Source: Chryseobacterium sp. JM1 (lineage in GTDB: Bacteria; Bacteroidota; Bacteroidia; Flavobacteriales; Weeksellaceae). Taken from it: a stretch of 64,000 nt of DNA. Of the stretch, positions 1 through 64,000 are shown one piece after another (within the stretch, counting starts at the first letter, position 1; the number at the start of each line of letters is the position of its first letter). The stretch spans positions 1 through 64,000 of the forward strand of contig NZ_JPRN01000012.1 in assembly GCF_000737715.1 (NCBI RefSeq), in the 5' to 3' direction. The translations under genes and the position numbers were made by a program. The notes beneath the pieces are model-generated. The model saw nothing but the letters and a program-made list of their open reading frames with translations. It ran no database searches and was not told where the DNA came from.

Positions 1-96
1 GGCAATTTTTTAACGGATCAAGATTTAATTTTTTTAACGCTACAGCTTCCTAGGCCACTAGAAATAGATTCACTGACAAATTTTAGTCATATAAAA

Positions 97-130
97 CAAA
101 AATCCCGGAAATTACTTTCCGGGATTTTTT
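97..130. terminator. Rho-independent terminator after the outer-membrane protein gene
   Basis: A perfect hairpin (arms AATCCCGGAAA and TTTCCGGGATT at 101-126, loop of four bases) is followed by T-rich sequence in both directions. It sits just past the stop of the minus-strand gene ending at 152. Upstream of it, positions 1-96 contain no recognisable gene. Confidence 0.85.
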
Positions 131-151
131 ATGTCTGAATAACTTGTTATT

Positions 152-829
152 CTATTTGAAGATATAGCTTAAGCTTAAGCTGATCACCTGCTCAGACTTG
201 CCTTTGTTAGTACCTCCTATGTCTTTGGCAAGATCAGGATAAGTATCTGAAAGACCAAGGTCATATTTAAGCGCTAGTTCCAGCTGTCTTTTGTAGCTAT
301 ACCCTATTCCTAATCCAAGGGCGAAATTAAAGCTTGCTGCTTTTCCACTAACTCCTGCCGGATATTTAGAGTCTGTAACCACATAATCCGGGTCATAATA
401 AGGTCTTCCTACCGGTGCATTTTTAACATTCTGACTCATCAGGAAGTTAAATCTTGGTCCTATCATTCCAAAGAATTCTGAAGCGGCTTCAGAAAAATAT
501 CCTTTAAAATAGATGGGTACACTCAGGTAGTTGTTACCATATACTGCATCATAACCGTCTTTTCCTTTAGCATCTTTATCTTTCCCCGTTTCTCCTGCAC
601 CATAGTACACGACCTCCGGCTGTAAATAAAACTGATTCGATTTTCCGATCGGGATAAGAGCTAAAACTCCACCCTGAAACGCGTATCTCGGACCAGAAGG
701 ATTATGGGCATTTCTTACTCTGGAATAGTTACCTCCTGCCGTGACACCAAATCTTGTACTTTTAAAGTCGATCTGGGCGAAAGACAGAGTGGAAAGGGTC
801 AATGCTGAGGTTAATAAAAGTTTTTTCAT
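152..829 (-). CDS. Secreted outer-membrane beta-barrel protein (PorT-like family)
   Basis: The 225-residue product starts with a signal peptide (MKKLLLTSALTLSTLSFAQ, cleaved near residue 19). The rest alternates short hydrophobic and glycine/tyrosine-rich stretches and ends in aromatic Phe-Lys (SLSYIFK), as expected for a small 8- to 10-strand porin-like barrel of the outer-membrane protein family common in Flavobacteriia. Function is unknown; such proteins range from adhesins to type IX secretion accessory proteins. It lies 21 bases downstream of sucD on the same strand and probably shares its transcript, ending at the 97-130 terminator. Confidence 0.7.
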   Translation of the reverse strand: MKKLLLTSALTLSTLSFAQIDFKSTRFGVTAGGNYSRVRNAHNPSGPRYAFQGGVLALIPIGKSNQFYLQPEVVYYGAGETGKDKDAKGKDGYDAVYGNNYLSVPIYFKGYFSEAASEFFGMIGPRFNFLMSQNVKNAPVGRPYYDPDYVVTDSKYPAGVSGKAASFNFALGLGIGYSYKRQLELALKYDLGLSDTYPDLAKDIGGTNKGKSEQVISLSLSYIFK

Positions 830-850
830 ATGTTTTGTTTTGTATAGCTA

Positions 851-1723
851 TTATCCAAGAACTTTAGCAACGGTAACTCCGATATCAGCAGGAGAATCTA
901 CTACGTTGATTCCGTTCTCTCTCATGATCTGCATTTTAGCCTGAGCAGTATCTTCATCACCTCCTACGATAGCACCGGCATGTCCCATAGTTCTTCCTTT
1001 AGGAGCAGTTTGTCCAGCGATAAATCCTACAACCGGCTTAGTAGATCCACTAGCTTTGTACCATCTTGCAGCTTCAGCCTCAAGACCACCACCGATTTCA
1101 CCGATCATTACTACCGCTTCAGTTTCAGGGTCGTTGATGAATAATTCAAGAGCTTCTCTTGTCGTCGTTCCGATGATTGGGTCACCACCGATACCGATTG
1201 CTGTAGAAACACCGTAACCCGCTTTTACTACCTGGTCAGCAGCTTCGTAAGTAAGTGTACCTGATTTTGAAACGATACCTACTTTACCTTTTTTGAAAAC
1301 GAATCCTGGCATGATACCAATTTTAGCTTCTTCAGAAGTAATGATTCCCGGACAGTTTGGACCGATTAATCTGCAGTCTCTGTCAGCGATGTAAGATTTT
1401 ACTTTCACCATATCTGCTACAGGAATACCTTCAGTAATACATACGATAACTTTGATCCCAGCTTCTGCAGCTTCCATGATCGCATCAGCAGCGAATGCAG
1501 GTGGTACGAAAATGATACTTACGTTAGCTCCAGCTTTTTCAACAGCGTCAGCTACTGTATTAAATACAGGTTTTCCTAAGTGCTCAGATCCTCCTTTGCC
1601 TGGAGTTACTCCTCCTACTACGTTGGTTCCGTATTCAATCATCTGACCTGCGTGGAAAGTACCTTCGTTCCCTGTAAATCCTTGTACAATTACTTTAGAA
1701 TCTTTGTTTACTAAAATTGACAT
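851..1723 (-). CDS. sucD: Succinyl-CoA synthetase (ADP-forming) subunit alpha
   Basis: This TCA-cycle enzyme makes succinate and ATP from succinyl-CoA in a complex with SucB. The 290 residues match full family length. The N-terminal CoA-binding Rossmann domain carries [13 protein letters not shown] and TPGKGG; GPNCPG sits near 123; the phosphohistidine motif GHAGAIV is near residue 248. sucB is not adjacent, which is common in Bacteroidota. A promoter with both consensus elements lies just upstream (1767-1800), so sucD is probably transcribed separately from the lpx genes. Confidence 0.97.
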
Positions 1724-1766
1724 TTTATTGATGTTTTAATTTATTTAAATATTTTATTAATGCTCA

Positions 1767-1800
1767 CAAATTTACTTATTTTTCTTTGATTTTGGACAAA
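1767..1800 (-). promoter_or_regulatory. Bacteroidota-type promoter of sucD
   Basis: On the minus strand TTTG (1797-1800) is followed after 22 bases by TAAATTTG (1767-1774), a match to the Flavobacteriia sigma-ABfr consensus TTTG-N17-23-TAnnTTTG. Transcription would start about 35-40 bases before the sucD ATG. Confidence 0.65.
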
Positions 1801-1814
1801 ACCAAGAGAATAGT

Positions 1815-2717
1815 TTATTTGAGATTTCTCAGCTTTACTTCTTTTTTCAGATAGCCTTTAAAATCTTCTGCAAACATCCCGATATAGGTGCCTTTTTTAA
1901 GATCTCTGTTTACTCCTGTTTTACCAAGAATGACAGATCCCGCCTCGATTTTGTTACCGGAAGCGATACCCACCTGGCCCCAAAGGGTCACCTCATCTCC
2001 AATTACACAGCATCCTGCGATGCCCACCTGAGATGCGATCAGGCATTTTTTTCCGATCACCGTATCATGACCGATCTGGATTTGATTATCCAAAACAGAG
2101 CCTTCTCCAATCACCGTAGAATCTGTCACTCCTCTGTCGATGGTGCAGTTGTTTCCGATCTCCACATTGTTTTCGATAATGACATTTCCAACAGAGATCA
2201 GACGGTCAAAATTACCGTTCAATTTTCTGTAGTAGAAAGCATCACCACCCAAAACAGTTCCGGACTGGATAATTACATTATCCCCGATTTCGGTTCTGTC
2301 ACCAATCACCACATTAGGAAAGATAAGGCTGTTTTTCCCGATCTTCACATTGTTTCCAATGACTGCGGATGAGTGGATTCTTGTTCCCTCTCCTATTTCA
2401 GCATCATGAAGTTCTTCCGTGAAATTATATATTCTCGTAAAGTGAGTATTGATCTTATTGAAGTCTCTGAAAGGATCCTCAGAAACCAAAAGGGCTTTTC
2501 CTTCCGGACATTCTACCTTTTTGTCAATCAGGATGATTGTAGCGGCAGAATTCAGCGCTTTATCGTAATATTTCGGATGGTTGACAAAAACAATGTCACC
2601 CGGTTTTACCATGTGAATTTCATTGGTTCCCAATACTTCAAAGTCTTCGGGACCCACAAATTCTGAGCCTATTAATTCGGCAATCGTTTTAAGCTTTTGC
2701 GGAGAGTGGAATCTCAT
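1815..2717 (-). CDS. LpxD-like UDP-3-O-acylglucosamine N-acyltransferase paralogue
   Basis: A 300-residue left-handed beta-helix acyltransferase. An N-terminal LpxD-type uridine-binding domain (residues 1-100) precedes many hexapeptide repeats ([22 protein letters not shown]). The stretch IGHDTVIG holds the histidine corresponding to the LpxD catalytic base. It is clearly diverged from and shorter than the canonical LpxD at 5917-6948. Paralogues of this kind beside efp are common in Bacteroidota. It may acylate a lipid A precursor with a different chain or act on another nucleotide sugar; the substrate cannot be read from sequence. Confidence 0.8.
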
Positions 2718-2742
2718 AACAATAGATTTTCTTATAAAAACA

Positions 2743-2772
2743 AAATTCGGACTGCTAGTGCAAACCGAATTT
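2743..2772 (-). terminator. Possible terminator between efp and the lpxD paralogue
   Basis: Inverted repeat AAATTCGG / CCGAATTT (2743-2750 and 2765-2772) followed on the minus strand by TGTTTTTAT. It lies 15 bases after the efp stop. The long 14-base loop makes this a weak or attenuating terminator. Confidence 0.45.
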
Positions 2773-2787
2773 ATGTAAATTTTATGA

Positions 2788-3351
2788 TTATTTTACTCTT
2801 TCTAAGTAGCTACCGTCTTCAGTGTTTACTTTGATTTTATCACCTGGCTCGATGAATAATGGAACCATTACTCTTGCTCCGGTTTCAACGATTGAGTTCT
2901 TAAGAGCATTCGTTGCCGTGTTTCCTTTTACACCCGGATCAGCTTCGATTACTTCCAGATAAACTGACTGAGGAAGTTCTGCAGAAAGCGGAGTTTCGTC
3001 AGCTTCTTTCAAAATGATCGTTACTTCTTCACCAGCTTTCATAAACTGAGAGTTTTCGATCATCTCTTTATTCAGATATAATTGAGAGAAGTCATCATTA
3101 TTCATGAAGTGGAAACCATTCTCATCATCATAAAGATACTGGAATTTTCTGGTGATTACTTTTACTTCATCAATTTTGTGTCCTGCAGAGAAAGTATTGT
3201 CAAGAACTTTTCCGTTCGTTACCGATTTTAGTTTTGTTCTTACGAAAGCAGGTCCTTTCCCTGGCTTTACGTGCATAAATTCAACTACTTTGAAAATATC
3301 ATTGCTAAACTCGATGCAAAGTCCTTTTCTTATATCGTTACTTGTTGCCAT
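2788..3351 (-). CDS. efp: Translation elongation factor P
   Basis: EF-P rescues ribosomes stalled at polyproline. The 187-residue product has the family's three beta-barrel domains. The N-terminal KOW-like domain carries [10 protein letters not shown], whose lysine occupies the tip that is modified in many species; the C-terminal OB domain ends with DGSYLERVK. No modification enzyme (epmA or earP type) is seen nearby. It sits within the lipid A gene block, as in many Bacteroidota. Confidence 0.97.
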
Positions 3352-3377
3352 TAATGTATTTATATTACTTTTTTATA

Positions 3378-3710
3378 CTATTTGTTAAGAATTATATTCA
3401 AAATGGACCCTATTTTGTCACTTTTCGTTTCATTCAACTTTATTGGTCCGTATCCCTTTTCAGAAAAATGCTCATTAGATTCAAAATAATTTATGTCTTT
3501 TTTAAAACCATTGTTTTTAATATAAACGTCTCTTAAACTTTGATTTATATCCAACTTTATATTTTTTGCTATATTGTCATTCTGATTGTACATCTTCTGT
3601 CTTTCAATGTTTGGTTTGAAAGATCTATTTTCAGTTTTTATACTTTCTTTCTCCTGTCCCCATATTATTGATGAAGAGATAAACAATGGGATTAAAAATA
3701 GTTTTTTCAT
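3378..3710 (-). CDS. Small secreted protein of unknown function
   Basis: I do not recognise a family. The 110 residues begin with a signal peptide (MKKLFLIPLFISSSIIWGQ, cleavage near 19). The mature part is hydrophilic, rich in Asn and Lys, without cysteines or clear repeats. The gene is more AT-rich than its neighbours. It sits 21 bases after lpxA and 26 bases before efp, all on one strand, so it interrupts the otherwise typical lpxA-efp order and is probably cotranscribed. The signal peptide and spacing make it a credible gene despite the lack of homologues I can name. Confidence 0.65.
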   Translation of the reverse strand: MKKLFLIPLFISSSIIWGQEKESIKTENRSFKPNIERQKMYNQNDNIAKNIKLDINQSLRDVYIKNNGFKKDINYFESNEHFSEKGYGPIKLNETKSDKIGSILNIILNK

Positions 3711-3731
3711 TTGTGTTGTGTTTATAAATTA

Positions 3732-4526
3732 CTAGTTGCTATCCTTGGTCGTTCCGTATCCTTTCACAATACCTCTTGGAGAGTTCTGGATAAACTGAAG
3801 AATTTCGTCTCTTTCAGCTGTCGGAAGCATTTCTTTTTCAATAAATGCCAAAGCCTGGGAAACGTTCATCTTCATCTGGAAGATGGCTCTGTAGATTTTC
3901 TGAATTTCAAAGATCTTCTCATTGGAGAATCCTCGTCTTCTTAATCCTACAGAATTGATCCCTGCATAAGAAATCGGGTCTCTTGCTACTTTTACGTAAG
4001 GTGGAATATCTTTTCTGATCAAAGATCCTCCGGAGATCATGGTATGTTTTCCGATCTTACCAAACTGCTGTACTGCAGATAATCCTCCCATTACGGTAAA
4101 ATCACCTATTTCTACGTGTCCTGCAATACCACAACCGTTGGCGATGATCACATTGTCACCAATGATACAGTCGTGTGCGATATGAGAAGTTGCCATAATA
4201 AGGCAGTTGCTGCCGACTCTGGTAAATCCTAACGCTTTGGTTCCTCTGTTGACGGTGACACATTCTCTTAAAGTAGTACTGTCTCCAATAATGGTCTGTG
4301 TATCTTCCCCATCAAATTTCAGATCCTGAGGGATCGCAGAGATTACAGTTCCTGGAAAAATTTTACAATCCTTTCCTATTCTTGCTCCATCCATGATGGT
4401 AACATTCGGTCCGATCCAGGTTCCTTCTCCTATTTCCACGTCCCCTGCTATTGTAGTAAAAGGTTCTACAATAACATTTTTGCTGATTTTTGCGCGTTTA
4501 TCTACGGCGGCTAATTGATGAATCAT
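3732..4526 (-). CDS. lpxA: Acyl-ACP--UDP-N-acetylglucosamine O-acyltransferase
   Basis: First enzyme of lipid A synthesis: transfers a 3-hydroxyacyl chain from ACP to the 3-OH of UDP-GlcNAc. The 264 residues match family length. About ten hexapeptide-repeat coils fill residues 1-190, including the catalytic-histidine region (SHIAHDCIIG) and the GGLSAVQQFGKIG segment; the C-terminal helical domain follows. The start abuts the stop of lpxC-fabZ directly, so the two are translationally coupled. Confidence 0.97.
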   Translation of the reverse strand: MIHQLAAVDKRAKISKNVIVEPFTTIAGDVEIGEGTWIGPNVTIMDGARIGKDCKIFPGTVISAIPQDLKFDGEDTQTIIGDSTTLRECVTVNRGTKALGFTRVGSNCLIMATSHIAHDCIIGDNVIIANGCGIAGHVEIGDFTVMGGLSAVQQFGKIGKHTMISGGSLIRKDIPPYVKVARDPISYAGINSVGLRRRGFSNEKIFEIQKIYRAIFQMKMNVSQALAFIEKEMLPTAERDEILQFIQNSPRGIVKGYGTTKDSN

Positions 4527-5924
4527 TTAATCAACTTTATTTTTTGCAACTTGAGCCATTAACTCTGCTTCTACAACCACGGTACCTCCTACATATCCAT
4601 ATCCCTGCATATGTACAATACCTCTTCGGATGGGCTCTATCAATTCAATCTTGAAAATAATAGTATCACCTGGAACTACTTTTTTCTTGAATTTCACTTT
4701 ATCGATTTTGATAAAATAAGTAGAATAATTTTCCGGATCCGGAACGCTTGCCAACACAAGGATACCTCCCGTCTGTGCCAAAGCTTCTACCTGAAGAACT
4801 CCAGGCATTACAGGCTCTTTAGGGAAATGTCCTACGAAGAAAGGCTCATTCATGGTCACATTTTTCAAACCTACTACATGAGAGTCTGAAAGTTCAAGAA
4901 CTTTATCGATCAGTAAGAACGGAGGTCTGTGCGGCATAAGACGCATAATTCCGTTGATATCAAATACAGGTTCTTTGGTAAGGTCAAAATCCGGCACGTT
5001 TTTCTTTTTCTGAAGTTTCCACTGACGGTTTAGTTTTTTCGCAAACTGGGTATTCACAAAGTGCCCCGGTTTGTTTGCAATGACTTTACCTTTTATTTTT
5101 ACACCAGCTAAAGCAAGGTCACCAATTACATCAAGTAATTTATGTCTCGCCGCTTCGTTCGGGTAGTTTAATGTAAGATTGTCTAAAATACCGTTCGGTC
5201 TGATAGAAACATTGTCTTTTCCGAAGGCTTTTTTCAATTTCTCTGTCGTTTCAGGAGTGAGATCCTTATCTACATAGACAATCGCATTAGAGATATCTCC
5301 TCCTCTGATCAATCCGTGATCCAGCAACATTTCAAGCTCATGTAAAAAGCTGAATGTTCTTGCAGAAGAAATTTCGTCTTTAAATTCTGAAATATTTTTA
5401 AGCGTAGCATTCTGGGTGCCCAATACTTTGGTTCCAAAATCTACCATGGTAGTCACTTCATAAGTATCTGAAGGGATAATCGTGATTTCTGATCCTGATG
5501 CAGGGTCTGCATAGCTCAAAACTTCTTTGATCACCAGGTATTCTCTGGCTATGTTCTGCTCTACAATACCTACACTTTCAATAGCCTCAACAAAGAATTT
5601 TGAAGACCCATCTAAAATTGGAGGTTCTGAAGCATCCATTTCCAGAATAGCGTTATCTACATCACAGCCTACCAAAGCAGCCAAAAGGTGCTCACAAGTT
5701 GTGATTTTTACGCCCAGCTTTTCTAATGTTGTTCCTCTTTCTGTTGCTACTACATAATTAACATCAGCTTCTACCTGAGGATGTCCCTCCAGGTCTGTTC
5801 TTACGAACACAAAACCTGTATTTTCTTTAGCAGGTTTAATGGTAAGTTTTACTTCTTTACCAGTATGAAGGCCAATTCCAGAAAGCGTTACTTCTTCCTG
5901 GAGTGTTTTTTGCATATCACTCAT
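4527..5924 (-). CDS. lpxC: Bifunctional UDP-3-O-acyl-GlcNAc deacetylase / 3-hydroxyacyl-ACP dehydratase
   Basis: A Bacteroidota-typical fusion. Residues 1 to about 310 are LpxC, the committed Zn-dependent deacetylase of lipid A synthesis: TCEHLLAA (His79), and [13 protein letters not shown] with the other His and Asp ligands. From about 320 to the end is FabZ, the fatty-acid dehydratase, with [12 protein letters not shown] and [11 protein letters not shown] holding the catalytic His. I chose the ATG at 5924 (465 residues): it puts the zinc histidine at 79 as in E. coli LpxC, whereas the longer reading needs a TTG. The start overlaps the lpxD stop by 8 bases, indicating coupling. Confidence 0.96.
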
Positions 5925-6948
5925 TAGTTTTATCTTTTGAGGTATCCTCAAGATTATTTATTCTTCGTACAATTTCAGTAAAATTTCTGAAATGAACATA
6001 GTTTCTAAGATAGTCATTGTAGCTTATCGCCGGAGATCCGTACAGCGTTTCTTTATCATTAACGCTTGAATTCACCCCGCTCTGAGCCTGAATTTTAACC
6101 TGGTTGCCAATTTTGATATGGCCTACCACTCCTACCTGCCCTCCGATCTGGTTCCAGTCTCCGATGGTCGTAGATCCCGCTATTCCGGCCTGCGCTGCAA
6201 TAACGTTGTTCTGTCCGATCTTCACATTATGAGCGATCTGGATCAGGTTATCGATCTTCGTTCCTTTTCCGATGATGGTGGAACCGATGGTAGCTCTGTC
6301 GATGCTACAGTTTGAACCGATCTCTACGTCGTCTTCAATGATCACATTACCCAGCTGAGGAATCTTTTTGAATCCTTCTGCTGTAGGTTGAAAACCGAAT
6401 CCGTCGCCACCCACAACCGTGTTGGAATGGATCACACAGTTGTCCCCGATAATACAGTAGTCATAGATTCTGGCACCACTGTCAATTTTACAGTTTTTAC
6501 CAATCTTTACTCCTTTACCGATATACACATGCGGATAAATCTGCGCACCTTCTCCGATCTTAGCTTTCTCCGAAACATAAGTAAATGCCCCGATGTAAGC
6601 CTTGTCACCAATCACAGCAGTTTCATGAATAGAAGAACCGGTTTCGATTCCTTCTTTTCTTCCCTGCATTTCCTGGTACAGATTCATTAAGATCTGGAAA
6701 GAAAGGTATGCATCCTTTACAACAATTAAGGTAGGATTATAATTAACTTTATCTATAAGTTTTTCCGAAACAATAATAACGGAGCATTTTGAGGTATCTA
6801 AAAAATGCGAAAATCGATCTTGTGCTATAAAAGAAAGATGCCCTGATTCACCATTCTCAATTGGTGAAACCCCAGTAATAACCGTACTTTCGTCGCCTAT
6901 TATTTGTCCGTCAATAAAACTTGCAATTTGCGAAGCTGTAAATTCCAT
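5917..6948 (-). CDS. lpxD: UDP-3-O-(3-hydroxyacyl)glucosamine N-acyltransferase
   Basis: Third step of lipid A synthesis: adds the second 3-hydroxyacyl chain to the 2-amino group. The 343-residue product has the N-terminal LpxD domain (1-100) and a long hexapeptide helix; [10 protein letters not shown] carries the catalytic His, and the C-terminal coiled segment ends at [10 protein letters not shown] chose the ATG at 6948, giving [12 protein letters not shown], as in relatives; the 9 bases upstream would require a TTG that lies inside the promoter -7 box. It is the first gene of lpxD-lpxC/fabZ-lpxA, with overlapping or abutting joins. Confidence 0.96.
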
Positions 6949-6954
6949 ATTCTG

Positions 6955-6983
6955 CAAAGATAAGAAATTCTGTAATTCGCAAA
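6955..6983 (-). promoter_or_regulatory. Strong Bacteroidota promoter driving a probably leaderless lpxD mRNA
   Basis: Minus-strand TTTG (6980-6983), a 17-base spacer and TATCTTTG (6955-6962) match the full consensus. The lpxD ATG begins at 6948, six bases after the -7 box, which is about where transcription should start. The mRNA would therefore have almost no 5' leader. Confidence 0.75.
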
Positions 6984-7020
6984 CATTTTTTGATTTTAGG
7001 AACGTGAATTTTAATATTAT

Positions 7021-8247
7021 TTAAGAAATTATGTTGGAAATTTCCCGTGGAAAAGTGAGAATATATCTGGCCGTCTTATGAACCATAAGCCCCGACAACA
7101 GCTGGTCCTGGGACTCTTCCAACCTTATCTTTTTGCCATCTTTCTGTAGAAGGTAAATTGGCTGCTTTTCTGTGTCATATGGGAGTAATTTTCTTTTAAT
7201 CTCATGCACAAGCTCATTTCCATTATCGATTCCGAAAAATTCATTGGTCTTTTTTATTTTTTCTTCAATAAATTCCGGAGCAAAAGGACGCGTAGAAATA
7301 ACCGTTTTGGGAAGATTTCGCTGAATCACGCACTTGCACCAATAAGAAAGGATAAAGTCTTCAGAATTCTGCCAGGATTTCATGGCATGAATTATATCAT
7401 TATCATCAAGCTGGTTAAACCGATAAATATCCTCATCGGTAGCCGAGCTTTTTGCACGGTACAGAAAATACTTCAGATTCTCGCCTGCAGGTAGGTCCAT
7501 GCCCTGGGAAACCAGATATTTTGCTCTCTTTAGGATCTCAACCAAAAGAAACTCAGCGAGTGCCGAAGTTTTATGATAATAGACCTGCCAATACATAAAC
7601 ATTCTGGCGGTCAGGAAATTTTCAATAGAATAAACGCCTTTTGCATCGATGACCAATTCGCCTTCGCTGCAAACATTCATCATGGAAATAATTCTCTGTG
7701 TATTAATATTTCCTTCCGAAACGCCTGTAAAAAAGCTGTCACGATTCAAATAATCAAGTCTGTCTACATCAAGCTGTGAAGAAATAAGCTGGTTGAAAAA
7801 TTTTCTATGGTATTTTCCCTGAAACATTTCGATCGCTACAGAAAGCTGGCCGCCAAATTCTTCATTTAGCTTATTCATCAGTAACAGCGAAAGTTTTTCG
7901 TGATGCCAGTCGTCCATCAGCATATTTTCCAGTGCGTGGGAAAACGGTCCGTGCCCGATATCGTGCATCAGAATGGCAAGCATGGCACCTTTTTCTTCTT
8001 CTTCAGAGATTTTAATTCCTTTCTGGCGAAGGGTTTCCAATGCTGTAAACATCAGATGCATCGCTCCCAGTGCATGATGAAATCTGGTGTGGGTAGCTCC
8101 GGGAAAGATGAGATTCAGAAGTCCGGTTTGCCCTATCCTCCGTAGTCTTTGAAAGTAAGGATGTTCGATAACGTCAAATAAAATTTCATGTGGGATTCTG
8201 ATGAAACCATGAACGGGGTCGTTGATGATCTTTAGCTTGTTCTGCAT
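7021..8247 (-). CDS. HD-domain phosphohydrolase (dGTPase/SAMHD1-like)
   Basis: A metal-dependent phosphohydrolase of the HD superfamily, probably acting on nucleotides. The 408-residue product carries the HD signature: FHHALGAMHLM near residue 60, then MHDIGHGPFSHALE near 105, and QLDVDRLDYLNRDS near 175 with the last metal-ligand Asp. N-terminal NDPVHGFI is typical of the SAMHD1-like subgroup. Start is the ATG at 8247; the longer reading begins with TTG. A TAACTTTG box (8269-8276) lies upstream. It precedes lpxD on the same strand but lpxD has its own promoter. Confidence 0.85.
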   Translation of the reverse strand: MQNKLKIINDPVHGFIRIPHEILFDVIEHPYFQRLRRIGQTGLLNLIFPGATHTRFHHALGAMHLMFTALETLRQKGIKISEEEEKGAMLAILMHDIGHGPFSHALENMLMDDWHHEKLSLLLMNKLNEEFGGQLSVAIEMFQGKYHRKFFNQLISSQLDVDRLDYLNRDSFFTGVSEGNINTQRIISMMNVCSEGELVIDAKGVYSIENFLTARMFMYWQVYYHKTSALAEFLLVEILKRAKYLVSQGMDLPAGENLKYFLYRAKSSATDEDIYRFNQLDDNDIIHAMKSWQNSEDFILSYWCKCVIQRNLPKTVISTRPFAPEFIEEKIKKTNEFFGIDNGNELVHEIKRKLLPYDTEKQPIYLLQKDGKKIRLEESQDQLLSGLMVHKTARYILTFPREISNIIS

Positions 8248-8268
8248 TGAAACGTCGATATTAGTAAA

Positions 8269-8276
8269 CAAAGTTA
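8269..8276 (-). promoter_or_regulatory. Candidate -7 box of the HD-domain gene
   Basis: TAACTTTG matches TAnnTTTG and would start transcription about 15 bases before the ATG at 8247. No clear TTTG is found at the proper distance upstream, so the call is tentative. Confidence 0.4.
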
Positions 8277-8375
8277 GGGATTTTAAATTTTAAGCGTTAT
8301 TAAATTGATGTTAAAGAATTTCACGCGTGTAAAAACAGATAATTTGCCAGTATGATTTATGTTCTAATTTTTTTT

Positions 8376-8850
8376 ACCACGGATTTCACATATTACATAG
8401 ATGTTTATGCTTTAAGAATTCATTTGTGGCATTTGTGAAGATATTTGTGTTTTAATTTTTTTAACCACGGATTTCACAGATTTACAAAGATGTTTACGCT
8501 TTAAGAATTCATTTGTGGTATTCGTGAAGATATTTATGATGTTTGTGTTTTATTTTTTTGACCACAGATTTCACAGATTTACACAGATGTTTATGCTTTA
8601 AGAATTCATTTGTGGCATTAGTGAAGATATTTATGATGTTTGTGTTTTATTTTTTTGACCACGGATTTCACAGATTTACACAGATGTTTACGCTTTAAGA
8701 ATTCATTTGTGGTATTCGTGAAGATATTTATGATGTTTGTGTTTTATTTTTTTGACCACGGATTTCACAGATTTACACAGATGTTTACGCTTTAAGAATT
8801 CATTTGTGGCATTAGTGAAGATATTTGTGATATTTGTGTTTTATTTTTTT
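8376..8850. repeat. Five tandem ~97-bp repeats
   Basis: Units start at 8376 (88 bp), 8464, 8561, 8658 and 8755 (97 bp each), followed by a decayed sixth start. Each begins ACCACGGATTTCACAGATTT, holds GAATTCATTTGTGGCATT in the middle and ends in a T-rich run. The start and the reverse complement of the middle share a CAC-AAAT-like pattern, so each unit could fold on itself. Differences between units are single bases and partly alternate. The 8281-8934 interval otherwise contains no gene. Confidence 0.93.
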
Positions 8851-8900
8851 TCAACCCTGGATTTATACGGCTGTTTTCTACGTATTCTGTTTTAAAAATA

Positions 8901-8908
8901 TATCTTTG
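8901..8908 (+). promoter_or_regulatory. Candidate -7 box of the S41 peptidase gene
   Basis: TATCTTTG fits TAnnTTTG exactly and lies 26 bases before the ATG at 8935. A good -33 TTTG is not seen; that position falls just after the repeat array. Confidence 0.45.
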
Positions 8909-8934
8909 ATTGTATAAATAATCTGTTCTACTTA

Positions 8935-10578
8935 ATGAGGAAAATTTCTCTTTTCATCCTGTTTTTTTTCAGTTTACATTTTTCTGCGCAGCTTTTATCC
9001 GAGACCCAAAAACTGGAGTCGCTTTGTAAAGTCTGGGGATTTTTAAAATATTATCATCCCCGTGTGGCAAAAGGAGATTTTGAATGGGACCAGGAGCTTG
9101 TAAAGAAAATAGAAGAAGTTGAAAGCATTAAGGATAAAGATCAATTGAATGAATTATATTTTAACTGGATCAATAATCTTGGGAAAGTTGATGAATGTAA
9201 AAAATGTTCGAAAGAGGATAAAGTGAAAGTTTATTTTTTAAGAAATTTTGATCTGAACTGGATGAATGATCAACATCTGTTCACTGAAAAAGTAAGCCGC
9301 CAGCTTTCGTTTATTCAAAACAACAGAAATCTTGGAAGCAACCATTATATTGGAAACGGTGGAAAAAAGGTTTACTTCAAAAATGAAAATTCATACGGTT
9401 CAAAATTTACCTCTAAACAGATCAGTCTTTTGGAACTTTTCAGATATTGGAATCTGGTAGAATATTTTTTTCCTTATAAATATCTGACTGATCAGAACTG
9501 GAATGATGTTTTAACGGAAATGATCCCGAAATTTCTCTCTGTCAATAATGAAGAAAGTTATCATCTGACTCTCGCTGAGCTGGTGACAAAAGTGGATGAC
9601 TCCCACGCATTTTTATATTCTCCATTAATTAACGCCAATCTGTATGGAAGACGAAAAGTTCCCGTAGAATATATGTACGCAGAAGGAAAACTGGTGGTAA
9701 CGAAGATTCTCACCACTAAACTGAGCGAACAAACTCCTCTGAAAAAGGGCGATGTGATTTATGATGTGAATGGCCGGACGATCCCACAAATGGTGAACAG
9801 CCTAGGGAAATATGTTCCTACCTCCAATTCCTGGGGAAAAATTACAAAAGTGAAAAACCTTTTACTTTTCAGCAACAATGATTCTGTTACGGTTAAAATT
9901 GAACGGGAGGGACAGAATTTAAGCTTGTCAATTAAAACCTATCTTCTCAAAGATATCGTCTGGGAAAAGCCATCAGCGATACAAAAATGGAAGTTTCTGG
10001 ATGCAGATCAAAAGATTGGATATGTGAATATGGGAATTATTGAAAAGAGTGATCTGGACGATATGTACCGGGAATTGAAATCTGCGAAATCGATCATTTT
10101 CGACCTCAGAAATTATCCTAAGCAGACCATTTTTCCTTTAAGTAGGATGATTCTGCCGGAAAAGTCGATTTATTATCAATTTAATTTTCCGGAGACCGAT
10201 TATTTGAGTAAATTTTATAGCGCAAAAAATACCATCGGCAGAAAGAATCCAGATTATTATAAAGGGAATGTAGTAGTTTTGGCTGACGAGAATACGCAAA
10301 GCCAGGCAGAGACCACGACCATGATGTTTAAACAGCATCCGAAAGCCAAAGTGATTGGAAGCAATACTTCGGGAGCAAATGGTGATATTATCAGGTTTAA
10401 AATTGCGGATCTGGATACCTGCTTTACAGGACTGGGTGCTTATTATCCGGACGGAAGAGAAACCCAGAGGATAGGAATCATTCCTGATATTGTAGTAAAA
10501 CCTACCGTAAAGGGCATATTAGAAGGAAAAGATGAAGTTCTGGAAAGAGCTTTAGAATATATAAAGACCGGTTTTTAA
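8935..10578 (+). CDS. Secreted S41-family (tail-specific type) peptidase
   Basis: A periplasmic or surface serine protease of the C-terminal processing peptidase family. The 547-residue product has a signal peptide (residues 1-18, ending FSAQ). A PDZ-like region lies around 235-320 (LKKGDVIYDVNG). The S41 catalytic domain follows from about 340; ADENTQSQAETT near 450 holds the nucleophile Ser region and GSNTSGANGD follows. No sorting domain for type IX secretion is evident at the C-terminus. It stands alone between the repeat array and porX. Confidence 0.85.
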   Translation: MRKISLFILFFFSLHFSAQLLSETQKLESLCKVWGFLKYYHPRVAKGDFEWDQELVKKIEEVESIKDKDQLNELYFNWINNLGKVDECKKCSKEDKVKVYFLRNFDLNWMNDQHLFTEKVSRQLSFIQNNRNLGSNHYIGNGGKKVYFKNENSYGSKFTSKQISLLELFRYWNLVEYFFPYKYLTDQNWNDVLTEMIPKFLSVNNEESYHLTLAELVTKVDDSHAFLYSPLINANLYGRRKVPVEYMYAEGKLVVTKILTTKLSEQTPLKKGDVIYDVNGRTIPQMVNSLGKYVPTSNSWGKITKVKNLLLFSNNDSVTVKIEREGQNLSLSIKTYLLKDIVWEKPSAIQKWKFLDADQKIGYVNMGIIEKSDLDDMYRELKSAKSIIFDLRNYPKQTIFPLSRMILPEKSIYYQFNFPETDYLSKFYSAKNTIGRKNPDYYKGNVVVLADENTQSQAETTTMMFKQHPKAKVIGSNTSGANGDIIRFKIADLDTCFTGLGAYYPDGRETQRIGIIPDIVVKPTVKGILEGKDEVLERALEYIKTGF

Positions 10579-10711
10579 ATAGATTAAATAGAAGTAATGA
10601 ATCGCTGGATTTTCATTTAACCAATATTTAACTATTATTCTCTCTAATTTGTGAGAATTTAAAAGGAATTGGTCAACATTTTGATACAATAACCATGTAA
10701 AAAATTAAATT

Positions 10712-12256
10712 ATGTCGGAAAAGATATTATGGATAGATGATGAAATAGATTTACTCAAACCCCATATCGTATTTTTAGAAAAAAAAGGTTACCATGTAAC
10801 CCCCGTTAATAACGTGAACGAAGCTCTGGAGCTTATGGATTCGGAAAAGTTCGCCTTAACGCTTATCGATGAAAATATGCCCGGCATTTCGGGATTGGAA
10901 GCCATCCCAATGATCAAAGAGAAAGATAACTCTTTAAAGATCGTCATGGTGACAAAAAGTGAGGAGGAACATATTATGGAAGAAGCCATCGGATCTCAGA
11001 TCGCTGACTACATTCTTAAACCTGTAAATCCTAACCAGATTTTATTATCATTAAAAAAGAATCTGCAGGAGGACAATCTTGTGGAGCAAAAAACAATTCT
11101 TCAGTACCAGCAGGAATTCAGAAACCTGTCTATGGAACTTTCTTATCTGAGAACCTATCAGGAATGGGCTGAATATTACAAGAAAATTCTAAGCTGGGAA
11201 ATCAAGTTTGATAAAGTAGCGGACAATGAATTTGCAGATCTATTGCAGTCGCAGAAAGAGGAAGCTAATATTCAGTTCGCTAAATTCATTGAAAAAAATT
11301 ATGAAGGCTGGCTTACGGATTCCGACAAACCGATGATGAGCCACACGCTTTTCAAAGAAAAAATTAAAACTGAAGTAGAAAAAGAAAAAGTTCTTCTTCT
11401 GATGGTGGATAACCTACGTTATGACCAGTGGAAAGTGATCGAGCCTTTATTCACAAAATACTACAATAAAGTTTCGGAAGATTATTATTACAGTATTCTT
11501 CCTACGGCGACACAGTATGCGAGAAACTCTTTCTTTGCAGGACTTATGCCGTCTGAGATAGAGAAACGTTTCCCGGACAAATGGTTCAATGATAATGAAG
11601 AGGGAAATAAAAATGAATTTGAGCGTGACTTCCTGGAAGATCAGATGAAGAGAATCGGCTTAGGCTCTAAGTCAATGAAGTATCTTAAAGTTCTGAATGC
11701 AGATTTTGAGCGTAAGATCTATGATGATTTTAACCAGCATAAGAACAACGATCTTTTGGTCATTGTTTACAACTTTATTGATATCCTTTCGCATGCCAAA
11801 ACGGATAATCATATTGTAGATCAGCTAATCCGTGATGATAAGACGTTCAGATCTCTTACTTATAACTGGTTTGAAAATTCATCCATTTTAAAAATCATTA
11901 AGCTAGCAGCAGAAAGTGGCTACAAACTGGTGATCACCACAGACCACGGAACAGTGTATGTGAAAAGACCTAGTAAAGTAGTGGGTGACCGTGAAACATC
12001 AACGAATATCCGTTATAAAACAGGGAAAAGTTTAACTTACGACGACAGCGATGTGTGGGCAATCACTAATCCTGAAAAGTTATTCCTGCCAAAAGGAAAT
12101 TTAAGTTCTAAATATATTTTTGCGAAAAATAATATTTTCCTGGCTTATCCTAAGAATTATAATCACTTTGTCAATTATTATAAAGAAACCTACCAGCACG
12201 GTGGAATCTCATTGGAGGAATGTATTATTCCTATCAGCGTTTTAGAACCCAAGTAG
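10712..12256 (+). CDS. porX: PorX: response regulator with PglZ-type phosphatase domain, type IX secretion regulator
   Basis: Cytoplasmic regulator of type IX secretion in Bacteroidota, normally partnered with the kinase PorY. Of 514 residues, 1-120 are a receiver domain: acidic pair D9/D10, phospho-acceptor D53 in LIDENMPG, Thr in VMVTKSEEE and Lys in YILKPVNP. A helical linker follows. Residues 205-514 form an alkaline-phosphatase-fold PglZ domain with VDNLRYDQW and TTDHGTVYV metal ligands. In well-studied homologues this domain is a zinc phosphodiesterase acting on oligonucleotides. porY is not in the window. A strong terminator follows. Confidence 0.95.
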   Translation: MSEKILWIDDEIDLLKPHIVFLEKKGYHVTPVNNVNEALELMDSEKFALTLIDENMPGISGLEAIPMIKEKDNSLKIVMVTKSEEEHIMEEAIGSQIADYILKPVNPNQILLSLKKNLQEDNLVEQKTILQYQQEFRNLSMELSYLRTYQEWAEYYKKILSWEIKFDKVADNEFADLLQSQKEEANIQFAKFIEKNYEGWLTDSDKPMMSHTLFKEKIKTEVEKEKVLLLMVDNLRYDQWKVIEPLFTKYYNKVSEDYYYSILPTATQYARNSFFAGLMPSEIEKRFPDKWFNDNEEGNKNEFERDFLEDQMKRIGLGSKSMKYLKVLNADFERKIYDDFNQHKNNDLLVIVYNFIDILSHAKTDNHIVDQLIRDDKTFRSLTYNWFENSSILKIIKLAAESGYKLVITTDHGTVYVKRPSKVVGDRETSTNIRYKTGKSLTYDDSDVWAITNPEKLFLPKGNLSSKYIFAKNNIFLAYPKNYNHFVNYYKETYQHGGISLEECIIPISVLEPK

Positions 12257-12292
12257 TTTTTTTCATAGTTTATTTAAAATTTTGGGTTTAAG

Positions 12293-12330
12293 GCGGCAAA
12301 AATCGAATGATTTTTGCCGCTTCTTTTTTA
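12293..12330 (+). terminator. Terminator of porX
   Basis: Perfect 12-bp stem GCGGCAAAAATC / GATTTTTGCCGC (12293-12320) with a four-base loop, followed by TTCTTTTTT. Located 37 bases after the porX stop. Confidence 0.95.
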
Positions 12331-12377
12331 CAGCTCTTTTAATAATCTTAAAGAGTTCCTATCTTAGCAAAAAAACA

Positions 12378-12672
12378 ATGTTTATTATTTCGCTGACCTA
12401 CAAAACATCTCTGGAGAACGTAGAACGTTTCATTCCTGAACACAATGATTTTTTAGACCAACACTACACTGCCGGAAATTTTATCGCTTCCGGAAGGAAA
12501 GAACCTAGAATCGGGGGAATTATTCTTGCCAATGCCGGTTCTAAGAATGAAGTAGAAGAAATCATCAGGAAAGATCCCTTTTTATATTCATCAGGTAGCG
12601 GATTATGAAATCATTGAATTTATTCCATCAAAATATAACGAACACTTTAATTTTTTTATAAAAAACTCATGA
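12378..12672 (+). pseudogene. YciI-family protein, frameshifted
   Basis: From the ATG at 12378 the frame reads a YCII-domain start (MFIISLTYKTSLENVERF, then PEHNDFLDQHY and NFIASGRKEPR) but stops early at 12606-12608. Skipping one T of the T5 run at 12579-12583 restores DPFYIHQVADYEIIEF and runs on to a TGA at 12670-12672, which overlaps the exonuclease ATG by four bases. The restored length (97 residues) and C-terminus fit the family. It is therefore a one-base insertion, either real or a sequencing error. YciI proteins are small alpha-beta barrel domains of uncertain enzymatic role. Confidence 0.85.
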
Positions 12673-13433
12673 AGTTAATCACCTATAATGTCAACGGAAT
12701 CAGGGCTGCCTTTACGAAAGATTTTCTGGGGTGGCTGAAAACTGCTGACCCGGACATCGTCTGCATTCAGGAAAGTAAAGCGGGAAACGATCAGATCGAC
12801 ATCGAAAGCCTTGAAAAAATCGGTTATCACAGTTATTGGCACTCAGCCGTAAGAAAAGGCTACAGCGGTGTCGGAATTGCCTCTAAAATCAAACCGAATC
12901 ATGTTGAATACGGATGTGGTATCGAAAGCTATGATAATGAGGGCAGGATCATCCGTGCAGATTTTGACGGATATTCTGTAATTTCAGTCTATGTTCCTTC
13001 CGCAAGTAATATCGAAAGGCTGGAATTCAAAATGCAATTCTGCCACGACTTCCTTACTTATATAAAGGAGTTGCGCAAAACGATTCCTAACCTTATTATT
13101 TCCGGGGATTTCAATATTTGTCACCAGGCGATTGATATTCATGATCCGATCCGTTTAAAGAACGTTTCCGGCTTCCTGCCAATGGAGAGAGAATGGATGA
13201 CCAGCTTTATCGAAGAATGTGAATTGATCGACAGTTTCCGATTTTTCAATAGTGAACCGGATCATTATACCTGGTGGAGTTACAGGCAGAATTCGAGAGC
13301 AAAGAATAAAGGCTGGAGACTGGATTATAATTTTGCGACCTATACGCTTAAAGATAAACTCTCAAGAGCGGTTATATTAAAGGAGGCTGTGCATTCCGAC
13401 CACTGCCCTGCTCTATTGGAATTGGATGTCTAG
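12669..13433 (+). CDS. xth: Exodeoxyribonuclease III / AP endonuclease
   Basis: Base-excision-repair enzyme cutting at abasic sites and degrading 3' ends. The 254-residue product has the endonuclease/exonuclease/phosphatase fold motifs in order: YNVNGIRAA (N-terminus), QESKAG (metal-binding Glu near 35), GDFNICHQAIDIHDP (near 147-160) and SDHCPALLEL (catalytic Asp-His, C-terminus). Its start overlaps the restored YciI stop (ATGA), suggesting a two-gene operon. The transcript ends at the 13450-13479 hairpin. Confidence 0.96.
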   Translation: MKLITYNVNGIRAAFTKDFLGWLKTADPDIVCIQESKAGNDQIDIESLEKIGYHSYWHSAVRKGYSGVGIASKIKPNHVEYGCGIESYDNEGRIIRADFDGYSVISVYVPSASNIERLEFKMQFCHDFLTYIKELRKTIPNLIISGDFNICHQAIDIHDPIRLKNVSGFLPMEREWMTSFIEECELIDSFRFFNSEPDHYTWWSYRQNSRAKNKGWRLDYNFATYTLKDKLSRAVILKEAVHSDHCPALLELDV

Positions 13434-13449
13434 AAAAGACGACAAAAGT

Positions 13450-13479
13450 AAAAAGCCAGCTGAATCAGCTGGCTTTTTT
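13450..13479. terminator. Bidirectional terminator between xth and the RlpA-like gene
   Basis: Perfect 19-base palindrome GCCAGCTGAATCAGCTGGC flanked by five A on the left and six T on the right, between convergent genes. It can terminate both. Confidence 0.93.
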
Positions 13480-13496
13480 AAATTTAAATCATAAAT

Positions 13497-13868
13497 TTAG
13501 TCGACAATTTCATATTCAACCGGAATGGTACCATGACTGATATCTCCGATTTCATCGAACGCGGCTTTAGAAATATCTAATGCTCTTGATGCATGGAAAG
13601 GTCCTCTATCATTAATCTTCACTATCACCTGTTTTCCATTGTTCAGATTGGTAACTCTAATATTAGTTCCAAACGGAAGCGTTCTGTTTGCAGCGGTGAA
13701 CTTTGAATTACTAAAGATCTCTCCGCTTGCTGTTTTTCTACCATTAAACTTATCGTGGTAGTACGATGCATAACTTGTTTTCTTCGCATCTAAGGTATTA
13801 CCTGTAAAAGAATAAACACCTAAGGTTGAAATCATCATTATGATTACGAGAATGAATCTTTTCATCAT
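13497..13868 (-). CDS. RlpA-like double-psi beta-barrel secreted protein
   Basis: A 123-residue exported protein. A signal peptide (1-21, MISTLGVYSFTG) precedes one RlpA/DPBB domain: ASYYHDKFNGRKTASGE, FGTNIRVTNLNNGK and KINDRGPFHASRALDIS. The conserved Asp-Arg-Gly-Pro segment matches RlpA-type lytic transglycosylases, which cut peptidoglycan strands lacking stem peptides. It lacks the SPOR domain of classical RlpA and has no lipobox, so enzymatic activity is likely but septal targeting is not supported. Confidence 0.85.
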   Translation of the reverse strand: MMKRFILVIIMMISTLGVYSFTGNTLDAKKTSYASYYHDKFNGRKTASGEIFSNSKFTAANRTLPFGTNIRVTNLNNGKQVIVKINDRGPFHASRALDISKAAFDEIGDISHGTIPVEYEIVD

Positions 13869-14244
13869 CTTGAATTTTATTGGTTTTGACGGAGCAAAAG
13901 TATAAGGAATGTTGTAAAGTCCCTACTCTATATGTTAAAAACCGTTAACGAAAACAAAATAATATGTTAACAAAGCCTGTAAGTTCCTATTAACAGGGGT
14001 TTTAGACCACACTGTTAAAAAACGTTAAAAAAACAGGTCAAAAGTTAACATAATTAACTTATTAACGAAAAAATCCAAAATTCAAAAACAATAAATAACT
14101 GATAATCAATATTTTAAATAAATTGTGAAAATTAAATAAAATCACTTCTATCATTTTAAAATCTAAAAGTTTTAAGAACTTTAATGTGCAGAACCACTTG
14201 ATAGAAGTCTTTTAAGCCTATATACTACAATCAGCAGTATTTAT

Positions 14245-14299
14245 TTTAACAATGATTTTTAACAGTCAAATGAATGAGTCTGTAAAAATCATTGTTAAA
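14245..14299. repeat. Near-perfect 20-bp inverted repeat
   Basis: Left arm 14245-14265 and right arm 14280-14299 are complementary over 20 positions with a single unpaired T; the loop is 14 bases. There is no T-run after either arm, so it is not an ordinary terminator. Confidence 0.75.
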
Positions 14300-14481
14300 C
14301 CAACATTTTCTGATCTTCATTTTCAATGTTCTCTATTTAGTATAAACAAATTGAATACCAAATCCGTCTTATAATCAATAATATATTCTTCTTCTGTCTT
14401 AAATCCCGAATGTATAAGTTCCAAAAATTAGAGCGAAAAACAGCATTTCTGTTATTTATTCAAAGGGGTTTAATTCTGATA

Positions 14482-14502
14482 CCTTCTATATATGATAGAA
14501 GG
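14482..14502. repeat. Short inverted repeat
   Basis: CCTTCTAT / ATAGAAGG arms with a five-base spacer. A small stem-loop of unknown role in non-coding DNA. Confidence 0.55.
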
Positions 14503-14637
14503 CCATTAATCTGAATACTTGAATTGAAGTTTAGCCCTTTGCATGATTAGGATCAATCTCAAAACTTAGGGCGTAAAAAAAAATGCAATCAAACCTATGA
14601 TAATCTGTTTAAAATTGATCTTAATTTTCTTAACCTC

Positions 14638-14655
14638 AATAAACTTTAGTTTATT
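14638..14655. repeat. 18-bp palindrome
   Basis: AATAAACTTTAGTTTATT, arms of 8 bases around TT. Role unknown. Confidence 0.55.
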
Positions 14656-14661
14656 TCTTAA

Positions 14662-14781
14662 TTTAAACATTAAGGATTTAAGCAGCAAGATTATTGCTAT
14701 GAATGAAGAAATTAATAAGTTGATTTTTTTAAGTTCTTTAAGCACTCCATCTTTTAAGATCTTAATGTCTTAATGTTTAAA
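14662..14781. repeat. 120-bp element bounded by 13-bp inverted ends
   Basis: TTTAAACATTAAG at 14662-14674 is the exact reverse complement of 14769-14781. The interior repeats TTAAG/CTTAA words. The core TTTAAACATTAA also occurs at about 61511-61522 in another intergenic gap, suggesting a dispersed intergenic repeat family. Confidence 0.5.
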
Positions 14782-14883
14782 AAAGGTTGCTCCCCAAGTT
14801 TTGAAATTGACCCCATGCTTATTCAAATTAGATACTGAATTCATCACGCTTCAAAATCAATGAACATCTGCTCATTAAAACAA

Positions 14884-14909
14884 AAAACCAATGATTGCTC
14901 ATTGGTTTT
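14884..14909 (-). terminator. Terminator of the secreted-protein pair
   Basis: Perfect stem AAAACCAATGA / TCATTGGTTTT with a four-base loop, followed on the minus strand by TTTTTTG, 30 bases past the stop at 14939. Confidence 0.9.
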
Positions 14910-14938
14910 ACATTTTATGCAGTTTATAAGAATAAACC

Positions 14939-15658
14939 TTATTTTAAGTATTCTATTACATAGTCATATGTTCCTGAAGGATATACAACTGACATACTTG
15001 GAGAACCTGTAATTGCATTTCCTGCACTGGTAGCCACAGTATAAGAGTATAAGCTTCTGTCATAGACAGTGTTTGTACCCGCTCTATAAATAGTAATTCC
15101 GTATAGTGCAGTCATTCCGGTAGGAGAAGGAATATCAACAGCTGTAGAACTTCCTGTAGCTGTAAACTGTCCTTTGATTGCATACACCTGAGCATTATTC
15201 ACCAATGAATTTGTTGCTACTTCAGCACTGCTGAAATTCACCTTTGGATTTCCGCCTAATGGTAACCATTGACCAGATGCTGAAGAGAATGCAGGTGTAG
15301 GAGTAGGATTGCTGAAATAGTAAAAACCTGCAGCAACCGTCTGACCACCAATACCTGAACCTGAAGCAGGAGTAGTACCCGCTACAGAGTTGTATACAAT
15401 CATACCATCATATGCAGTAGGAAAGTTAAGTGCACTTGTAACTGGCGTAGCAAATGTAAACGAAGTTAAATTCGTTCTAGGAAAAGCGATCCCTTTTCCA
15501 TTATTAGCTGAAGTTGTAAATCCGTTTGCTGAAGCATCTAAAAATACAGACTGCGTAGCTATGGTAGCACTTACAGTACCATTTGATCTTACTTGAGCAA
15601 AAGTAGTGCTAGATGCCGCAACAAGGGCCAACAACACTGATTTTAAATATATTTTCAT
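14939..15658 (-). CDS. Secreted protein of unknown function
   Basis: The 239-residue product has a signal peptide (1-21, ending TTFAQ). The mature protein is rich in Ser, Thr, Gly and Ala with few charged residues, like many Flavobacteriia surface or fibre-like proteins. The stretch GKGIAFPRTNLTSF and the later GFYYFSNPTP resemble its neighbour (GFYYFDNTVP), so the two probably arose from a common ancestor. No catalytic motif is seen. It follows that neighbour by 15 bases and shares its transcript. Confidence 0.7.
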   Translation of the reverse strand: MKIYLKSVLLALVAASSTTFAQVRSNGTVSATIATQSVFLDASANGFTTSANNGKGIAFPRTNLTSFTFATPVTSALNFPTAYDGMIVYNSVAGTTPASGSGIGGQTVAAGFYYFSNPTPTPAFSSASGQWLPLGGNPKVNFSSAEVATNSLVNNAQVYAIKGQFTATGSSTAVDIPSPTGMTALYGITIYRAGTNTVYDRSLYSYTVATSAGNAITGSPSMSVVYPSGTYDYVIEYLK

Positions 15659-15673
15659 AACTGTGTTTTTATA

Positions 15674-16300
15674 TTAGAATGAACTATAACTATACCAATT
15701 TGTCCCATCACAAATGTAAGACAACGAACCTCCAGATTGAAGAGGAGTAGTTTGAGCAGTACTGTGAGTTCCGGTTACGCTGAAAAAAGCACCATTGGTA
15801 GCATCAATAAATGTAATTGTTTTACCATTAGTTTTTGTTAATCCACCTAAGTTAAAAGTAACATTGGACGTTACAAGAACTGCATTATTCAAATCTGTAT
15901 CTGAAATTGTAGCCGCTGTTTGCGCTCTTACAGTCATTCCAGCTGGAGCAGCACCGCCACCGAAAGGTTTCCATTCAGGAACAGTATTGTCAAAATAGTA
16001 GAATCCTGCACCGGTAATTTTCGCTTTTCTTGCTCCGGCACCAGTTCCGGAAGTGATGTAAATAATAGCTCCGTTCTGAGGAGCACCATAAGTACCAGCA
16101 GTATCATCTTTAGAAGTTAATTGTGCTGCGGTCATACGAGGGACTAGTAAGGCATCAGGTCTGGCATTATCGGTAGTATTGGCTACTACGTCTAAAGTGG
16201 CGGAAGGTGTAGTCGTGTTAATCCCTACACGTCCCTGCTGAGCCTTGGAAACTGCCGAAAGGCCAACGAGCATTGTCGCTGTTAATAAAAATTTTTTCAT
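15674..16300 (-). CDS. Secreted protein with the VGINTTTPSATLDV motif
   Basis: The 208-residue product has a signal peptide (1-20, ending SKAQ) followed at once by RVGINTTTPSATLDVVA, a motif found at the N-terminus of many extracellular Bacteroidota proteins, often in tail-fibre or adhesin-like repeats. Then come PRMTAAQL and GFYYFDN elements and a beta-rich C-terminal part ending NWYSYSSF. It has no recognisable enzyme domain. The role may be structural or adhesive. First gene of a two-gene unit; the 355 bases upstream are very AT-rich. Confidence 0.7.
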   Translation of the reverse strand: MKKFLLTATMLVGLSAVSKAQQGRVGINTTTPSATLDVVANTTDNARPDALLVPRMTAAQLTSKDDTAGTYGAPQNGAIIYITSGTGAGARKAKITGAGFYYFDNTVPEWKPFGGGAAPAGMTVRAQTAATISDTDLNNAVLVTSNVTFNLGGLTKTNGKTITFIDATNGAFFSVTGTHSTAQTTPLQSGGSLSYICDGTNWYSYSSF

Positions 16301-16655
16301 AAGTTTTTAAAGATTTAAATTACATTATTTTCCATCAATATTTCCAAAATGGAAGATGCATCTCAACTTGTGCTTATCATTCAGACTGTTTGTGTTCAGC
16401 TTTTATAACTAGGCAACTGCTTGAAGCATTTGATTTTAAAACATTGCTTATTGCGCAAATTTAAGACATAATTTTCAAATTTATTCACATTATATAAAAA
16501 AAATAAAATAGTTTTATATAACAAAATGATAAACTATTGAAAATCAACATTATCTATAATTAAGCGATTGTATAATCCGTGTTAAATTTTATTAATATTT
16601 TTAATTATCTGTTAAAAAAATAAAATCAGAAATAGGAGCTGTAACTTCCAAGTTA
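16301..16655. other. AT-rich intergenic region with one inverted repeat
   Basis: No gene recognised. TTATATAAAA (16490-16499) and TTTTATATAA (16512-16521) form a 10-bp stem. The upstream sequence of the secreted-protein pair must lie here, but no exact TAnnTTTG box was found near its start. Confidence 0.55.
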
Positions 16656-17957
16656 TCAGACTAATTCTCCATACAAGTCAAATTCTTCAGCAGAAGTTAT
16701 TTTCACCTCTGCAAACTCTCCGATAGAGATGTATGTTTCCTCTGCTGAAACCAGCACTGTATTGTCTACATCAGGTGAATCATATTCTGTTCTTCCGATG
16801 AAATAATTCCCTTCTTTTCTATCAAATATGCATCTGAAAGTTTTTCCGATTTTCTCCTGATTCTTCTCCCATGAAATCTGTGACTGCAGTTCCATGATCT
16901 CTTCTACTCTTGCTTCTTTCACTTCCTGTGGAATATCATCTTCCAATACATAAGCACCAGTATTTTCTTCGTGGGAATAAGTGAAACACCCTAATCTGTC
17001 AAATTTCTGCTCTTTAACCCAGTCTTTCAGTTCCTGGAATCTTTCTTCCGTTTCTCCAGGATATCCTACGATCAAAGTAGTTCTTACCGCCATACCCGGA
17101 ACTTTCTCTCTGAACTTGGCTAATAATGCATCGGTTTTTTCGTGAGTTGTCCCACGCTTCATGGATTTCAACAAGTCGGAATTGATGTGCTGAAGAGGGA
17201 TATCTATATAGTTACAAACTTTAGGCTCTTCACGGATGATATCCAGAACATCTTCAGGGAAACCGCTAGGGAAAGCGTAATGAAGACGGATCCATTCAAT
17301 CCCTTCCACTTTCACCAATTCTTTTAAGAGTTCTCCAAGCGCACGTTTTTTATAAATATCAAGACCATAATACGTAAGATCCTGTGCAATAAGAATAATT
17401 TCTTTGGTTCCTTTTTTTGCTAATTTCTGAGTTTCCAAAACCAGTTTTTCAATAGGTGTAGAAACGTGACCTCCTCTCATTAATGGAATAGCACAGAAAG
17501 AACATGGTCTGTCACAGCCTTCTGAAATCTTAAGGTATGCGTAATGCTTTGGCGTAGTGGTCAATCTTTCCCCTACCAGCTCGTGCTTGTAATCTGCACC
17601 AAGATGTTTTAACAGGATCGGAAGATCTCTCGTTCCAAAATACTGATCCACATCAGGTATTTCTCTGATAAGATCCGGCTTATATCTTTCTGAAAGACAA
17701 CCGGTAACAAAAACCTTCTCAACTTCGCCTCTGTTTTTTGCTTCTACGTAATCAAGGATGGTGTTGATAGATTCTTCTTTAGCATTATCTATAAACCCAC
17801 ATGTGTTGATCACTACGATATCTCCGCGGTCTTCATGAACCACTTCCTTTCCATTAGCTTTCAGCTGGCTCATTAATACTTCAGAATCATATACATTCTT
17901 GGAGCATCCAAGTGTAACCACATTGATTTTCTTCTTCCCTACAGATTTTGTGCGCAT
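16656..17957 (-). CDS. rimO: Ribosomal protein S12 methylthiotransferase RimO
   Basis: A radical-SAM enzyme that methylthiolates an Asp of ribosomal protein S12. The N-terminal UPF0004 domain supplies three cluster cysteines (TLGCSKN, NTCGFID, GCLSERY). The radical-SAM CxxxCxxC is SEGCDRPCSFCAIP near residue 150, and a TRAM domain ends the protein. I chose the ATG at 17957 (433 residues, usual length) because the 29 residues upstream would span the promoter and are hydrophobic and foreign to the family. Confidence 0.96.
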   Translation of the reverse strand: MRTKSVGKKKINVVTLGCSKNVYDSEVLMSQLKANGKEVVHEDRGDIVVINTCGFIDNAKEESINTILDYVEAKNRGEVEKVFVTGCLSERYKPDLIREIPDVDQYFGTRDLPILLKHLGADYKHELVGERLTTTPKHYAYLKISEGCDRPCSFCAIPLMRGGHVSTPIEKLVLETQKLAKKGTKEIILIAQDLTYYGLDIYKKRALGELLKELVKVEGIEWIRLHYAFPSGFPEDVLDIIREEPKVCNYIDIPLQHINSDLLKSMKRGTTHEKTDALLAKFREKVPGMAVRTTLIVGYPGETEERFQELKDWVKEQKFDRLGCFTYSHEENTGAYVLEDDIPQEVKEARVEEIMELQSQISWEKNQEKIGKTFRCIFDRKEGNYFIGRTEYDSPDVDNTVLVSAEETYISIGEFAEVKITSAEEFDLYGELV

Positions 17958-17976
17958 CGTTTTGATTTTGAGTGTG

Positions 17977-18011
17977 CAAAGATACAAAATAATAAAAGAG
18001 TAGTGACCAAA
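17977..18011 (-). promoter_or_regulatory. Promoter of rimO
   Basis: TATCTTTG (17977-17984) with TTTG (18008-18011) 23 bases upstream on the minus strand. The ATG follows 20 bases after the -7 box. The -33 box lies in the T-rich tail of the preceding operon's terminator. Confidence 0.65.
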
Positions 18012-18016
18012 AAATA

Positions 18017-18041
18017 AAAACCACTTTAGCAAAGTGGTTTT
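18017..18041 (-). terminator. Terminator of the polysaccharide operon
   Basis: Perfect 11-bp stem AAAACCACTTT / AAAGTGGTTTT with a three-base loop, followed on the minus strand by a T-rich run. It lies 12 bases after the last gene of the 33-kb operon. Confidence 0.92.
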
Positions 18042-18052
18042 CAAGGTTTTAT

Positions 18053-18598
18053 TTAAAAGTTTTTTTCGCTGACACCGGGGGCATTCACATCTTTTTCAGA
18101 AAGTACCATATCTTTTTCGTCAATCTTCCAGTCTATCATTAAATCCGGATCATTAAATTTTACGCTCCCTTCTGATTCTTTATTGTAAAAGTTGTCGCAT
18201 TTATAAGAAAAAACAGCGGTTTCACTCAGTACAGAAAATCCATGACCGAATCCTCTGGGAACATACATCTGTATCTTATTCTCTGCGGTAAGCTCTATTC
18301 CGAACCATTTTCCGAAAGTGGGAGAATCTTCTCTGAGGTCTACTGCAACATCCCAAACTTTTCCTTCAAGGCAGGATACTAATTTGGCCTGAGCATGCTC
18401 TCCTTTCTGCAGATGAAGCCCTCTGAGAACACCATAGGAAGACTTTGATATATTATCCTGAACAAAATGTCCGTTCATTCCGGTGAGTTCTTCAAATTTT
18501 TTTTCATTAAATTTTTCAAAAAAATAACCTCTCTCATCTTCGAATATAGTGGGTTCTATGATATAACAATCCTTAAGTGGGGTTTCTTTTATTTTCAT
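18053..18598 (-). CDS. rfbC: dTDP-4-dehydrorhamnose 3,5-epimerase (RmlC family)
   Basis: A cupin epimerase inverting C3 and C5 of 4-keto-6-deoxy nucleotide sugars. The 181 residues match the family: FEDERGYFFEKFN, then VQDNISKSSYGVLRGLHLQ with the catalytic His, and YVPRGFGHGFSVLS. The other dTDP-rhamnose genes (rmlA, rmlB, rmlD) are absent from this operon. Either they lie elsewhere, or this enzyme works on a 4-keto intermediate made here. Last gene of the operon. Confidence 0.92.
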   Translation of the reverse strand: MKIKETPLKDCYIIEPTIFEDERGYFFEKFNEKKFEELTGMNGHFVQDNISKSSYGVLRGLHLQKGEHAQAKLVSCLEGKVWDVAVDLREDSPTFGKWFGIELTAENKIQMYVPRGFGHGFSVLSETAVFSYKCDNFYNKESEGSVKFNDPDLMIDWKIDEKDMVLSEKDVNAPGVSEKNF

Positions 18599-18629
18599 GT
18601 TTTAAAGTTTAAGAAGGCTTGGTCAGTTT

Positions 18630-19199
18630 TTAATTTATAATTGCTACGAACGTTTTCCACAAAATCTTCATATCATTTTTGAAAGATTTTTTTTCCAGAT
18701 ATGCCAGATTCATTTTTACTTTCTGAGGAAAAAGGACCTCATTATTGTATTGCAAAGGATTAACCTGTTCTTTCAACAGGGTCTCTTCATTTCTGTATTC
18801 TATGCTTGCTTCACATGTCAGGCCGGGTTTCAATTCAAGCACTTGTCTGTCTGCGCCTTCCAGTCTGTCATAATATCCTTCGATATCCGGTCTTGGACCT
18901 ACAAAGCTCATATCGCCTTTTAAAATATTGAAAATCTGTGGCAGCTCATCCAGTTTAAATTTTCTCATTGCAAGTCCTGTTCGGGAACAGATTTCTTTAT
19001 TTTTATGGATCGTTCTGAATTTATAGATCATAAACGGTTTTCCATACTGTCCGATTCTTTTCTGTACAAATAATCCTCCGGAAGCTGTATCAATCGCTGC
19101 AATACATATTAAGATGATGAGTAAAGGCATCAGGAAAACAATCAGAATTAAAGCTAATGTTCTATCAAAAATGTTTTTCCAATATGTATACTCACTCAT
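18630..19199 (-). CDS. Sugar transferase (monotopic phosphoglycosyl transferase), second copy
   Basis: A membrane-associated enzyme that moves a phosphosugar from a nucleotide sugar to undecaprenyl phosphate. The 189-residue product has one hydrophobic re-entrant helix (residues 12-37), then YKFRTIHKNK, the Asp-Glu pair in KLDELPQIFNILKGDMSFVGPRPD near residue 80-105. This is the catalytic core of the Bac_transf family without the N-terminal extra membrane helices of WbaP. It is less like PglC than the copy at 22964. Two such enzymes in one operon suggest two initiating sugars or two glycans. Confidence 0.88.
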   Translation of the reverse strand: MSEYTYWKNIFDRTLALILIVFLMPLLIILICIAAIDTASGGLFVQKRIGQYGKPFMIYKFRTIHKNKEICSRTGLAMRKFKLDELPQIFNILKGDMSFVGPRPDIEGYYDRLEGADRQVLELKPGLTCEASIEYRNEETLLKEQVNPLQYNNEVLFPQKVKMNLAYLEKKSFKNDMKILWKTFVAIIN

Positions 19200-19215
19200 C
19201 GGCTGGCCTGAAATA

Positions 19216-20352
19216 TTAAGATCCGAAATAAGATTTAATTACGCTGGCGATTCTTTCTCTTTCTTCGTCAGACAAATTAGATCCTGAAGGCAGACAAAGT
19301 CCGTTATCGAAAAGTTTTTCAGAAACATTGGTTCCGTAATAAGGCGCATTTTCAAAAACAGGCTGCAAATGCATTGGTTTCCATAATGGTCTTGATTCTA
19401 TATGATCTTCCAGAAAAGTAAGTCTTAGACTTTCTCTGTCTTTTCCTGTTATTTCAGGATCTACGATAATAGCAGAAAGCCAGTGATTGGAATAATAGTC
19501 ATCAGCAGGCTCAGAAAACACGGTTACACCGTCGATATCTCTGAAAAGCTCTACATAGAAGTCATGCATGGCTCTACGTGCTGCTACCCTGTCTTTAAGA
19601 ACTTCCATCTGGCCACGTCCGATTCCAGCCACGATATTACTCATTCTGTAATTGAATCCAATATGAGAATGCTGATAATGCGGAGCATCGTCCCTTGCCT
19701 GTGTGGATAAAAAGACCACTTTATCTTTATCTTCCTGAGTATGACATACTAATGCGCCCCCCCCGGAAGTCGTAATAATTTTGTTTCCGTTAAAGCTTAG
19801 AATCCCGAAACGGCCAAATGTTCCACAGCCTCTGCCTTTGTAAGAAGAACCTAAAGCTTCGGCCGCATCTTCAATCACCGGAATCTCGTATTCTTCCGCG
19901 ATGGCTAAAATTTCGTCCATTTTTGCAGGCATTCCGTAAAGATGCACTACAATGATGGCTTTAGGCTTTTTACCGTTCTTTATTCTGTCTTCTATAGCTT
20001 CTTTCAGGGCTTTAGGACACATATTCCAAGTATCGGATTCGCTGTCTATGAATACGGGCTGTGCGCCACAGTATGCGATAGGATTTGCTGAAGCTGAAAA
20101 CGTCATCGACTGACAGATTACTTCATCTCCATGCTGTACACCACATTCTATCAGGGCTAAGTGAAGTGCTGCCGTTCCTGCTGAAAGTGCAGCTGCTTTA
20201 ACATTATTTCCAAGAAACTGTTCCAGATCGTTTTCAAATCCGTTTACGTTGGGTCCCAGAGGAGCTACCCAGTTTTCTGCAAAAGCTTCGTTGATATATT
20301 TTAGTTCGTTTCCGCCCATATGTGGTGAGGAAAGCCAGATTTTACTGTTCAT
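19216..20352 (-). CDS. pglE: PglE-like UDP-4-amino sugar aminotransferase (DegT family)
   Basis: PLP enzyme that aminates a UDP-4-keto-6-deoxy sugar to the 4-amino form, as in bacillosamine synthesis. The 378 residues open with SPHMGGNELKYINEAF and NWVAPLGPNV, closely resembling Campylobacter PglE as I recall it. The PLP lysine is K191 (FNGNKIITT), the Asp for the pyridine nitrogen is in EDAAEALGS. Substrate could come from the PglF/WbpM-like dehydratase that opens the operon. A run of eight G (19757-19764, glycines 197-199) lies just after the active-site Lys and could switch the gene by slippage. Confidence 0.85.
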   Translation of the reverse strand: MNSKIWLSSPHMGGNELKYINEAFAENWVAPLGPNVNGFENDLEQFLGNNVKAAALSAGTAALHLALIECGVQHGDEVICQSMTFSASANPIAYCGAQPVFIDSESDTWNMCPKALKEAIEDRIKNGKKPKAIIVVHLYGMPAKMDEILAIAEEYEIPVIEDAAEALGSSYKGRGCGTFGRFGILSFNGNKIITTSGGGALVCHTQEDKDKVVFLSTQARDDAPHYQHSHIGFNYRMSNIVAGIGRGQMEVLKDRVAARRAMHDFYVELFRDIDGVTVFSEPADDYYSNHWLSAIIVDPEITGKDRESLRLTFLEDHIESRPLWKPMHLQPVFENAPYYGTNVSEKLFDNGLCLPSGSNLSDEERERIASVIKSYFGS

Positions 20353-20364
20353 ATTGTATTTATT

Positions 20365-21387
20365 TTATTCACTGCGATAAAGTGGGAAAAAGCTACTGTT
20401 TTTATCTCTAATTCTTTCTGAGAGTTCATTGTATTTGGAAACATCAACTATATATTGCCATACCCTAAAATTACACTGTTTATCTGAAAAACCAGATTTG
20501 AATCTGAAAAGAGAATCTTCGTCACTCCCACCGACACCTCCTCCCAGATGTAATGTTTCCATCTGATGCGCATTTCCCAAAAGTCTTGCTTCATCCAGTA
20601 TCAGTTTCATCGGAGTTTCTCTGATGTATTCTTCAGTAGTCCCGGCAAGATGATACTGCATGATCTTTTCAGTCATTGTAAAGATAGCTCCAGCTGTAAT
20701 TTTATTATCATACTTAGCTAAAAGCAGTTTACTGTCAAAGTCATTATTGTTGAGGAAAGAATTGAAATATTCTTTAGAAAAAAAGTATCCCTTAGAAGCA
20801 TTCACCCGTTCCATTGTTTCATAATAGATTGAAACGAAGTGATCTATATCATCCTGAGTTATTGCTTCCGTAACAACGAAGCCTTTTCTTTTCAGCTGAT
20901 TTATTTCTGATTTATTGGATTTCCGGTATTGAGCTCTTTGGTGGTCAACGGGAATGGTAAGATCAATGGCTACCGTCTTATTAATGTCAACAGTCTTTCC
21001 AAAGCCATCAAAGAATCCTGACTGTTCGATCAGGGGATGTAATCTTGAAAATGCTGACACAATGGAATTTTCTATGCAATACTGATCAAATGATTCCTTA
21101 AAAAAAGATTTAAAAGAAGCCTCAAAATCAAAATTTTCTCTGTTTGTAACGGGTCCTGCATATCCGTATACAGATGTACAGTCGAAAAATCCGGTTTCTC
21201 CGATTGGTCTGATGACCAATGGCAAAGCAACAAAGTCGTTATCTTGATAAGCAACAAACAGTTTATTTGAAAAACTGTTATCTATTGAATGATAATATGA
21301 CGTATGATGAAAATCATAGACATCAGAAGATTTAACGATCTTGTTCCATTCCGGCTGGGATCTATCTATAATTTCAAATCTATACAT
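20365..21387 (-). CDS. FemAB-like aminoacyl/acyl transferase of the GNAT fold
   Basis: The 340-residue product resembles FemAB and lipid II:glycine-transferase-like proteins with two tandem GNAT folds: KTVAIDLTIP then QYRKSNKSEINQLKRKGF around residue 130-150, and a C-terminal acceptor part with AGAIFTMTEK, YHLAGTTEEY and LHLGGGVGGSDEDSLFRFKSGF. Relatives in polysaccharide clusters are thought to attach amino acids or acyl groups to sugars; the substrate here is unknown. ATG at 21387 is preferred over a TTG two codons earlier. It overlaps the preceding gene by 8 bases. Confidence 0.7.
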   Translation of the reverse strand: MYRFEIIDRSQPEWNKIVKSSDVYDFHHTSYYHSIDNSFSNKLFVAYQDNDFVALPLVIRPIGETGFFDCTSVYGYAGPVTNRENFDFEASFKSFFKESFDQYCIENSIVSAFSRLHPLIEQSGFFDGFGKTVDINKTVAIDLTIPVDHQRAQYRKSNKSEINQLKRKGFVVTEAITQDDIDHFVSIYYETMERVNASKGYFFSKEYFNSFLNNNDFDSKLLLAKYDNKITAGAIFTMTEKIMQYHLAGTTEEYIRETPMKLILDEARLLGNAHQMETLHLGGGVGGSDEDSLFRFKSGFSDKQCNFRVWQYIVDVSKYNELSERIRDKNSSFFPLYRSE

Positions 21388-22396
21388 TTTCAAAATAGGT
21401 ATTTATTTTGTCTGCAATATGCTTCACTTCTTCATGGGAATATCTGAAATCCATATGAATACACAGTATCCGGCCTTGTAAATCTTTGTCTTTTTCAAAA
21501 ATTTGATTGGGCCACAAAACTGCCGGAAATATTTTATGTTCTATTAAATAGTTTCTTAAATGATCTCTGATCTCACTCGCTCTACAGTATAACACCAGAC
21601 AAAAACCATTTTCATTATTCAGAACCTGATAGCTATTGTTCGGCTTGAGCTCTTTAACACCAAATGAAATATTTTCTCTGGTTGTATTGATCAAATCTTC
21701 AATAGGAAATGTACCCAACTGAGCAATCGCCTGTTGAGGCATAAGAGAATCTGTCAGACGGCTTTCAAACATCTTTTCAGCTTCCTGATAATAATGTCTG
21801 TAAAGTGTATTACTGTCCAAATTATTTTTCAGGTAATCAGCTTTTAGCAACATGGCTACAGATTTCTTTTGGTAAGCTTCATCAGCTGCAACGGTTTCGT
21901 GGGTATCCGTAAAAAAATCATTTTCCTTTACTATACAAAAGCCTCCAACTCCTATAGGAAGCTGCTTTCTTAATGACCCAAAAACATAGTCAGCGGAAGA
22001 CCGTCCTGTACTTAGCAAATCGTGGGTCACATCTTCTATAATTACCGTTTTTTTCAGATGACTTACATCTGCTTTTCTTATTCCAAAAAAATTCACATTT
22101 ACCAGTACATCCCCTTCATTATCATCCCATTCTATCCTATTATTTTCAAGAGGATTATATTGATAATACACAATATCAATATCTAAATCCCGGCAAAAAT
22201 CTACTACTTCATGGCAATAGTAACCAGGAAAGCCTACCTTCTTCCATTTGTATTCTGCAATACCCACCTTCAAAAGATTATATACGGCTGCTCTTCCTGA
22301 AAAAAATAAATTCAGACACTCCTGATCATCAAGAAAATGGCTTTGTCCTTTTTCTGAATATATATAATGAAAATCTGATCCAAATTCTTTAATCAT
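21380..22396 (-). CDS. DegT-aminotransferase-like protein, possibly non-canonical
   Basis: A 338-residue protein with the fold signature of DegT/AHBA-type PLP aminotransferases: SGRAAVYNLL, GFPGYYCHEVVDF, VVIIEDVTHDLL-like Asp segment near 120, and GSLRKQLPIGVGGF near 140-152. When the GxGG motif is aligned with canonical relatives, R143 falls at the PLP-lysine position and K144 one residue off. It may therefore be an atypical or inactive aminotransferase. Start at 22396 makes a TAATG join with the gene before it. Function unknown; it forms a tight unit with the GNAT and FemAB-like genes. Confidence 0.6.
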   Translation of the reverse strand: MIKEFGSDFHYIYSEKGQSHFLDDQECLNLFFSGRAAVYNLLKVGIAEYKWKKVGFPGYYCHEVVDFCRDLDIDIVYYQYNPLENNRIEWDDNEGDVLVNVNFFGIRKADVSHLKKTVIIEDVTHDLLSTGRSSADYVFGSLRKQLPIGVGGFCIVKENDFFTDTHETVAADEAYQKKSVAMLLKADYLKNNLDSNTLYRHYYQEAEKMFESRLTDSLMPQQAIAQLGTFPIEDLINTTRENISFGVKELKPNNSYQVLNNENGFCLVLYCRASEIRDHLRNYLIEHKIFPAVLWPNQIFEKDKDLQGRILCIHMDFRYSHEEVKHIADKINTYFENV

Positions 22397-22959
22397 TACT
22401 CTTTCTCCCAATAATTATTTTCGTTGACAACCTTAAAGTAGTCATCACGTGTAATTCCTACAACAACTTCATCCCACCATTGATTTTTTCTGAAATAATG
22501 GTTTTTCTTGACACCTTCTACTACCCAGCCACATTTTTTTGTATAAACACCTATTGAGGCCTCATTATAAGAAATCATAGAACCATTCATTCTCATCAGT
22601 CCAAGTTCTTCAAATGCATAACGGTTCATCGCCATGATGGTATCTACTCCATAGCCTTTACCTCTCATATCTTTATCTCCTAAAAGCATTCCATGAAATG
22701 CATTCCGGTCCTTCCAATTAATGTTTACAAGGTTGGCCATTCCTATAAGGCCCAGGTCTTCAGTATCTATAGCAAATCTCTGATTATTTGAATTCAGTGA
22801 TAATGTATCAAACCATTTTTCCTGATCGCTCATTCCGGAAGGGAAATGCCATCCTCCTAACATATAGTTAATTTCAGGGTCATTGGACCATTTAAGCAAT
22901 AATTCCAAATCACTTTTTTCTATTGCTCTCAAAACTACTTTTTTCCCTCTAATATTCAT
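22396..22959 (-). CDS. GNAT-family N-acetyltransferase
   Basis: The 187-residue product fits the RimJ/RimL-like GNAT subgroup: LRAIEKSDLELLLKWSNDP at the N-terminus, acetyl-CoA-binding DMRGKGYGVDTIMAMNRYAF near residue 115, and NEASIGVYTKKCGW near 145. It directly follows the PglC-like transferase by four bases and abuts the aminotransferase-like gene. A plausible role is acylation of an amino sugar, for example the 4-amino group made by the PglE-like enzyme, since no PglD-type hexapeptide acetyltransferase for that step is seen. That role is inferred. Confidence 0.8.
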   Translation of the reverse strand: MNIRGKKVVLRAIEKSDLELLLKWSNDPEINYMLGGWHFPSGMSDQEKWFDTLSLNSNNQRFAIDTEDLGLIGMANLVNINWKDRNAFHGMLLGDKDMRGKGYGVDTIMAMNRYAFEELGLMRMNGSMISYNEASIGVYTKKCGWVVEGVKKNHYFRKNQWWDEVVVGITRDDYFKVVNENNYWEKE

Positions 22960-22963
22960 ATTC

Positions 22964-23608
22964 TTATTTTTTAAAATGATTTTTACTTAAATTTCTGCTG
23001 ATTCCCAAATCATCAACCTCATCTACCGTCTGTCCGTTTACAATTGTTGATGACTTAAATAAAATAGATTTCACAGTCAAAAATATAATTTTTATATCTA
23101 AAGTCAAGGAAAGATTTTCGACATAATAAACATCATTATTGAATCTTTCTGAAAATTTCATCTGATTTCTTCCTTTTACCTGAGCCAATCCTGTAATTCC
23201 GGGACGTACCCAATGTCTTCTTTTGTGGTATTCAGAATAGAATTCCAAATATTCCGGTAACAGGGGACGCGGCCCTATTAAGCTCATTTCTCCTTTTAAA
23301 ATATTAAAAAACTGAGGCAACTCATCCAAGGATGTTTTTCTTACAAATGAACCAAATGATGTAAGCCTTTCTGTATCCGGCAACAGGACCCCGTCACTGT
23401 CCTTTTTATCATTCATTGTTTTAAACTTAATAATTTTAAAGATCTGATCATTCTTCCCTGCTCTTTTTTGAAAGAAAAAAGGGCTTCCCTGATTAACCAT
23501 CCAAAGACCTATCATTACGAATAAAAATATCGGGCTGAAGATCAGTAAAAAGATTAAAGCTAAAATAAAATCGATAATTCTTTTTATAAATAATTTATAC
23601 ATCTGCAT
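22964..23608 (-). CDS. PglC-like phosphoglycosyl transferase
   Basis: Initiating enzyme that loads a phosphosugar on undecaprenyl phosphate at the inner membrane. The 214 residues show one N-terminal re-entrant membrane helix (12-35), FKIIKFKTMND, the catalytic Asp-Glu in KTSLDELPQFFNILKGEMSLIGPRPLLPEYL and WVRPGITGLAQVKGRN. Layout and wording match Campylobacter PglC, which uses UDP-diacetylbacillosamine. With the PglF-like and PglE-like genes this suggests that the glycan starts with a bacillosamine-type sugar. Confidence 0.9.
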   Translation of the reverse strand: MQMYKLFIKRIIDFILALIFLLIFSPIFLFVMIGLWMVNQGSPFFFQKRAGKNDQIFKIIKFKTMNDKKDSDGVLLPDTERLTSFGSFVRKTSLDELPQFFNILKGEMSLIGPRPLLPEYLEFYSEYHKRRHWVRPGITGLAQVKGRNQMKFSERFNNDVYYVENLSLTLDIKIIFLTVKSILFKSSTIVNGQTVDEVDDLGISRNLSKNHFKK

Positions 23609-23663
23609 CTATATTTTTACTGTGTCTGTCTGTATTGACCTCCTGTCTTTAAACAGATCCTTA

Positions 23664-24869
23664 TTATGATTCTATTATTTTCTGATACGAAGTTGAAACC
23701 TGAAACTCTCTTTCCAAAAACTTCAGTCCATTCCGGCTCATTTCTTCAAATTTGGGGCCATCCATATTGATCATGGTATCCACAGCAATGATCATTGCTG
23801 CTAAATCTCCTGAATACACAGACATTCCACAACCATTTTTCACGATATCTGTTCCGATATCCGTATTAGGATCTGTGGCTGCAAGCACCGGCATTCTGTA
23901 CTCAAGATACGAAAGCAGTCTGGAGGGATAATTCGGGATGGTAAAATCTTTATGCAGGAAAATCAGACCTACATCACAAGCCTGTACCAGCAAATCATAA
24001 TCAGCCTTAGGAACGGCAGAAAGAAGTAAGGCATTTGTAGGTTTAAAAGAATCGAACCAGCCTTTGATTTTATCGTACTCTGTTCCTGAGCCGGCTACCA
24101 CAAAAAACACATGGTCATCTTCTGCTTTTGCTCTTAAAGTTTCTATCAGGAAATCAATTCCCTGAGGCTTCCCAAGGTTTCCACCATAGATAAAGACTTT
24201 TTTATCAGCAGGAATTCCGTATTTCGTTCTTATAGCAGTTTTTTCCTGATCAGAAGGGATTTTGGAAGGCTGCAGACGGATAGAGTTTGCATTGATCTCC
24301 ACTTTTTCCTTTGGAACGTATGAATTGTGATTGAGAACAAACTGTACATTGGCTTCGGACATACATCCTATTTTATCTGAAACGGTATACAGCTCTTTTT
24401 CTTTTTTCCTGAAATATTTGTATAAGATACCCGTATGGGACATCAGTTTCATATCTACCGCATTTTGTGGAAAGATATCTTTCAGCAGCAGGTATGTTCT
24501 GGCACTGTCTCTCTTTTTGATGTATTTGATGACCCCCGTAAATGTAATAGGCGGTGTAGAATAAATGACGAGATCAAACTTGACTTGAGAAAAGTGTTTT
24601 TTTACCGCCCTTAAGAATAATTTTTCAATGGTGAGGGTAGAAACTCCTTTTTCAATAAAGTTGGTTTTCTGGATATTTAAGGTTTTAACATTTAAAAAAA
24701 CAGCATTGCCTTCCTTTTTTAATGTTGTTTTTTGTTTTTCGCGTCTTTCTACAGGTGATACGACATAAACGTTATGCTGATGGTCGGAAAACTCCCGCAT
24801 CAGATCATGATAAATACCTCGTTCCTGTAATGTATTTATTTTCGCTAAAGTAAGAAACAATATATTCAT
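23664..24869 (-). CDS. WbuB-like glycosyltransferase family 4
   Basis: The 401-residue GT-B protein has an N-terminal acceptor domain (MNILFLTLAKIN, YVVSPVERREK) and a C-terminal nucleotide-sugar domain with FIYGGNLGKPQGIDFLIE, VFFVVAGSGTEYD and PNYPSRLLSYLEYRMPVLA. These fit WbuB-type GT4 enzymes, which in enterobacteria sit just after fnlABC and are assigned L-FucNAc transfer. Here too it follows the UDP-FucNAc-type epimerase by three bases, so L-FucNAc transfer is the best guess. Confidence 0.85.
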   Translation of the reverse strand: MNILFLTLAKINTLQERGIYHDLMREFSDHQHNVYVVSPVERREKQKTTLKKEGNAVFLNVKTLNIQKTNFIEKGVSTLTIEKLFLRAVKKHFSQVKFDLVIYSTPPITFTGVIKYIKKRDSARTYLLLKDIFPQNAVDMKLMSHTGILYKYFRKKEKELYTVSDKIGCMSEANVQFVLNHNSYVPKEKVEINANSIRLQPSKIPSDQEKTAIRTKYGIPADKKVFIYGGNLGKPQGIDFLIETLRAKAEDDHVFFVVAGSGTEYDKIKGWFDSFKPTNALLLSAVPKADYDLLVQACDVGLIFLHKDFTIPNYPSRLLSYLEYRMPVLAATDPNTDIGTDIVKNGCGMSVYSGDLAAMIIAVDTMINMDGPKFEEMSRNGLKFLEREFQVSTSYQKIIES

Positions 24870-24872
24870 TGT

Positions 24873-26009
24873 TTAGCTTTTTCTCCAAACTACTCTGTTG
24901 ATATAGTCGGTATAACTTAAAATTATTCTTACCACTTTCTGGGAGACATTAGGCATCGAATAGTCAGCAACCTGTCTGTAATTTCTTTCATCTCCTATTT
25001 TCTGCTCCTCAAGCTGTACCAGCCCCTGAAGAATTCTTTCGGGTGACATTCCTACCATCATTACGGATGCCTCTTCCATAGCCTCGGGTCTTTCATGCGC
25101 ATCTCTGATGTTAAGCGCTCTGAAGTTCAATATTGAAGATTCTTCGGAAATTGTTCCTGAATCTGAAAGAACGGCATAACTTCTCATCTGCAGTGCATTG
25201 TAATCGTGAAAACCAAGTGGTTTTAAAAACTGAATTTCAGGTCTTACTTCCAGCTTCATTTTATCAATCATATTTCTAGTTCTCGGGTGAGTGGAAACAA
25301 TGATAGGATAACTGAACTTTTCAGCGATTGCGTTCAGACTGTCTATTAATCCTCTGAAATTCTTTTCTGAATTGATGTTCTCCTCTCTATGTGATGAAAC
25401 CACGAAGTATTTTCCTTCTTCCAGATTCAGTCTTGAAAGTACATCTGAGCTTTTGATCTCAGGAAGATAATGGTTTAAAACTTCAAACATCGGAGAACCT
25501 GTCTTGATAATTCTGTCCGCAGGAAGACCTTCTCTTAAAAGGTATTCACGGGCGATGTCAGAATATGTTAAATTAACATCTGAAGTATGGTCTACAATTT
25601 TACGGTTGGTTTCTTCCGGTACCCGCTGATCAAAACATCTGTTCCCTGCTTCCATATGGAAAATCGGAATCTGCCTTTTCTTTGCAGGAATAGCACACAG
25701 ACATGAATTGGTATCTCCAAGTACTAAAAATGCATCCGGCTGCTGTTCTTCAAGAAGCGGATCGATTTTAATCAGGATATTTCCAACAGTTTCAGTGGCT
25801 GTTTTTCCGGCTGCTTCAAGAAAAAAGTCCGGTTTTCTTAGGCCCAGGTCTTCGAAAAAAATCTGATTAAGTTCATAATCATAATTCTGTCCGGTGTGGA
25901 CAATGATATGTTCGATGGCTTCAGATGCATCCAAAGCTGATAATACTCTCGATAGTCTAATAATTTCCGGTCGCGTACCCACGACTGTCATTACTTTTAA
26001 TTTTTTCAT
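24873..26009 (-). CDS. fnlC: UDP-N-acetylglucosamine 2-epimerase family, probably UDP-L-FucNAc synthase (FnlC/CapG)
   Basis: Non-hydrolysing nucleotide-sugar 2-epimerase, 378 residues: TVVGTRPEIIRLS at the N-terminus, HTGQNYDYELNQIFFEDLG, HMEAGNRCFDQRVPEETNR near 140 and VLSDSGTISEESS near 285. WecB-type enzymes use UDP-GlcNAc, but with CapE and CapF encoded nearby the expected substrate is UDP-2-acetamido-2,6-dideoxy-L-talose, giving UDP-L-FucNAc. It could alternatively serve as WbpI for the 2,3-diamino uronic acid. The reading frame overlaps the preceding polymerase gene by 53 bases; ATGs at 26009 and 25991 are both possible. Confidence 0.85.
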   Translation of the reverse strand: MKKLKVMTVVGTRPEIIRLSRVLSALDASEAIEHIIVHTGQNYDYELNQIFFEDLGLRKPDFFLEAAGKTATETVGNILIKIDPLLEEQQPDAFLVLGDTNSCLCAIPAKKRQIPIFHMEAGNRCFDQRVPEETNRKIVDHTSDVNLTYSDIAREYLLREGLPADRIIKTGSPMFEVLNHYLPEIKSSDVLSRLNLEEGKYFVVSSHREENINSEKNFRGLIDSLNAIAEKFSYPIIVSTHPRTRNMIDKMKLEVRPEIQFLKPLGFHDYNALQMRSYAVLSDSGTISEESSILNFRALNIRDAHERPEAMEEASVMMVGMSPERILQGLVQLEEQKIGDERNYRQVADYSMPNVSQKVVRIILSYTDYINRVVWRKS

Positions 26010-27207
26010 TTTTTAAATTTATATAACTTAACCCTATTATGACAGCACTAAAATACCAAAGTTCAAACGATGAATAAAGGCTTCCTGACGTTTGTGCCAA
26101 AACAAAATACTGCATGAAAAAAAAAGCTATCATACCGCTTTCTTTGTATGCCTCAATATTTTTTAAAATTTTTATAAAACCTTTTGCAACATATTTATAA
26201 TAACATATCAATAGAAATAATCCTATCAACCCTGTTGACATCAATATATCAACAAATAAATTGTGGGCATACATCCCATCTTCAAATAAGATTCTCCCTC
26301 CCCATAGAGGATTATTCGTAAACTCTTCAATCCCTTTATTCAGAAAATAAGATCTTCCTGACGCTTTACCTTCAAAAACAGCTTCATTTAGTCTTCTAAA
26401 AAATAATATATCATTTTTAAATCCACTTTTGTAAATAACAAAAAGGCCAATAACAGATAGGATTAAGCTTAAACCAAAATACATCCAATATCGTCTGCTA
26501 TTTTTGATGACAATAAATAGTAAAATGACAGTTGCTAAAGCTAATACAGGACTTCTTGCGGAAGACATAAACATTGGAAATAATCCAAGCAAGATTCCTA
26601 ATAAATACACATAGTTTTTGGTTTTCAAAAACAGGAAATTATACAAACCTATCAAAACTAAGCTTAATCCATAATGTCCTGTTAAAATATAATAGGATCT
26701 GAATATCCCCCCTCCATTTTTAAGTTTTACTATTAGGGTACTATGCAGAAAATTTACGCCTAAAATAATAAAAAGAAACCAAAAAATAATTTTATAAAAC
26801 AGTTTAAAATTTACCTTTTCATAGTCAAGACTTAAGAGCGCAACCACTGGTAAAGGAATGATAATCAAACAGTAATAATAAAAATCATTCTTCAAAACCT
26901 GAAAGCCATCCGGAGCGAAATAGGAATTGGTAAAAGTACAGACTGCTTTTATTTGATACAGAAAATAGAATAAAATAAAAATAGCAATAACCCAGATTCT
27001 TTGCTTTATGATCTTAATATTCTGAAAGATAAAATATAATGATGAAAGTAAAACCGTCCCTCTGATTAATAGATTAAGGGTGTGAGACACTGTATCTGAA
27101 TTGTAAAGATTTACATAACAAAAGATATATCCAAACAGTGTAATAACCAAGAAATAGGTTTCAAGATTATTTTCTGACAGCGTCTTCAGGTTCACTATTT
27201 TATTCAT
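25957..27207 (-). CDS. O-antigen polymerase/ligase-like membrane protein
   Basis: The 416-residue product has about ten to twelve hydrophobic segments and the Wzy_C/WaaL-type large periplasmic loop (residues ~270-320) with NPLWGGRILFEDGMYAHNLFVDILMSTGL, where NPxxG and HN are the family's signature. It either polymerises repeat units or ligates the glycan to an acceptor. The C-terminus overlaps the epimerase gene. A second protein of the same type is encoded at 37530-38708. Confidence 0.8.
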   Translation of the reverse strand: MNKIVNLKTLSENNLETYFLVITLFGYIFCYVNLYNSDTVSHTLNLLIRGTVLLSSLYFIFQNIKIIKQRIWVIAIFILFYFLYQIKAVCTFTNSYFAPDGFQVLKNDFYYYCLIIIPLPVVALLSLDYEKVNFKLFYKIIFWFLFIILGVNFLHSTLIVKLKNGGGIFRSYYILTGHYGLSLVLIGLYNFLFLKTKNYVYLLGILLGLFPMFMSSARSPVLALATVILLFIVIKNSRRYWMYFGLSLILSVIGLFVIYKSGFKNDILFFRRLNEAVFEGKASGRSYFLNKGIEEFTNNPLWGGRILFEDGMYAHNLFVDILMSTGLIGLFLLICYYKYVAKGFIKILKNIEAYKESGMIAFFFMQYFVLAQTSGSLYSSFELWYFSAVIIGLSYINLKNEKIKSNDSRGYATGNY

Positions 27208-27212
27208 GTAAA

Positions 27213-28331
27213 CTAAACTTCTACAAAGTAAGTATCTGCATCTTCCGGATTAAAAGGTTCATTGATCCAGAATATGGTATACAATTCTTCATCACCAATA
27301 TTTTTGATATTATGGGTATACCAAACCGGCATGTCTACATAGGCAGGTTCTGTACCGTCCAGATAAAAATCCAGAACTTCACCGGTATCTATTTTGCGCA
27401 GCTGGATCAGGGCTTTTCCTTTGATCACTGCAAATCTTTCTATTTTTCTTGTATGGAAATGGTTTCCGCGTGTAATTCCGGGAACAGTCGTGGAAAAAGA
27501 ACACTGTCCACCGATTCCCAGTCTGATTACCTCAACGAAAGCACCTCTTGGGTCTGTATGCTGTGTAAATTTAACAGGATAATGATTTTTAATATCAAAA
27601 TAACAGCGGAATGTGTTGAAAAGGTTTAAATCAAATTTAGATTCCAATACCGGAATTTCGCCGTTATCAAAATACAGCTTTTTATAGTTCTCCAGTTTGG
27701 CCAGTACATCCGACACTTTATTAACGGATGTATGAGCAACTTCATGCAAGTTGTGGGTTTCTCCGGATTCTATCTGACTGATTATTTCCTGAACCAGTTC
27801 TCCGACATAGATCAGTTTTACTTCACCGTCAGTATCAATCACAGGCGTTTCTCCATGGGTAAGCTTGTAGCAGAACGTAGCAACAAATGAGTTGTAATTG
27901 GGTTTTCCGAAAGGTCCAAAAACATTGGGAACAATCATTCCAGTAAATGTTCCTCCCGATTTTTCTGCCCAGGCGGCAAGGATTTCGCGGCCTTCTTTCT
28001 TGGATTTCCCGTAGAGATTGTCTCTCTCTTCCTGAGATGAAGATGAAAAGAGTACGTGAGCTTTAGAGCCTGTTCTTTCCAGAGCGTCAGCCAGTTTTTG
28101 TACCAGTTCTACATTGCTTGCATAAATGACTTCAGGATCCGGATGACGGTTCATGGCAGCAAGATGGACAATGACGTCGCATTGCTTTACAAATTCATCC
28201 ATCTTTTCGGGAGTTTCAAAGTATTCTTTTTCAAAGTCTACTCTTTCAAAATCCTCCGGTCTTAAGCCTAATGTGTTGTATAAATGTGAACCGACAAAAC
28301 CTTTCTGCCCGGTAATTCCTATTTTCTTCAT
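27213..28331 (-). CDS. capF: CapF/FnlB-type bifunctional reductase (SDR plus cupin)
   Basis: Second enzyme of UDP-L-FucNAc synthesis. Residues 1-245 are a short-chain reductase (GITGQKGFVGSHLYNTL, VHLAAMNRHPD, YGKSKKEGREIL); residues 250-372 form a cupin with HTDPRGAFVEVIR, TRGNHFHTRKIERF and DMPVWYTHNIKN, whose histidines bind metal. In Staphylococcus CapF the cupin epimerises C3 and the SDR reduces C4 of the CapE product. Full length. It overlaps the preceding cupin gene by four bases (ATGA). Confidence 0.93.
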   Translation of the reverse strand: MKKIGITGQKGFVGSHLYNTLGLRPEDFERVDFEKEYFETPEKMDEFVKQCDVIVHLAAMNRHPDPEVIYASNVELVQKLADALERTGSKAHVLFSSSSQEERDNLYGKSKKEGREILAAWAEKSGGTFTGMIVPNVFGPFGKPNYNSFVATFCYKLTHGETPVIDTDGEVKLIYVGELVQEIISQIESGETHNLHEVAHTSVNKVSDVLAKLENYKKLYFDNGEIPVLESKFDLNLFNTFRCYFDIKNHYPVKFTQHTDPRGAFVEVIRLGIGGQCSFSTTVPGITRGNHFHTRKIERFAVIKGKALIQLRKIDTGEVLDFYLDGTEPAYVDMPVWYTHNIKNIGDEELYTIFWINEPFNPEDADTYFVEV

Positions 28332-28756
28332 CTTGATAATTTTTTAAAATAATCTACCGGGAACCGATAGTCATCATTAACTTCTCCCAAAGCATGATCT
28401 ACCATTACCAGCAGTTTTGCTTCTTTCGTTTTTGCCTGTATTGCACTTATATATCCTTTAGGCATATGCAGGATATCAAGGGTATCTGCATTGACTTCAA
28501 ATTCCAGGATTTCAGATTCTGCAGCAGGGTTTTCCCAGTTATCTATTTTTATAAATCTTATACAAAAACTTCCCTTTACTGCTGAAAACCATCGCTGTTC
28601 AATTTGATGGCCAGTCCATCCTCTGATGAATTCCGTATCCGCATTCTCTATAAAATAGATCCTTTTGATACCGGCTGCATTAAAACTGTTATTGAAAAAC
28701 AGGCTGCCTCTTTCATCAGCATATTTCCCTCCTGCAATGAATTCAGGTATTTCCAT
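28328..28756 (-). CDS. Small cupin protein, WxcM/FdtA-like sugar isomerase family
   Basis: A 142-residue one-domain cupin: ADERGSLFFNN, RIYFIENADTEFIRGWTGHQIEQRWF (metal-binding His), then GSFCIRFIKID and LHMPKGYISAIQA. This resembles C-terminal WxcM-like and FdtA/QdtA 3,4-ketoisomerase proteins, which shift the keto group of 4-keto-6-deoxy sugars. It could also be a non-catalytic WbuC-like partner. Position between capE and capF suggests action on the same 4-keto intermediate or a branch from it. Confidence 0.7.
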   Translation of the reverse strand: MEIPEFIAGGKYADERGSLFFNNSFNAAGIKRIYFIENADTEFIRGWTGHQIEQRWFSAVKGSFCIRFIKIDNWENPAAESEILEFEVNADTLDILHMPKGYISAIQAKTKEAKLLVMVDHALGEVNDDYRFPVDYFKKLSR

Positions 28757-28763
28757 CCGTTTT

Positions 28764-29798
28764 TTAGTCAGGGTACTGCATAATATCTTCTCCCAGAACT
28801 TCTTTTCTTATCAATGGAAGTTTCAGCATCAGCTTTTTCATTCCTTCGACATCCTGCTGTTCTGTATTGTGAGAATGATAGTCTTCAATTTTAGAAATAT
28901 CATCAATTCCCTCGGAAAAATACTGGGCATAATTCAGATCTCTGTTGTCTGCAGGAATTCTGTAAAAATCACCCATATCTTCAGCCTTGATCATTTCTTC
29001 ACGTGTACACAATGTCTCGTAAAGCTTTTCCCCATGTCTAGTTCCGATAATTTTTATTTCATTATCTGCCTTGAACATTTCCTTTAATGCCTGTGCAAGA
29101 TCTCCAATGGTTCCTGCAGGTGCTTTATTCACAAATAGGTCACCGGAATTTCCATGTTCAAATGCAAACAATACCAGATCCACCGCCTCTTCCAGAGACA
29201 TCAGAAATCTGGTCATATTGGGATCTGTGATGGTAATAGGGTCTCCACTTTTAATCTGTTTGATAAACAGTGGAATTACAGATCCTCTTGAGGCCATTAC
29301 GTTTCCGTATCGGGTAAGGCAAACTGTAGTATCTTCTAAATTACGAGAGGCTGCCACCGCTACTTTTTCCATCATTGCTTTGGAAATCCCCATTGCATTG
29401 ATAGGATAAGCAGCTTTATCGGTGCTGAGACAGATCACTTTTTTCACTTTATTCTGTGCGGCAGCGTCAATAACGTTTTGTGTTCCTTCAACGTTAGTTT
29501 TCACGGCCTGCATAGGAAAGAATTCACATGAGGGAACCTGTTTTAATGCAGCAGCATGGAAAACATAATCCACCCCTCTCATGGCGGGTTCTACACTTTT
29601 ATAATCTCTTACGTCTCCGATGTAAAATTTCAGTTTATCATTTTTAAACTGATTTCTCATATCATCCTGTTTTTTTTCATCACGTGAAAAAATACGTATT
29701 TCCTTAAAGTGGTCTGTATTTATAAACTTTCTTAACACAGCGGTTCCAAATGAACCTGTTCCCCCTGTGATAAGAAGTATTTTATCTTTTATCTGCAT
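28764..29798 (-). CDS. capE: UDP-GlcNAc 4,6-dehydratase/5-epimerase (CapE/FnlA)
   Basis: First enzyme of UDP-L-FucNAc synthesis, converting UDP-GlcNAc to a 4-keto-6-deoxy-L-sugar. The 344-residue SDR has GGTGSFGTAVL for NAD(P), FHAAALKQVPSCEF, and STDKAAYPINAMGISKAMMEK, with the Met-xxx-Lys that replaces the usual Tyr-xxx-Lys in this dehydratase group. SRGSVIPLFIKQI and RHGEKLYETLCTREE complete the family pattern. Unlike the operon's first gene it is soluble, without membrane helices. Confidence 0.93.
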   Translation of the reverse strand: MQIKDKILLITGGTGSFGTAVLRKFINTDHFKEIRIFSRDEKKQDDMRNQFKNDKLKFYIGDVRDYKSVEPAMRGVDYVFHAAALKQVPSCEFFPMQAVKTNVEGTQNVIDAAAQNKVKKVICLSTDKAAYPINAMGISKAMMEKVAVAASRNLEDTTVCLTRYGNVMASRGSVIPLFIKQIKSGDPITITDPNMTRFLMSLEEAVDLVLFAFEHGNSGDLFVNKAPAGTIGDLAQALKEMFKADNEIKIIGTRHGEKLYETLCTREEMIKAEDMGDFYRIPADNRDLNYAQYFSEGIDDISKIEDYHSHNTEQQDVEGMKKLMLKLPLIRKEVLGEDIMQYPD

Positions 29799-29811
29799 AT
29801 GCGTTTTTTTA

Positions 29812-31626
29812 TTATTTTTCTATCTTCATGTTATACAGTTTTTCCCAAACTGCGATGTTATAAAGTCTCCATTCCAAATCCCGGTCTTCTATAAAATCAA
29901 ATTTCTTTTTTGAAATTTCCTGAATAATTTTCGAATTATTAATGGTTTCAATAATTTTTTCTGATCTGGGCCACCAATGTTCAACGGGAGCATTTAAACC
30001 TATTTTTCTATTGTTATAGGTAATTTCATCTGGGACAAATTTCTCCAGGCCTCTTCTTAATATATATTTAGACCATCCATCCCTTATTTTATAATTATTG
30101 TTTATAGACAATACCGTTTCTACAAACTGATAGTCTAAAAACGGCAATCTGGACTCTATAGAATATAACATGGAATTTTTGTCTTCTATTCTTAAGATAC
30201 AGGGAAGGAGGAAATAAAAAATCTCATTTTTCTGAAGTTCAAAAATATTTTTATAAGATTTTGCAAGCGTTTTCAGTTGGACGAAATTGATCACTCCCAA
30301 ATATTTCTTTTTTAATATGGAGCCTCTTATTTGAAGTCTCATCTTTCTTATAAAGTAATTTGAAAAGTAAAAATAGATTTTTACTGCTTCCAGAATGGAA
30401 ATATTATAGTGGCTTTTAACTCCCCTCAAAAATTTTATGTTGGATATCCAGCCATGATTTCTTAAAAATGCTGCCGTATATCTGCTGTAGCCTAATAAAA
30501 TTTCATCAGCACCCTGGCCGTCCAGAAAAACTTTAATTCCCAACTTATTAGCTTCCTTCATTAAAAAATTCTGCATGAAAATTGATAATTCAGCAAAAGG
30601 CTCTTCATGCATGAAAATCACATCTTCCAGAATTTCATTAAATTCATCAGGTTTTGGAATTACAATATCATGATTTACTTTTAAGGCTTCCGAAATTATT
30701 TTGGCCAAACCGCTCTCATCATCTCTCTTGTCTAATGATCCTACAGTGATGGCTGTAAAGTCTCTATTATTTTTTTTGTCTATAATTTTATTGGCGACAG
30801 AAGTAACATAAGGGCTGTCTAAACCACCGCTTAACGCACTTCCAATTTTCACATCTGACCTTAGTCTTAGCCTTACCGATTCTTCAAATTTTTCTTCAAA
30901 AAGTTTGATAGATTCATCAAGGTTCAGTTTATTTATTTCTTTATTAAATTCAATTTCATAATATTTATACATCTGAAACTGATGGGTATTGAAATCGTAG
31001 ACCAGATTATGAGAAGCCGGCAATATAGTTATCCCTTCAAAAAAAGTATCCTTATAATCCCCCATATTCATAATCAAATATTGGAGGAGTATCTGAACAT
31101 TTACTTTTTCAATCTTTTCGACTTCTAAAATCGGCTTTATTTCTGAGGCAAAAATGAATTTGTCATGATCGGCATAGTAGTAAAACGGCTTAATTCCGAA
31201 ACGATCTCTGGAACAGAACAGTTTATTATTTTCAGAATCGAAAATAGCAAACGCCCACATTCCGTTGAATTTCTTTGTACATTCCTCGCCCCAACAGTCG
31301 TATGATGCAATGAGAACTTCCGTATCGGAATTGGTTTTGAATGTATATCCCTGCTTTTCAAGCTCTTCTCTTATTTCAATATAGTTATAAATAGCACCGT
31401 TAAATACTAAAACATGTTTATCTTCAAAAAAAAATGGCTGGTTTGCGGCTTCACTGGTATCAATAATGGACAGTCTTCTATGCCCTAGCCCCAGATTTGA
31501 ATCTTCATTAATATAAAAACCTTCTGCATCAGGGCCTCTGTGAGACATTTTATCTGTCATTCTTTTCAGAATAGTATTGTCAATTCGTGTTTTATCTCTA
31601 TAAATTAATCCTGATATTCCGCACAT
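29812..31626 (-). CDS. asnB: Glutamine-hydrolysing asparagine synthase family protein
   Basis: The 604-residue product has the N-terminal glutaminase domain starting at catalytic Cys2 (MCGISGLIY, then MSHRGPDAEGF, NGAIYNYIEIREEL) and a C-terminal synthase domain with PP-loop SALSGGLDSPYV near 265. In polysaccharide clusters such enzymes often amidate a sugar carboxylate rather than aspartate. The uronic acid made by the WbpA/B/E/D enzymes would be a natural target. Whether this copy makes asparagine or a uronamide cannot be decided from sequence. Confidence 0.88.
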   Translation of the reverse strand: MCGISGLIYRDKTRIDNTILKRMTDKMSHRGPDAEGFYINEDSNLGLGHRRLSIIDTSEAANQPFFFEDKHVLVFNGAIYNYIEIREELEKQGYTFKTNSDTEVLIASYDCWGEECTKKFNGMWAFAIFDSENNKLFCSRDRFGIKPFYYYADHDKFIFASEIKPILEVEKIEKVNVQILLQYLIMNMGDYKDTFFEGITILPASHNLVYDFNTHQFQMYKYYEIEFNKEINKLNLDESIKLFEEKFEESVRLRLRSDVKIGSALSGGLDSPYVTSVANKIIDKKNNRDFTAITVGSLDKRDDESGLAKIISEALKVNHDIVIPKPDEFNEILEDVIFMHEEPFAELSIFMQNFLMKEANKLGIKVFLDGQGADEILLGYSRYTAAFLRNHGWISNIKFLRGVKSHYNISILEAVKIYFYFSNYFIRKMRLQIRGSILKKKYLGVINFVQLKTLAKSYKNIFELQKNEIFYFLLPCILRIEDKNSMLYSIESRLPFLDYQFVETVLSINNNYKIRDGWSKYILRRGLEKFVPDEITYNNRKIGLNAPVEHWWPRSEKIIETINNSKIIQEISKKKFDFIEDRDLEWRLYNIAVWEKLYNMKIEK

Positions 31627-31640
31627 TTTTTTTGTGTTTT

Positions 31641-32408
31641 TTAATTCTTTTGTATCAACCTTTCTTTATCCTCAAAAGCAGGATAATTTATTAAAACAGC
31701 TTTATATACTCCTTTAAATACGAATAAGCTTCCTGCGGCTACCCCTATTATTCCGTGTTTATCTATTACTTGTTTTATATCGCTCAAAGAACCTGCACCG
31801 CCTAAAACCGTAAGCGGAAGTGATATCTTTTCTCTAACCTTATTGATTAAATTCATGTCATAGCCTTTCATAACGCCGTCCTGGTCTATAGAATTAATAA
31901 CTATTTCACCAGCGCCAAGCCTCTGTGCTTCTTCTACAAACTTAAAGGGGTCTATTCCCGTAGATTTTTTACCATTATGCGTGTACACTTCATATCCTCC
32001 AAAAAGTTTTTTCTTTACATCCAGGACTACGATTACGCTTTGTGAACCTACACGTTCTGCGATCTGTGTAATAAGCTGTGGATTTTGAAGTACAGCGGAA
32101 GAAAGTGCTATTTTCTCTATTCCAAGTCCAAAAATTTTCTGAGCCTGTTCTACGGTTTTTACACCACCACCATAACAAAGCGGCATTCTGGATTGGTTCG
32201 CTATTCTTTCAATCAGGCTGTAGTTTGGCTCAAGGCCTTTTGCTGTAGCATCGATATCAAAAATGGCAAGCTCGTCTACTTCCTTTTCGTTAAATATCCT
32301 TACGGCATTGATGGGATCTCCTACGTATTTTGGATTTTTAAAATTGACAGTCTTTACAAGTCCATTATCCTGGAGTAAAAGACTCGGTATAATTCTTGGC
32401 CTCAGCAT
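31641..32408 (-). CDS. HisF-like subunit of an N-acetyl-sugar amidotransferase system
   Basis: A 255-residue TIM barrel resembling HisF (MLRPRIIPSLLLQDNG, CYGGGVKT, INSIDQDGVMKGYD, LGGAGSLSD, GVAAGSLF). The catalytic Asp11 of HisF is Leu here, so it is unlikely to make the histidine/purine intermediates. Its likely role is to help the HisH-like glutaminase deliver ammonia to the amidotransferase encoded two genes upstream, as in the Pseudomonas WbpG/HisH2/HisF2 system. Confidence 0.85.
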   Translation of the reverse strand: MLRPRIIPSLLLQDNGLVKTVNFKNPKYVGDPINAVRIFNEKEVDELAIFDIDATAKGLEPNYSLIERIANQSRMPLCYGGGVKTVEQAQKIFGLGIEKIALSSAVLQNPQLITQIAERVGSQSVIVVLDVKKKLFGGYEVYTHNGKKSTGIDPFKFVEEAQRLGAGEIVINSIDQDGVMKGYDMNLINKVREKISLPLTVLGGAGSLSDIKQVIDKHGIIGVAAGSLFVFKGVYKAVLINYPAFEDKERLIQKN

Positions 32409-32414
32409 TTGTGA

Positions 32415-33029
32415 TTATAATTTTGCAAAGTTGTGTAATAGGATTTCGCCATAATGATGGCTTTTTTCGGGATGAAACTGTATTCCGTACTTATTTTCAT
32501 GATGTGCTGCCGAAGCAAACTCACCGCCATAATCTGTAATAGCCATGATATCTTCCTGATTGTTACAGTGAAAATAATAGGTGTGAAGAAAATAAAAAAT
32601 AGAATCAGTTTCAAGGCCTTTAAACAGTTCAAGATCTTTCACCGGCTTTACATCATTCCACCCCATGTGCGGAAGTCTTGTCACCTGATGAATTTTTGTT
32701 TCGTCAAATTTCTTTACCGAAGCATCAATCCACTTCAGACCATCTAATTTTCCTTCATCGCTATTATTGGCCATCATCTGCATTCCCACACATATTCCGA
32801 TCACCGGAATATTCTGGCCAAGCACAAGATCATCCAGCTTATCTCTCATTCCGGAATTATTCAGCTGGGTCATAGCGTGATCAAAGTGACCTACTCCCGG
32901 GAGAATCAATTTTTCGGCTCCTTCCAGGTCTTCTTTAGTTTTGGCTATTTTTACAGGAACATCAACTCTTTTGTAAACATTTACAAAGGCATTGATATTT
33001 CCTACCCCGTAATCAATAAGTGTTATCAT
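32415..33029 (-). CDS. HisH-like glutaminase subunit of the sugar amidotransferase system
   Basis: Class I glutamine amidotransferase, 204 residues, releasing ammonia from glutamine. The triad is present: nucleophile Cys in GICVGMQMMA, and His and Glu in GIQFHPEKSHH near the C-terminus; the oxyanion region is LPGVGHFDHAM. It overlaps the amidotransferase gene before it by four bases and is followed by the HisF-like gene after six, the standard order for this ammonia-channelling trio. Confidence 0.9.
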   Translation of the reverse strand: MITLIDYGVGNINAFVNVYKRVDVPVKIAKTKEDLEGAEKLILPGVGHFDHAMTQLNNSGMRDKLDDLVLGQNIPVIGICVGMQMMANNSDEGKLDGLKWIDASVKKFDETKIHQVTRLPHMGWNDVKPVKDLELFKGLETDSIFYFLHTYYFHCNNQEDIMAITDYGGEFASAAHHENKYGIQFHPEKSHHYGEILLHNFAKL

Positions 33030-34174
33030 CTAAATAATCTTTTTTCTAACCCTAATACCTTCATGGATTTTGCACCAAGTCCGATAAGTTTTCTTTTATT
33101 CTTGTAATCGTGGTATGTTTTGTTTTTTCCTTCAAATATTGTCTGAAGCTCGTCTGTCGTAAGGTCTAATTTATGTGCTACGTATTCAAATTCTTTTTGT
33201 AAAAATTCGTCAGAAAGTTCAGGTCTAGAAACTCTATCTAACGCTTCATCCCTTGTCATCTGCCCTGTCAGTATCAGGCTAGAAAAGTGTGCTTTTCTCT
33301 TTTCATATCCAAATTTTCTCGGCAACCAATAATCTTCAAAAAATCTGGTAAATCTGGATTCGTGGTGTTTATGCTGAAAACTCTCCCATCCAAACTTGTC
33401 AGCCAACAATTGTTCAACATCCTTTTTAATATACGGAACATTGTTTAAGGGCTTACAAACCTGCATTCCCAATATATATTTGTAATACAGCTTGTAATTC
33501 ATGATATCTACCATTGGAAATGTCTTCAACTCCCTTTTTCCAAATTGTTTATGGATATCTAAAATCAATCTTTTATCTATGCCGGGATATGCTCCCCATT
33601 CTTCAGGCTCTCTGCAACATTCTGTAGAATAGTTAGCTCCTGTTAATACATATTTTATTTTATTTTTTGTCGCAAATTTATAAAGGCTTGAGAAGAAAGC
33701 AATATCCTGAACATCCTGATCTGCAATTTGTGATTTTAAAAATGCCACCTGCAGGTCTTTCATTTCTTCCCAATTGATAACATCAGTGTACAGGTCTAAG
33801 TTAAGACCATTAACTAATTTTTCAATATTACTTACAGCCCTGTCTGTATTCCAGCCAGCATCCACGTGGAAAATAAGAGGACGCAGCCCCATCACTTCTT
33901 TTGCTATATACGCAGCGTAAGAACTATCCAGTCCCCCACTTAATCCGATAATACAGTCAAAATCTCTGTTTTTTCCGTCCTTTTTGATTTTTTCAGCTTC
34001 CTGTTCCAATGCTCTGAGACCTCTCTCATCAGTATGCCAGTTGGGCAGGATATTTTCTATATAATTTAAATAATAATCGCTTTCTCCTTTTTCATTAAAA
34101 ACAATATTAGGATCTGTAGTATCCATAATTGTTTTGGTACATATCTGAAATTTTCTATTTGATTCCATAAACAT
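33026..34174 (-). CDS. N-acetyl-sugar amidotransferase (WbpG/PseA/WbuX family)
   Basis: ATP-dependent enzyme turning an N-acetyl group into an N-acetamidino group. The 382 residues contain the PP-loop IIGLSGGLDSSYAAY near 83-97 and VFHVDAGWN-type and TGANYSTECCREPEEWG segments typical of the family. The N-terminus reads FQICTKTIMDTTDP and then GESDYY, where family members usually have CxxC and a second CxxC pair, so the expected zinc site is missing. Likely substrates are L-FucNAc or the 3-acetamido group of the uronic acid. Start may be 34174 or the ATG at 34168. Confidence 0.88.
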   Translation of the reverse strand: MFMESNRKFQICTKTIMDTTDPNIVFNEKGESDYYLNYIENILPNWHTDERGLRALEQEAEKIKKDGKNRDFDCIIGLSGGLDSSYAAYIAKEVMGLRPLIFHVDAGWNTDRAVSNIEKLVNGLNLDLYTDVINWEEMKDLQVAFLKSQIADQDVQDIAFFSSLYKFATKNKIKYVLTGANYSTECCREPEEWGAYPGIDKRLILDIHKQFGKRELKTFPMVDIMNYKLYYKYILGMQVCKPLNNVPYIKKDVEQLLADKFGWESFQHKHHESRFTRFFEDYWLPRKFGYEKRKAHFSSLILTGQMTRDEALDRVSRPELSDEFLQKEFEYVAHKLDLTTDELQTIFEGKNKTYHDYKNKRKLIGLGAKSMKVLGLEKRLFR

Positions 34175-35120
34175 TTTGTTTTACTTCTTTTTTCATGAGA
34201 TTTAATAAACCAATAACATACTGATCATAAAAAACATCAAAATTACTTATTTTATTTTTTTCTACTTCTTTTTTTATCACCGGATCATTCACTCTGTATG
34301 CATAGCCGTCTGCGTTCCATAAAACAAGGCCATCTATGTGCTTATTTTTATATTGAGTCTGTAATAGGGTAGATACGTAAGTTTTAAAATCAGATTCATC
34401 TATTTTGTTACTCCCGATTAATTGATTAGAAGGATGATAACGGGACATTATAAACGGATACACTTTTTTATTATATCGATCTGCGATCTTAAGCATTTCC
34501 TCTGTATTTTCCTGTATGTAAGTTTTATTTTCCAAATTAAAGCTTACATTGTTATAAAAGATATAAATGGATGGAAAAAGAACATCACTCTCTTTAATGA
34601 TCTGGTCTACTTTCTTATTTTGATCATAAAAATTTTTGTCTCTTCCCCAATAGGTGGTGAAAGGAATTCCATAATATCCCCATTTAACATTGGGTCTCTG
34701 CTGTTTTACAAAACGCAGTACATCCAAAAACAGCTTAGCACTTTTTTTATGGTTGGTACTAGTAACATCTCCTTTTAAGAGATAGTCCGTGTAAGGATAT
34801 TCTATATCTATGTAGGCAATACCTGATGATTTAGAATCAGGATAAGCCCTCTCCAACTCTTTTAAAAGAAGATCTTTACTGAATGTAAAAGGGATTTTAC
34901 TATCCATAAATTGTCCGTCATTAACATAGCGAACAAATGGGATATTTTCACGGGTAATAAAATCCACAAAAGTTTTGGAGTTATTATCAGAACAAATAAG
35001 CACCTGTGGGTTATTCTGAGTACTCATCAATTTTGATGATTCAACATTCTGCTTTTTATTATTTCCTGTACACAGTAAAAGAATTGAGGCAATAAGTATG
35101 GTGAATAATTTTGTAGTCAT
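34155..35120 (-). CDS. Secreted glycoside hydrolase resembling GH56 hyaluronidases
   Basis: A 321-residue exported protein: signal peptide with a possible, atypical lipobox (LLLC, Cys17). The mature sequence parallels GH56: IAYIDIEYPY (D105/E107, like the DxE catalytic pair of hyaluronidases), VKWGYYGIPFTTYW near 146-158, SDVLFPSIYIFY near 178-189, VYPFIMSRYH near 220-229 and IDGLVLWNADGY near 262-273. The disulphide cysteines of animal enzymes are absent. Inference: it cleaves or trims a hexosamine-containing glycan made by this operon. It overlaps the amidotransferase gene by 20 bases. Confidence 0.65.
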   Translation of the reverse strand: MTTKLFTILIASILLLCTGNNKKQNVESSKLMSTQNNPQVLICSDNNSKTFVDFITRENIPFVRYVNDGQFMDSKIPFTFSKDLLLKELERAYPDSKSSGIAYIDIEYPYTDYLLKGDVTSTNHKKSAKLFLDVLRFVKQQRPNVKWGYYGIPFTTYWGRDKNFYDQNKKVDQIIKESDVLFPSIYIFYNNVSFNLENKTYIQENTEEMLKIADRYNKKVYPFIMSRYHPSNQLIGSNKIDESDFKTYVSTLLQTQYKNKHIDGLVLWNADGYAYRVNDPVIKKEVEKNKISNFDVFYDQYVIGLLNLMKKEVKQNVYGIK

Positions 35121-35121
35121 A

Positions 35122-36339
35122 TCAATGTAATTTTATTAGGTTATCATACAAATTCAGATATTCTTCAAAACGATCACCTTTATTAAATACTGAATGTGCT
35201 CTGAGTCTGCAATTATCTGTATAACTTTCTTTTCCATTTTTTTTAATTGTATAGATGGCCTCCACCAAATCGGTGATATGGTCCTGCTCTATTACAATAC
35301 CTGTATCTTCATTGATCGTTTCCGGTGAGCCTCCGGAATTAAAAGTTATAACAGGTGTTCCACATGCCTGAGCTTCAATATTGGTTAATCCTAATGCCTC
35401 TTCCAATGTAGGATTCACAAAAACATCTGCAGCGGAATAAAATTCGGCCAACTCTTGAACACTTTCTGTTCTTTCTATCCCTATAATCTTCGAAGGCAAA
35501 CTTTTAATCTGTTCTTTGCTTAAGCCTACTAATATGATCTGAAATTCATCTGACAATATATCTGAGAGTTCGATAAAATAGGGTAAGCCCTTTCTTTCAC
35601 TCCAAGGGCTAGCAACTCCTAATATTACAAATTTATTTGATAATTTATACTTTTTCTTTATCTGCTCTGTATTTTGAGGTGAAAATTGATCAACATTTAT
35701 TCCATTATGAATAGTTTGTAGATTAATTTCTTTTAAAAAAGATTCCTTTACCTGATCTCCCACCCAGTGAGATACCGGAACAATGGTTAAGTTTTCAACG
35801 GAAGTAAAGATTCGTTTTTTGTCTTTAAAATTTCTTTCAGACTGGTCAATATAAGATTTCGGATATTCTCTTGTTTGCGGGCATTCAAAACACATCTCTT
35901 TCCATTTGTTGCATCCTGCAATTTCATAATAAGCACAATGTCCTGTAAAAGACCAACAGTCGTGAAATGTCCAAACGACAGGTTTATTAAACTCTGATAA
36001 GAATTTAAATAAAATTTCAATATTTATAAAATAACCATGTAAATGATGAAGCTGAATCAAATCCGGATTTATTTCTTTAATGGTTTCTATAATTTTTTTT
36101 GTAGCAGACGCTGAACCAAATCCATGACGATCTGTAAGTCTGGTCAAAAGGCCATGTTTTATCAGATCTATTTTACCACCTATCTGAAACACCTTGGATT
36201 TGCTGGGATTATTATCTCTGGCGTATGCAATATAGCTTTCCCACCCTTTTTCAATTGCTTTTTCACCAATATGCTCAGCAATCCTGCCAACGGAACCACT
36301 GTTTACTTCGCTTGATATTTGAAAAATTTTAATACTCAT
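35122..36339 (-). CDS. Glycosyltransferase family 4
   Basis: The 405-residue GT-B enzyme begins MSIKIFQISSEVNSGSVGRIA. Its acceptor domain has the cysteine-rich segment HDCWSFTGHC and CNKWKEMCFEC near 128-155, typical of a subgroup of polysaccharide GT4 enzymes. The donor domain carries ILGVASPWSERKGLPYF and the E-x7-E type motif NPTLEEALGLTNIEAQACGTPVI. Donor and acceptor are unknown. It lies one base before the GH56-like gene. Confidence 0.87.
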   Translation of the reverse strand: MSIKIFQISSEVNSGSVGRIAEHIGEKAIEKGWESYIAYARDNNPSKSKVFQIGGKIDLIKHGLLTRLTDRHGFGSASATKKIIETIKEINPDLIQLHHLHGYFINIEILFKFLSEFNKPVVWTFHDCWSFTGHCAYYEIAGCNKWKEMCFECPQTREYPKSYIDQSERNFKDKKRIFTSVENLTIVPVSHWVGDQVKESFLKEINLQTIHNGINVDQFSPQNTEQIKKKYKLSNKFVILGVASPWSERKGLPYFIELSDILSDEFQIILVGLSKEQIKSLPSKIIGIERTESVQELAEFYSAADVFVNPTLEEALGLTNIEAQACGTPVITFNSGGSPETINEDTGIVIEQDHITDLVEAIYTIKKNGKESYTDNCRLRAHSVFNKGDRFEEYLNLYDNLIKLH

Positions 36340-36361
36340 AGTAGCACATTTACTGTTTCAA

Positions 36362-37546
36362 TTAATTTTTCAGCGTTTGTTCTGCTATTATCCTATAATC
36401 TAAATACTCTTTTGCTGTTTTTTCTGCCCCTTTTTTCATGTCATTAATATGCGAAGGGTTATCGATTAAGCTATTCAATAACGAGGCAAAATAATCAGCA
36501 TTTAAATTTTCTTTATCCACTTTTATAATATTATTATTTTGATTCAGATAGGACATATCCTGTCCTCCTGAATCTCCCACAATTAAAGGCAGATGCATTC
36601 CTATGGATTGTTGCCATAAAACAGACTGGCTGCTTGGATACACTGCCAGATCTGATATCGCAAGTAATTCATATATTTTCGTATTATCTACCCAACCGGT
36701 AAAATGAATATTATACCCTTCGGCACTTTTCTGAATATCTTTAAAATACTGTTCTGATTCGCGATCCTCTTTTCCAAATACTATAAGATGGGCATTCTTA
36801 TTATTTATCTGTTTAAAGGCATCTACAATGATATGAGTATTTTTAAGCTTATTTATTTTACCACCGGTTATCAGTACTATACCGTTTTCTTTTATCCCAA
36901 ACTCTTCCCTTTTCTGAGTTTTGTGAATGGTATTTATTATTTCTATTGACTTATTATAATCACATCCTAATGGCAAAAGTGTCATTTCTTCATGTTCTAC
37001 ACCATATACTTCATGAAGAAAATCTGCACTTCCGGGAACTACGGGAAATATTTTACTTATATGTTTTTTATACTTATAAAAAATAGATTTCCTGATGACC
37101 TTATGCAGTATATTTAATGATAGCCAATTGTTTGCAGAGTTAGTAAAATCTGCATGATAATCCAAAATAATTTTACACTCGGGAAACTGTTTTTGATATT
37201 TTACAGCCTCTTTTAAATTGAGATGGATGTCATGCACATATATTAAATCCGGTTTCTCCTGCAAGAGGATTTCATAAACACCTTTGTGTCTTCTCAATTT
37301 ATTTAAAATATTGAGACTATAAGGCAGTCTGATAATTTTGGCCCCATAATACTCTTCCGTTTTTTGCTTTTTGGTTGCATCATATTTTTCATGGACGTAA
37401 TCAAAAATATTTTCGAAAGTAGAAGCAACTATGACCACCTGATGTCCCAGCTCCATATAATTCTTTGTAAGCAAATTTTCCTGGTAAGTATAATCTAAAC
37501 CAAAAAAATCCTGCAGCATAACTATTTTCTTACTTGTGTTTTTCAT
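36362..37546 (-). CDS. Glycosyltransferase family 4
   Basis: A 394-residue GT-B protein: MLQDFFGLDYTYQENLLTKNY in the acceptor half, LITGGKINKLKNTHIIVDAF and LIVFGKEDRES in the donor half, then AVYPSSQSVLWQQSIGMHLPLIVGDSGG where the canonical Glu pair region is altered (SVLWQQ). It overlaps the preceding polymerase gene by 17 bases. Sugar specificity is not predictable. Confidence 0.82.
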   Translation of the reverse strand: MKNTSKKIVMLQDFFGLDYTYQENLLTKNYMELGHQVVIVASTFENIFDYVHEKYDATKKQKTEEYYGAKIIRLPYSLNILNKLRRHKGVYEILLQEKPDLIYVHDIHLNLKEAVKYQKQFPECKIILDYHADFTNSANNWLSLNILHKVIRKSIFYKYKKHISKIFPVVPGSADFLHEVYGVEHEEMTLLPLGCDYNKSIEIINTIHKTQKREEFGIKENGIVLITGGKINKLKNTHIIVDAFKQINNKNAHLIVFGKEDRESEQYFKDIQKSAEGYNIHFTGWVDNTKIYELLAISDLAVYPSSQSVLWQQSIGMHLPLIVGDSGGQDMSYLNQNNNIIKVDKENLNADYFASLLNSLIDNPSHINDMKKGAEKTAKEYLDYRIIAEQTLKN

Positions 37547-38708
37547 TTTTAGATAAATTAATGGCTAAAGAAAAGACCGGCCATATTAATAGAAAATTTA
37601 CGATAGAACCAGCAGATATTGATCCAACTGTATCCATGATCAAAATGGCACCGAATAAGCTATAGGCAAAAACCCTAAGCAATTTGATCCCATAGATCAA
37701 ATTAAGTATGTATAATATAATGGATAATAGTCCTCCTACAATCCCCATAGCCATAAAAGACTCAAAGACTATATTGTGAGGATAGGTATTGCCAATCTTG
37801 GTTTCAATAGAATCTCCAAAGAATGGGTTATCCAGAAACTGATCCCAAGCCGATTTTAAAAGTGTTGCTCTGTACTGATCATTCTCATTGGCAGAATATC
37901 CTGTTTCCCCTAATCTTTGGAAAACAAGTTTGGATATCTCAAAATAACTTGGGAAAAAACTTAAAAGTGTTATCCCGATAATTAAAGAAATAATTACATA
38001 TTTTAGTTTAACCTGCCTGATGTTAAGTGCTGTAAAGAAGACGAGTACAGCTATCAATTGAACAAGGGGGCCTCTTGATCCGGCCATAAATACATTATAC
38101 AGTCCAAGGATCATCCCTATGATGTATATAATGGTGAGCAGATTTTTTTTGTATTTCAGCAGTGAAATAAAACATAAAAAAAATAAAACAGAAGATGTCT
38201 TTCCAAAAGACACCGTGTTAAGACTGCCATTACCGTCCACCCTTACTAAAAGATCCTCAGGAACAATTTGGGGATTTACAATATTATTATACAGCCCCCA
38301 TATATTAACGATGAATAATAGAATTAAAACATAGTTTTTAACATCCAAAAGGGTTTTCTCTGAAAATTTTGTCGCGCAGGCAAGCATTGATACTATGATT
38401 AACAATGAGAATGACCAATAGTCATTAATGGGCGACATTATATTTTTCGAAGTAATGGCGGTATCGTAAAGGAGTCTTAGTAAATATAAAAACCAGAAAA
38501 AAAACAGCAGGAAATGAACCCTGGTAAATTTCATTCTGTTTTTAAATATCACCAATAGCCCTGCCATCATAACAACGACCCGTAAAGCAATACTGATGGG
38601 TCTGGATTCTATTTTTAATAGATCCGGTAAAAAGGATATAAGCTCATAGCCGTAAAGCATGAGCGTGAGGAAAAAAACTTGTAGTTTATTAGATTTTTCT
38701 ACCTTCAT
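37530..38708 (-). CDS. O-antigen polymerase (Wzy)-like membrane protein
   Basis: The 392-residue product has about eleven membrane segments and a Wzy_C-type periplasmic loop: ARGDEN-like ATLLKSAWDQFLDNPFFGDSIETKIGNTYPHNIVFESFMAMGIVGG, with NPxxG and HN motifs. Next to wzx and two glycosyltransferases, it is the stronger candidate for the repeat-unit polymerase; the copy at 25957 could be a second polymerase or a ligase. It overlaps the end of wzx by 20 bases. Confidence 0.8.
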   Translation of the reverse strand: MKVEKSNKLQVFFLTLMLYGYELISFLPDLLKIESRPISIALRVVVMMAGLLVIFKNRMKFTRVHFLLFFFWFLYLLRLLYDTAITSKNIMSPINDYWSFSLLIIVSMLACATKFSEKTLLDVKNYVLILLFIVNIWGLYNNIVNPQIVPEDLLVRVDGNGSLNTVSFGKTSSVLFFLCFISLLKYKKNLLTIIYIIGMILGLYNVFMAGSRGPLVQLIAVLVFFTALNIRQVKLKYVIISLIIGITLLSFFPSYFEISKLVFQRLGETGYSANENDQYRATLLKSAWDQFLDNPFFGDSIETKIGNTYPHNIVFESFMAMGIVGGLLSIILYILNLIYGIKLLRVFAYSLFGAILIMDTVGSISAGSIVNFLLIWPVFSLAINLSKNEKHK

Positions 38709-39972
38709 TTTTTGATAAATTGTGGGTAAAATATAAAAATACTAAACTTGACAATACGGATATGATCATATAAAAAGTTAGTGATAGCAAATAATCTTTT
38801 TTTAAATAATAGCCCAAGAATATAGATATAAATATAAATATAGCATTAGCCATCTGAAGCCTCATTAATATTTTCTGTTTTTCAAAAATGTAAAACAAAG
38901 TATTCAGTGGTGCCGAAATAAATTCAAAAAACAATGCCACAGACATTATTCTGGCCATATATCCTGCTATTTCCCATTTGGCACCAAATATAATTGAAAA
39001 TAATTTAGGAGAAACAGCGAAAACAATTAGATATATAGGAAAAGACATTAACAGCAGTTTCTTAAAAGTAGAACTATAAAGCTTGGCACAATTTCCCTGC
39101 TTTCTTATTTCATCGATAGCATCATTTCTAAATACATTTCCTACAGAAGAGGTAATTACAATATTTGGAAGCCGTATCATTCTGTTCGCCATTGAAAAAA
39201 AACCTACAATGGTAGTATTATACAAAGCAGAAAATAAAATGGGTATAAATTGCTGGCACGCCGTAAGGGAAAGATCAGACAATATCATGTATCTGGGAAA
39301 TGAACTGTATTCTTTTCCCACCTCCAAAACTCCTTTGTTTGAACCTGATAACTCATTAAGCAGCTTTTTATCTGTTAAAAGCAGAAATATACTTGAAATT
39401 ATAATTCCAAGTATAAGAGAAAGGATCAATCCGCTTTCAAATTTCAAAACTCCGAAAAGCATACTAAAAAGACTTGTCCCAATTACCTGAAACGCATTAG
39501 CAATAGTAATTCTTTTATACCTTTTGTCTCGCTGGTTCCAATATCCCAGTGCAGAATAGAGGGCACCAAAGAAAATATATAGAGGAGCAAGATAAGCCTG
39601 ATTATTCGCAAGAAAACCAGTCTTATCCTGTATATGAATAATATCTTTTAGTAAAAAAATTAATACAAGATATAGTATCGAAACACAGGTTCCAATATAA
39701 ATAATAAGCTTAAAAATTTTAGCAGCTTTTCTACTATCGTCGGGAAGACCTATAGCAAGTTCATACCTTCCCGTAGACAGTACAGCAAAAAAAACCGCAA
39801 AGCTGCTGAAAACAGAAAGAAGACCAAATGCCTCTACAGAATAAAGTCGCGTAAGAAATGGAGATGTAGCTATTACAATTAATTGGCTAATAATAGTACC
39901 ACTAGATAAAATAGCAACATTCCGTAAAAACGGGTTAGATTTTATACTGGTAAAAATGCTTTTAATGCTCAA
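38689..39972 (-). CDS. wzx: Oligosaccharide flippase Wzx
   Basis: Moves undecaprenyl-linked repeat units across the inner membrane. The 427-residue product has roughly twelve hydrophobic segments arranged as in the polysaccharide biosynthesis/MATE-like superfamily; the N-terminal ATSPFLTRLYSVEAFGLLSVFSSF and GYWNQRDKRYKRI stretches are typical. It follows the PIG-L remnant and precedes the polymerase. Confidence 0.9.
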   Translation of the reverse strand: MSIKSIFTSIKSNPFLRNVAILSSGTIISQLIVIATSPFLTRLYSVEAFGLLSVFSSFAVFFAVLSTGRYELAIGLPDDSRKAAKIFKLIIYIGTCVSILYLVLIFLLKDIIHIQDKTGFLANNQAYLAPLYIFFGALYSALGYWNQRDKRYKRITIANAFQVIGTSLFSMLFGVLKFESGLILSLILGIIISSIFLLLTDKKLLNELSGSNKGVLEVGKEYSSFPRYMILSDLSLTACQQFIPILFSALYNTTIVGFFSMANRMIRLPNIVITSSVGNVFRNDAIDEIRKQGNCAKLYSSTFKKLLLMSFPIYLIVFAVSPKLFSIIFGAKWEIAGYMARIMSVALFFEFISAPLNTLFYIFEKQKILMRLQMANAIFIFISIFLGYYLKKDYLLSLTFYMIISVLSSLVFLYFTHNLSKNEGRKI

Positions 39973-40019
39973 AACTACTTAAATAATTTTTCATTCATAA
40001 TCTTTTTCTTGTCTTGCAT

Positions 40020-40269
40020 CTAGTTAAGCTTCCTTATGTCATAATTAAAAATGATGACATTTTCATCCTTAACGCCCAACACCATGGTAGCAGCTCTCAA
40101 TTTAGTTTTCAGAATATAAACCTTCCGGCACAGACTCTTCAGCTGTAGAAAAGGCCATATAATAGACATCTGCCGCGTCTTCAATTAACTTTGAAATAAA
40201 TCCACCGGCCCCCAGTTCACCGTCATCTGTATGTGGTGCTAGAACTAATACTTTCTTAAAGCTGCTCAT
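40020..40269 (-). pseudogene. Remnant of a PIG-L family deacetylase
   Basis: From an ATG at 40269, 55 codons read MSSFKKVLVLAPHTDDGELG and continue to VYYMAFSTAEESVPEGLYSEN before a TAA at 40102-40104. The metal-binding APHTDDGE motif and ESVPEG are hallmarks of PIG-L/LmbE de-N-acetylases. Just after the stop, shifting one base gives LRAATMVLGVKDENVIIFNYDIRKLN, a clear continuation of the same family, ending at 40020. Intact family members have 200 or more residues, so this is a frameshifted and truncated leftover. The start overlaps the stop of the oxidoreductase gene by 14 bases. Confidence 0.82.
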
Positions 40270-41290
40270 AATTACCGTTTTTTTTCAGTGCATAAATTCT
40301 TTCAATAATATCCACTACTTTAAGCCCTTCAAGAGCATTGGTAGTGATCGTATTTCTGCCTTTCAGTACATCTACTACGTTTTCGATGATGTAATGGTGA
40401 TTGGCTGCAGATCCTTTGTAGGCTCCGTAGTCATTTCCTGGGTTAGTAGGTGCCAGTACAGGCATTTCGTAATCTTTAACGTTACATACCTCTACTTTAT
40501 CCATATATTGACCACCGATTTTCACGGCGCCGTTTTCTGCGATGATGGTCATAGAGCTTTCAAGGTTCTGATTCCATACTGAAGTGGAATAATTCAGTGA
40601 TCCCATTCCGCCATTAACAAAGTCAAAGCTAATGAACCCTGAATCTTCAAAATCTGTAAGATCTTTATGATTGAAATCTGCAAATTTTGCCTGAATATTG
40701 GTAATATCCCCAAAAAGCCAGTACATAATATCTATAAAGTGAGAGAACTGAGTAAACAGCGTTCCACCATCCAGATCTTTCTTTCCATGCCATGATTCAG
40801 GCTTATAATATCTGTCATCACGGTTCCAGTAACAGTTTAACTGTACCATAAATATTTTTCCAAGCTTTCCGCTTTCTACAATTTCTTTGATCCATGCTGA
40901 AGGCGGTGAATAACGGTTCTGCATTACAGCAAATACCTGCTTATGCTTGTGAAGTGCCTGAAAAATAAGTTGTTCCGCATCCTGCTTATTAAGGGTCATT
41001 GGTTTTTCAACCACCACGTGTTTTCCGGCAGCTACCACCTGGTGGGCCTGCTCAAAGTGGAATCCGTTCGGGGAAGCAATATTGATGATATCTGCTTCAA
41101 TACCTGAATTAAGAAATGCATCCAATGATGCAAAAAAAGGAACATCATAAGAGTCTATTCCTAGCATTGATTTATCTTTTACGTCAATCAGAGCTACCAG
41201 TTCACATTCCGGATTTCTTGAAATCATCTCGGCATGTCTTTTCCCGATATGCCCACAGCCTACTACTGCAAATTTTATTTTTTCAGACAT
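40256..41290 (-). CDS. wbpB: WbpB/WlbA-like UDP-GlcNAcA 3-dehydrogenase (Gfo/Idh/MocA family)
   Basis: Oxidises C3 of UDP-N-acetylglucosaminuronic acid so that it can be aminated. The 344 residues show the Rossmann start FAVVGCGHIGKRHAEMI, NIASPNGFHFEQA, the EKPM signature with catalytic Lys near 96, and WHGKKDLDGGTLFTQFSHFIDIMYWLFGD. With WbpA, WbpE and WbpD encoded just upstream, assignment to the UDP-GlcNAc3NAcA pathway is strong. Homologues keep NAD tightly bound and re-oxidise it with 2-oxoglutarate. Confidence 0.9.
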   Translation of the reverse strand: MSEKIKFAVVGCGHIGKRHAEMISRNPECELVALIDVKDKSMLGIDSYDVPFFASLDAFLNSGIEADIINIASPNGFHFEQAHQVVAAGKHVVVEKPMTLNKQDAEQLIFQALHKHKQVFAVMQNRYSPPSAWIKEIVESGKLGKIFMVQLNCYWNRDDRYYKPESWHGKKDLDGGTLFTQFSHFIDIMYWLFGDITNIQAKFADFNHKDLTDFEDSGFISFDFVNGGMGSLNYSTSVWNQNLESSMTIIAENGAVKIGGQYMDKVEVCNVKDYEMPVLAPTNPGNDYGAYKGSAANHHYIIENVVDVLKGRNTITTNALEGLKVVDIIERIYALKKNGNYEQL

Positions 41291-41300
41291 CTGTATTTTT

Positions 41301-41873
41301 TTAAATTTTCGAAACTTTATTATTGTCTAATCTGTATTGTTCTCCGCTTTCTTCACATACGGCGATTCCCTTGTCGTCAAAATGAAGACGTTGTCCGAAT
41401 TCACTCATCCATCCCATATGTCTTGCAGGATTCCCTACGACCAGGGCATAATCCGGAACTTCTTTTGTCACCACCGCTCCAGCTCCAATAAAGGCATATT
41501 GGCCAATATTGTGTCCGCACACGATCGTTGCATTAGCTCCTATAGATGCTCCTTTTCCTACGTGCGTTTTAAGGTATTCATTTTTTCTGTTGACAGCGCT
41601 TCTTGGATTGATCACATTGGTGAAAACCATAGAAGGTCCAAGAAAAACATCATCGTCACAGGTTACTCCTTCGTAGATGGAAACATTATTCTGAACTTTT
41701 ACGTTCATTCCCAAAACTACTTTAGGGGAAATCACTACGTTTTGTCCTATATTGCATTTCTCTCCTAAAACACAGCCTGGCATAAGGTGCGAAAAGTGCC
41801 AAATTTTACTTCCGGCTCCTATCTGACATCCTTCATCAATAACAGCTGTTTCGTGTGCAAAAAAATCCGACAT
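41301..41873 (-). CDS. wbpD: WbpD/WlbB-like UDP-3-amino-sugar N-acetyltransferase
   Basis: Left-handed beta-helix acetyltransferase, 190 residues, adding the 3-N-acetyl group in UDP-GlcNAc3NAcA synthesis. Hexapeptide repeats run through IGAGSKIWHFSHLMPG, IGQNVVISP, VKVQNNVSIYEGV, then NPRSAVNRKNEYLKTHVGKGASIGANATI and VVTKEVPDYALVVGNPAR. The first-coil HFSH histidines fit the family. ATG at 41873 (MSDFFAHETAVID) is chosen; the longer frame would overlap the aminotransferase gene by 59 bases. Confidence 0.92.
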   Translation of the reverse strand: MSDFFAHETAVIDEGCQIGAGSKIWHFSHLMPGCVLGEKCNIGQNVVISPKVVLGMNVKVQNNVSIYEGVTCDDDVFLGPSMVFTNVINPRSAVNRKNEYLKTHVGKGASIGANATIVCGHNIGQYAFIGAGAVVTKEVPDYALVVGNPARHMGWMSEFGQRLHFDDKGIAVCEESGEQYRLDNNKVSKI

Positions 41874-41883
41874 ATTTATTTTT

Positions 41884-43011
41884 TTATGAATTAAAATAAT
41901 TTTTAATCTCTGCGATGATATAATCCAACACCTCCTGATCAAATTCTGTATGAACCGGAAGTGAAATCACCTCAGAGCATAACTGTTCCGTTACCGGAAG
42001 ACTGAATCCCTCAGTTACATATTGCTGAAAAGCCCCCTGTCTGTAAAGCGGTAGCGGATAATAGACCATGCTTGGAATATTTTTTTCTGCAAGATATTTC
42101 TGCAGCCCGTCTCTTTTTCCATTTTTAACTTTAAGGGTATACTGGTGGAAAACGTGGGTTGAATTTTCAGCTCTTTTAGGAACAGATATTTCAGAAATCC
42201 CCGCTAAATGCTCATCGTAATAATCCGCCATTTTATTTCTGGCTGCAGAATATTCATCCAGATGTGTAAGTTTTACTTTTAAAACCGCTGCCTGAATCGT
42301 ATCCAGTCTGGAATTACATCCTAACACTTTATGGTGGTATTTCTTTTCCTGCCCATGGTTGGCGATCATTCTTATTTTTAAAGCGATTTCGTCATCATTC
42401 GTCATCAGGGCGCCTCCGTCTCCGTAGCAACCCAGATTTTTTGATGGAAAGAATGACGTACATCCGATGTGTCCTATCGTCCCTGTTTTTTTTACAGTTC
42501 CATCGGAAAAAGTATAATCGGAACCAATAGCCTGGGCATTATCCTCGATCACAAAGAGATTGTATTTCTCTGCAAATTCAAGAATTTTCTCCATGTCTGC
42601 ACTCTGTCCGTATAAATGAACCGGAACAATGGCTTTGGTATTGGGAGTAAGGTATTTTTCCAGACCTTCAAGCTCAATATCAAAGGTATCTTCATTCACA
42701 TCCACCATGATCGGTATCAGTCCAAGAAGTCCCATTACTTCAGCAGTCGCTACATAAGTAAATGCAGGACAGATGATCTCGTCTCCGGGTTTCAGGCCAA
42801 GAGCCATCATTGCAATCTGTAAGGCATCTGTTCCGTTAGCACAAGGAATAACGTGCTTTGCGTTCAGGTATTTTTCGAAATCCTGTTGAAATTCTTTCAC
42901 TGCAGGACCATTGATAAATGCCGTATTATTGATACAATCCTGAATACCGGCGTCTACCTCAGTTTTTATTTTTTCATATTGACCTTTAAGGTCAACCATC
43001 TGGATTTTCAT
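41884..43011 (-). CDS. wbpE: WbpE/WlbC-like UDP-3-keto sugar aminotransferase (DegT family)
   Basis: PLP enzyme that aminates the 3-keto intermediate using L-glutamate, releasing 2-oxoglutarate. The 375 residues include MVDLKGQYEKIKTEVDAGI, ANGTDALQIAMMALGLKPGDEII, IEDNAQAIGSDY with the PLP Asp, and SFFPSKNLGCYGDGGAL with the PLP Lys. It lies between lhgO and wbpD, in the same pathway block as wbpA and wbpB. Confidence 0.93.
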   Translation of the reverse strand: MKIQMVDLKGQYEKIKTEVDAGIQDCINNTAFINGPAVKEFQQDFEKYLNAKHVIPCANGTDALQIAMMALGLKPGDEIICPAFTYVATAEVMGLLGLIPIMVDVNEDTFDIELEGLEKYLTPNTKAIVPVHLYGQSADMEKILEFAEKYNLFVIEDNAQAIGSDYTFSDGTVKKTGTIGHIGCTSFFPSKNLGCYGDGGALMTNDDEIALKIRMIANHGQEKKYHHKVLGCNSRLDTIQAAVLKVKLTHLDEYSAARNKMADYYDEHLAGISEISVPKRAENSTHVFHQYTLKVKNGKRDGLQKYLAEKNIPSMVYYPLPLYRQGAFQQYVTEGFSLPVTEQLCSEVISLPVHTEFDQEVLDYIIAEIKNYFNS

Positions 43012-43053
43012 ATGTAATGTATAGGTGTTGAATTCCGTTTTTGATGGCGGATT

Positions 43054-44244
43054 TTAATTTTCTATCAGTTCGCTAATTTTGTTTCCTATAGAAAGACATG
43101 ATGTAGCAGCAGGTGATGGAGCATTTCTTACGTGAATAATATTTCCATTTTTCACAATATCGAAATCATCAATCAGTCCCCCATTTCTGTCACATGCCTG
43201 AGCTCTTACTCCTGAACCTCCGGGAACAAGATCGCTTTCCTGTATTTCTGGCATCAATTTCTGCAGTGCCTTTGTAAATGCAGATTTGGAAAGAGAGCGA
43301 TGCATTTCTCCCATTCCGGTTTTTCCATATTTGGCGACAATTTTTCTGAAACCCGGCCACATCAAAGTCTGCATGGTCTCTTCAAAATTAAAGTCAAAAA
43401 AACTGTATCCTTCTTTTTTAAAGGCTAAAACAGCATTTGGGCCGGCTTCAATATTACCATCAATCATTCTGGTAAAATGAACGCCCAAAAATGGGAAACT
43501 TGGATCCGGAACCGGGTAAATAAGATGCTTTACCAGATGCTTTTTCTCATCTTTAATTTTATAATATTCTCCTCTGAAAGGAATAATGACCACATCGTTC
43601 TCTCTGTTGGTCATTTTTGTCAGTTTATCTGAGTACAGTCCTGCACAAGAAACCAGCTTTTTACCTTTAAATTCAGAAGTATTGGTTTTGACAATAATTT
43701 CTGAACCTGTGTTGGTAATGCCTTTAACTTCAGTGTTGAATTTAACCTCACCACCAAGTTCTTCAAAAAGTTCTTTTATTTTCTTAGCAATTCCCGGATA
43801 ATCTATAATGCCGGTCTGAGGAACTTTAATGGCTCTGATTCCTTCACAATGCGGTTCTATTTCTCTGAACTCATCTCTTGAAAGGTACTGAAGATGCTGA
43901 AGTCCGTTTTCAACCCCTCTTTTGTAGATGTTGTCCAAAAGGGGAAGTTCTTCCTGTGATGAAGCCACAATAATTTTACCACAAAGGTCATATTTGATTC
44001 CATACTTTTCAGCAAAATTGATCACGGTATTGTAACCTTCGATACAGTTTTTTGCCTTAAGACTTCCCGGCTTGTAATATATTCCACTATGAATCACTCC
44101 GCTGTTGTGACCGGACTGGTGCAGCGCAACATCTTTTTCTTTTTCTAAAACAAGAATCTTAGAACCCGGATTCTTAAGTTTAGCCTGATACGCTGTGGCA
44201 AGACCTACAAGGCCTGCCCCAACGATAATGATGTCATAGTTCAT
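43054..44244 (-). CDS. lhgO: L-2-hydroxyglutarate oxidase family flavoprotein
   Basis: FAD enzyme that oxidises L-2-hydroxyglutarate to 2-oxoglutarate. The 396 residues match LhgO: IIIVGAGLVGLATAYQ (FAD), LHQSGHNSGVIHSGIYYKPGSLKA near 43-66, then VRAQACDRNGGLIDDF and RNAPSPAATSCLSIG at the C-terminus. The location between wbpA and wbpE is telling: WbpB-type dehydrogenases regenerate NAD by reducing 2-oxoglutarate to 2-hydroxyglutarate, and LhgO could return it. That coupling is my inference. Confidence 0.88.
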   Translation of the reverse strand: MNYDIIIVGAGLVGLATAYQAKLKNPGSKILVLEKEKDVALHQSGHNSGVIHSGIYYKPGSLKAKNCIEGYNTVINFAEKYGIKYDLCGKIIVASSQEELPLLDNIYKRGVENGLQHLQYLSRDEFREIEPHCEGIRAIKVPQTGIIDYPGIAKKIKELFEELGGEVKFNTEVKGITNTGSEIIVKTNTSEFKGKKLVSCAGLYSDKLTKMTNRENDVVIIPFRGEYYKIKDEKKHLVKHLIYPVPDPSFPFLGVHFTRMIDGNIEAGPNAVLAFKKEGYSFFDFNFEETMQTLMWPGFRKIVAKYGKTGMGEMHRSLSKSAFTKALQKLMPEIQESDLVPGGSGVRAQACDRNGGLIDDFDIVKNGNIIHVRNAPSPAATSCLSIGNKISELIEN

Positions 44245-44250
44245 ATCTGA

Positions 44251-45546
44251 TTATAATCTTGCGTCTACCAAATTTCTGTCTAAACATGCTTTGGTGTCAA
44301 AAACCACTGCATTTTCTTTCTTCAAAGTATTAAGATCCATTTCAAGGAATTCGTTGTGAGAAACGGCAATGACCAGTGAGTCATATTTTTTCCCTTCCTG
44401 AAGAGCATCAAGAATATCAATTCCGTATTCATGTTTTACTTCTTCTTTACTTGCCCAAGGATCATAAATATCTACGTTTACACCGTAATCTTTAAGTTCT
44501 TTATAAATATCTACCACCTTTGTATTTCTTACATCGGGACAGTTTTCTTTAAAGGTAACGCCTAAAATCAGTGCATTTGAATCTTTGATTACTCCTCCTT
44601 TAGCAATAAGAAGTTTTACCACTTTGGAAGCTACAAATTTTGCAATAGAGTCATTCACACGTCTTCCTGATAAAATAACATCAGGATGGTATCCTAACTG
44701 TTCTGCTTTATGTGCCAGATAGTACGGGTCTACTGAAATACAGTGTCCTCCTACTAATCCCGGTTTATATTTAAGGAAGTTATATTTTGTTCCTGCAGCT
44801 TCCAGTACATCATTGGTATCAATACCAATTCGGTCGAAAATTAAAGCAAGTTCGTTTACGAAAGAGATGTTCACGTCACGCTGTGCGTTTTCAATCGCTT
44901 TGGAAGCTTCTGCCACTTTAAGACTGGATGCTTTATGCGTTCCTGCAGTAATAATTTTTTTATACAGCTGATCTACTTCTTCAGCAATTTCTTCGGTAGA
45001 TCCAGAAGTTACTTTTTTAACACTGGTCAGCGTGTTTACTTTATCACCCGGATTGATTCTTTCCGGAGAATAACCCACAAAGAAGTCTTCATTGAATGTA
45101 AGACCTGAATGTTTTTCCAGAACCGGTACACATTCTTCTTCTGTACAGCCAGGGAAAACCGTAGATTCATAAATAACAATATCACCTTTCTTAATGATTT
45201 CTCCAAGCATTTTGGATGCAGAGATAAGAGGGTTTAAGTCCGGAGCATTATATTTGTCGATAGGTGTAGGAACTGTTACAATAAAAATATTGGCATCCGC
45301 AATTTCAGACAATTGGCTGGTTGCTTTATATCCTAAACTCCCATTTGACTCTTTGAATTTTTTCAGCCCATTATTAAGCTTATCAAGATCTGCCTCCAGC
45401 GTGATGTCTTCTCCGTCATTAAGCTGATCTACACGCTGTGTATTGATATCAAACCCCAATACCGGATAGTGGCTGGCAAATTCAAGAGATAAAGGAAGGC
45501 CCACATAGCCTTGACCAATAACAGCTATTTTATATGTTTTCATCAT
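44251..45546 (-). CDS. wbpA: UDP-N-acetylhexosamine 6-dehydrogenase (WbpA/TviB type)
   Basis: NAD-dependent enzyme oxidising C6 of a UDP-HexNAc to the uronic acid. The 431 residues contain IAVIGQGYVGLPLSLEFA (NAD), TVPTPIDKYNAPDL, ESTVFPGCTEEECVPVLE, and the catalytic-Cys motif GLVGGHCISVDPYYLAHK near 265. Neighbours wbpB, wbpD and wbpE point to UDP-GlcNAc as substrate, giving UDP-GlcNAcA. Two ATGs (45546 and 45543) overlap the wzc stop. Confidence 0.93.
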   Translation of the reverse strand: MMKTYKIAVIGQGYVGLPLSLEFASHYPVLGFDINTQRVDQLNDGEDITLEADLDKLNNGLKKFKESNGSLGYKATSQLSEIADANIFIVTVPTPIDKYNAPDLNPLISASKMLGEIIKKGDIVIYESTVFPGCTEEECVPVLEKHSGLTFNEDFFVGYSPERINPGDKVNTLTSVKKVTSGSTEEIAEEVDQLYKKIITAGTHKASSLKVAEASKAIENAQRDVNISFVNELALIFDRIGIDTNDVLEAAGTKYNFLKYKPGLVGGHCISVDPYYLAHKAEQLGYHPDVILSGRRVNDSIAKFVASKVVKLLIAKGGVIKDSNALILGVTFKENCPDVRNTKVVDIYKELKDYGVNVDIYDPWASKEEVKHEYGIDILDALQEGKKYDSLVIAVSHNEFLEMDLNTLKKENAVVFDTKACLDRNLVDARL

Positions 45547-47939
45547 TAGCTAAGTTTATTTTTAATTTTTTCAAACCAAGTCTGTTCTTTGTGGTTATTA
45601 TATCCATAACCATATTTGTTACTGTATCCAAGATTTTCTCTGCTCACATCATTAAGGACAAATCCAACATTCCTGATCTTACTTGTATCAATATTATTGT
45701 TGGCAAATTCCATAAGAGCTTTCTCAGTATACTTAGATCTTGAAACATAGATGGTAACATCCGCAAGCTCTGCAATCAGGAATGTATCTGTTACCAGAAG
45801 CAATGGAGCCGTATCTAAAATAATATAATCATATTTTTCTTTCAACTCATCCAAAAGGATTTCATAGCGTCCATTAGACAGAAGTTCCGTAGGGTTCGGC
45901 GGAATCATACCCGAATAAATAACATCGAGATTCGGATTAAAGGAAGACACATGTATTACTTCGTCCAGTTTTGTACTGTCATTATACAAATATTCGGTAA
46001 GTCCCGTAAGTCCTCTTCTTGCCGGGTTGTATCTTTGAAGCTGCGGATTTCTGATATCAGATCCAATGATAATCGCTCTTTTCTTTGGAGTGGCCAATGT
46101 TAATGCCAGGTTCACGGAAGCAAATGTTTTTCCTTCCCCTTTTACGGTAGATGTTACGAATACTATTTTACCTTTCTTCTCTTTAGGAAGCATAAAATTC
46201 ATATTGGTAATAAGAATTCTGAAAGCTTCAGCCATTGGCGTGATATCATTCATCTGAACAATATCTGAATCTCCTTTTTCAAGACTAGGAAGTTCTGCAA
46301 TTACCGGAGCATGTACCAGTTTCTCAAGATCATGTTTAGTTACAATCTTATTATTAAGAAGCTGTGACAAGTATATAAAGATAAATGGTACCAGCAGTCC
46401 TATCACAAATGCAGCAATAAGAATCACACTGCTTTTAGGAGAAACAGGTCCGGGAGAAGCATATGCTGCATCCACCACTTTTGCTTTAGGAGCCATAATA
46501 GACTGAGAGATCGCCGTTTCTTCTCTCTTCTGAAGTAAAAGCAGGTAGAGGTTTTCTTTAATCTGCTGCTGTCTCTCAATACTTCTGAACATTTTTTCAA
46601 TGGAAGGAAGTTTAGAAATTTTCCCTGATACTTTATTCTGCTCACCCAAATATTCATTTCTGGCCAGCTCGAGACCTACTTTATTTCTCTGCAGACTCTG
46701 CATGATGGAGGAACGCATTGAAGTAATCTGCTTGGTAACATCTATTACAGCAGGGTTTTCAGTGGTTGCAGACTCTAAAAGTCTGTTTCTGTGTAAAACC
46801 AATTGGTTATAGGCAGAAATTCCTGCTACGGCATCAGGACTATTTAATCCTACATTCGCCGGCAATACCTGAAACTGTCCCTGTTTGGACATATATCCGA
46901 TAAGAGCATCCGTTAATTCTACCTGAGCATCTACATCCATCTGTTTTGCTCTTGCGGCTGCAGAACTTTCCAAATTGATTTTGGCTTCAGTTTCAAGGTC
47001 TGTAAGGTTGTTTTTTGATTTAAAGCTTTCTTTCTGGTTCTCTACCTCTCCCAGCTCACCTGATAATTTTTTTATTCTGTCTTCAATAAAGTCCAATGTT
47101 TTTTTAGACTCTGAATTTTTGTCTGAAATAGCATCATTATTGTAAGCCATTACCAGATTATCCAAGATATCTTTAGCTTTCGAAACCTGCGGATATTTGT
47201 ATCCAAGCTTAAGTACTGTAGCATCTTTGGTTGCCAAAGCCACGTTAAGAGGTCCCTGAAGGCTATTTACTTTGGATTCTACCCCAGAAATAGTAAGTTC
47301 CAGATTTTTGACATCCAATCCTTTTACCGAAGATGGATCAAATTTTGGATTTTTAGTAATTATAATATTGGCATTGGGCAAACTAATCGTTCTCCCATAG
47401 GTAGTATTGATTTCTTTAGAAAGTTTTTCAGAACTTAAAGTAAGCTTTTCTCCATCTATCGCTAATTTCAGTCCGCCATTTAAGGATTTACCCGGCTTTT
47501 CGGAAATTACTTTAACTTCAATAGGAGAAGTTTCCTTATACAGTTCCAGGGTAGTAAATTTTCCTTTTGCGTAAATATTGGTCTGAAGATTTTGATTGAT
47601 GACTACTTCACGCATCATTTTCTTTGACTTCAGTATTTCTATTTCATTAGCAATACTGTTTGTCTTCAGCCCTCCAATACCAGACAGGTCAGGTAAAACG
47701 CCCAAATCTGAGCCTACGGGTGAAGAAGAATTTTTAGCGTCTTTTATAAATATGGTAGACTGTACGTCATATACAGGGACCATAAATTTAAGTGAAATAT
47801 AGCCTAATAAAACAGCAATAAGAGCGCTTGCTAAAAACCAAGGCCACTTTCGCAGATATGGTTTTATAATTTCACTAATATTTACATTTGAGCTGTTATC
47901 TGCTTCTGAAAGTGTGGAAGATTGCTGGTTGTCCATCAA
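45546..47939 (-). CDS. wzc: Wzc-type polysaccharide co-polymerase and tyrosine autokinase
   Basis: Inner-membrane protein controlling chain length and export with Wza. The 797 residues have an N-terminal Wzz domain between two membrane helices (about 33-53 and 515-535), a long periplasmic coiled coil (290-480), and a C-terminal BY-kinase domain: Walker [15 protein letters not shown] near 605, Walker A' [10 protein letters not shown] and Walker [13 protein letters not shown]. The tail holds a tyrosine cluster ([12 protein letters not shown]) for autophosphorylation. No Wzb phosphatase is found in the operon. Confidence 0.95.
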
Positions 47940-47945
47940 TATTTT

Positions 47946-48767
47946 TTATTTCTTATTAAATAAACTTACAACAACAGCGATGGCTGTAACACCGATAGAA
48001 ACAGCTGTTAAGATAAGTCCTGTATTTGGGTTTTGTTTTGCTAAAACGTCTTTTGTATTGTTGGAAGAAACGATAACTGCATCACCTTGCTTAAGGTTGA
48101 AATAAGGTGAGTTAAATTGATTGGCATCCTGAAGGTTGATACGTCCATGGGTAATTACCCCATTCTCAGTTCTGACCACCAAAACGTCTTCTCTTTTTCC
48201 GTACGCAGTAAGATCACCAGCCATACCCAATACATTCAGAATGGTAGCCTGTCCGTTTGCTATAGTATAGTCTCCCTGTCTGTTGACCTCTCCCAATACC
48301 GTTACTTTAAAATTAGCAAGCCTTAGATTTACAGTAGGATTAATGACATATTTCGTCATTTTAGTCCTCAGTTCATCCTTAAATTCTACTAATGTTTTTC
48401 CTTTTGTATTCAGCTTACCTAATACCGGGAAATCTATATCTCCATCAGTATCTACTATATAGGTAGGCCCTGTAATGGTAATTAATCCCTGATTCGGTGT
48501 ATTTCCTCCTGCCGTTGCATTGGTCTGAACAAGTTCTGATGAAGAATAGTTTTGGTTAAATACTCTTACCACATCCATATCTTTTGCTGTGATGAGAATA
48601 ACAAGCTGATCTCCTGCCTGTATTGTATTAATGGAATTTCTAGCAGATGCTTCGATAGCTACTTTTTCGATATTCTGCATATAATTTAAATCATTATGAG
48701 CCTTCGGATTGGTTTTACAAGAAACCAACAAAAACACCGATAATATAGCTAATACTTTACCTTTCAT
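47946..48767 (-). CDS. wza: Wza-type polysaccharide export lipoprotein
   Basis: Outer-membrane export channel subunit. The 273-residue product has a lipoprotein signal (VFLLVSC, Cys near 17), the export domain with IQAGDQLVILITAKD and YIVDTDGDIDFPVLGKLNTKGKT, and a SLBB domain FKVTVLGEVNRQGDYTI. A C-terminal hydrophobic helix (GLILTAVSIGVTAIAVVVSLF) ends the protein as in Bacteroidota homologues. It is shorter than E. coli Wza (379), the usual case in this phylum. Seven bases before wzc. Confidence 0.94.
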   Translation of the reverse strand: MKGKVLAILSVFLLVSCKTNPKAHNDLNYMQNIEKVAIEASARNSINTIQAGDQLVILITAKDMDVVRVFNQNYSSSELVQTNATAGGNTPNQGLITITGPTYIVDTDGDIDFPVLGKLNTKGKTLVEFKDELRTKMTKYVINPTVNLRLANFKVTVLGEVNRQGDYTIANGQATILNVLGMAGDLTAYGKREDVLVVRTENGVITHGRINLQDANQFNSPYFNLKQGDAVIVSSNNTKDVLAKQNPNTGLILTAVSIGVTAIAVVVSLFNKK

Positions 48768-48805
48768 TATATTTTAAATTGTACAAATATACATTTATAT
48801 TTTTT

Positions 48806-50734
48806 CTATTTATCTAATACTTCGTAGACCGAATTATTACTTTTAAACTCGGGAACAATGGTTTTCAAAATCTTTACGACTTCCACTTTATCCTTCAATA
48901 CCGAAGCATCTGTGATCAAATTGATCAGGCTTTCTATTTCTGAAAAAGTCATGGCCGGATCTTTTGAAATCATGATCTTTTCATTATGGGTAGGAAGTGT
49001 TTTAGCATTATCGCTTAACAGTTCTTCATAAAGTTTTTCTCCCGGTCTTAAACCTGTGTATATGATTTTTATATCTATATTGGGTTCAAAACCTGATAAT
49101 TTAATCATTCTGCGTGCAAGATCCAGAATCTTTACAGGTTCTCCCATATCGAAGACAAATATCTCTCCTCCCTGCCCCATTGTTCCTGCATGCAGTACAA
49201 GTTCACAGGCTTCAGGAATTGTCATAAAGTATCTTACGATATCCGGATGGGTAATGGTCACCGGACCTCCGGCTTCAATCTGTTTCTTGAAATGAGGAAT
49301 AACCGATCCGTTTGATCCTAAAACATTCCCAAATCTTGTGGTAATGAACTTGGTGGTATTTCCTTCCACATGCTGTAAAGACTGAACGAATAATTCAGCG
49401 GCTCTTTTAGAAGCCCCCATTACGTTGGTGGGGTTTACAGCCTTATCGGTAGAGATCATTACAAATCTGTTTACTTTATAACGGCTTGATAAAACAGCAA
49501 TATTCTTAGATCCCAAAACATTCACACGAATGGCTTCATTAGGATTTTCTTCAACCAGAGGAACATGCTTATAGGCGGCAGCATGATAAACCATTGCAAA
49601 ATTATAGGTTTGGAACAGCGACTCTACTCTATGGATACTGGAAACATCTGCCAAAACAAATTTAAATCTGATATGAGGAAATTTATCCTTCATTTCAAGC
49701 TCAATATCATATAAAGGGGTCTCTGCCTGATCCAAAACAACAATCAGTGCAGGATTAAACTGTGCGACCTGTCTTACAATTTCGCTACCGATAGAACCGG
49801 CACCACCTGTTACCAGTATATTTTTATTGAAGTGTCGGCTTTTAACTTCTTCACTTTCTATTTTTATAGGCTTTCTGTTCAGAAGATCTTCGATCTGTAA
49901 ATTTCTGATCGCTACTCCCAAATCACTGTCTCTTAATTTCTGTACAGACGGAGCTTTGAATATATTTAAGTCTTTTTCTAAAAATAAATTCACCCAGGAA
50001 TTCATTTCGTCCTTAGACATCATTTCTTTAACAATAATAACCCCATCAATAATAAGATCTTCTTTTGTAGCTTCTTCTATTCTTCTTTTTTCGTAAATAG
50101 GTTTGCCCAATAAAGATGCCCTTTTAGAGTCTGTTCGCTGGGTAAGAAATCCAACGACCTGATAAGGCAGGCTTGGGTTATCCAGAATGGCACGAGCTAT
50201 AGCAATAGACTGCTCATCGATCCCCAATACCAGAATTCTCTTTTTCAAAGAACTTCTCCTGTATTCTCTCACCACATGAAAAAACTCTTTCACATATAGC
50301 CTGAAGAGAAACAGTCCCATAAAAGAGATGATAAAATACAGCACCAGAAACGGAGTAAGTATAAATTTTCCGCCTGTTATCCAAAAATAAGTAAGGTTTA
50401 CAATTCCTACAACGGTCATTGTGCAGAAACATGAGATCAACAGTTTAAAAAGATCAATAAACGTAGAATGCCTTATAATCCCTGCGTAGGTTTTGAAAAA
50501 ATACATAAATACTGTATTCACCACAATTATAAAAGCGAATACAACACTTTTCTGTTCGTGATAAATAAACTCTTTCTGAGTGATTTTTTCAATTGTGTAA
50601 GTTGAAATAAATAGAGACATCACCAGAATAATAATATCTATTACTAGTATTATCCATCTGGGAAGATATCTTACGTCTGAGAGATTGACAACATTATCCC
50701 CTCCAAATATTTTTTTCCTAAGAGAGCTGTACAT
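48806..50734 (-). CDS. Membrane-bound UDP-GlcNAc 4,6-dehydratase (WbpM/PglF/CapD type)
   Basis: First gene of the operon, 642 residues. Four N-terminal membrane helices (about 28-135) precede a Rossmann-like domain (RILVLGIDEQSIAIARAI) and the SDR dehydratase domain with VTGGAGSIGSEIVRQVAQF near 300, YHAAAYKHVPLVEENP, and STDKAVNPTNVMGASKRAAELF (Met-xxx-Lys active site). It yields UDP-2-acetamido-4-keto-6-deoxyglucose, feeding the PglE-like aminotransferase for bacillosamine or a FucNAc/QuiNAc branch. Confidence 0.94.
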   Translation of the reverse strand: MYSSLRKKIFGGDNVVNLSDVRYLPRWIILVIDIIILVMSLFISTYTIEKITQKEFIYHEQKSVVFAFIIVVNTVFMYFFKTYAGIIRHSTFIDLFKLLISCFCTMTVVGIVNLTYFWITGGKFILTPFLVLYFIISFMGLFLFRLYVKEFFHVVREYRRSSLKKRILVLGIDEQSIAIARAILDNPSLPYQVVGFLTQRTDSKRASLLGKPIYEKRRIEEATKEDLIIDGVIIVKEMMSKDEMNSWVNLFLEKDLNIFKAPSVQKLRDSDLGVAIRNLQIEDLLNRKPIKIESEEVKSRHFNKNILVTGGAGSIGSEIVRQVAQFNPALIVVLDQAETPLYDIELEMKDKFPHIRFKFVLADVSSIHRVESLFQTYNFAMVYHAAAYKHVPLVEENPNEAIRVNVLGSKNIAVLSSRYKVNRFVMISTDKAVNPTNVMGASKRAAELFVQSLQHVEGNTTKFITTRFGNVLGSNGSVIPHFKKQIEAGGPVTITHPDIVRYFMTIPEACELVLHAGTMGQGGEIFVFDMGEPVKILDLARRMIKLSGFEPNIDIKIIYTGLRPGEKLYEELLSDNAKTLPTHNEKIMISKDPAMTFSEIESLINLITDASVLKDKVEVVKILKTIVPEFKSNNSVYEVLDK

Positions 50735-51104
50735 TGTCTGTATTTGTGTTCATATTTTTATAATAAGGTATAAGATCTGATTATCCAAATTAAAGATAAT
50801 CCTGATACAATCATGCAAAAATAAAATAAAATTCGATCTGTCTATTTAAAATTCAAAATAATTTGACTTATTCTTTTTCTGCATGCCTATTCATTTGCGA
50901 AACTAGCAATTCTATTCTACTAGACAAAAACCATTGACAAAAATCATACCATAAAGAAAACGTTAAAAATTTAAAATCGACAATCAATCTAACTATTTAA
51001 GCTGCGTGCCATAAAAAAAATTCAATTAAAAAGCTTCGATTAATGATTTTCATACAAAACGTTAACGAATAATTAATTCCCTAATAGTTGAAATTAAAAA
51101 AATC
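50735..51104. other. Leader region of the polysaccharide operon
   Basis: 370 bases without a gene, over 70 percent A+T by eye. It must hold the operon's main promoter unless transcription reads through from recX. A TATTTTTG box on the minus strand at 50816-50823 fits TAnnTTTG about 80 bases before the first ATG, but no TTTG is found 17-23 bases upstream of it. No riboswitch or terminator was recognised. Confidence 0.5.
50816..50823 (-). promoter_or_regulatory. Candidate -7 box for the polysaccharide operon
   Basis: TATTTTTG on the minus strand matches TAnnTTTG. The -33 partner is not convincing: the nearest TTTG is about 30 bases upstream. Confidence 0.3.
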
Positions 51105-51563
51105 CTAATCAAAAATATCAGCTATTTTTTCATATTCAAAACCCCGGCTCATCAGATATTTTATTGTTTTAGATTTCTTTTGATATTCCTGTAAACCTTT
51201 TTGCTTGGAGGAATAATCTTCAAATATCTTTCTGATCATTTTTTCGTAATCCTCTTCATGTATTTCATCAAAACAGCTGTTGATAAGCTTTTCAGAGATC
51301 TGTTTCTGCTTCAGATGCATTTTAATCTTATTCCTGCCCCAATGTTTGATGTAAAATTTACCCCTGATATAACTTCGTGTAAATCTTTCCTCATTCAGGT
51401 AGTTTTCTTTCAAAAGGTACAGGATGATCTCATCTTTGGCTTCCTCAATTAACAGGAATTCCCGCATTTTCTGTTCAACTTCTGCATGACAACGGTCCTG
51501 ATAAACGCAATAGTTCACCAGTTTCAGTTTTATTTCATCAAAAGTGAAAGACTTTTTCTCCAT
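51105..51563 (-). CDS. recX: Regulatory protein RecX
   Basis: Modulator of RecA filaments. The 152-residue all-helical protein matches RecX: NYCVYQDRCHAEVEQKMREF, then LLKENYLNEERFTRSYIRGKFYIKHWGRNKIKMHLKQKQIS (the diagnostic RecX segment) and a basic C-terminal repeat. I chose the ATG at 51563 (MEKKSFTF) because the longer frame begins inside the glyA terminator region. recA is not adjacent. Confidence 0.9.
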   Translation of the reverse strand: MEKKSFTFDEIKLKLVNYCVYQDRCHAEVEQKMREFLLIEEAKDEIILYLLKENYLNEERFTRSYIRGKFYIKHWGRNKIKMHLKQKQISEKLINSCFDEIHEEDYEKMIRKIFEDYSSKQKGLQEYQKKSKTIKYLMSRGFEYEKIADIFD

Positions 51564-51576
51564 AAATAGATATGAA

Positions 51577-51604
51577 AAAGAATGGACAAAGCTGTCCATT
51601 CTTT
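51577..51604 (-). terminator. Terminator of glyA
   Basis: Perfect 12-bp stem AAAGAATGGACA / TGTCCATTCTTT with a four-base loop, followed by TT-rich sequence on the minus strand. It lies 20 bases after the glyA stop and 14 bases before the recX ATG. Confidence 0.88.
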
Positions 51605-51623
51605 ATTATAATGTTAAATTAAA

Positions 51624-52889
51624 TTAATAGTTGAACAGCGCTCTGCCTTCCATCAGTTCATTTACTTTCTTTCTTACAGAACCGATAACTTCTTCATTTT
51701 TGATATTGTCTACAACGTCAGAAATAAGTCCTGCAATCGTGTCCATATCATTTTCTTTAAGCCCTCTTGTCGTAATCGCTGCAGTTCCCAGTCTGATACC
51801 GGAAGTTGTGAACGGTGACTTATCATCAAAAGGAACCATATTTTTGTTACAGGTAATATCTGCAAGCACTAATGCCTTCTCTGTTTCTTTTCCGTTGACG
51901 TTCTTATTTCTAAGATCTACCAGCATTAAGTGATTGTCTGTACCTCCACTTACGATATCGAAACCTCTCTCGATCATTGCTTTTGATAATGCCTGTGCAT
52001 TGGCTTTAACCTGCTTGGCATATGTTTCAAATTGACCGTCGATAGCTTCAGCGAAAGCAACTGCTTTACCAGCAATAACGTGCTCCAACGGACCTCCTTG
52101 AATCCCAGGGAATACAGCTCCGTCCAATACCTGGCTCATCATCTTCGTTTCTCCTTTCGGTGTTTTGTGACCGTATGTATTTTCGAAGTCTTTGCCCATC
52201 ATGATCATCCCTCCTCTCGGACCTCTTAAAGTCTTGTGAGTAGTGGTAGTCACTACATGGCAATGCTCGAATGGAGAGTTTAACAATCCTTTAGCCACTA
52301 AACCAGCCGGGTGAGCAATATCTGCCCAAAGTGTTGCTCCGATCTCGTCTGCAACCTCTCTGAATTTAGCATAATCCAAATCTCTTGAATAGGCAGAGAA
52401 TCCTGCGATCAGCATTTTTGGTCTTTCTCTCAAAGCCACTTCTCTCATCTGATCGTAATCGATAAGTCCGGTTTCTTTCTGAACCCCGTAAGAAACTACC
52501 TGATACTGAATTCCGGAGAAATTCACTCCTGAACCGTGAGTAAGGTGTCCTCCCATTGAAAGATCCATTCCCATGATCTTATCTCCTGCTTTCAAAACTG
52601 CAAGATAAACGGCAGCATTAGCCTGAGATCCGGAATGCGGCTGTACGTTCACGTAGTCTACACCGAAAAGTTCTTTTGCTCTGTTGATGGCTAATGTTTC
52701 AACCTCATCTACTACTTCACAACCTCCGTAATATCTTTTTCCGGGATATCCTTCAGCATATTTGTTGGTCAGTACACTTCCCATTGCTTTCATCACGTTC
52801 TCAGAAACAAAGTTTTCTGACGCAATAAGCTCTAATCCATGGGCTTGTCTTTGTCTTTCTTTTTCAATCAGGTCGAAAATAATGTCCAT
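51624..52889 (-). CDS. glyA: Serine hydroxymethyltransferase
   Basis: PLP enzyme interconverting serine and glycine with tetrahydrofolate, the main source of one-carbon units. The 421 residues match the family: [25 protein letters not shown], the PLP-lysine motif [15 protein letters not shown] near 225, and [19 protein letters not shown]. Monocistronic: own terminator behind it and a candidate promoter box upstream at 52920. Confidence 0.97.
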
Positions 52890-52919
52890 TTTACTTTTAG
52901 TTTTTGAAATTTTTCACCC

Positions 52920-52927
52920 CAAATGTA
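52920..52927 (-). promoter_or_regulatory. Candidate -7 box of glyA
   Basis: TACATTTG on the minus strand, 31 bases before the ATG, fits TAnnTTTG. No clean TTTG is found at the -33 spacing. Confidence 0.45.
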
Positions 52928-53021
52928 CGGAATTTACTTTAAGATTTCTGTATCAGAAAGCATGATTTTAGACCAAAATTTCGGGTTTTAAGTTTGAATC
53001 TGCTATTATTCGTAATTCCTT

Positions 53022-54056
53022 TTACTTCAGCTGGTATCTCTTTTTCAGGTATAAACTCGCCTTAACCAAGACAATCAAAACAGGAACTTCTACCAAAGGA
53101 CCAATCACTCCTACAAAAGCCTGAGATGAATGAATTCCAAAAACAGAAATACTTACCGCGATAGCCAATTCAAAATTATTTCCTGTCGCTGTAAAAGCAA
53201 TGGCTGCATTTTTATCATATGGAACTTTGATCAATCTGTTGACCGAAAAGCTAATGAAAAACATCAACACAAAATAAATGATCAGTGGAATGGCAACTTT
53301 CACCACATCCATAGGAAGTTCCAGTATTTTATCTCCCTTCAGACTAAACATTAATACAATCGTGAATAACAATGCATATAAAGTGACAGGTGAGATCATG
53401 GGAATGAATTTCCGGCTGTACCATTCTTTTCCTTTCCATTTTGTGAGAAAGTAGCGGCTTAAAAAACCTGCTAAAAAGGGAATTCCCAGATAAATTAAAA
53501 CACTTTCCGTCACATCTCCAATGGGTACTGAAACATTAAAATTCCCGAGTCCTAATTTCTGAGGAAGCACATTAATAAACAACCACACCAGAAAACTATA
53601 GGATACGATCTGAAAAATACTGTTTAATGCAATCAGCAAAGCTGCATATTCCCGGTTTCCCTGTGCCAGATCATTCCACACAATCACCATCGCAATACAT
53701 CTTGCCAGACCAATAAGGATCAGCCCAATCATAAAGTCCGGCTCATTTTTAAGAAAAATAACAGCCAACGCAAACATGAGTACAGGTCCAACAACCCAAT
53801 TTAACACTAACGAAACAGTTATTACTTTTTTGTCTCTGAATACCTGCGGTAGTAAGGCATAATCCACTTTCGCCAATGGCGGATACATCATCAAGATCAG
53901 CCCGGCCGCTAATGGTATATTCGTCGTACCTGAAGAAAGTGAATTGGTGAGTACAGAAATACCTAGAAAAAAATATCCCAAACCAACGCCGGTCAGCATC
54001 GCCAGAAAGATCCAAAGGGTCAGATATCTGTCGAGAAGTTTTAATTTGGGCTTCAT
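53022..54056 (-). CDS. ACR3-family arsenite efflux transporter
   Basis: Inner-membrane pump expelling As(III). The 344-residue product has about ten membrane helices. [21 protein letters not shown] near 116-136 contains the conserved Cys needed for arsenite transport in ACR3 proteins, and [21 protein letters not shown] near 290 is the second family signature. Last gene of the arsenic operon, two bases after the arsenate reductase. Confidence 0.94.
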
Positions 54057-54058
54057 AG

Positions 54059-54682
54059 TTATTTACTTATTCTGGAAAAAATATAAAACATTTCAGCCCC
54101 AATCTGCATACTTCTTTCTTTATACGTCTCGGTTTGTATGGGTAATCCATCTGAAATCTTCGGATCTTCAAATGTAATGGGAATCCGTTTTTCTGCGCCT
54201 GCAATAAAAGGGCAACCTCCATCTGCCTGGGAGCAGGTCATTACTGCTGCAAAACCGCTTTCCGGATTAAAAATATCATCATACTTTTTAGAATATCCAA
54301 TGAGTGGCAAAGCATTTTCAGCATATTTTACTGCATACACGGAATTTTCACCTTCGCTTAGTTTCCAAATATTAAAACCGACTTCCATTAATGTTTCAGC
54401 AATCTTAGGAAATAAAGCCGTGGTTTCCGTTCCTCCGGAATAGCAGTGCACGTCAGGAATTTTAAAATAAGCAGAGGCAGCCTGTGCCCAGATCTGTGCA
54501 AGATGACTTCGGCGGGAATTGTGGGTACAGATAAAATGAATATCTATTGCTTCCCGGTTTCTTTTTTTATTTTCTATAAAATCAATTAAGGGTTGCAATA
54601 CCGCCTTTCTTTCGTCACTGATCTTCTGAGAAAGAATTTCTTCTATATGTTTTAGTAATTTAGGATACATTTCAACTGGCAT
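54059..54682 (-). CDS. Arsenate reductase-like LMW protein tyrosine phosphatase
   Basis: Reduces As(V) to As(III) for export by the neighbouring ACR3 pump. The 207-residue product has the LMW-PTP loop CTHNSRRS (Cys52 x5 Arg58) and further Cys and Asp segments ([13 protein letters not shown] near 165-178) expected for thiol relay. An N-terminal helical extension of about 45 residues precedes the core. I chose the ATG at 54682, after the stop of the previous gene; an ATG at 54670 is also possible. Confidence 0.88.
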
Positions 54683-54693
54683 TACAATTAATA

Positions 54694-55167
54694 CTAGCAG
54701 CAACCTGAATCCGGTGTGCAGCAGGAATTCTGATCAGTTTTTAACTCACTCAGACTGATTTTTTGTTTTTCCTCAGGAATACCACATGCTTCGTTAGCTA
54801 AGCAGGCCGTCACTTTATTTTTCAGCACAAAGTTTTTACCATTAAATTCCAGATCATATTTTCCAATCGTCTGGTCCTGATATTCCACTTCAATCTCAAA
54901 ATCTCCGATCCCTAGCTTTTCCTCCGACAGATTGATGATATGAAGCAGTTTTCCCGGTTTCAGACGGTGTTCATAATCATCTGCATCCCAAAGCTGGAAA
55001 TTGACTCTTTCTTCTTTTCTGATGGTCCCTCCACAGTCGATGAAGTTTTTGGTCACCATCCCTACTTCCGTCACATGGAAATGTTCCGGTACCAATTTCC
55101 CGTTTTCCAGCTGGAATTCTACATTCTCCAATGCCGGTAAAATGTATTTAATGTCTGATAATTTCAT
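54694..55167 (-). CDS. DUF6428 family protein of the arsenic operon
   Basis: The 157-residue soluble protein matches a family regularly found with arsR and arsC in Bacteroidota, here called DUF6428. Conserved features seen are PEHFHVTEVGMVTKNFIDCGG near 28-48 and NFQLWDADDYEHRLKPGKLL near 56-75. The C-terminus adds clustered cysteines (ACLANEACG and NSCCTPDSGCC), well suited to bind As(III). Function is unproven; an arsenite chaperone or sensor is a reasonable guess. A candidate ArsR box lies 24 bases upstream of the ATG. Confidence 0.78.
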   Translation of the reverse strand: MKLSDIKYILPALENVEFQLENGKLVPEHFHVTEVGMVTKNFIDCGGTIRKEERVNFQLWDADDYEHRLKPGKLLHIINLSEEKLGIGDFEIEVEYQDQTIGKYDLEFNGKNFVLKNKVTACLANEACGIPEEKQKISLSELKTDQNSCCTPDSGCC

Positions 55168-55190
55168 AGATTTATTTTAATTGTTATAAT

Positions 55191-55209
55191 GCAATATTAC
55201 GATAATAAA
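55191..55209. promoter_or_regulatory. Candidate ArsR operator upstream of the DUF6428 gene
   Basis: GCAATATTACGATAATAAA, identical over 19 bases to the copy at 55565-55583 upstream of arsR. Both copies sit directly before an operon gene and contain partial dyad symmetry (ATTA...TAAT). Confidence 0.7.
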
Positions 55210-55222
55210 AGTCAAAAAAATT

Positions 55223-55549
55223 TTAGCAGCAATTCTGCTTTTTCACGGTGGAAATAATATTGGAAAAGAAAGCATTTAAAATTTCAAAAGCTTTTTCATC
55301 AATACAATAGCACACGGAATTTCCTTCAATATTTCCTTTGATCAGGCCTGCATTTTTTAATTCTTTCAGGTGTTGGGAAACGGTAGGCTGTGCAAGAGGA
55401 AGTTCATTCACGATATCTCCGCAGATACATTCATTCACTTTAAGAAGGTATTCAATGATGGCAATTCTCGCCGGATGTCCCAAAGCTTTGGCTATGACCG
55501 CTATTTTGTTTTGCTCGTCCGTAAAGAAATCTGTTTTTGTAGCTCCCAT
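55223..55549 (-). CDS. arsR: ArsR-family metalloid-responsive repressor
   Basis: The 108-residue winged-helix regulator has the ArsR/SmtB fold: KALGHPARIAIIEYLL, then NECICGDIVNELPLAQPTVSQHLKELKNAGLI. The two cysteines of ECICGDIV in the recognition region match the ELCVCDL-type As(III) site, and a terminal CC pair may add a third ligand. It should repress the arsenic operon until As(III) binds. A second copy of its presumed operator separates it from the DUF6428 gene. Confidence 0.93.
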   Translation of the reverse strand: MGATKTDFFTDEQNKIAVIAKALGHPARIAIIEYLLKVNECICGDIVNELPLAQPTVSQHLKELKNAGLIKGNIEGNSVCYCIDEKAFEILNAFFSNIISTVKKQNCC

Positions 55550-55564
55550 AAGATTAATTATATC

Positions 55565-55583
55565 GCAATATTACGATAATAAA
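55565..55583. promoter_or_regulatory. Candidate ArsR operator upstream of arsR
   Basis: Second copy of the 19-base GCAATATTACGATAATAAA, 16 bases before the arsR ATG. Here the flanking bases extend the dyad to ATCG...CGAT. Confidence 0.7.
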
Positions 55584-55949
55584 TTTTTACAGCAAAATAT
55601 TTTAGTAATTTTATTACGTCAGGAAGTTTGAAGCTCGAAGAGGGAAGTTATTGAAGCCCAAAGGCAGTACTATAAGATATTTCAGTAATTTTTTAGGTAA
55701 CTATTACATATGAATGTCTAATAGTAACTTCCAGCCTCCTTCTTCCATCTTCCAACCTGAATCAGGTTCAGGCAAAAAATCCCTGCAGAAAACTTCTACA
55801 GGGATCACACCAATTTATATATATGAATATGAAATTCCGAATAAGATAATGAGAAAGGAAGCCAGAGGATGGAAGAAGGAAATTACATTACTCTAAAAAA
55901 ACATGTCCTTCTAAATAAAACTTCCAACCTCTCTTCCCAGCTGGATAAA
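55584..55949. repeat. Intergenic region with inverted repeats and a terminator-like hairpin
   Basis: No gene recognised. A CTTCTTCCATC-containing arm (55728-55753) is inverted at 55857-55881. Between them lie a 15-base palindrome AACCTGAATCAGGTT (55754-55768) and the hairpin at 55779-55805. A related GGATGGAAGA sequence recurs at about 57091-57102, so this looks like a dispersed intergenic repeat. Confidence 0.55.
55773..55805 (-). terminator. Terminator hairpin downstream of the flavoprotein gene
   Basis: Stem ATCCCTGCAGAA / TTCTACAGGGAT (one G-T pair, three-base loop) followed on the minus strand by TTTTTT. It lies 145 bases after the stop of the flavoprotein gene. Confidence 0.7.
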
Positions 55950-56849
55950 TTAAAATAATTCTTCTGTAAGTTCTTTATTGACTACTGCTCCGGCGAAATT
56001 TCCCTGTGCTACCGCATTGGCTACAGATCTCATCATCGTTACATTGTCTCCGCATGCAAAGACCCCCGGAACGTTTGTTTTCTGCATCATATCAACTTTG
56101 ATGAAACCCTGCTCCGTAAGTTCACAGCCAAGATCCCCTGTAGCATTGATATGCTGCTCAAAAGGTATTTTGGCGTATAAAACCTTCAGCGAAATTTCTT
56201 TTCCTGTTTTGAAAATAATTTTTCTGATATTCCCGTTTTCATGTTCAATGTTCTCTACTTCATCTTCTACCAGCGTGATATTATTCTCTGCCAGTTTATG
56301 TTTCTGCTCTTTGGAAAGCACTGATGGTCCGTTTGTGAATAGAAAGAGGTCTTTTGTCAGATTGTACACGAGTTTTGAAAAATCATAAGCCATATCACCA
56401 TCGGAAAGGATTCCTGTTATTTCATTTCTCACTTCATAGCCGTGACAATACGGGCAATGCAGCACTGAAATTCCCCAGCATTCTGAAAATCCGGGAATAT
56501 TGGGCATAAGATCTTTCACCCCTGAAGCAAGAATCAGTTTTTTAGCATGGAACTTTTCACCAGCAAGCGTTTTTGCTTCGAAGCCTTCATCTGTTTTTCC
56601 TAATTTGACCACAGAACCTTCATGAAACTTTACTGTATCATAGGCTGCCACCTGTTCGCGGGCAAGATCAGAGATTTCCTTTGGTGTTTTTCCGTCGTGG
56701 GTAATGAAGTTATGGGAATGCGGAGTCTGTCTGTTGCAGGGCTTCCCACTGTCTATGATCAGAACATTTCTTACTGATCTTCCCAAAGACATTCCCGCCG
56801 ATAATCCGGCATAACTTCCTCCTATGATGATAACGTCGTAGCTTTTCAT
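55950..56849 (-). CDS. Thioredoxin-reductase-like NAD(P)/FAD oxidoreductase
   Basis: The 299-residue flavoprotein has the FAD motif DVIIIGGSYAGLSAGMSL, a redox-active CPYCHGYE near 130, and PGVFACGDNVTMMRSVANAVAQGNFAGAVV at the C-terminus. It resembles the small thioredoxin-reductase relatives of unknown partner common in Bacteroidota rather than canonical TrxB (CAVC-type). The ATG at 56849 (MKSYDV) places the FAD motif correctly; the 15 upstream residues are not conserved-looking. Confidence 0.87.
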   Translation of the reverse strand: MKSYDVIIIGGSYAGLSAGMSLGRSVRNVLIIDSGKPCNRQTPHSHNFITHDGKTPKEISDLAREQVAAYDTVKFHEGSVVKLGKTDEGFEAKTLAGEKFHAKKLILASGVKDLMPNIPGFSECWGISVLHCPYCHGYEVRNEITGILSDGDMAYDFSKLVYNLTKDLFLFTNGPSVLSKEQKHKLAENNITLVEDEVENIEHENGNIRKIIFKTGKEISLKVLYAKIPFEQHINATGDLGCELTEQGFIKVDMMQKTNVPGVFACGDNVTMMRSVANAVAQGNFAGAVVNKELTEELF

Positions 56850-56894
56850 GAATGATGAATGATAATTAATGATTGATGTGAGAAGGTTTACCAT

Positions 56895-57212
56895 AAGCCT
56901 GTCTCAACATCTTTGCTTTGACAAAGGTAAAACAAAATTTCATTAAAGCAATATTGTTGCATTAATATTTTCTATCATGATGAATTGATGAGGAAAGAAC
57001 AAAGAAAAACAGCTGATTTTAAACCTGTAAAGAATTTAAAATCAGCTGTCAGTTGATATATTGATGGAAAAGTTTTGTTTAAAGAAAGGAAGCTTGAGGA
57101 TGGAAGATATAGAGGACCAAATAGGAGTTTTCATTCATTTCATTTAAATGTCGGAAGTAATAAAACGGCTGGTAAGAACTTGCAGCTTCCCTCTTTCAGC
57201 CATTTTAATCCT
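56895..57212. other. Intergenic region between the beta-lactamase and flavoprotein genes
   Basis: Contains the terminator at 57009-57049 and a GAAGCTTGAGGATGGAAGA word related to the repeat at 55857-55881. No gene recognised. Confidence 0.6.
57009..57049 (-). terminator. Terminator downstream of the metallo-beta-lactamase gene
   Basis: Perfect 15-bp stem ACAGCTGATTTTAAA / TTTAAAATCAGCTGT with an 11-base loop, followed on the minus strand by TTTTTC. It is 164 bases past the beta-lactamase stop. Confidence 0.75.
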
Positions 57213-57962
57213 TTAATTTTTAAACAGTTTGATCGTGTAGTCTAAAAGCTCCTGCCCTCCTATTTCTCCATGTCCCGGCATTACGATTTTAACATCGGGA
57301 TACTGGGCTTTTACTTTTTCAACGGTTGGAGACCAGGCCTGAACATTGGCGTCACCCAAATAGCCTTTCGTTGCATCTACTTCTTTGATCAGACAGCCTC
57401 CGAACATGGCTTTTTCATCAGGAACATACGCAACAACATTGTCTTTTGTGTGTCCTTCTCCAAAGTATTTCAATATAATTTTATGTTTTCCGGCGTTCAG
57501 GGTCATGCTTTCATTGAATCCGTGACCGGGAACATTGGCCCCGGTCTGTTTTGCCAACTCAATGGTTTTATTATTGGCGTAAGACGGAATATTATTTTTA
57601 TCAAATTCTTTCAGTCCGCCCAGGCAGTCATCATGAAAATGCGTCGCAACAACGGCATTCACTTTTGAGTGGAGGCTGTTTTTGATCCATGAAATCAATT
57701 CTGCGGAGCTTTTATCATTGGTTGGGGTATCCAGGATTACGGTTTCATTGCCATCTTTCACGATCATTCCATTGCATTCCACTTTTCCAAAAGAGTCTGT
57801 ATTTAAGTAGGATACGTGCTGATAAATACCGTCAGAGAGTTGAATGATGGACAGGTTATCAGTTTTGTACATTAGTTTAGCTTTCTCCTGTTTTTTCTGA
57901 GAAGTACAGCTAAAAGCGAACAGTGCAGAGGATAAGAGTAAAATTTTTGACAGTGATTTCAT
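57213..57962 (-). CDS. bla: Subclass B1 metallo-beta-lactamase
   Basis: Zinc hydrolase opening beta-lactams including, in this subclass, carbapenems. The 249-residue product has a signal peptide with a likely lipobox (FAFSC, Cys19). The B1 zinc ligands are all present: H108, H110 and D112 (ATHFHDDCLGG), H171 (GEGHTKDN), C190 (FGGCLIK) and H231 (MPGHGE). It belongs with chromosomal Flavobacteriia enzymes (the BlaB/IND/CGB/EBR range); the exact branch is not resolved by eye. No mobile element is next to it, so it is probably intrinsic. Confidence 0.93.
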   Translation of the reverse strand: MKSLSKILLLSSALFAFSCTSQKKQEKAKLMYKTDNLSIIQLSDGIYQHVSYLNTDSFGKVECNGMIVKDGNETVILDTPTNDKSSAELISWIKNSLHSKVNAVVATHFHDDCLGGLKEFDKNNIPSYANNKTIELAKQTGANVPGHGFNESMTLNAGKHKIILKYFGEGHTKDNVVAYVPDEKAMFGGCLIKEVDATKGYLGDANVQAWSPTVEKVKAQYPDVKIVMPGHGEIGGQELLDYTIKLFKN

Positions 57963-58041
57963 AGGTTTAATTCATTACAGCTAAATTAGAAAATATTTCT
58001 CCCTCTAAAGTGATAAGCCATAGTTAATTAAGTGTTAATTA

Positions 58042-59559
58042 TCACCATTTCATTTTATCAATTTCATCTTGAATTCTCTTCCTGATATCAATTTTAGCAC
58101 CTTCAAAACTAAAGACGGTTGTTCCTTTTTCCCGGGCAAACTTATTGACAATGGAATCAGCCGCTTTGCCGGTGTTAAAATAAGTACCCGTTTCTTTAAG
58201 CTCATCTTCATCTTTGGAAAATTCTTTCACGCGAATCAGATTAACATACTTTTTACTCAGATCAAACCAATTGATGTAATCGGCATTAAAGGAAACCGCT
58301 TTTATATCTTTTTTTGAATAATAATTGATGGCGCCTGCCTGTCCGTAATTATCACAGAGCACCAGTGTATTTCCGGATTTTGACAATATGGAATATTCTT
58401 TATCCACTTTTTCCGCAAGTTCTTTCCAACCCTGCATATCTGCAAAATCCTGGGGTAACGGATGATCATCCCCATCTTCCCAACGGAGCAGTCCCATCTT
58501 TTTGTAGGGTTCCGGGTGACTGATGATGTATTCCGGGCTTTTATTGGGAAATGCGACCTGATACAAAGGTAAAAACAGTAAAACAGGGATTACAATAAAG
58601 ACCGGTTTAAGAAATTTCTTCCAGCCATTTTCAAAAACAGGAGCCAGAAAAACAGCCCCGAATCCTATAAAAACCGGATAAAGACCAACCGCATAATAAT
58701 CTTTGGCTTTAAAAAATACAAACAGCGCAATCGTCACGATATACATCCAGAAGAAAGACCTGAATTTATAAAACGGTTTATAAAACAGCAAAGCATACCA
58801 TCCGGCAACGATCACCAAAAAGGAACCTATAAAAAACAGAATCTGGGACTTAAAAAAATCAAACCGATCGACATGGACGAGCTGTCTTTCCGTAAGTTCT
58901 TTCATATGGTGAATCACCGGAAAACCGTTACTGTATTGCCACAACAGATTGGGCAACATGATCAACACTGCCAGTAATCCCGCAATATAAAGATGCGGCT
59001 GAAGAAAGATCTTCCTTTGTTTCGTCAATAGAACAGCCGGGATCATTCCCAACACTGAAAAGGCGATATTGTATTTATTCAGGAAACCAATTCCGAAGAT
59101 CACAGCAGCGATGTAGAGCCATTTTACTTTTTCTGAATTGAAATATTTAATCAGTGTATAATAAATAAGGGTCCATAAGAGGACTTCCACAGAAGTCGGC
59201 TGAAAAAGCATATTGATCCGGAGAAGCACCGAAAGCAGAATGCCCGTTGAAGCCAAAATTTTAGCGTATAAATTTCCCTGAAGTTCTTCAATAATTTTCC
59301 ATACCACAACAATCGTCAATGCTCCGAAGAGGGCAGGAAAAAATTTAACCCAAAAGACAGAACCTCCGGCTATTTTTACCAGCCAGGCCAGCCATGAATT
59401 AACGGGCGGCACAGAAAGATATCCCCACGCAAGGTGATTGCCCTGATCAAGGTGTAAGTATTCATCCCGGTGCAGTTCATATTCCGGGCTGATGAGGAAA
59501 TACTGGAGCATGAATTTTGCGATGATAAAGAAAAAGAGAATCAGGTAGTTTTTCTTCAT
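58042..59559 (-). CDS. GT39 (ArnT/PMT-like) membrane glycosyltransferase
   Basis: Uses polyprenyl-phosphate sugars on the periplasmic side of the inner membrane. The 505-residue product has about ten to eleven membrane helices in the first 350 residues. The first periplasmic loop has ELHRDEYLHLDQGNHLAWGYLSVPP near 30-54, holding the catalytic Asp-Glu of this superfamily. A soluble C-terminal domain follows. Acceptor is unknown: lipid A, a lipid or a protein. Confidence 0.88.
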   Translation of the reverse strand: MKKNYLILFFFIIAKFMLQYFLISPEYELHRDEYLHLDQGNHLAWGYLSVPPVNSWLAWLVKIAGGSVFWVKFFPALFGALTIVVVWKIIEELQGNLYAKILASTGILLSVLLRINMLFQPTSVEVLLWTLIYYTLIKYFNSEKVKWLYIAAVIFGIGFLNKYNIAFSVLGMIPAVLLTKQRKIFLQPHLYIAGLLAVLIMLPNLLWQYSNGFPVIHHMKELTERQLVHVDRFDFFKSQILFFIGSFLVIVAGWYALLFYKPFYKFRSFFWMYIVTIALFVFFKAKDYYAVGLYPVFIGFGAVFLAPVFENGWKKFLKPVFIVIPVLLFLPLYQVAFPNKSPEYIISHPEPYKKMGLLRWEDGDDHPLPQDFADMQGWKELAEKVDKEYSILSKSGNTLVLCDNYGQAGAINYYSKKDIKAVSFNADYINWFDLSKKYVNLIRVKEFSKDEDELKETGTYFNTGKAADSIVNKFAREKGTTVFSFEGAKIDIRKRIQDEIDKMKW

Positions 59560-59570
59560 GAAGGAGGATT

Positions 59571-60134
59571 TTAAGCTTTTTCAAATTTCTGACGGATTAT
59601 TTCTGCTTTGACATCTGACACTTTTCGTGTCCAAAATTGAATATATTCACGTTTTTCAGGAAATTCCCGGTCCGTTTTGTTTTGGCCGCTGAGGACATTA
59701 TTTTTGTACTCTTCCAAAGTATTTTTTAAGTACTCTTCATAGTCTTTAGGATTTTGAGGAACGTAACCAATCCCGTCACACCCGCAGCTGTGAAAACACC
59801 GTCCTATGATAAACAGGCCTTCTACAATTTTCCATTCTTTAACATCGGTTTTCTTTGGTGCTTTAAAATCCCATCCAAGGTCAGCCATGAGGTTTCCACA
59901 TTCGGGACATTTAATCTTTCTTGCCCTGATCTCTTCTGTCAGTGCATCCAGTTCTTCTTTTTTAGCTTTTGTAAACACATCGCCCACATTTCTTATTGTT
60001 CCATCCGGCTGATGATAGACTTTTTCTTTTTCAATTCTTGAAAGAATATCATACATATCGGTCTGTTTAAATGATTTTCTGCATTTAAAACAGGTGTAAT
60101 GGGATTTATATGTTTTTCGGGCATACCTGCACAT
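59571..60134 (-). CDS. Zinc-ribbon protein of unknown function
   Basis: I do not recognise a named family. The 187-residue product has two CxxC pairs that can form a zinc ribbon (C15/C18 in YTCFKCRKSF and C76/C79 in KCPECGNLM), and an unusual CFHSCGCDG cluster at 113-121. The second half is highly charged and probably helical. It sits 11 bases before the GT39 gene and may be cotranscribed. Confidence 0.7.
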   Translation of the reverse strand: MCRYARKTYKSHYTCFKCRKSFKQTDMYDILSRIEKEKVYHQPDGTIRNVGDVFTKAKKEELDALTEEIRARKIKCPECGNLMADLGWDFKAPKKTDVKEWKIVEGLFIIGRCFHSCGCDGIGYVPQNPKDYEEYLKNTLEEYKNNVLSGQNKTDREFPEKREYIQFWTRKVSDVKAEIIRQKFEKA

Positions 60135-60193
60135 GTCTTTATTTTAATATCAAATCTAATAATTCTATTTCAGAGATGAACAGACCTGACTAA

Positions 60194-60223
60194 TAAAAAA
60201 TCCTGAGAAAAAATTCCCAGGAT
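60194..60223 (-). terminator. Terminator of the MacA/MacB-type operon
   Basis: Hairpin ATCCTG-GAA / TTC-CAGGAT at 60200-60223 with one mismatch, followed on the minus strand by TTTTTTA, 31 bases after the stop at 60254. Confidence 0.82.
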
Positions 60224-60253
60224 CTTACAGTTTAAATATATAGTGATTGTTTA

Positions 60254-61447
60254 CTATTTTTTCTTTTCTTTAAGCTCTTCCTTGTCTTTATCGGAAGGGT
60301 TCCATACTTTCACTTCAGAGTCTTTGCTAATTCCTGAAAGGATCTGTACATTGATTCCATCGCTGGCTCCTAATTTCACATATACTTTCTTGAACTTTCC
60401 ATCCTTCTGCTTTACTTCTACAAAAGGCGTGTCTTTTCCGTTTTTCTTTTCGTACTGAACCAGTGATTCATCCAATAGCAATGCGTTCTTCTCAGATTTA
60501 AGGACAATTTCTCCGTTGGCAGAGAATCCGGCTCTGATATATTCGTTGTTAGGATTCGTCACATCACCTTCTACCGGGAATTTGATGGTTCCCAAATTGT
60601 CTTTTCCTTTAGGCGCGATCATCGTCAGTTTTCCCGGGAACGTCTTATTCTGAAGGGCACCGATTACGATTTTCATATCCATCCCTTGTTTCAGTTTTCC
60701 TGCCTGAGCTTCGTCTATTTCTCCCTGGAAGATCAAAGAATTAAGGTCTGCAATAGAACAGATCGTCGTACCTGCGTTGAAAGAGTTGGCCTCAATCACC
60801 TGGCTTCCTACTTTTACAGGAACCTCAAGAACGGTACCTGATGCCTTGGAACGGATCTGTGTTGTCGCCAATCCCTGAAGTTCAGGAGTCGCTCCGGTTT
60901 TTACAATCTGTAATCTTTTTTGAGCGGTCGCTAACTGCTGGTTGGCATTTCTAAGCGTCTGCTGCTGAGTATACAGTTGCTGCTGTGAGTTTAAATACTC
61001 CTGCTTGGAAATCACACCCTGCTTAAACAGTTTTTCCTGCATAGCATATTGTTTCTGCATGTTATCCACATTCAGCTTGGCATTACTGATCTGCAGCTGG
61101 GAATTCACTACTTCCTGCTGAGCGTTGTTCACGTCAGCAATGTTAGGAATGATTCTCACGGTAGCGATCAGCTGTCCTGCTGTCACTTTATCTCCTTCAT
61201 CTACCAAAATTTTATCAATGATTCCCGCAATGTTCGGCTTGATTTCAATTTCTTCTTTCGGAACGATTTTTCCCGTGGCCATTACCTTGTCTTCCATGTT
61301 CTGGTACGATGGTTTTCTGGTCAGGAAAGCTTCACTCTCTTTAGAATTTGATTTCACGAGATACCCGATCCCGGAGAACAATGCCACTGCAAATAAAAGC
61401 CCCAGTACAATATAAATGGCTTTTTTCCAAGTGAATTTCTTTTTCAT
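60254..61447 (-). CDS. Efflux periplasmic adaptor (HlyD/MacA family)
   Basis: Membrane-fusion protein bridging inner-membrane permeases to an outer-membrane channel. The 397-residue product has an N-terminal membrane anchor (10-30), a split lipoyl domain (KPNIAGIIDKILVDEGDKVTAGQLIATV near 68-95), a coiled-coil hairpin (about 105-180, Gln-rich) and barrel domains (KLKQGMDMKIVIGA). Order adaptor after two permeases matches MacAB-type exporters in this phylum; the substrate is unknown. Confidence 0.9.
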   Translation of the reverse strand: MKKKFTWKKAIYIVLGLLFAVALFSGIGYLVKSNSKESEAFLTRKPSYQNMEDKVMATGKIVPKEEIEIKPNIAGIIDKILVDEGDKVTAGQLIATVRIIPNIADVNNAQQEVVNSQLQISNAKLNVDNMQKQYAMQEKLFKQGVISKQEYLNSQQQLYTQQQTLRNANQQLATAQKRLQIVKTGATPELQGLATTQIRSKASGTVLEVPVKVGSQVIEANSFNAGTTICSIADLNSLIFQGEIDEAQAGKLKQGMDMKIVIGALQNKTFPGKLTMIAPKGKDNLGTIKFPVEGDVTNPNNEYIRAGFSANGEIVLKSEKNALLLDESLVQYEKKNGKDTPFVEVKQKDGKFKKVYVKLGASDGINVQILSGISKDSEVKVWNPSDKDKEELKEKKK

Positions 61448-61573
61448 ATATCTAGTTTATTTTTTACTATTAAGATTTTTAACTGATTTAAATATTTAAT
61501 GATTTAAGAATTTAAACATTAAAAAAATCTGTCATTATTTTCAAATTACTACATCAACCCTATTACCCCATTA

Positions 61574-62845
61574 TTATTCTGATCTCAAGGCTTCAATTGG
61601 CCGGATCTTTACTGCTCGCTGCGCAGGGATCATTCCGATGATTAAACCAAGAACAACCATTACTGCCATAGCTCCGAATACGTTTCCGTAATTCACCGTC
61701 GGATTATAGAAAGGGAATTCATCCTGGTTCTGCGTCACTGCATTTAGAATAATGAGGACAAAGATTCCGCACATGAATCCGAGAATCCCCGAGGACAGTG
61801 TAATCACTACACTTTCCAACAGAATCTGGTTTCTTACTTCGGCCGGTTTTGCGCCTAAAGCTCTTCGGATCCCGATTTCTTTGGTTCTTTCTTTTACCGT
61901 GATCAGAAGGATATTCGAGATGGCGATAACTCCTGCAAGAATGGTCAGCGTTCCTACGATAATGGTCAGAAGCTGCATTCCGGTAAGGAATCCCGTCAGT
62001 TTTTTAAATTCTTTTCCTAAGTTGAAACTTCCAAAAGCATTGGTATCTTCGGGAGATACTTTATTTTGAGTTTTCAGTACCTGCTTTACATCTTCCTCTA
62101 CTCCGTTTACATTGGCATTAGGCTTACTTACAATGGCAAACATGTCAATCTGTTCTCCGGCATTATACATTTTGGTATAGGTGGAAAGCGGAATAAATGC
62201 CGTCTGGTCATTTTCAAATCCACCGCCTTTTTTCACCCTGAAAACCCCGATCACATTAAAAAATATTCCTTTTATATTGACCTGTTTTCCTACCGGATTT
62301 TCTTTTTTCTTAGCATCAAAGAAGTTCTTGTAGATCTCTTCTCCAATCACCACTACATTTTTATTTCCCATCACATCGGCATCATTGATGTAACGGCCGA
62401 AAATAAGTTTCTTTTCTGAAATTTTATTTCCTACTGAGTAATCTCCTGTAAGAGAATACGTCCCGTTTTTTCCGTTTCTGGACATCGATTCACCAGGTGT
62501 TCCGGTAAAGCTTCCTCTTGCATTTTGGGGTGAGATATAGTCGATAGCACTCACTTTTCTTTTCAGCATATCCATATCGGATAAGTTGAGATGAACCTGT
62601 CTTCCTTTAGGGAATCCATCATAAGGAATGGATGTTTTCTGAGCCCAAAGAAAAATGGAGTTGGTTGCAAATCCGGAAAACAGTTTATCAAAACCATTCT
62701 CCATCCCTTTTGCCGCTCCAAGAAGACTCACATACAAAAACATTCCCCAGCCTACACCAATCATGGTAAGGAACGTACGAAGCTTATTATTCCTCAGTGA
62801 ATAATAAATTTCCTGCCAAGTATCTTTTTTAAATAATATGTTCAC
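61574..62845 (-). CDS. MacB-type ABC transporter permease
   Basis: The 423-residue product has the MacB/FtsX layout: one N-terminal helix (20-42, LRTFLTMIGVGWGMFL), a large periplasmic MacB core (45-270) and three C-terminal helices (290-410) ending RAVKIRPIEALRSE. VKERTKEIGIRRALGAKPAEV is the coupling segment contacting the ATPase. No ATPase domain is fused. It lies between the adaptor and a second permease of the same type. Confidence 0.92.
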   Translation of the reverse strand: MNILFKKDTWQEIYYSLRNNKLRTFLTMIGVGWGMFLYVSLLGAAKGMENGFDKLFSGFATNSIFLWAQKTSIPYDGFPKGRQVHLNLSDMDMLKRKVSAIDYISPQNARGSFTGTPGESMSRNGKNGTYSLTGDYSVGNKISEKKLIFGRYINDADVMGNKNVVVIGEEIYKNFFDAKKKENPVGKQVNIKGIFFNVIGVFRVKKGGGFENDQTAFIPLSTYTKMYNAGEQIDMFAIVSKPNANVNGVEEDVKQVLKTQNKVSPEDTNAFGSFNLGKEFKKLTGFLTGMQLLTIIVGTLTILAGVIAISNILLITVKERTKEIGIRRALGAKPAEVRNQILLESVVITLSSGILGFMCGIFVLIILNAVTQNQDEFPFYNPTVNYGNVFGAMAVMVVLGLIIGMIPAQRAVKIRPIEALRSE

Positions 62846-62927
62846 TTCTTTGAGTTATAAGTTTAAAATATAATTGATGATTAATCATCACATCACCGTA
62901 TCATCACATCAACAAATCACCGTATCA

Positions 62928-64000
62928 TTATTCGGTTCTTAACGCTTCTATCGGTTTGATTCTCGAAGCTCTGTACGCCGGAACAAATCCTGCAATAAGC
63001 CCTGAAAATACCAAAGCAATAAACGCCATAAAGATCGTTACCCAGCCTACGCTCGGGCTTTTGATGAAATATTCTTCGAGGCTGTCGCCGATTAAGCTGA
63101 GTGCCAGAACACCTATTCCCACTCCAACAATACCTGAAACTACCGTTATCACGACACTTTCCTGTACAATCAGTGCTACAATACTTCTTGGTTTGGCCCC
63201 GATGGCCTTACGGACACCGATCTCTTTGGTTCTTTCTTTTACGATATACACCATGATGTTACTAATCCCGATGATCCCCGCCAATAATGTTCCCATCCCG
63301 ATAAAACCAACAATGATGGTCAGTACGGCCATAAACTGGAAGGTTTCATTCATGTTCTTGGCATTATTCCAGACACGGACTCCGTTTTCATCGTCAGGAG
63401 CAACATTCTTTCTTGATTTTAATCTGTCTTTAAGTTCGTCACCGTATTTAATAGCTTCTTCAGGGCTCAGCTTTTCGTTATAGGCGATATATACCGTGGA
63501 TACCGTATCTGAGCCTTTTTTCATTTGCTGAAGGGTGGTGATAGGTACTGCGATATGTCTTTCGTCCCAGTCTCCTCCGTCATCAGAAAATACCCCTACC
63601 ACTTTGAACATAGTTCCATTGATGTTCAGGTCTTTCCCTACTGGACTACCGTTCTTGATCAGGTCACGCTGAACCATTCTTCCGATTACGGCAACGTTTT
63701 GCTTTCTCTGAAGATCCATATCCGTAAGATAGCGTCCGTCCAGCATTTTTCTGTTTTCAATCACCTTTTCTCCCGGTTCTGCACCGTTTACCTGGTAAGT
63801 CCCGCTTTCTTTTCCGTATTTCACCATTAAACTTGTGGTGTATCTCGGACTGGCATCGCCTACTTTATCTTTATCAGCATTGATCAGGAAGTCGTAGTCA
63901 TCATTATTCATCGTGACCGTTCTATCGGACTGAAGCCCTTTATAAGCCATCGTGGTTTTCCCGGTATAGATCGTGATCAGATTCTGTGCATCTCTTGCAA
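62928..64000 (-). CDS. MacB-type ABC transporter permease, 5' end outside the window
   Basis: The frame stays open to the window edge (upstream of the internal Met at 63950 it reads QNLITIYTGKTTMAYKG), so the N-terminal helix lies beyond 64000. What is present is the periplasmic core and three C-terminal helices with VKERTKEIGVRKAIGAKPRSI and RIKPIEALRTE. Similar in layout to the permease at 61574, so the two probably pair as a heterodimer, with the ATPase gene expected further upstream. Confidence 0.92.
   Translation of the reverse strand, partial: ARDAQNLITIYTGKTTMAYKGLQSDRTVTMNNDDYDFLINADKDKVGDASPRYTTSLMVKYGKESGTYQVNGAEPGEKVIENRKMLDGRYLTDMDLQRKQNVAVIGRMVQRDLIKNGSPVGKDLNINGTMFKVVGVFSDDGGDWDERHIAVPITTLQQMKKGSDTVSTVYIAYNEKLSPEEAIKYGDELKDRLKSRKNVAPDDENGVRVWNNAKNMNETFQFMAVLTIIVGFIGMGTLLAGIIGISNIMVYIVKERTKEIGVRKAIGAKPRSIVALIVQESVVITVVSGIVGVGIGVLALSLIGDSLEEYFIKSPSVGWVTIFMAFIALVFSGLIAGFVPAYRASRIKPIEALRTE

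What the first reader, a model, noticed from the sequence alone, without database searches (positions are those of the whole stretch)
34155..35120. GH56 hyaluronidase-like enzyme encoded inside a bacterial polysaccharide operon
The order and wording of several segments (IDIEYPY with a DxE pair, WGYYGIPF, LFPSIY, VYPFI..RY, GLVLWNADGY) parallel animal and venom GH56 hyaluronidases, a family I know mainly from eukaryotes. Here the protein has a signal peptide and sits between a glycosyltransferase and a sugar amidotransferase. It may trim or release the operon's own amino-sugar glycan, or clip stalled chains in the periplasm, which would be a new role for this fold.
Basis: partly seen in the sequence, partly recalled or inferred. 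Interest (0 to 1): 0.82.

Follow-up and report, generated by a model that had tools for sequence, protein, structure and literature searches.

The report
Hyaluronidase-type enzyme in capsule gene clusters
A bacterial relative of animal and venom hyaluronidases lies inside the genes that build the cell's own surface polysaccharide, and comparison with related bacteria and phages suggests that it cuts bacterial polysaccharide rather than animal tissue.

Summary
The 321-aa ORF at 34155-35120 (-) matches Pfam GH56 (E 1.8e-10, 40.8 bits, cut-off 23.2). Its AlphaFold model (pLDDT 84.3) matches bee and wasp hyaluronidases at Z 22, with the next family at 12.8. The catalytic Glu is conserved in 33 of 33 homologues and the Asp in 28 (Asn in 5).

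It sits in a tight Wzx/Wzy-type operon between a glycosyltransferase and a WbuX amidotransferase. All 30 Bacteroidota loci whose neighbours I read are polysaccharide-synthesis loci, 23 with the gene directly before WbuX.

In the same genus, WbuX loci without GH56 often carry a beta-helix protein instead: 19 of 32 genomes, against 0 of 19 with GH56. And GH56-type proteins occur in viral contigs: three distinct proteins, two of them among recognisable head or tail genes.

Best reading: an exported endo-glycosidase matched to the locus's own polymer, which trims or clears it, as reported for WceF, AlgL and PelA. Substrate and activity are untested. The general role is known; GH56 in it appears new in the papers I could search.

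The parts
34155..35120 (-). GH56-fold glycoside hydrolase with export signal, 321 aa (the finding)
   Evidence: PF01630 E 1.8e-10; model Z 22.1 to bee/wasp hyaluronidase
35070..35120 (-). N-terminal hydrophobic export signal, possible lipobox with Cys17 (residues 1-17)
   Evidence: hydrophobicity screen; a Cys near this place in several relatives; inference
34800..34808 (-). D105-I-E107, equivalent of bee D111/E113
   Evidence: profile alignments to bee and wasp chains; E107 33/33, D105 28/33 and N in 5
34671..34673 (-). Tyr150, equivalent of bee Tyr184
   Evidence: 33/33; alignment
34563..34565 (-). Tyr186 in FPSIY, equivalent of bee Tyr227
   Evidence: 33/33; alignment
34317..34319 (-). Trp268, probable equivalent of bee Trp301
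   Evidence: 32/33; equivalence inferred from the Pfam span 123-270, not checked residue by residue
35122..36339 (-). GT4 glycosyltransferase directly upstream
   Evidence: PF13692 E 5e-22
33026..34174 (-). WbuX N-acetyl sugar amidotransferase, overlaps the GH56 3' end by 20 bases
   Evidence: TIGR03573 266 bits, cut-off 203
32415..33029 (-). HisH-type glutaminase partner
   Evidence: TIGR01855 223 bits, cut-off 105
31641..32408 (-). AglZ/HisF2 acetamidino modification protein
   Evidence: NF038364 387.8 bits, cut-off 310
29812..31626 (-). AsnB-like amidotransferase
   Evidence: TIGR01536; PF00733
28764..29798 (-). FnlA-like UDP-GlcNAc 4,6-dehydratase/5-epimerase
   Evidence: TIGR04130 566 bits, under its cut-off of 730
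27213..28331 (-). WbjC-like reductase
   Evidence: NF047837 254.9 bits, under its cut-off of 500
24873..26009 (-). WecB-type 2-epimerase
   Evidence: TIGR00236 242 bits, cut-off 210
36362..37546 (-). GT4 glycosyltransferase
   Evidence: PF00534
37530..38708 (-). Wzy-type polymerase/ligase
   Evidence: PF04932
38689..39972 (-). Wzx-type flippase
   Evidence: PF13440/PF01943
45546..47939 (-). Wzc-like co-polymerase
   Evidence: PF02706 Wzz, PF13807, PF13614
47946..48767 (-). Wza-like export protein
   Evidence: PF02563 Poly_export
22964..23608 (-). Initiating sugar-phosphate transferase
   Evidence: PF02397

Best explanation
The gene encodes an exported (periplasmic or membrane-anchored) GH56-family endo-glycosidase that acts on the amino-sugar polysaccharide made by its own Wzx/Wzy locus. 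By analogy with GH56 chemistry, Glu107 protonates the glycosidic oxygen while Asp105 orients the 2-acetamido group of the sugar at the cleavage site, which acts as the nucleophile (substrate-assisted, retaining). In the cell it would trim chain length or clear polymer that is stalled in the periplasm or over-long. Shown here: family, fold of a predicted model, conserved active-site residues, operon position, conservation of context, alternation with beta-helix proteins, presence in viral contigs. Inferred: export, catalytic activity, substrate, physiological effect.
For: Family and fold: PF01630 over cut-off, only GH56 chains in the PDB profile search at E <= 1, Foldseek ranks 1-6 and VIA Z 19.4-22.1 all GH56 against 12.8 for the next family. 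Active site: E107, Y150 and Y186 33/33, W268 32/33; published roles of these residues in PMC13080975 (passages) and loss of activity of an Asp/Glu double mutant of a wasp enzyme in PMC6892566 (passages including the abstract). Context: 24 of 148 same-genus genomes, own included, carry it. All 30 Bacteroidota loci whose neighbours I read (25 from the genus sample, 5 others) are polysaccharide-synthesis loci, 23 with the gene directly before WbuX, although median pairwise identity between the GH56 proteins is only 33% (29 loci). Alternation: a PF13229 beta-helix hit lies within 10 kb of WbuX in 19 of 32 WbuX genomes without GH56 and in 0 of 19 with it (the 19 of 32 recounted; Fisher p 1e-5). WceF, a beta-helix protein of the stewartan cluster, is a reported hydrolase of its own polymer (PMC7949094, abstract and section 12). 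Phages: three distinct GH56 proteins in four viral contigs, two of the three beside terminase/head/endolysin or tail-tube genes.
Against: No activity, substrate or localisation data. D105 is Asn in 5 of 33 homologues, although GH85 enzymes use Asn at the comparable place (recalled, no call). The Asp/Glu part of the profile alignment scores only 2.3 bits on its own for the bee enzyme and 10.5 for the wasp enzyme. 124 of 148 genus genomes do without it, so it is not needed for polymer synthesis in general. A Deltaproteobacteria/Myxococcota MAG has two GH56 proteins; around the one with longer flanks (L041) no neighbour matched a polysaccharide gene of the window. G329, with GH56, has a beta-helix hit about 18.5 kb away on the same contig. 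Of the 32 WbuX genomes without GH56, 13 have no PF13229 hit near WbuX; two of these have an exported ORF that I call helix-like by eye only, with no Pfam match. The match list was cut at about E 1.3e-4, so weaker hits, such as the only one of G434, are not placed.
Confidence: 0.7

Rival explanations
1. It is a secreted hyaluronidase or chondroitin hydrolase that acts on animal tissue or dead animal matter, and lies in the capsule locus by accident.
For: GH56 enzymes of animals act on hyaluronan, and chondroitin hydrolase is also filed there (PMC11669647, PMC5352709, passages). The active-site residues are kept.
Against: 30 of 30 Bacteroidota loci read are polysaccharide-synthesis loci. Beta-helix proteins take its place in many other loci. 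Homologues sit in viral structural gene clusters. The sequences diverge greatly from locus to locus.
Confidence: 0.1
2. It is a GH56-fold transglycosylase that joins or anchors chains, for example moving polymer to an outer-membrane acceptor, rather than a net hydrolase.
For: Mammalian and venom GH56 enzymes can transglycosylate under some conditions (PMC11669647, passage). A lipoprotein-type N-terminus in several relatives would place it in a membrane (by eye).
Against: No acceptor is known. The phage homologues and the beta-helix alternation point to cutting.
Confidence: 0.1
3. It is a catalytically weak or dead GH56-fold lectin that binds the polymer during export.
For: D105 is Asn in 5 of 33 homologues. 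Identity to animal enzymes in structural alignments is low (14-19%).
Against: Glu107, both Tyr and Trp are kept in 32-33 of 33 homologues with about 33% median identity, and the window protein has both Asp and Glu.
Confidence: 0.1

Closest known systems
GH56 hyaluronidases (bee and wasp venom, human HYAL1 and PH-20; PF01630)
   Same: Barrel fold (Z 19-22), Glu/Asp, Tyr, Tyr, Trp active-site set, profile match over cut-off.
   Different: 14-19% identity; bacterial; encoded within a polysaccharide-synthesis operon; substrate unknown and probably not hyaluronan.
WceF of the Pantoea stewartii stewartan cluster (PMC7949094; abstract, outline, section 12)
   Same: A glycosidase encoded in the cluster that makes its substrate; knock-outs lengthen chains; fold shared with phage tailspikes.
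   Different: Beta-helix trimer, not GH56. In this genus beta-helix proteins stand in many WbuX loci that lack GH56.
AlgL (PMC8829089), PslG (PMC9075953) and PelA (PMC9894940) of Pseudomonas (abstracts and outlines)
   Same: Polysaccharide-degrading enzymes encoded in the biosynthetic operon: clearing of periplasmic polymer, polymer localisation, release of short polymer.
   Different: Other folds and families (AlgL a toroid by its outline; the rest recalled); not Bacteroidota; those functions are tested, this one is not.
PgaB C-terminal hydrolase domain (PMC5933820, search listing only; 4p7q)
   Same: Barrel hydrolase on an amino-sugar polymer in its own export operon.
   Different: Fold match far weaker than GH56 (Z 11.8 against 22.1).

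Membership tests
GH56 (PF01630) | Sequence profile match over curated cut-off | tested here: met
   40.8 bits against 23.2; 22 of 22 aligned sequences, window included, match at E <= 0.1
GH56 (PF01630) | Barrel fold closest to known GH56 structures | tested here: met
   Foldseek ranks 1-6; VIA Z 22.1, rmsd 3.0, 252 aligned, next family 12.8; model pLDDT 84.3, pTM 0.81
GH56 (PF01630) | Catalytic Glu and substrate-positioning Asp (bee E113/D111) | tested here: met
   E107 and D105 align with E113 and D111; E 33/33, D 28/33 in the family. The segment scores low alone (2.3 and 10.5 bits); a residue-level overlay of structures was not possible
GH56 (PF01630) | Tyr184, Tyr227, Trp301 equivalents | tested here: met
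   Y150 and Y186 aligned, 33/33; W268 32/33, equivalence to Trp301 inferred
GH56 (PF01630) | Hydrolysis of hyaluronan or chondroitin by substrate-assisted retention | not testable with these tools
   No assay
Biosynthetic-operon polysaccharide-processing enzymes (WceF/AlgL/PelA type, a functional class) | Encoded within a polysaccharide-biosynthesis operon | tested here: met
   Co-directional genes 18053-50734, 20-base overlap with WbuX; 30 of 30 loci read
Biosynthetic-operon polysaccharide-processing enzymes (WceF/AlgL/PelA type, a functional class) | Exported to periplasm or surface | tested here: inconclusive
   Hydrophobic N-terminus, no other span; no dedicated predictor
Biosynthetic-operon polysaccharide-processing enzymes (WceF/AlgL/PelA type, a functional class) | Cuts its own polymer; deletion alters chain length or polymer clearance | not testable with these tools
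   No experiment

The most novel reading that the evidence does not exclude
GH56 is a bacterial self-polysaccharide-cutting family that capsule loci and phages share. In Wzx/Wzy loci of Bacteroidota a polymer type comes with its own cutter, GH56 or a tailspike-like beta-helix, exchanged between loci and phages as polymer structure changes. Animal hyaluronidases would then be one branch of a fold that also serves to process bacterial surface glycans.
Probability: 0.35. Interest if true: 0.75.

Novelty: new variant of a known kind. Interest (0 to 1): 0.62.

Why it matters
GH56 appears in the literature I could reach as the family of animal and venom hyaluronidases (PMC12254123, PMC11669647, passages). 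Showing it as a conserved part of bacterial capsule loci, alternating with beta-helix proteins and present in viral contigs, would give a second biological role for the fold. It offers a possible source of enzymes for rare amino-sugar capsules, and makes it testable why polysaccharide loci carry an enzyme that seems to destroy their own product.

Tried and rejected
Chance resemblance: rejected. Another GH family: no NCBIfam match, PHROGs only E 0.056, and the next folds are mainly GH5 and GH26 mannanases at Z 12-13.

Link to a given sugar: FnlA-, WbjC- and WecB-type genes accompany most loci, but FnlA is not seen in L057, L058 or L059, and the set also accompanies the beta-helix loci, so it does not point to the substrate. 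Correlation of GH56 identity with identities of other locus genes was weak and unspecific (rho 0.11-0.56).

Phages and plasmids collections: no tblastn match to the window protein, whereas pattern scans of IMG/VR gave four contigs, two of which share an identical 224-aa GH56 protein, so I count three distinct proteins. Scans with L132's own protein and with a protein of L059 added no contig. L136 is viral by its collection only: five of its other proteins gave no PHROGs match and three of those no Pfam match. The L137 protein is under the Pfam cut-off (18.7 against 23.2) but matches my profile at E 1e-31.

Rows set aside: L041 and L059 were left out of the identity correlation. The genus hit G310 (E 6e-4, 555-aa frame) and the phylum hit G249 (E 3.9e-4) were not counted as GH56. 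In one search two of the 33 loci (L092, L093) had no gene matching the window's WbuX and gave no row; their genes were listed. In one search the match list was cut at about E 1.3e-4.

Promoter scan: no excess (33 against 34.8 expected); terminator-like sites 7 against 3.6 expected, sd 2.2; not used.

Literature: the library holds CC-licensed PMC papers only. Of the five papers, one states that GH56 was restricted to the termite host (PMC10018900, passage), one lists a single GH56 in a termite transcriptome table (PMC5061848), one reports its absence in the genome discussed (PMC5352709), and two matched only through typography (PMC3526467, GH5_6; PMC10113389, no whole-word GH56).

Full report
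WHAT IS THERE. The window belongs to a 5.26-Mb genome in 31 contigs. The ORF 34155-35120 (-) encodes 321 aa. A search of the own genome finds no second copy at E <= 0.001. It lies in a run of co-directional genes from about 18053 to 50734: initiating sugar transferases, Wzx, Wzy, GT4 enzymes, Wzc-like and Wza-like export genes, a WbuX/HisH/HisF2 acetamidino set, and FnlA-, WbjC- and WecB-type sugar nucleotide genes. One base separates the GT4 gene from its start; WbuX overlaps its end by 20 bases. FnlA and WbjC matched their NCBIfam models below cut-off, so those names are approximate; some other labels in my scripts (WlbA, WlbB, WlbC, L2HGDH, cupin) are recalled.

FAMILY. Pfam GH56 is the only family hit at E <= 0.1 (1.8e-10). 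A 22-sequence profile (A1) hits only GH56 hyaluronidases in the PDB at E <= 1 (1fcq 3.4e-15). A model built from the window protein and 11 relatives (A3) has pLDDT 84.3 and pTM 0.81. Its best solved matches are wasp, bee and human hyaluronidases (Foldseek 1.5e-11 to 2.7e-9; Z 22.1 to 19.4), well clear of the next family (12.8). The published active-site set is Glu113, Asp111, Tyr184, Tyr227 and Trp301 in bee numbering (PMC13080975, passages). It corresponds to Glu107, Asp105, Tyr150, Tyr186 and probably Trp268. Over 33 homologous ORFs (window included) these are kept in 33, 28, 33, 33 and 32; Asp105 is Asn in the other five. The single non-Trp is the Deltaproteobacteria protein and may be a misalignment.

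DISTRIBUTION AND CONTEXT. In the genus sample 24 of 148 genomes, own included, have the gene (the latter adds one marginal hit that I do not count). In phylum samples, own included, it is rare: 3 of 296 genomes by Pfam model, and 5 of 395 by profile, one of them marginal. Only G536 itself had a match among the 45 genomes searched of its phylum. A pattern scan of one genome per species gave 12 loci, in Chryseobacterium, Kaistella, Sphingobacterium, Flavobacterium and one Deltaproteobacteria/Myxococcota MAG. I read the neighbours of 30 Bacteroidota loci (window, L030-L040, L042-L059). All 30 hold polysaccharide-synthesis genes; 23 have the GH56 gene directly before a WbuX gene; the other seven (L053-L059) are divergent ones. 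Pfam confirmed fourteen flippase-type and eight polymerase-type genes in the divergent loci; two further candidate polymerases (L034, L053) matched no family. In L032, L033, L035 and L045 I saw no flippase within the stretch. G227 (L059) has two single-domain GH56 proteins and one long protein with several GH56 stretches in a Wzx/Wzy locus. The MAG locus L041 is the exception: no neighbour matched a polysaccharide gene of the window (its neighbours were not scanned against Pfam).

ALTERNATION WITH BETA-HELIX PROTEINS. WbuX over its cut-off is in 51 of 148 genus genomes. 19 of these have GH56 and 32 do not; 5 GH56 genomes lack WbuX (association p 1e-6). I fetched WbuX surroundings for all 32 genomes without GH56 (33 loci). 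Many carry an exported protein of 380-550 aa near the place of GH56. Of ten proteins from such loci scanned, six match the Pfam right-handed beta-helix over its cut-off, one just under it, one is a beta-propeller type and two match nothing. A genome-wide search with PF13229 puts a hit within 10 kb of WbuX in 19 of the 32 (recounted), and in 0 of the 19 with GH56 (tallied by hand; p 1e-5). In 14 of the 19 it lies on the upstream side of WbuX, next to it or up to three genes away (in G421 inverted and interrupted by a transposase; in G355 split into two ORFs), and in 5 downstream on the other strand. Related genomes are not independent, so the p-values are only a guide. A crude screen for exported soluble proteins showed none inside the operons beside GH56 that looked like another such enzyme (judged by eye on the first 45 residues).

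PHAGES. Pattern scans of IMG/VR found three distinct GH56 proteins. L136 is from a 72.5-kb contig; its protein is 40% identical to the window protein in the best segment, 34% over the alignment, and starts with a membrane-anchor-like stretch. L135 is from a 56.8-kb contig, its protein also present in an 8.2-kb contig, with terminase, major head protein and endolysin nearby. L137 is a 9.5-kb contig with a lambda-type tail tube and a GDSL esterase nearby. In a maximum-likelihood tree L136 falls inside the starred 24-row clade of capsule-locus proteins, and L135 and L137 group with G227; the phage label needs at least two changes on starred branches. The program warns of long branches, L135 among them, so exact places are unsure. 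No match to the window protein was found in the INPHARED phage or PLSDB plasmid sets.

HOW IT MOST LIKELY WORKS. Locus-encoded enzymes that cut the polymer of their own locus are known: AlgL clears periplasmic alginate (PMC8829089, abstract), PelA generates the low-molecular-weight secreted Pel (PMC9894940, abstract), PslG shapes Psl placement (PMC9075953, abstract), and WceF, a beta-helix protein with a tailspike fold, cuts stewartan, its knock-outs having longer chains (PMC7949094, abstract and section 12). The GH56 gene fits the same description by position, conservation and probable export. It also shows the pattern of WceF: the same kinds of enzyme in polysaccharide clusters and in phages. 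I therefore favour an exported endo-glycosidase for the locus's own N-acetyl-amino-sugar polymer (0.7). GH56 enzymes use a 2-acetamido group at the cut (PMC13080975, passages), and the operon's genes point to such sugars; which linkage is cut cannot be read from sequence.

NOVELTY. Seven literature searches with GH56, PF01630 or family-56 terms listed 13 different papers. I looked at passages of nine of them and only at the listing of the other four; none that I saw describes GH56 in bacterial polysaccharide-synthesis loci or as a phage enzyme. The library covers only openly licensed PMC papers. The functional class is known; the use of GH56 in it is a new variant.

Noticed in passing
L096, L099, L102, L103, L111 (also L100, L101, L104, L105, L109, L110, L112): Exported beta-helix proteins upstream of WbuX in genomes without GH56; possible alternative self-polymer enzymes.
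   Followed up: partly
L117:13097-14017 (-), L116, L118, L120, L121: Another type of beta-helix protein lies on the opposite strand just downstream of the WbjC-like gene in five loci without GH56.
   Followed up: partly
L106 (G421) 6099-8490: A beta-helix gene in the locus is interrupted by an integrase-core transposase gene.
   Followed up: no
L059 (G227) 8263-13552: Two single GH56 proteins flank a long protein with several GH56 stretches, in a Wzx/Wzy locus.
   Followed up: partly
L136 (IMG/VR 3300013005_000037): Viral contig with many small proteins that start with one membrane-anchor-like stretch, no PHROGs match among the five tested; carries a GH56 enzyme nested among capsule-locus ones.
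   Followed up: partly
L137:905-3014: A GDSL esterase-type gene next to a GH56 gene in a phage tail region, a possible pair for an acetylated capsule.
   Followed up: no
window 25957-27207 and 37530-38708: The locus has two Wzy_C (PF04932) proteins; one may be the polymerase and the other a ligase or second polymerase.
   Followed up: no
window 39972-40256, compared with L030:3561-5146: Some relatives carry a PIG-L deacetylase and a hexapeptide acyltransferase gene between the Gfo/Idh-type gene and Wzx; the window has no room for either there.
   Followed up: no
L038, L039, L052 and two L059 proteins: The GH56 Asp (D105) is Asn in 5 of 33 homologues while the Glu is kept.
   Followed up: no
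L041/L125 and L130 (G536): A Deltaproteobacteria/Myxococcota MAG encodes two GH56 proteins, one matching Pfam at 2e-45, far closer to the family model than the capsule-locus type.
   Followed up: partly
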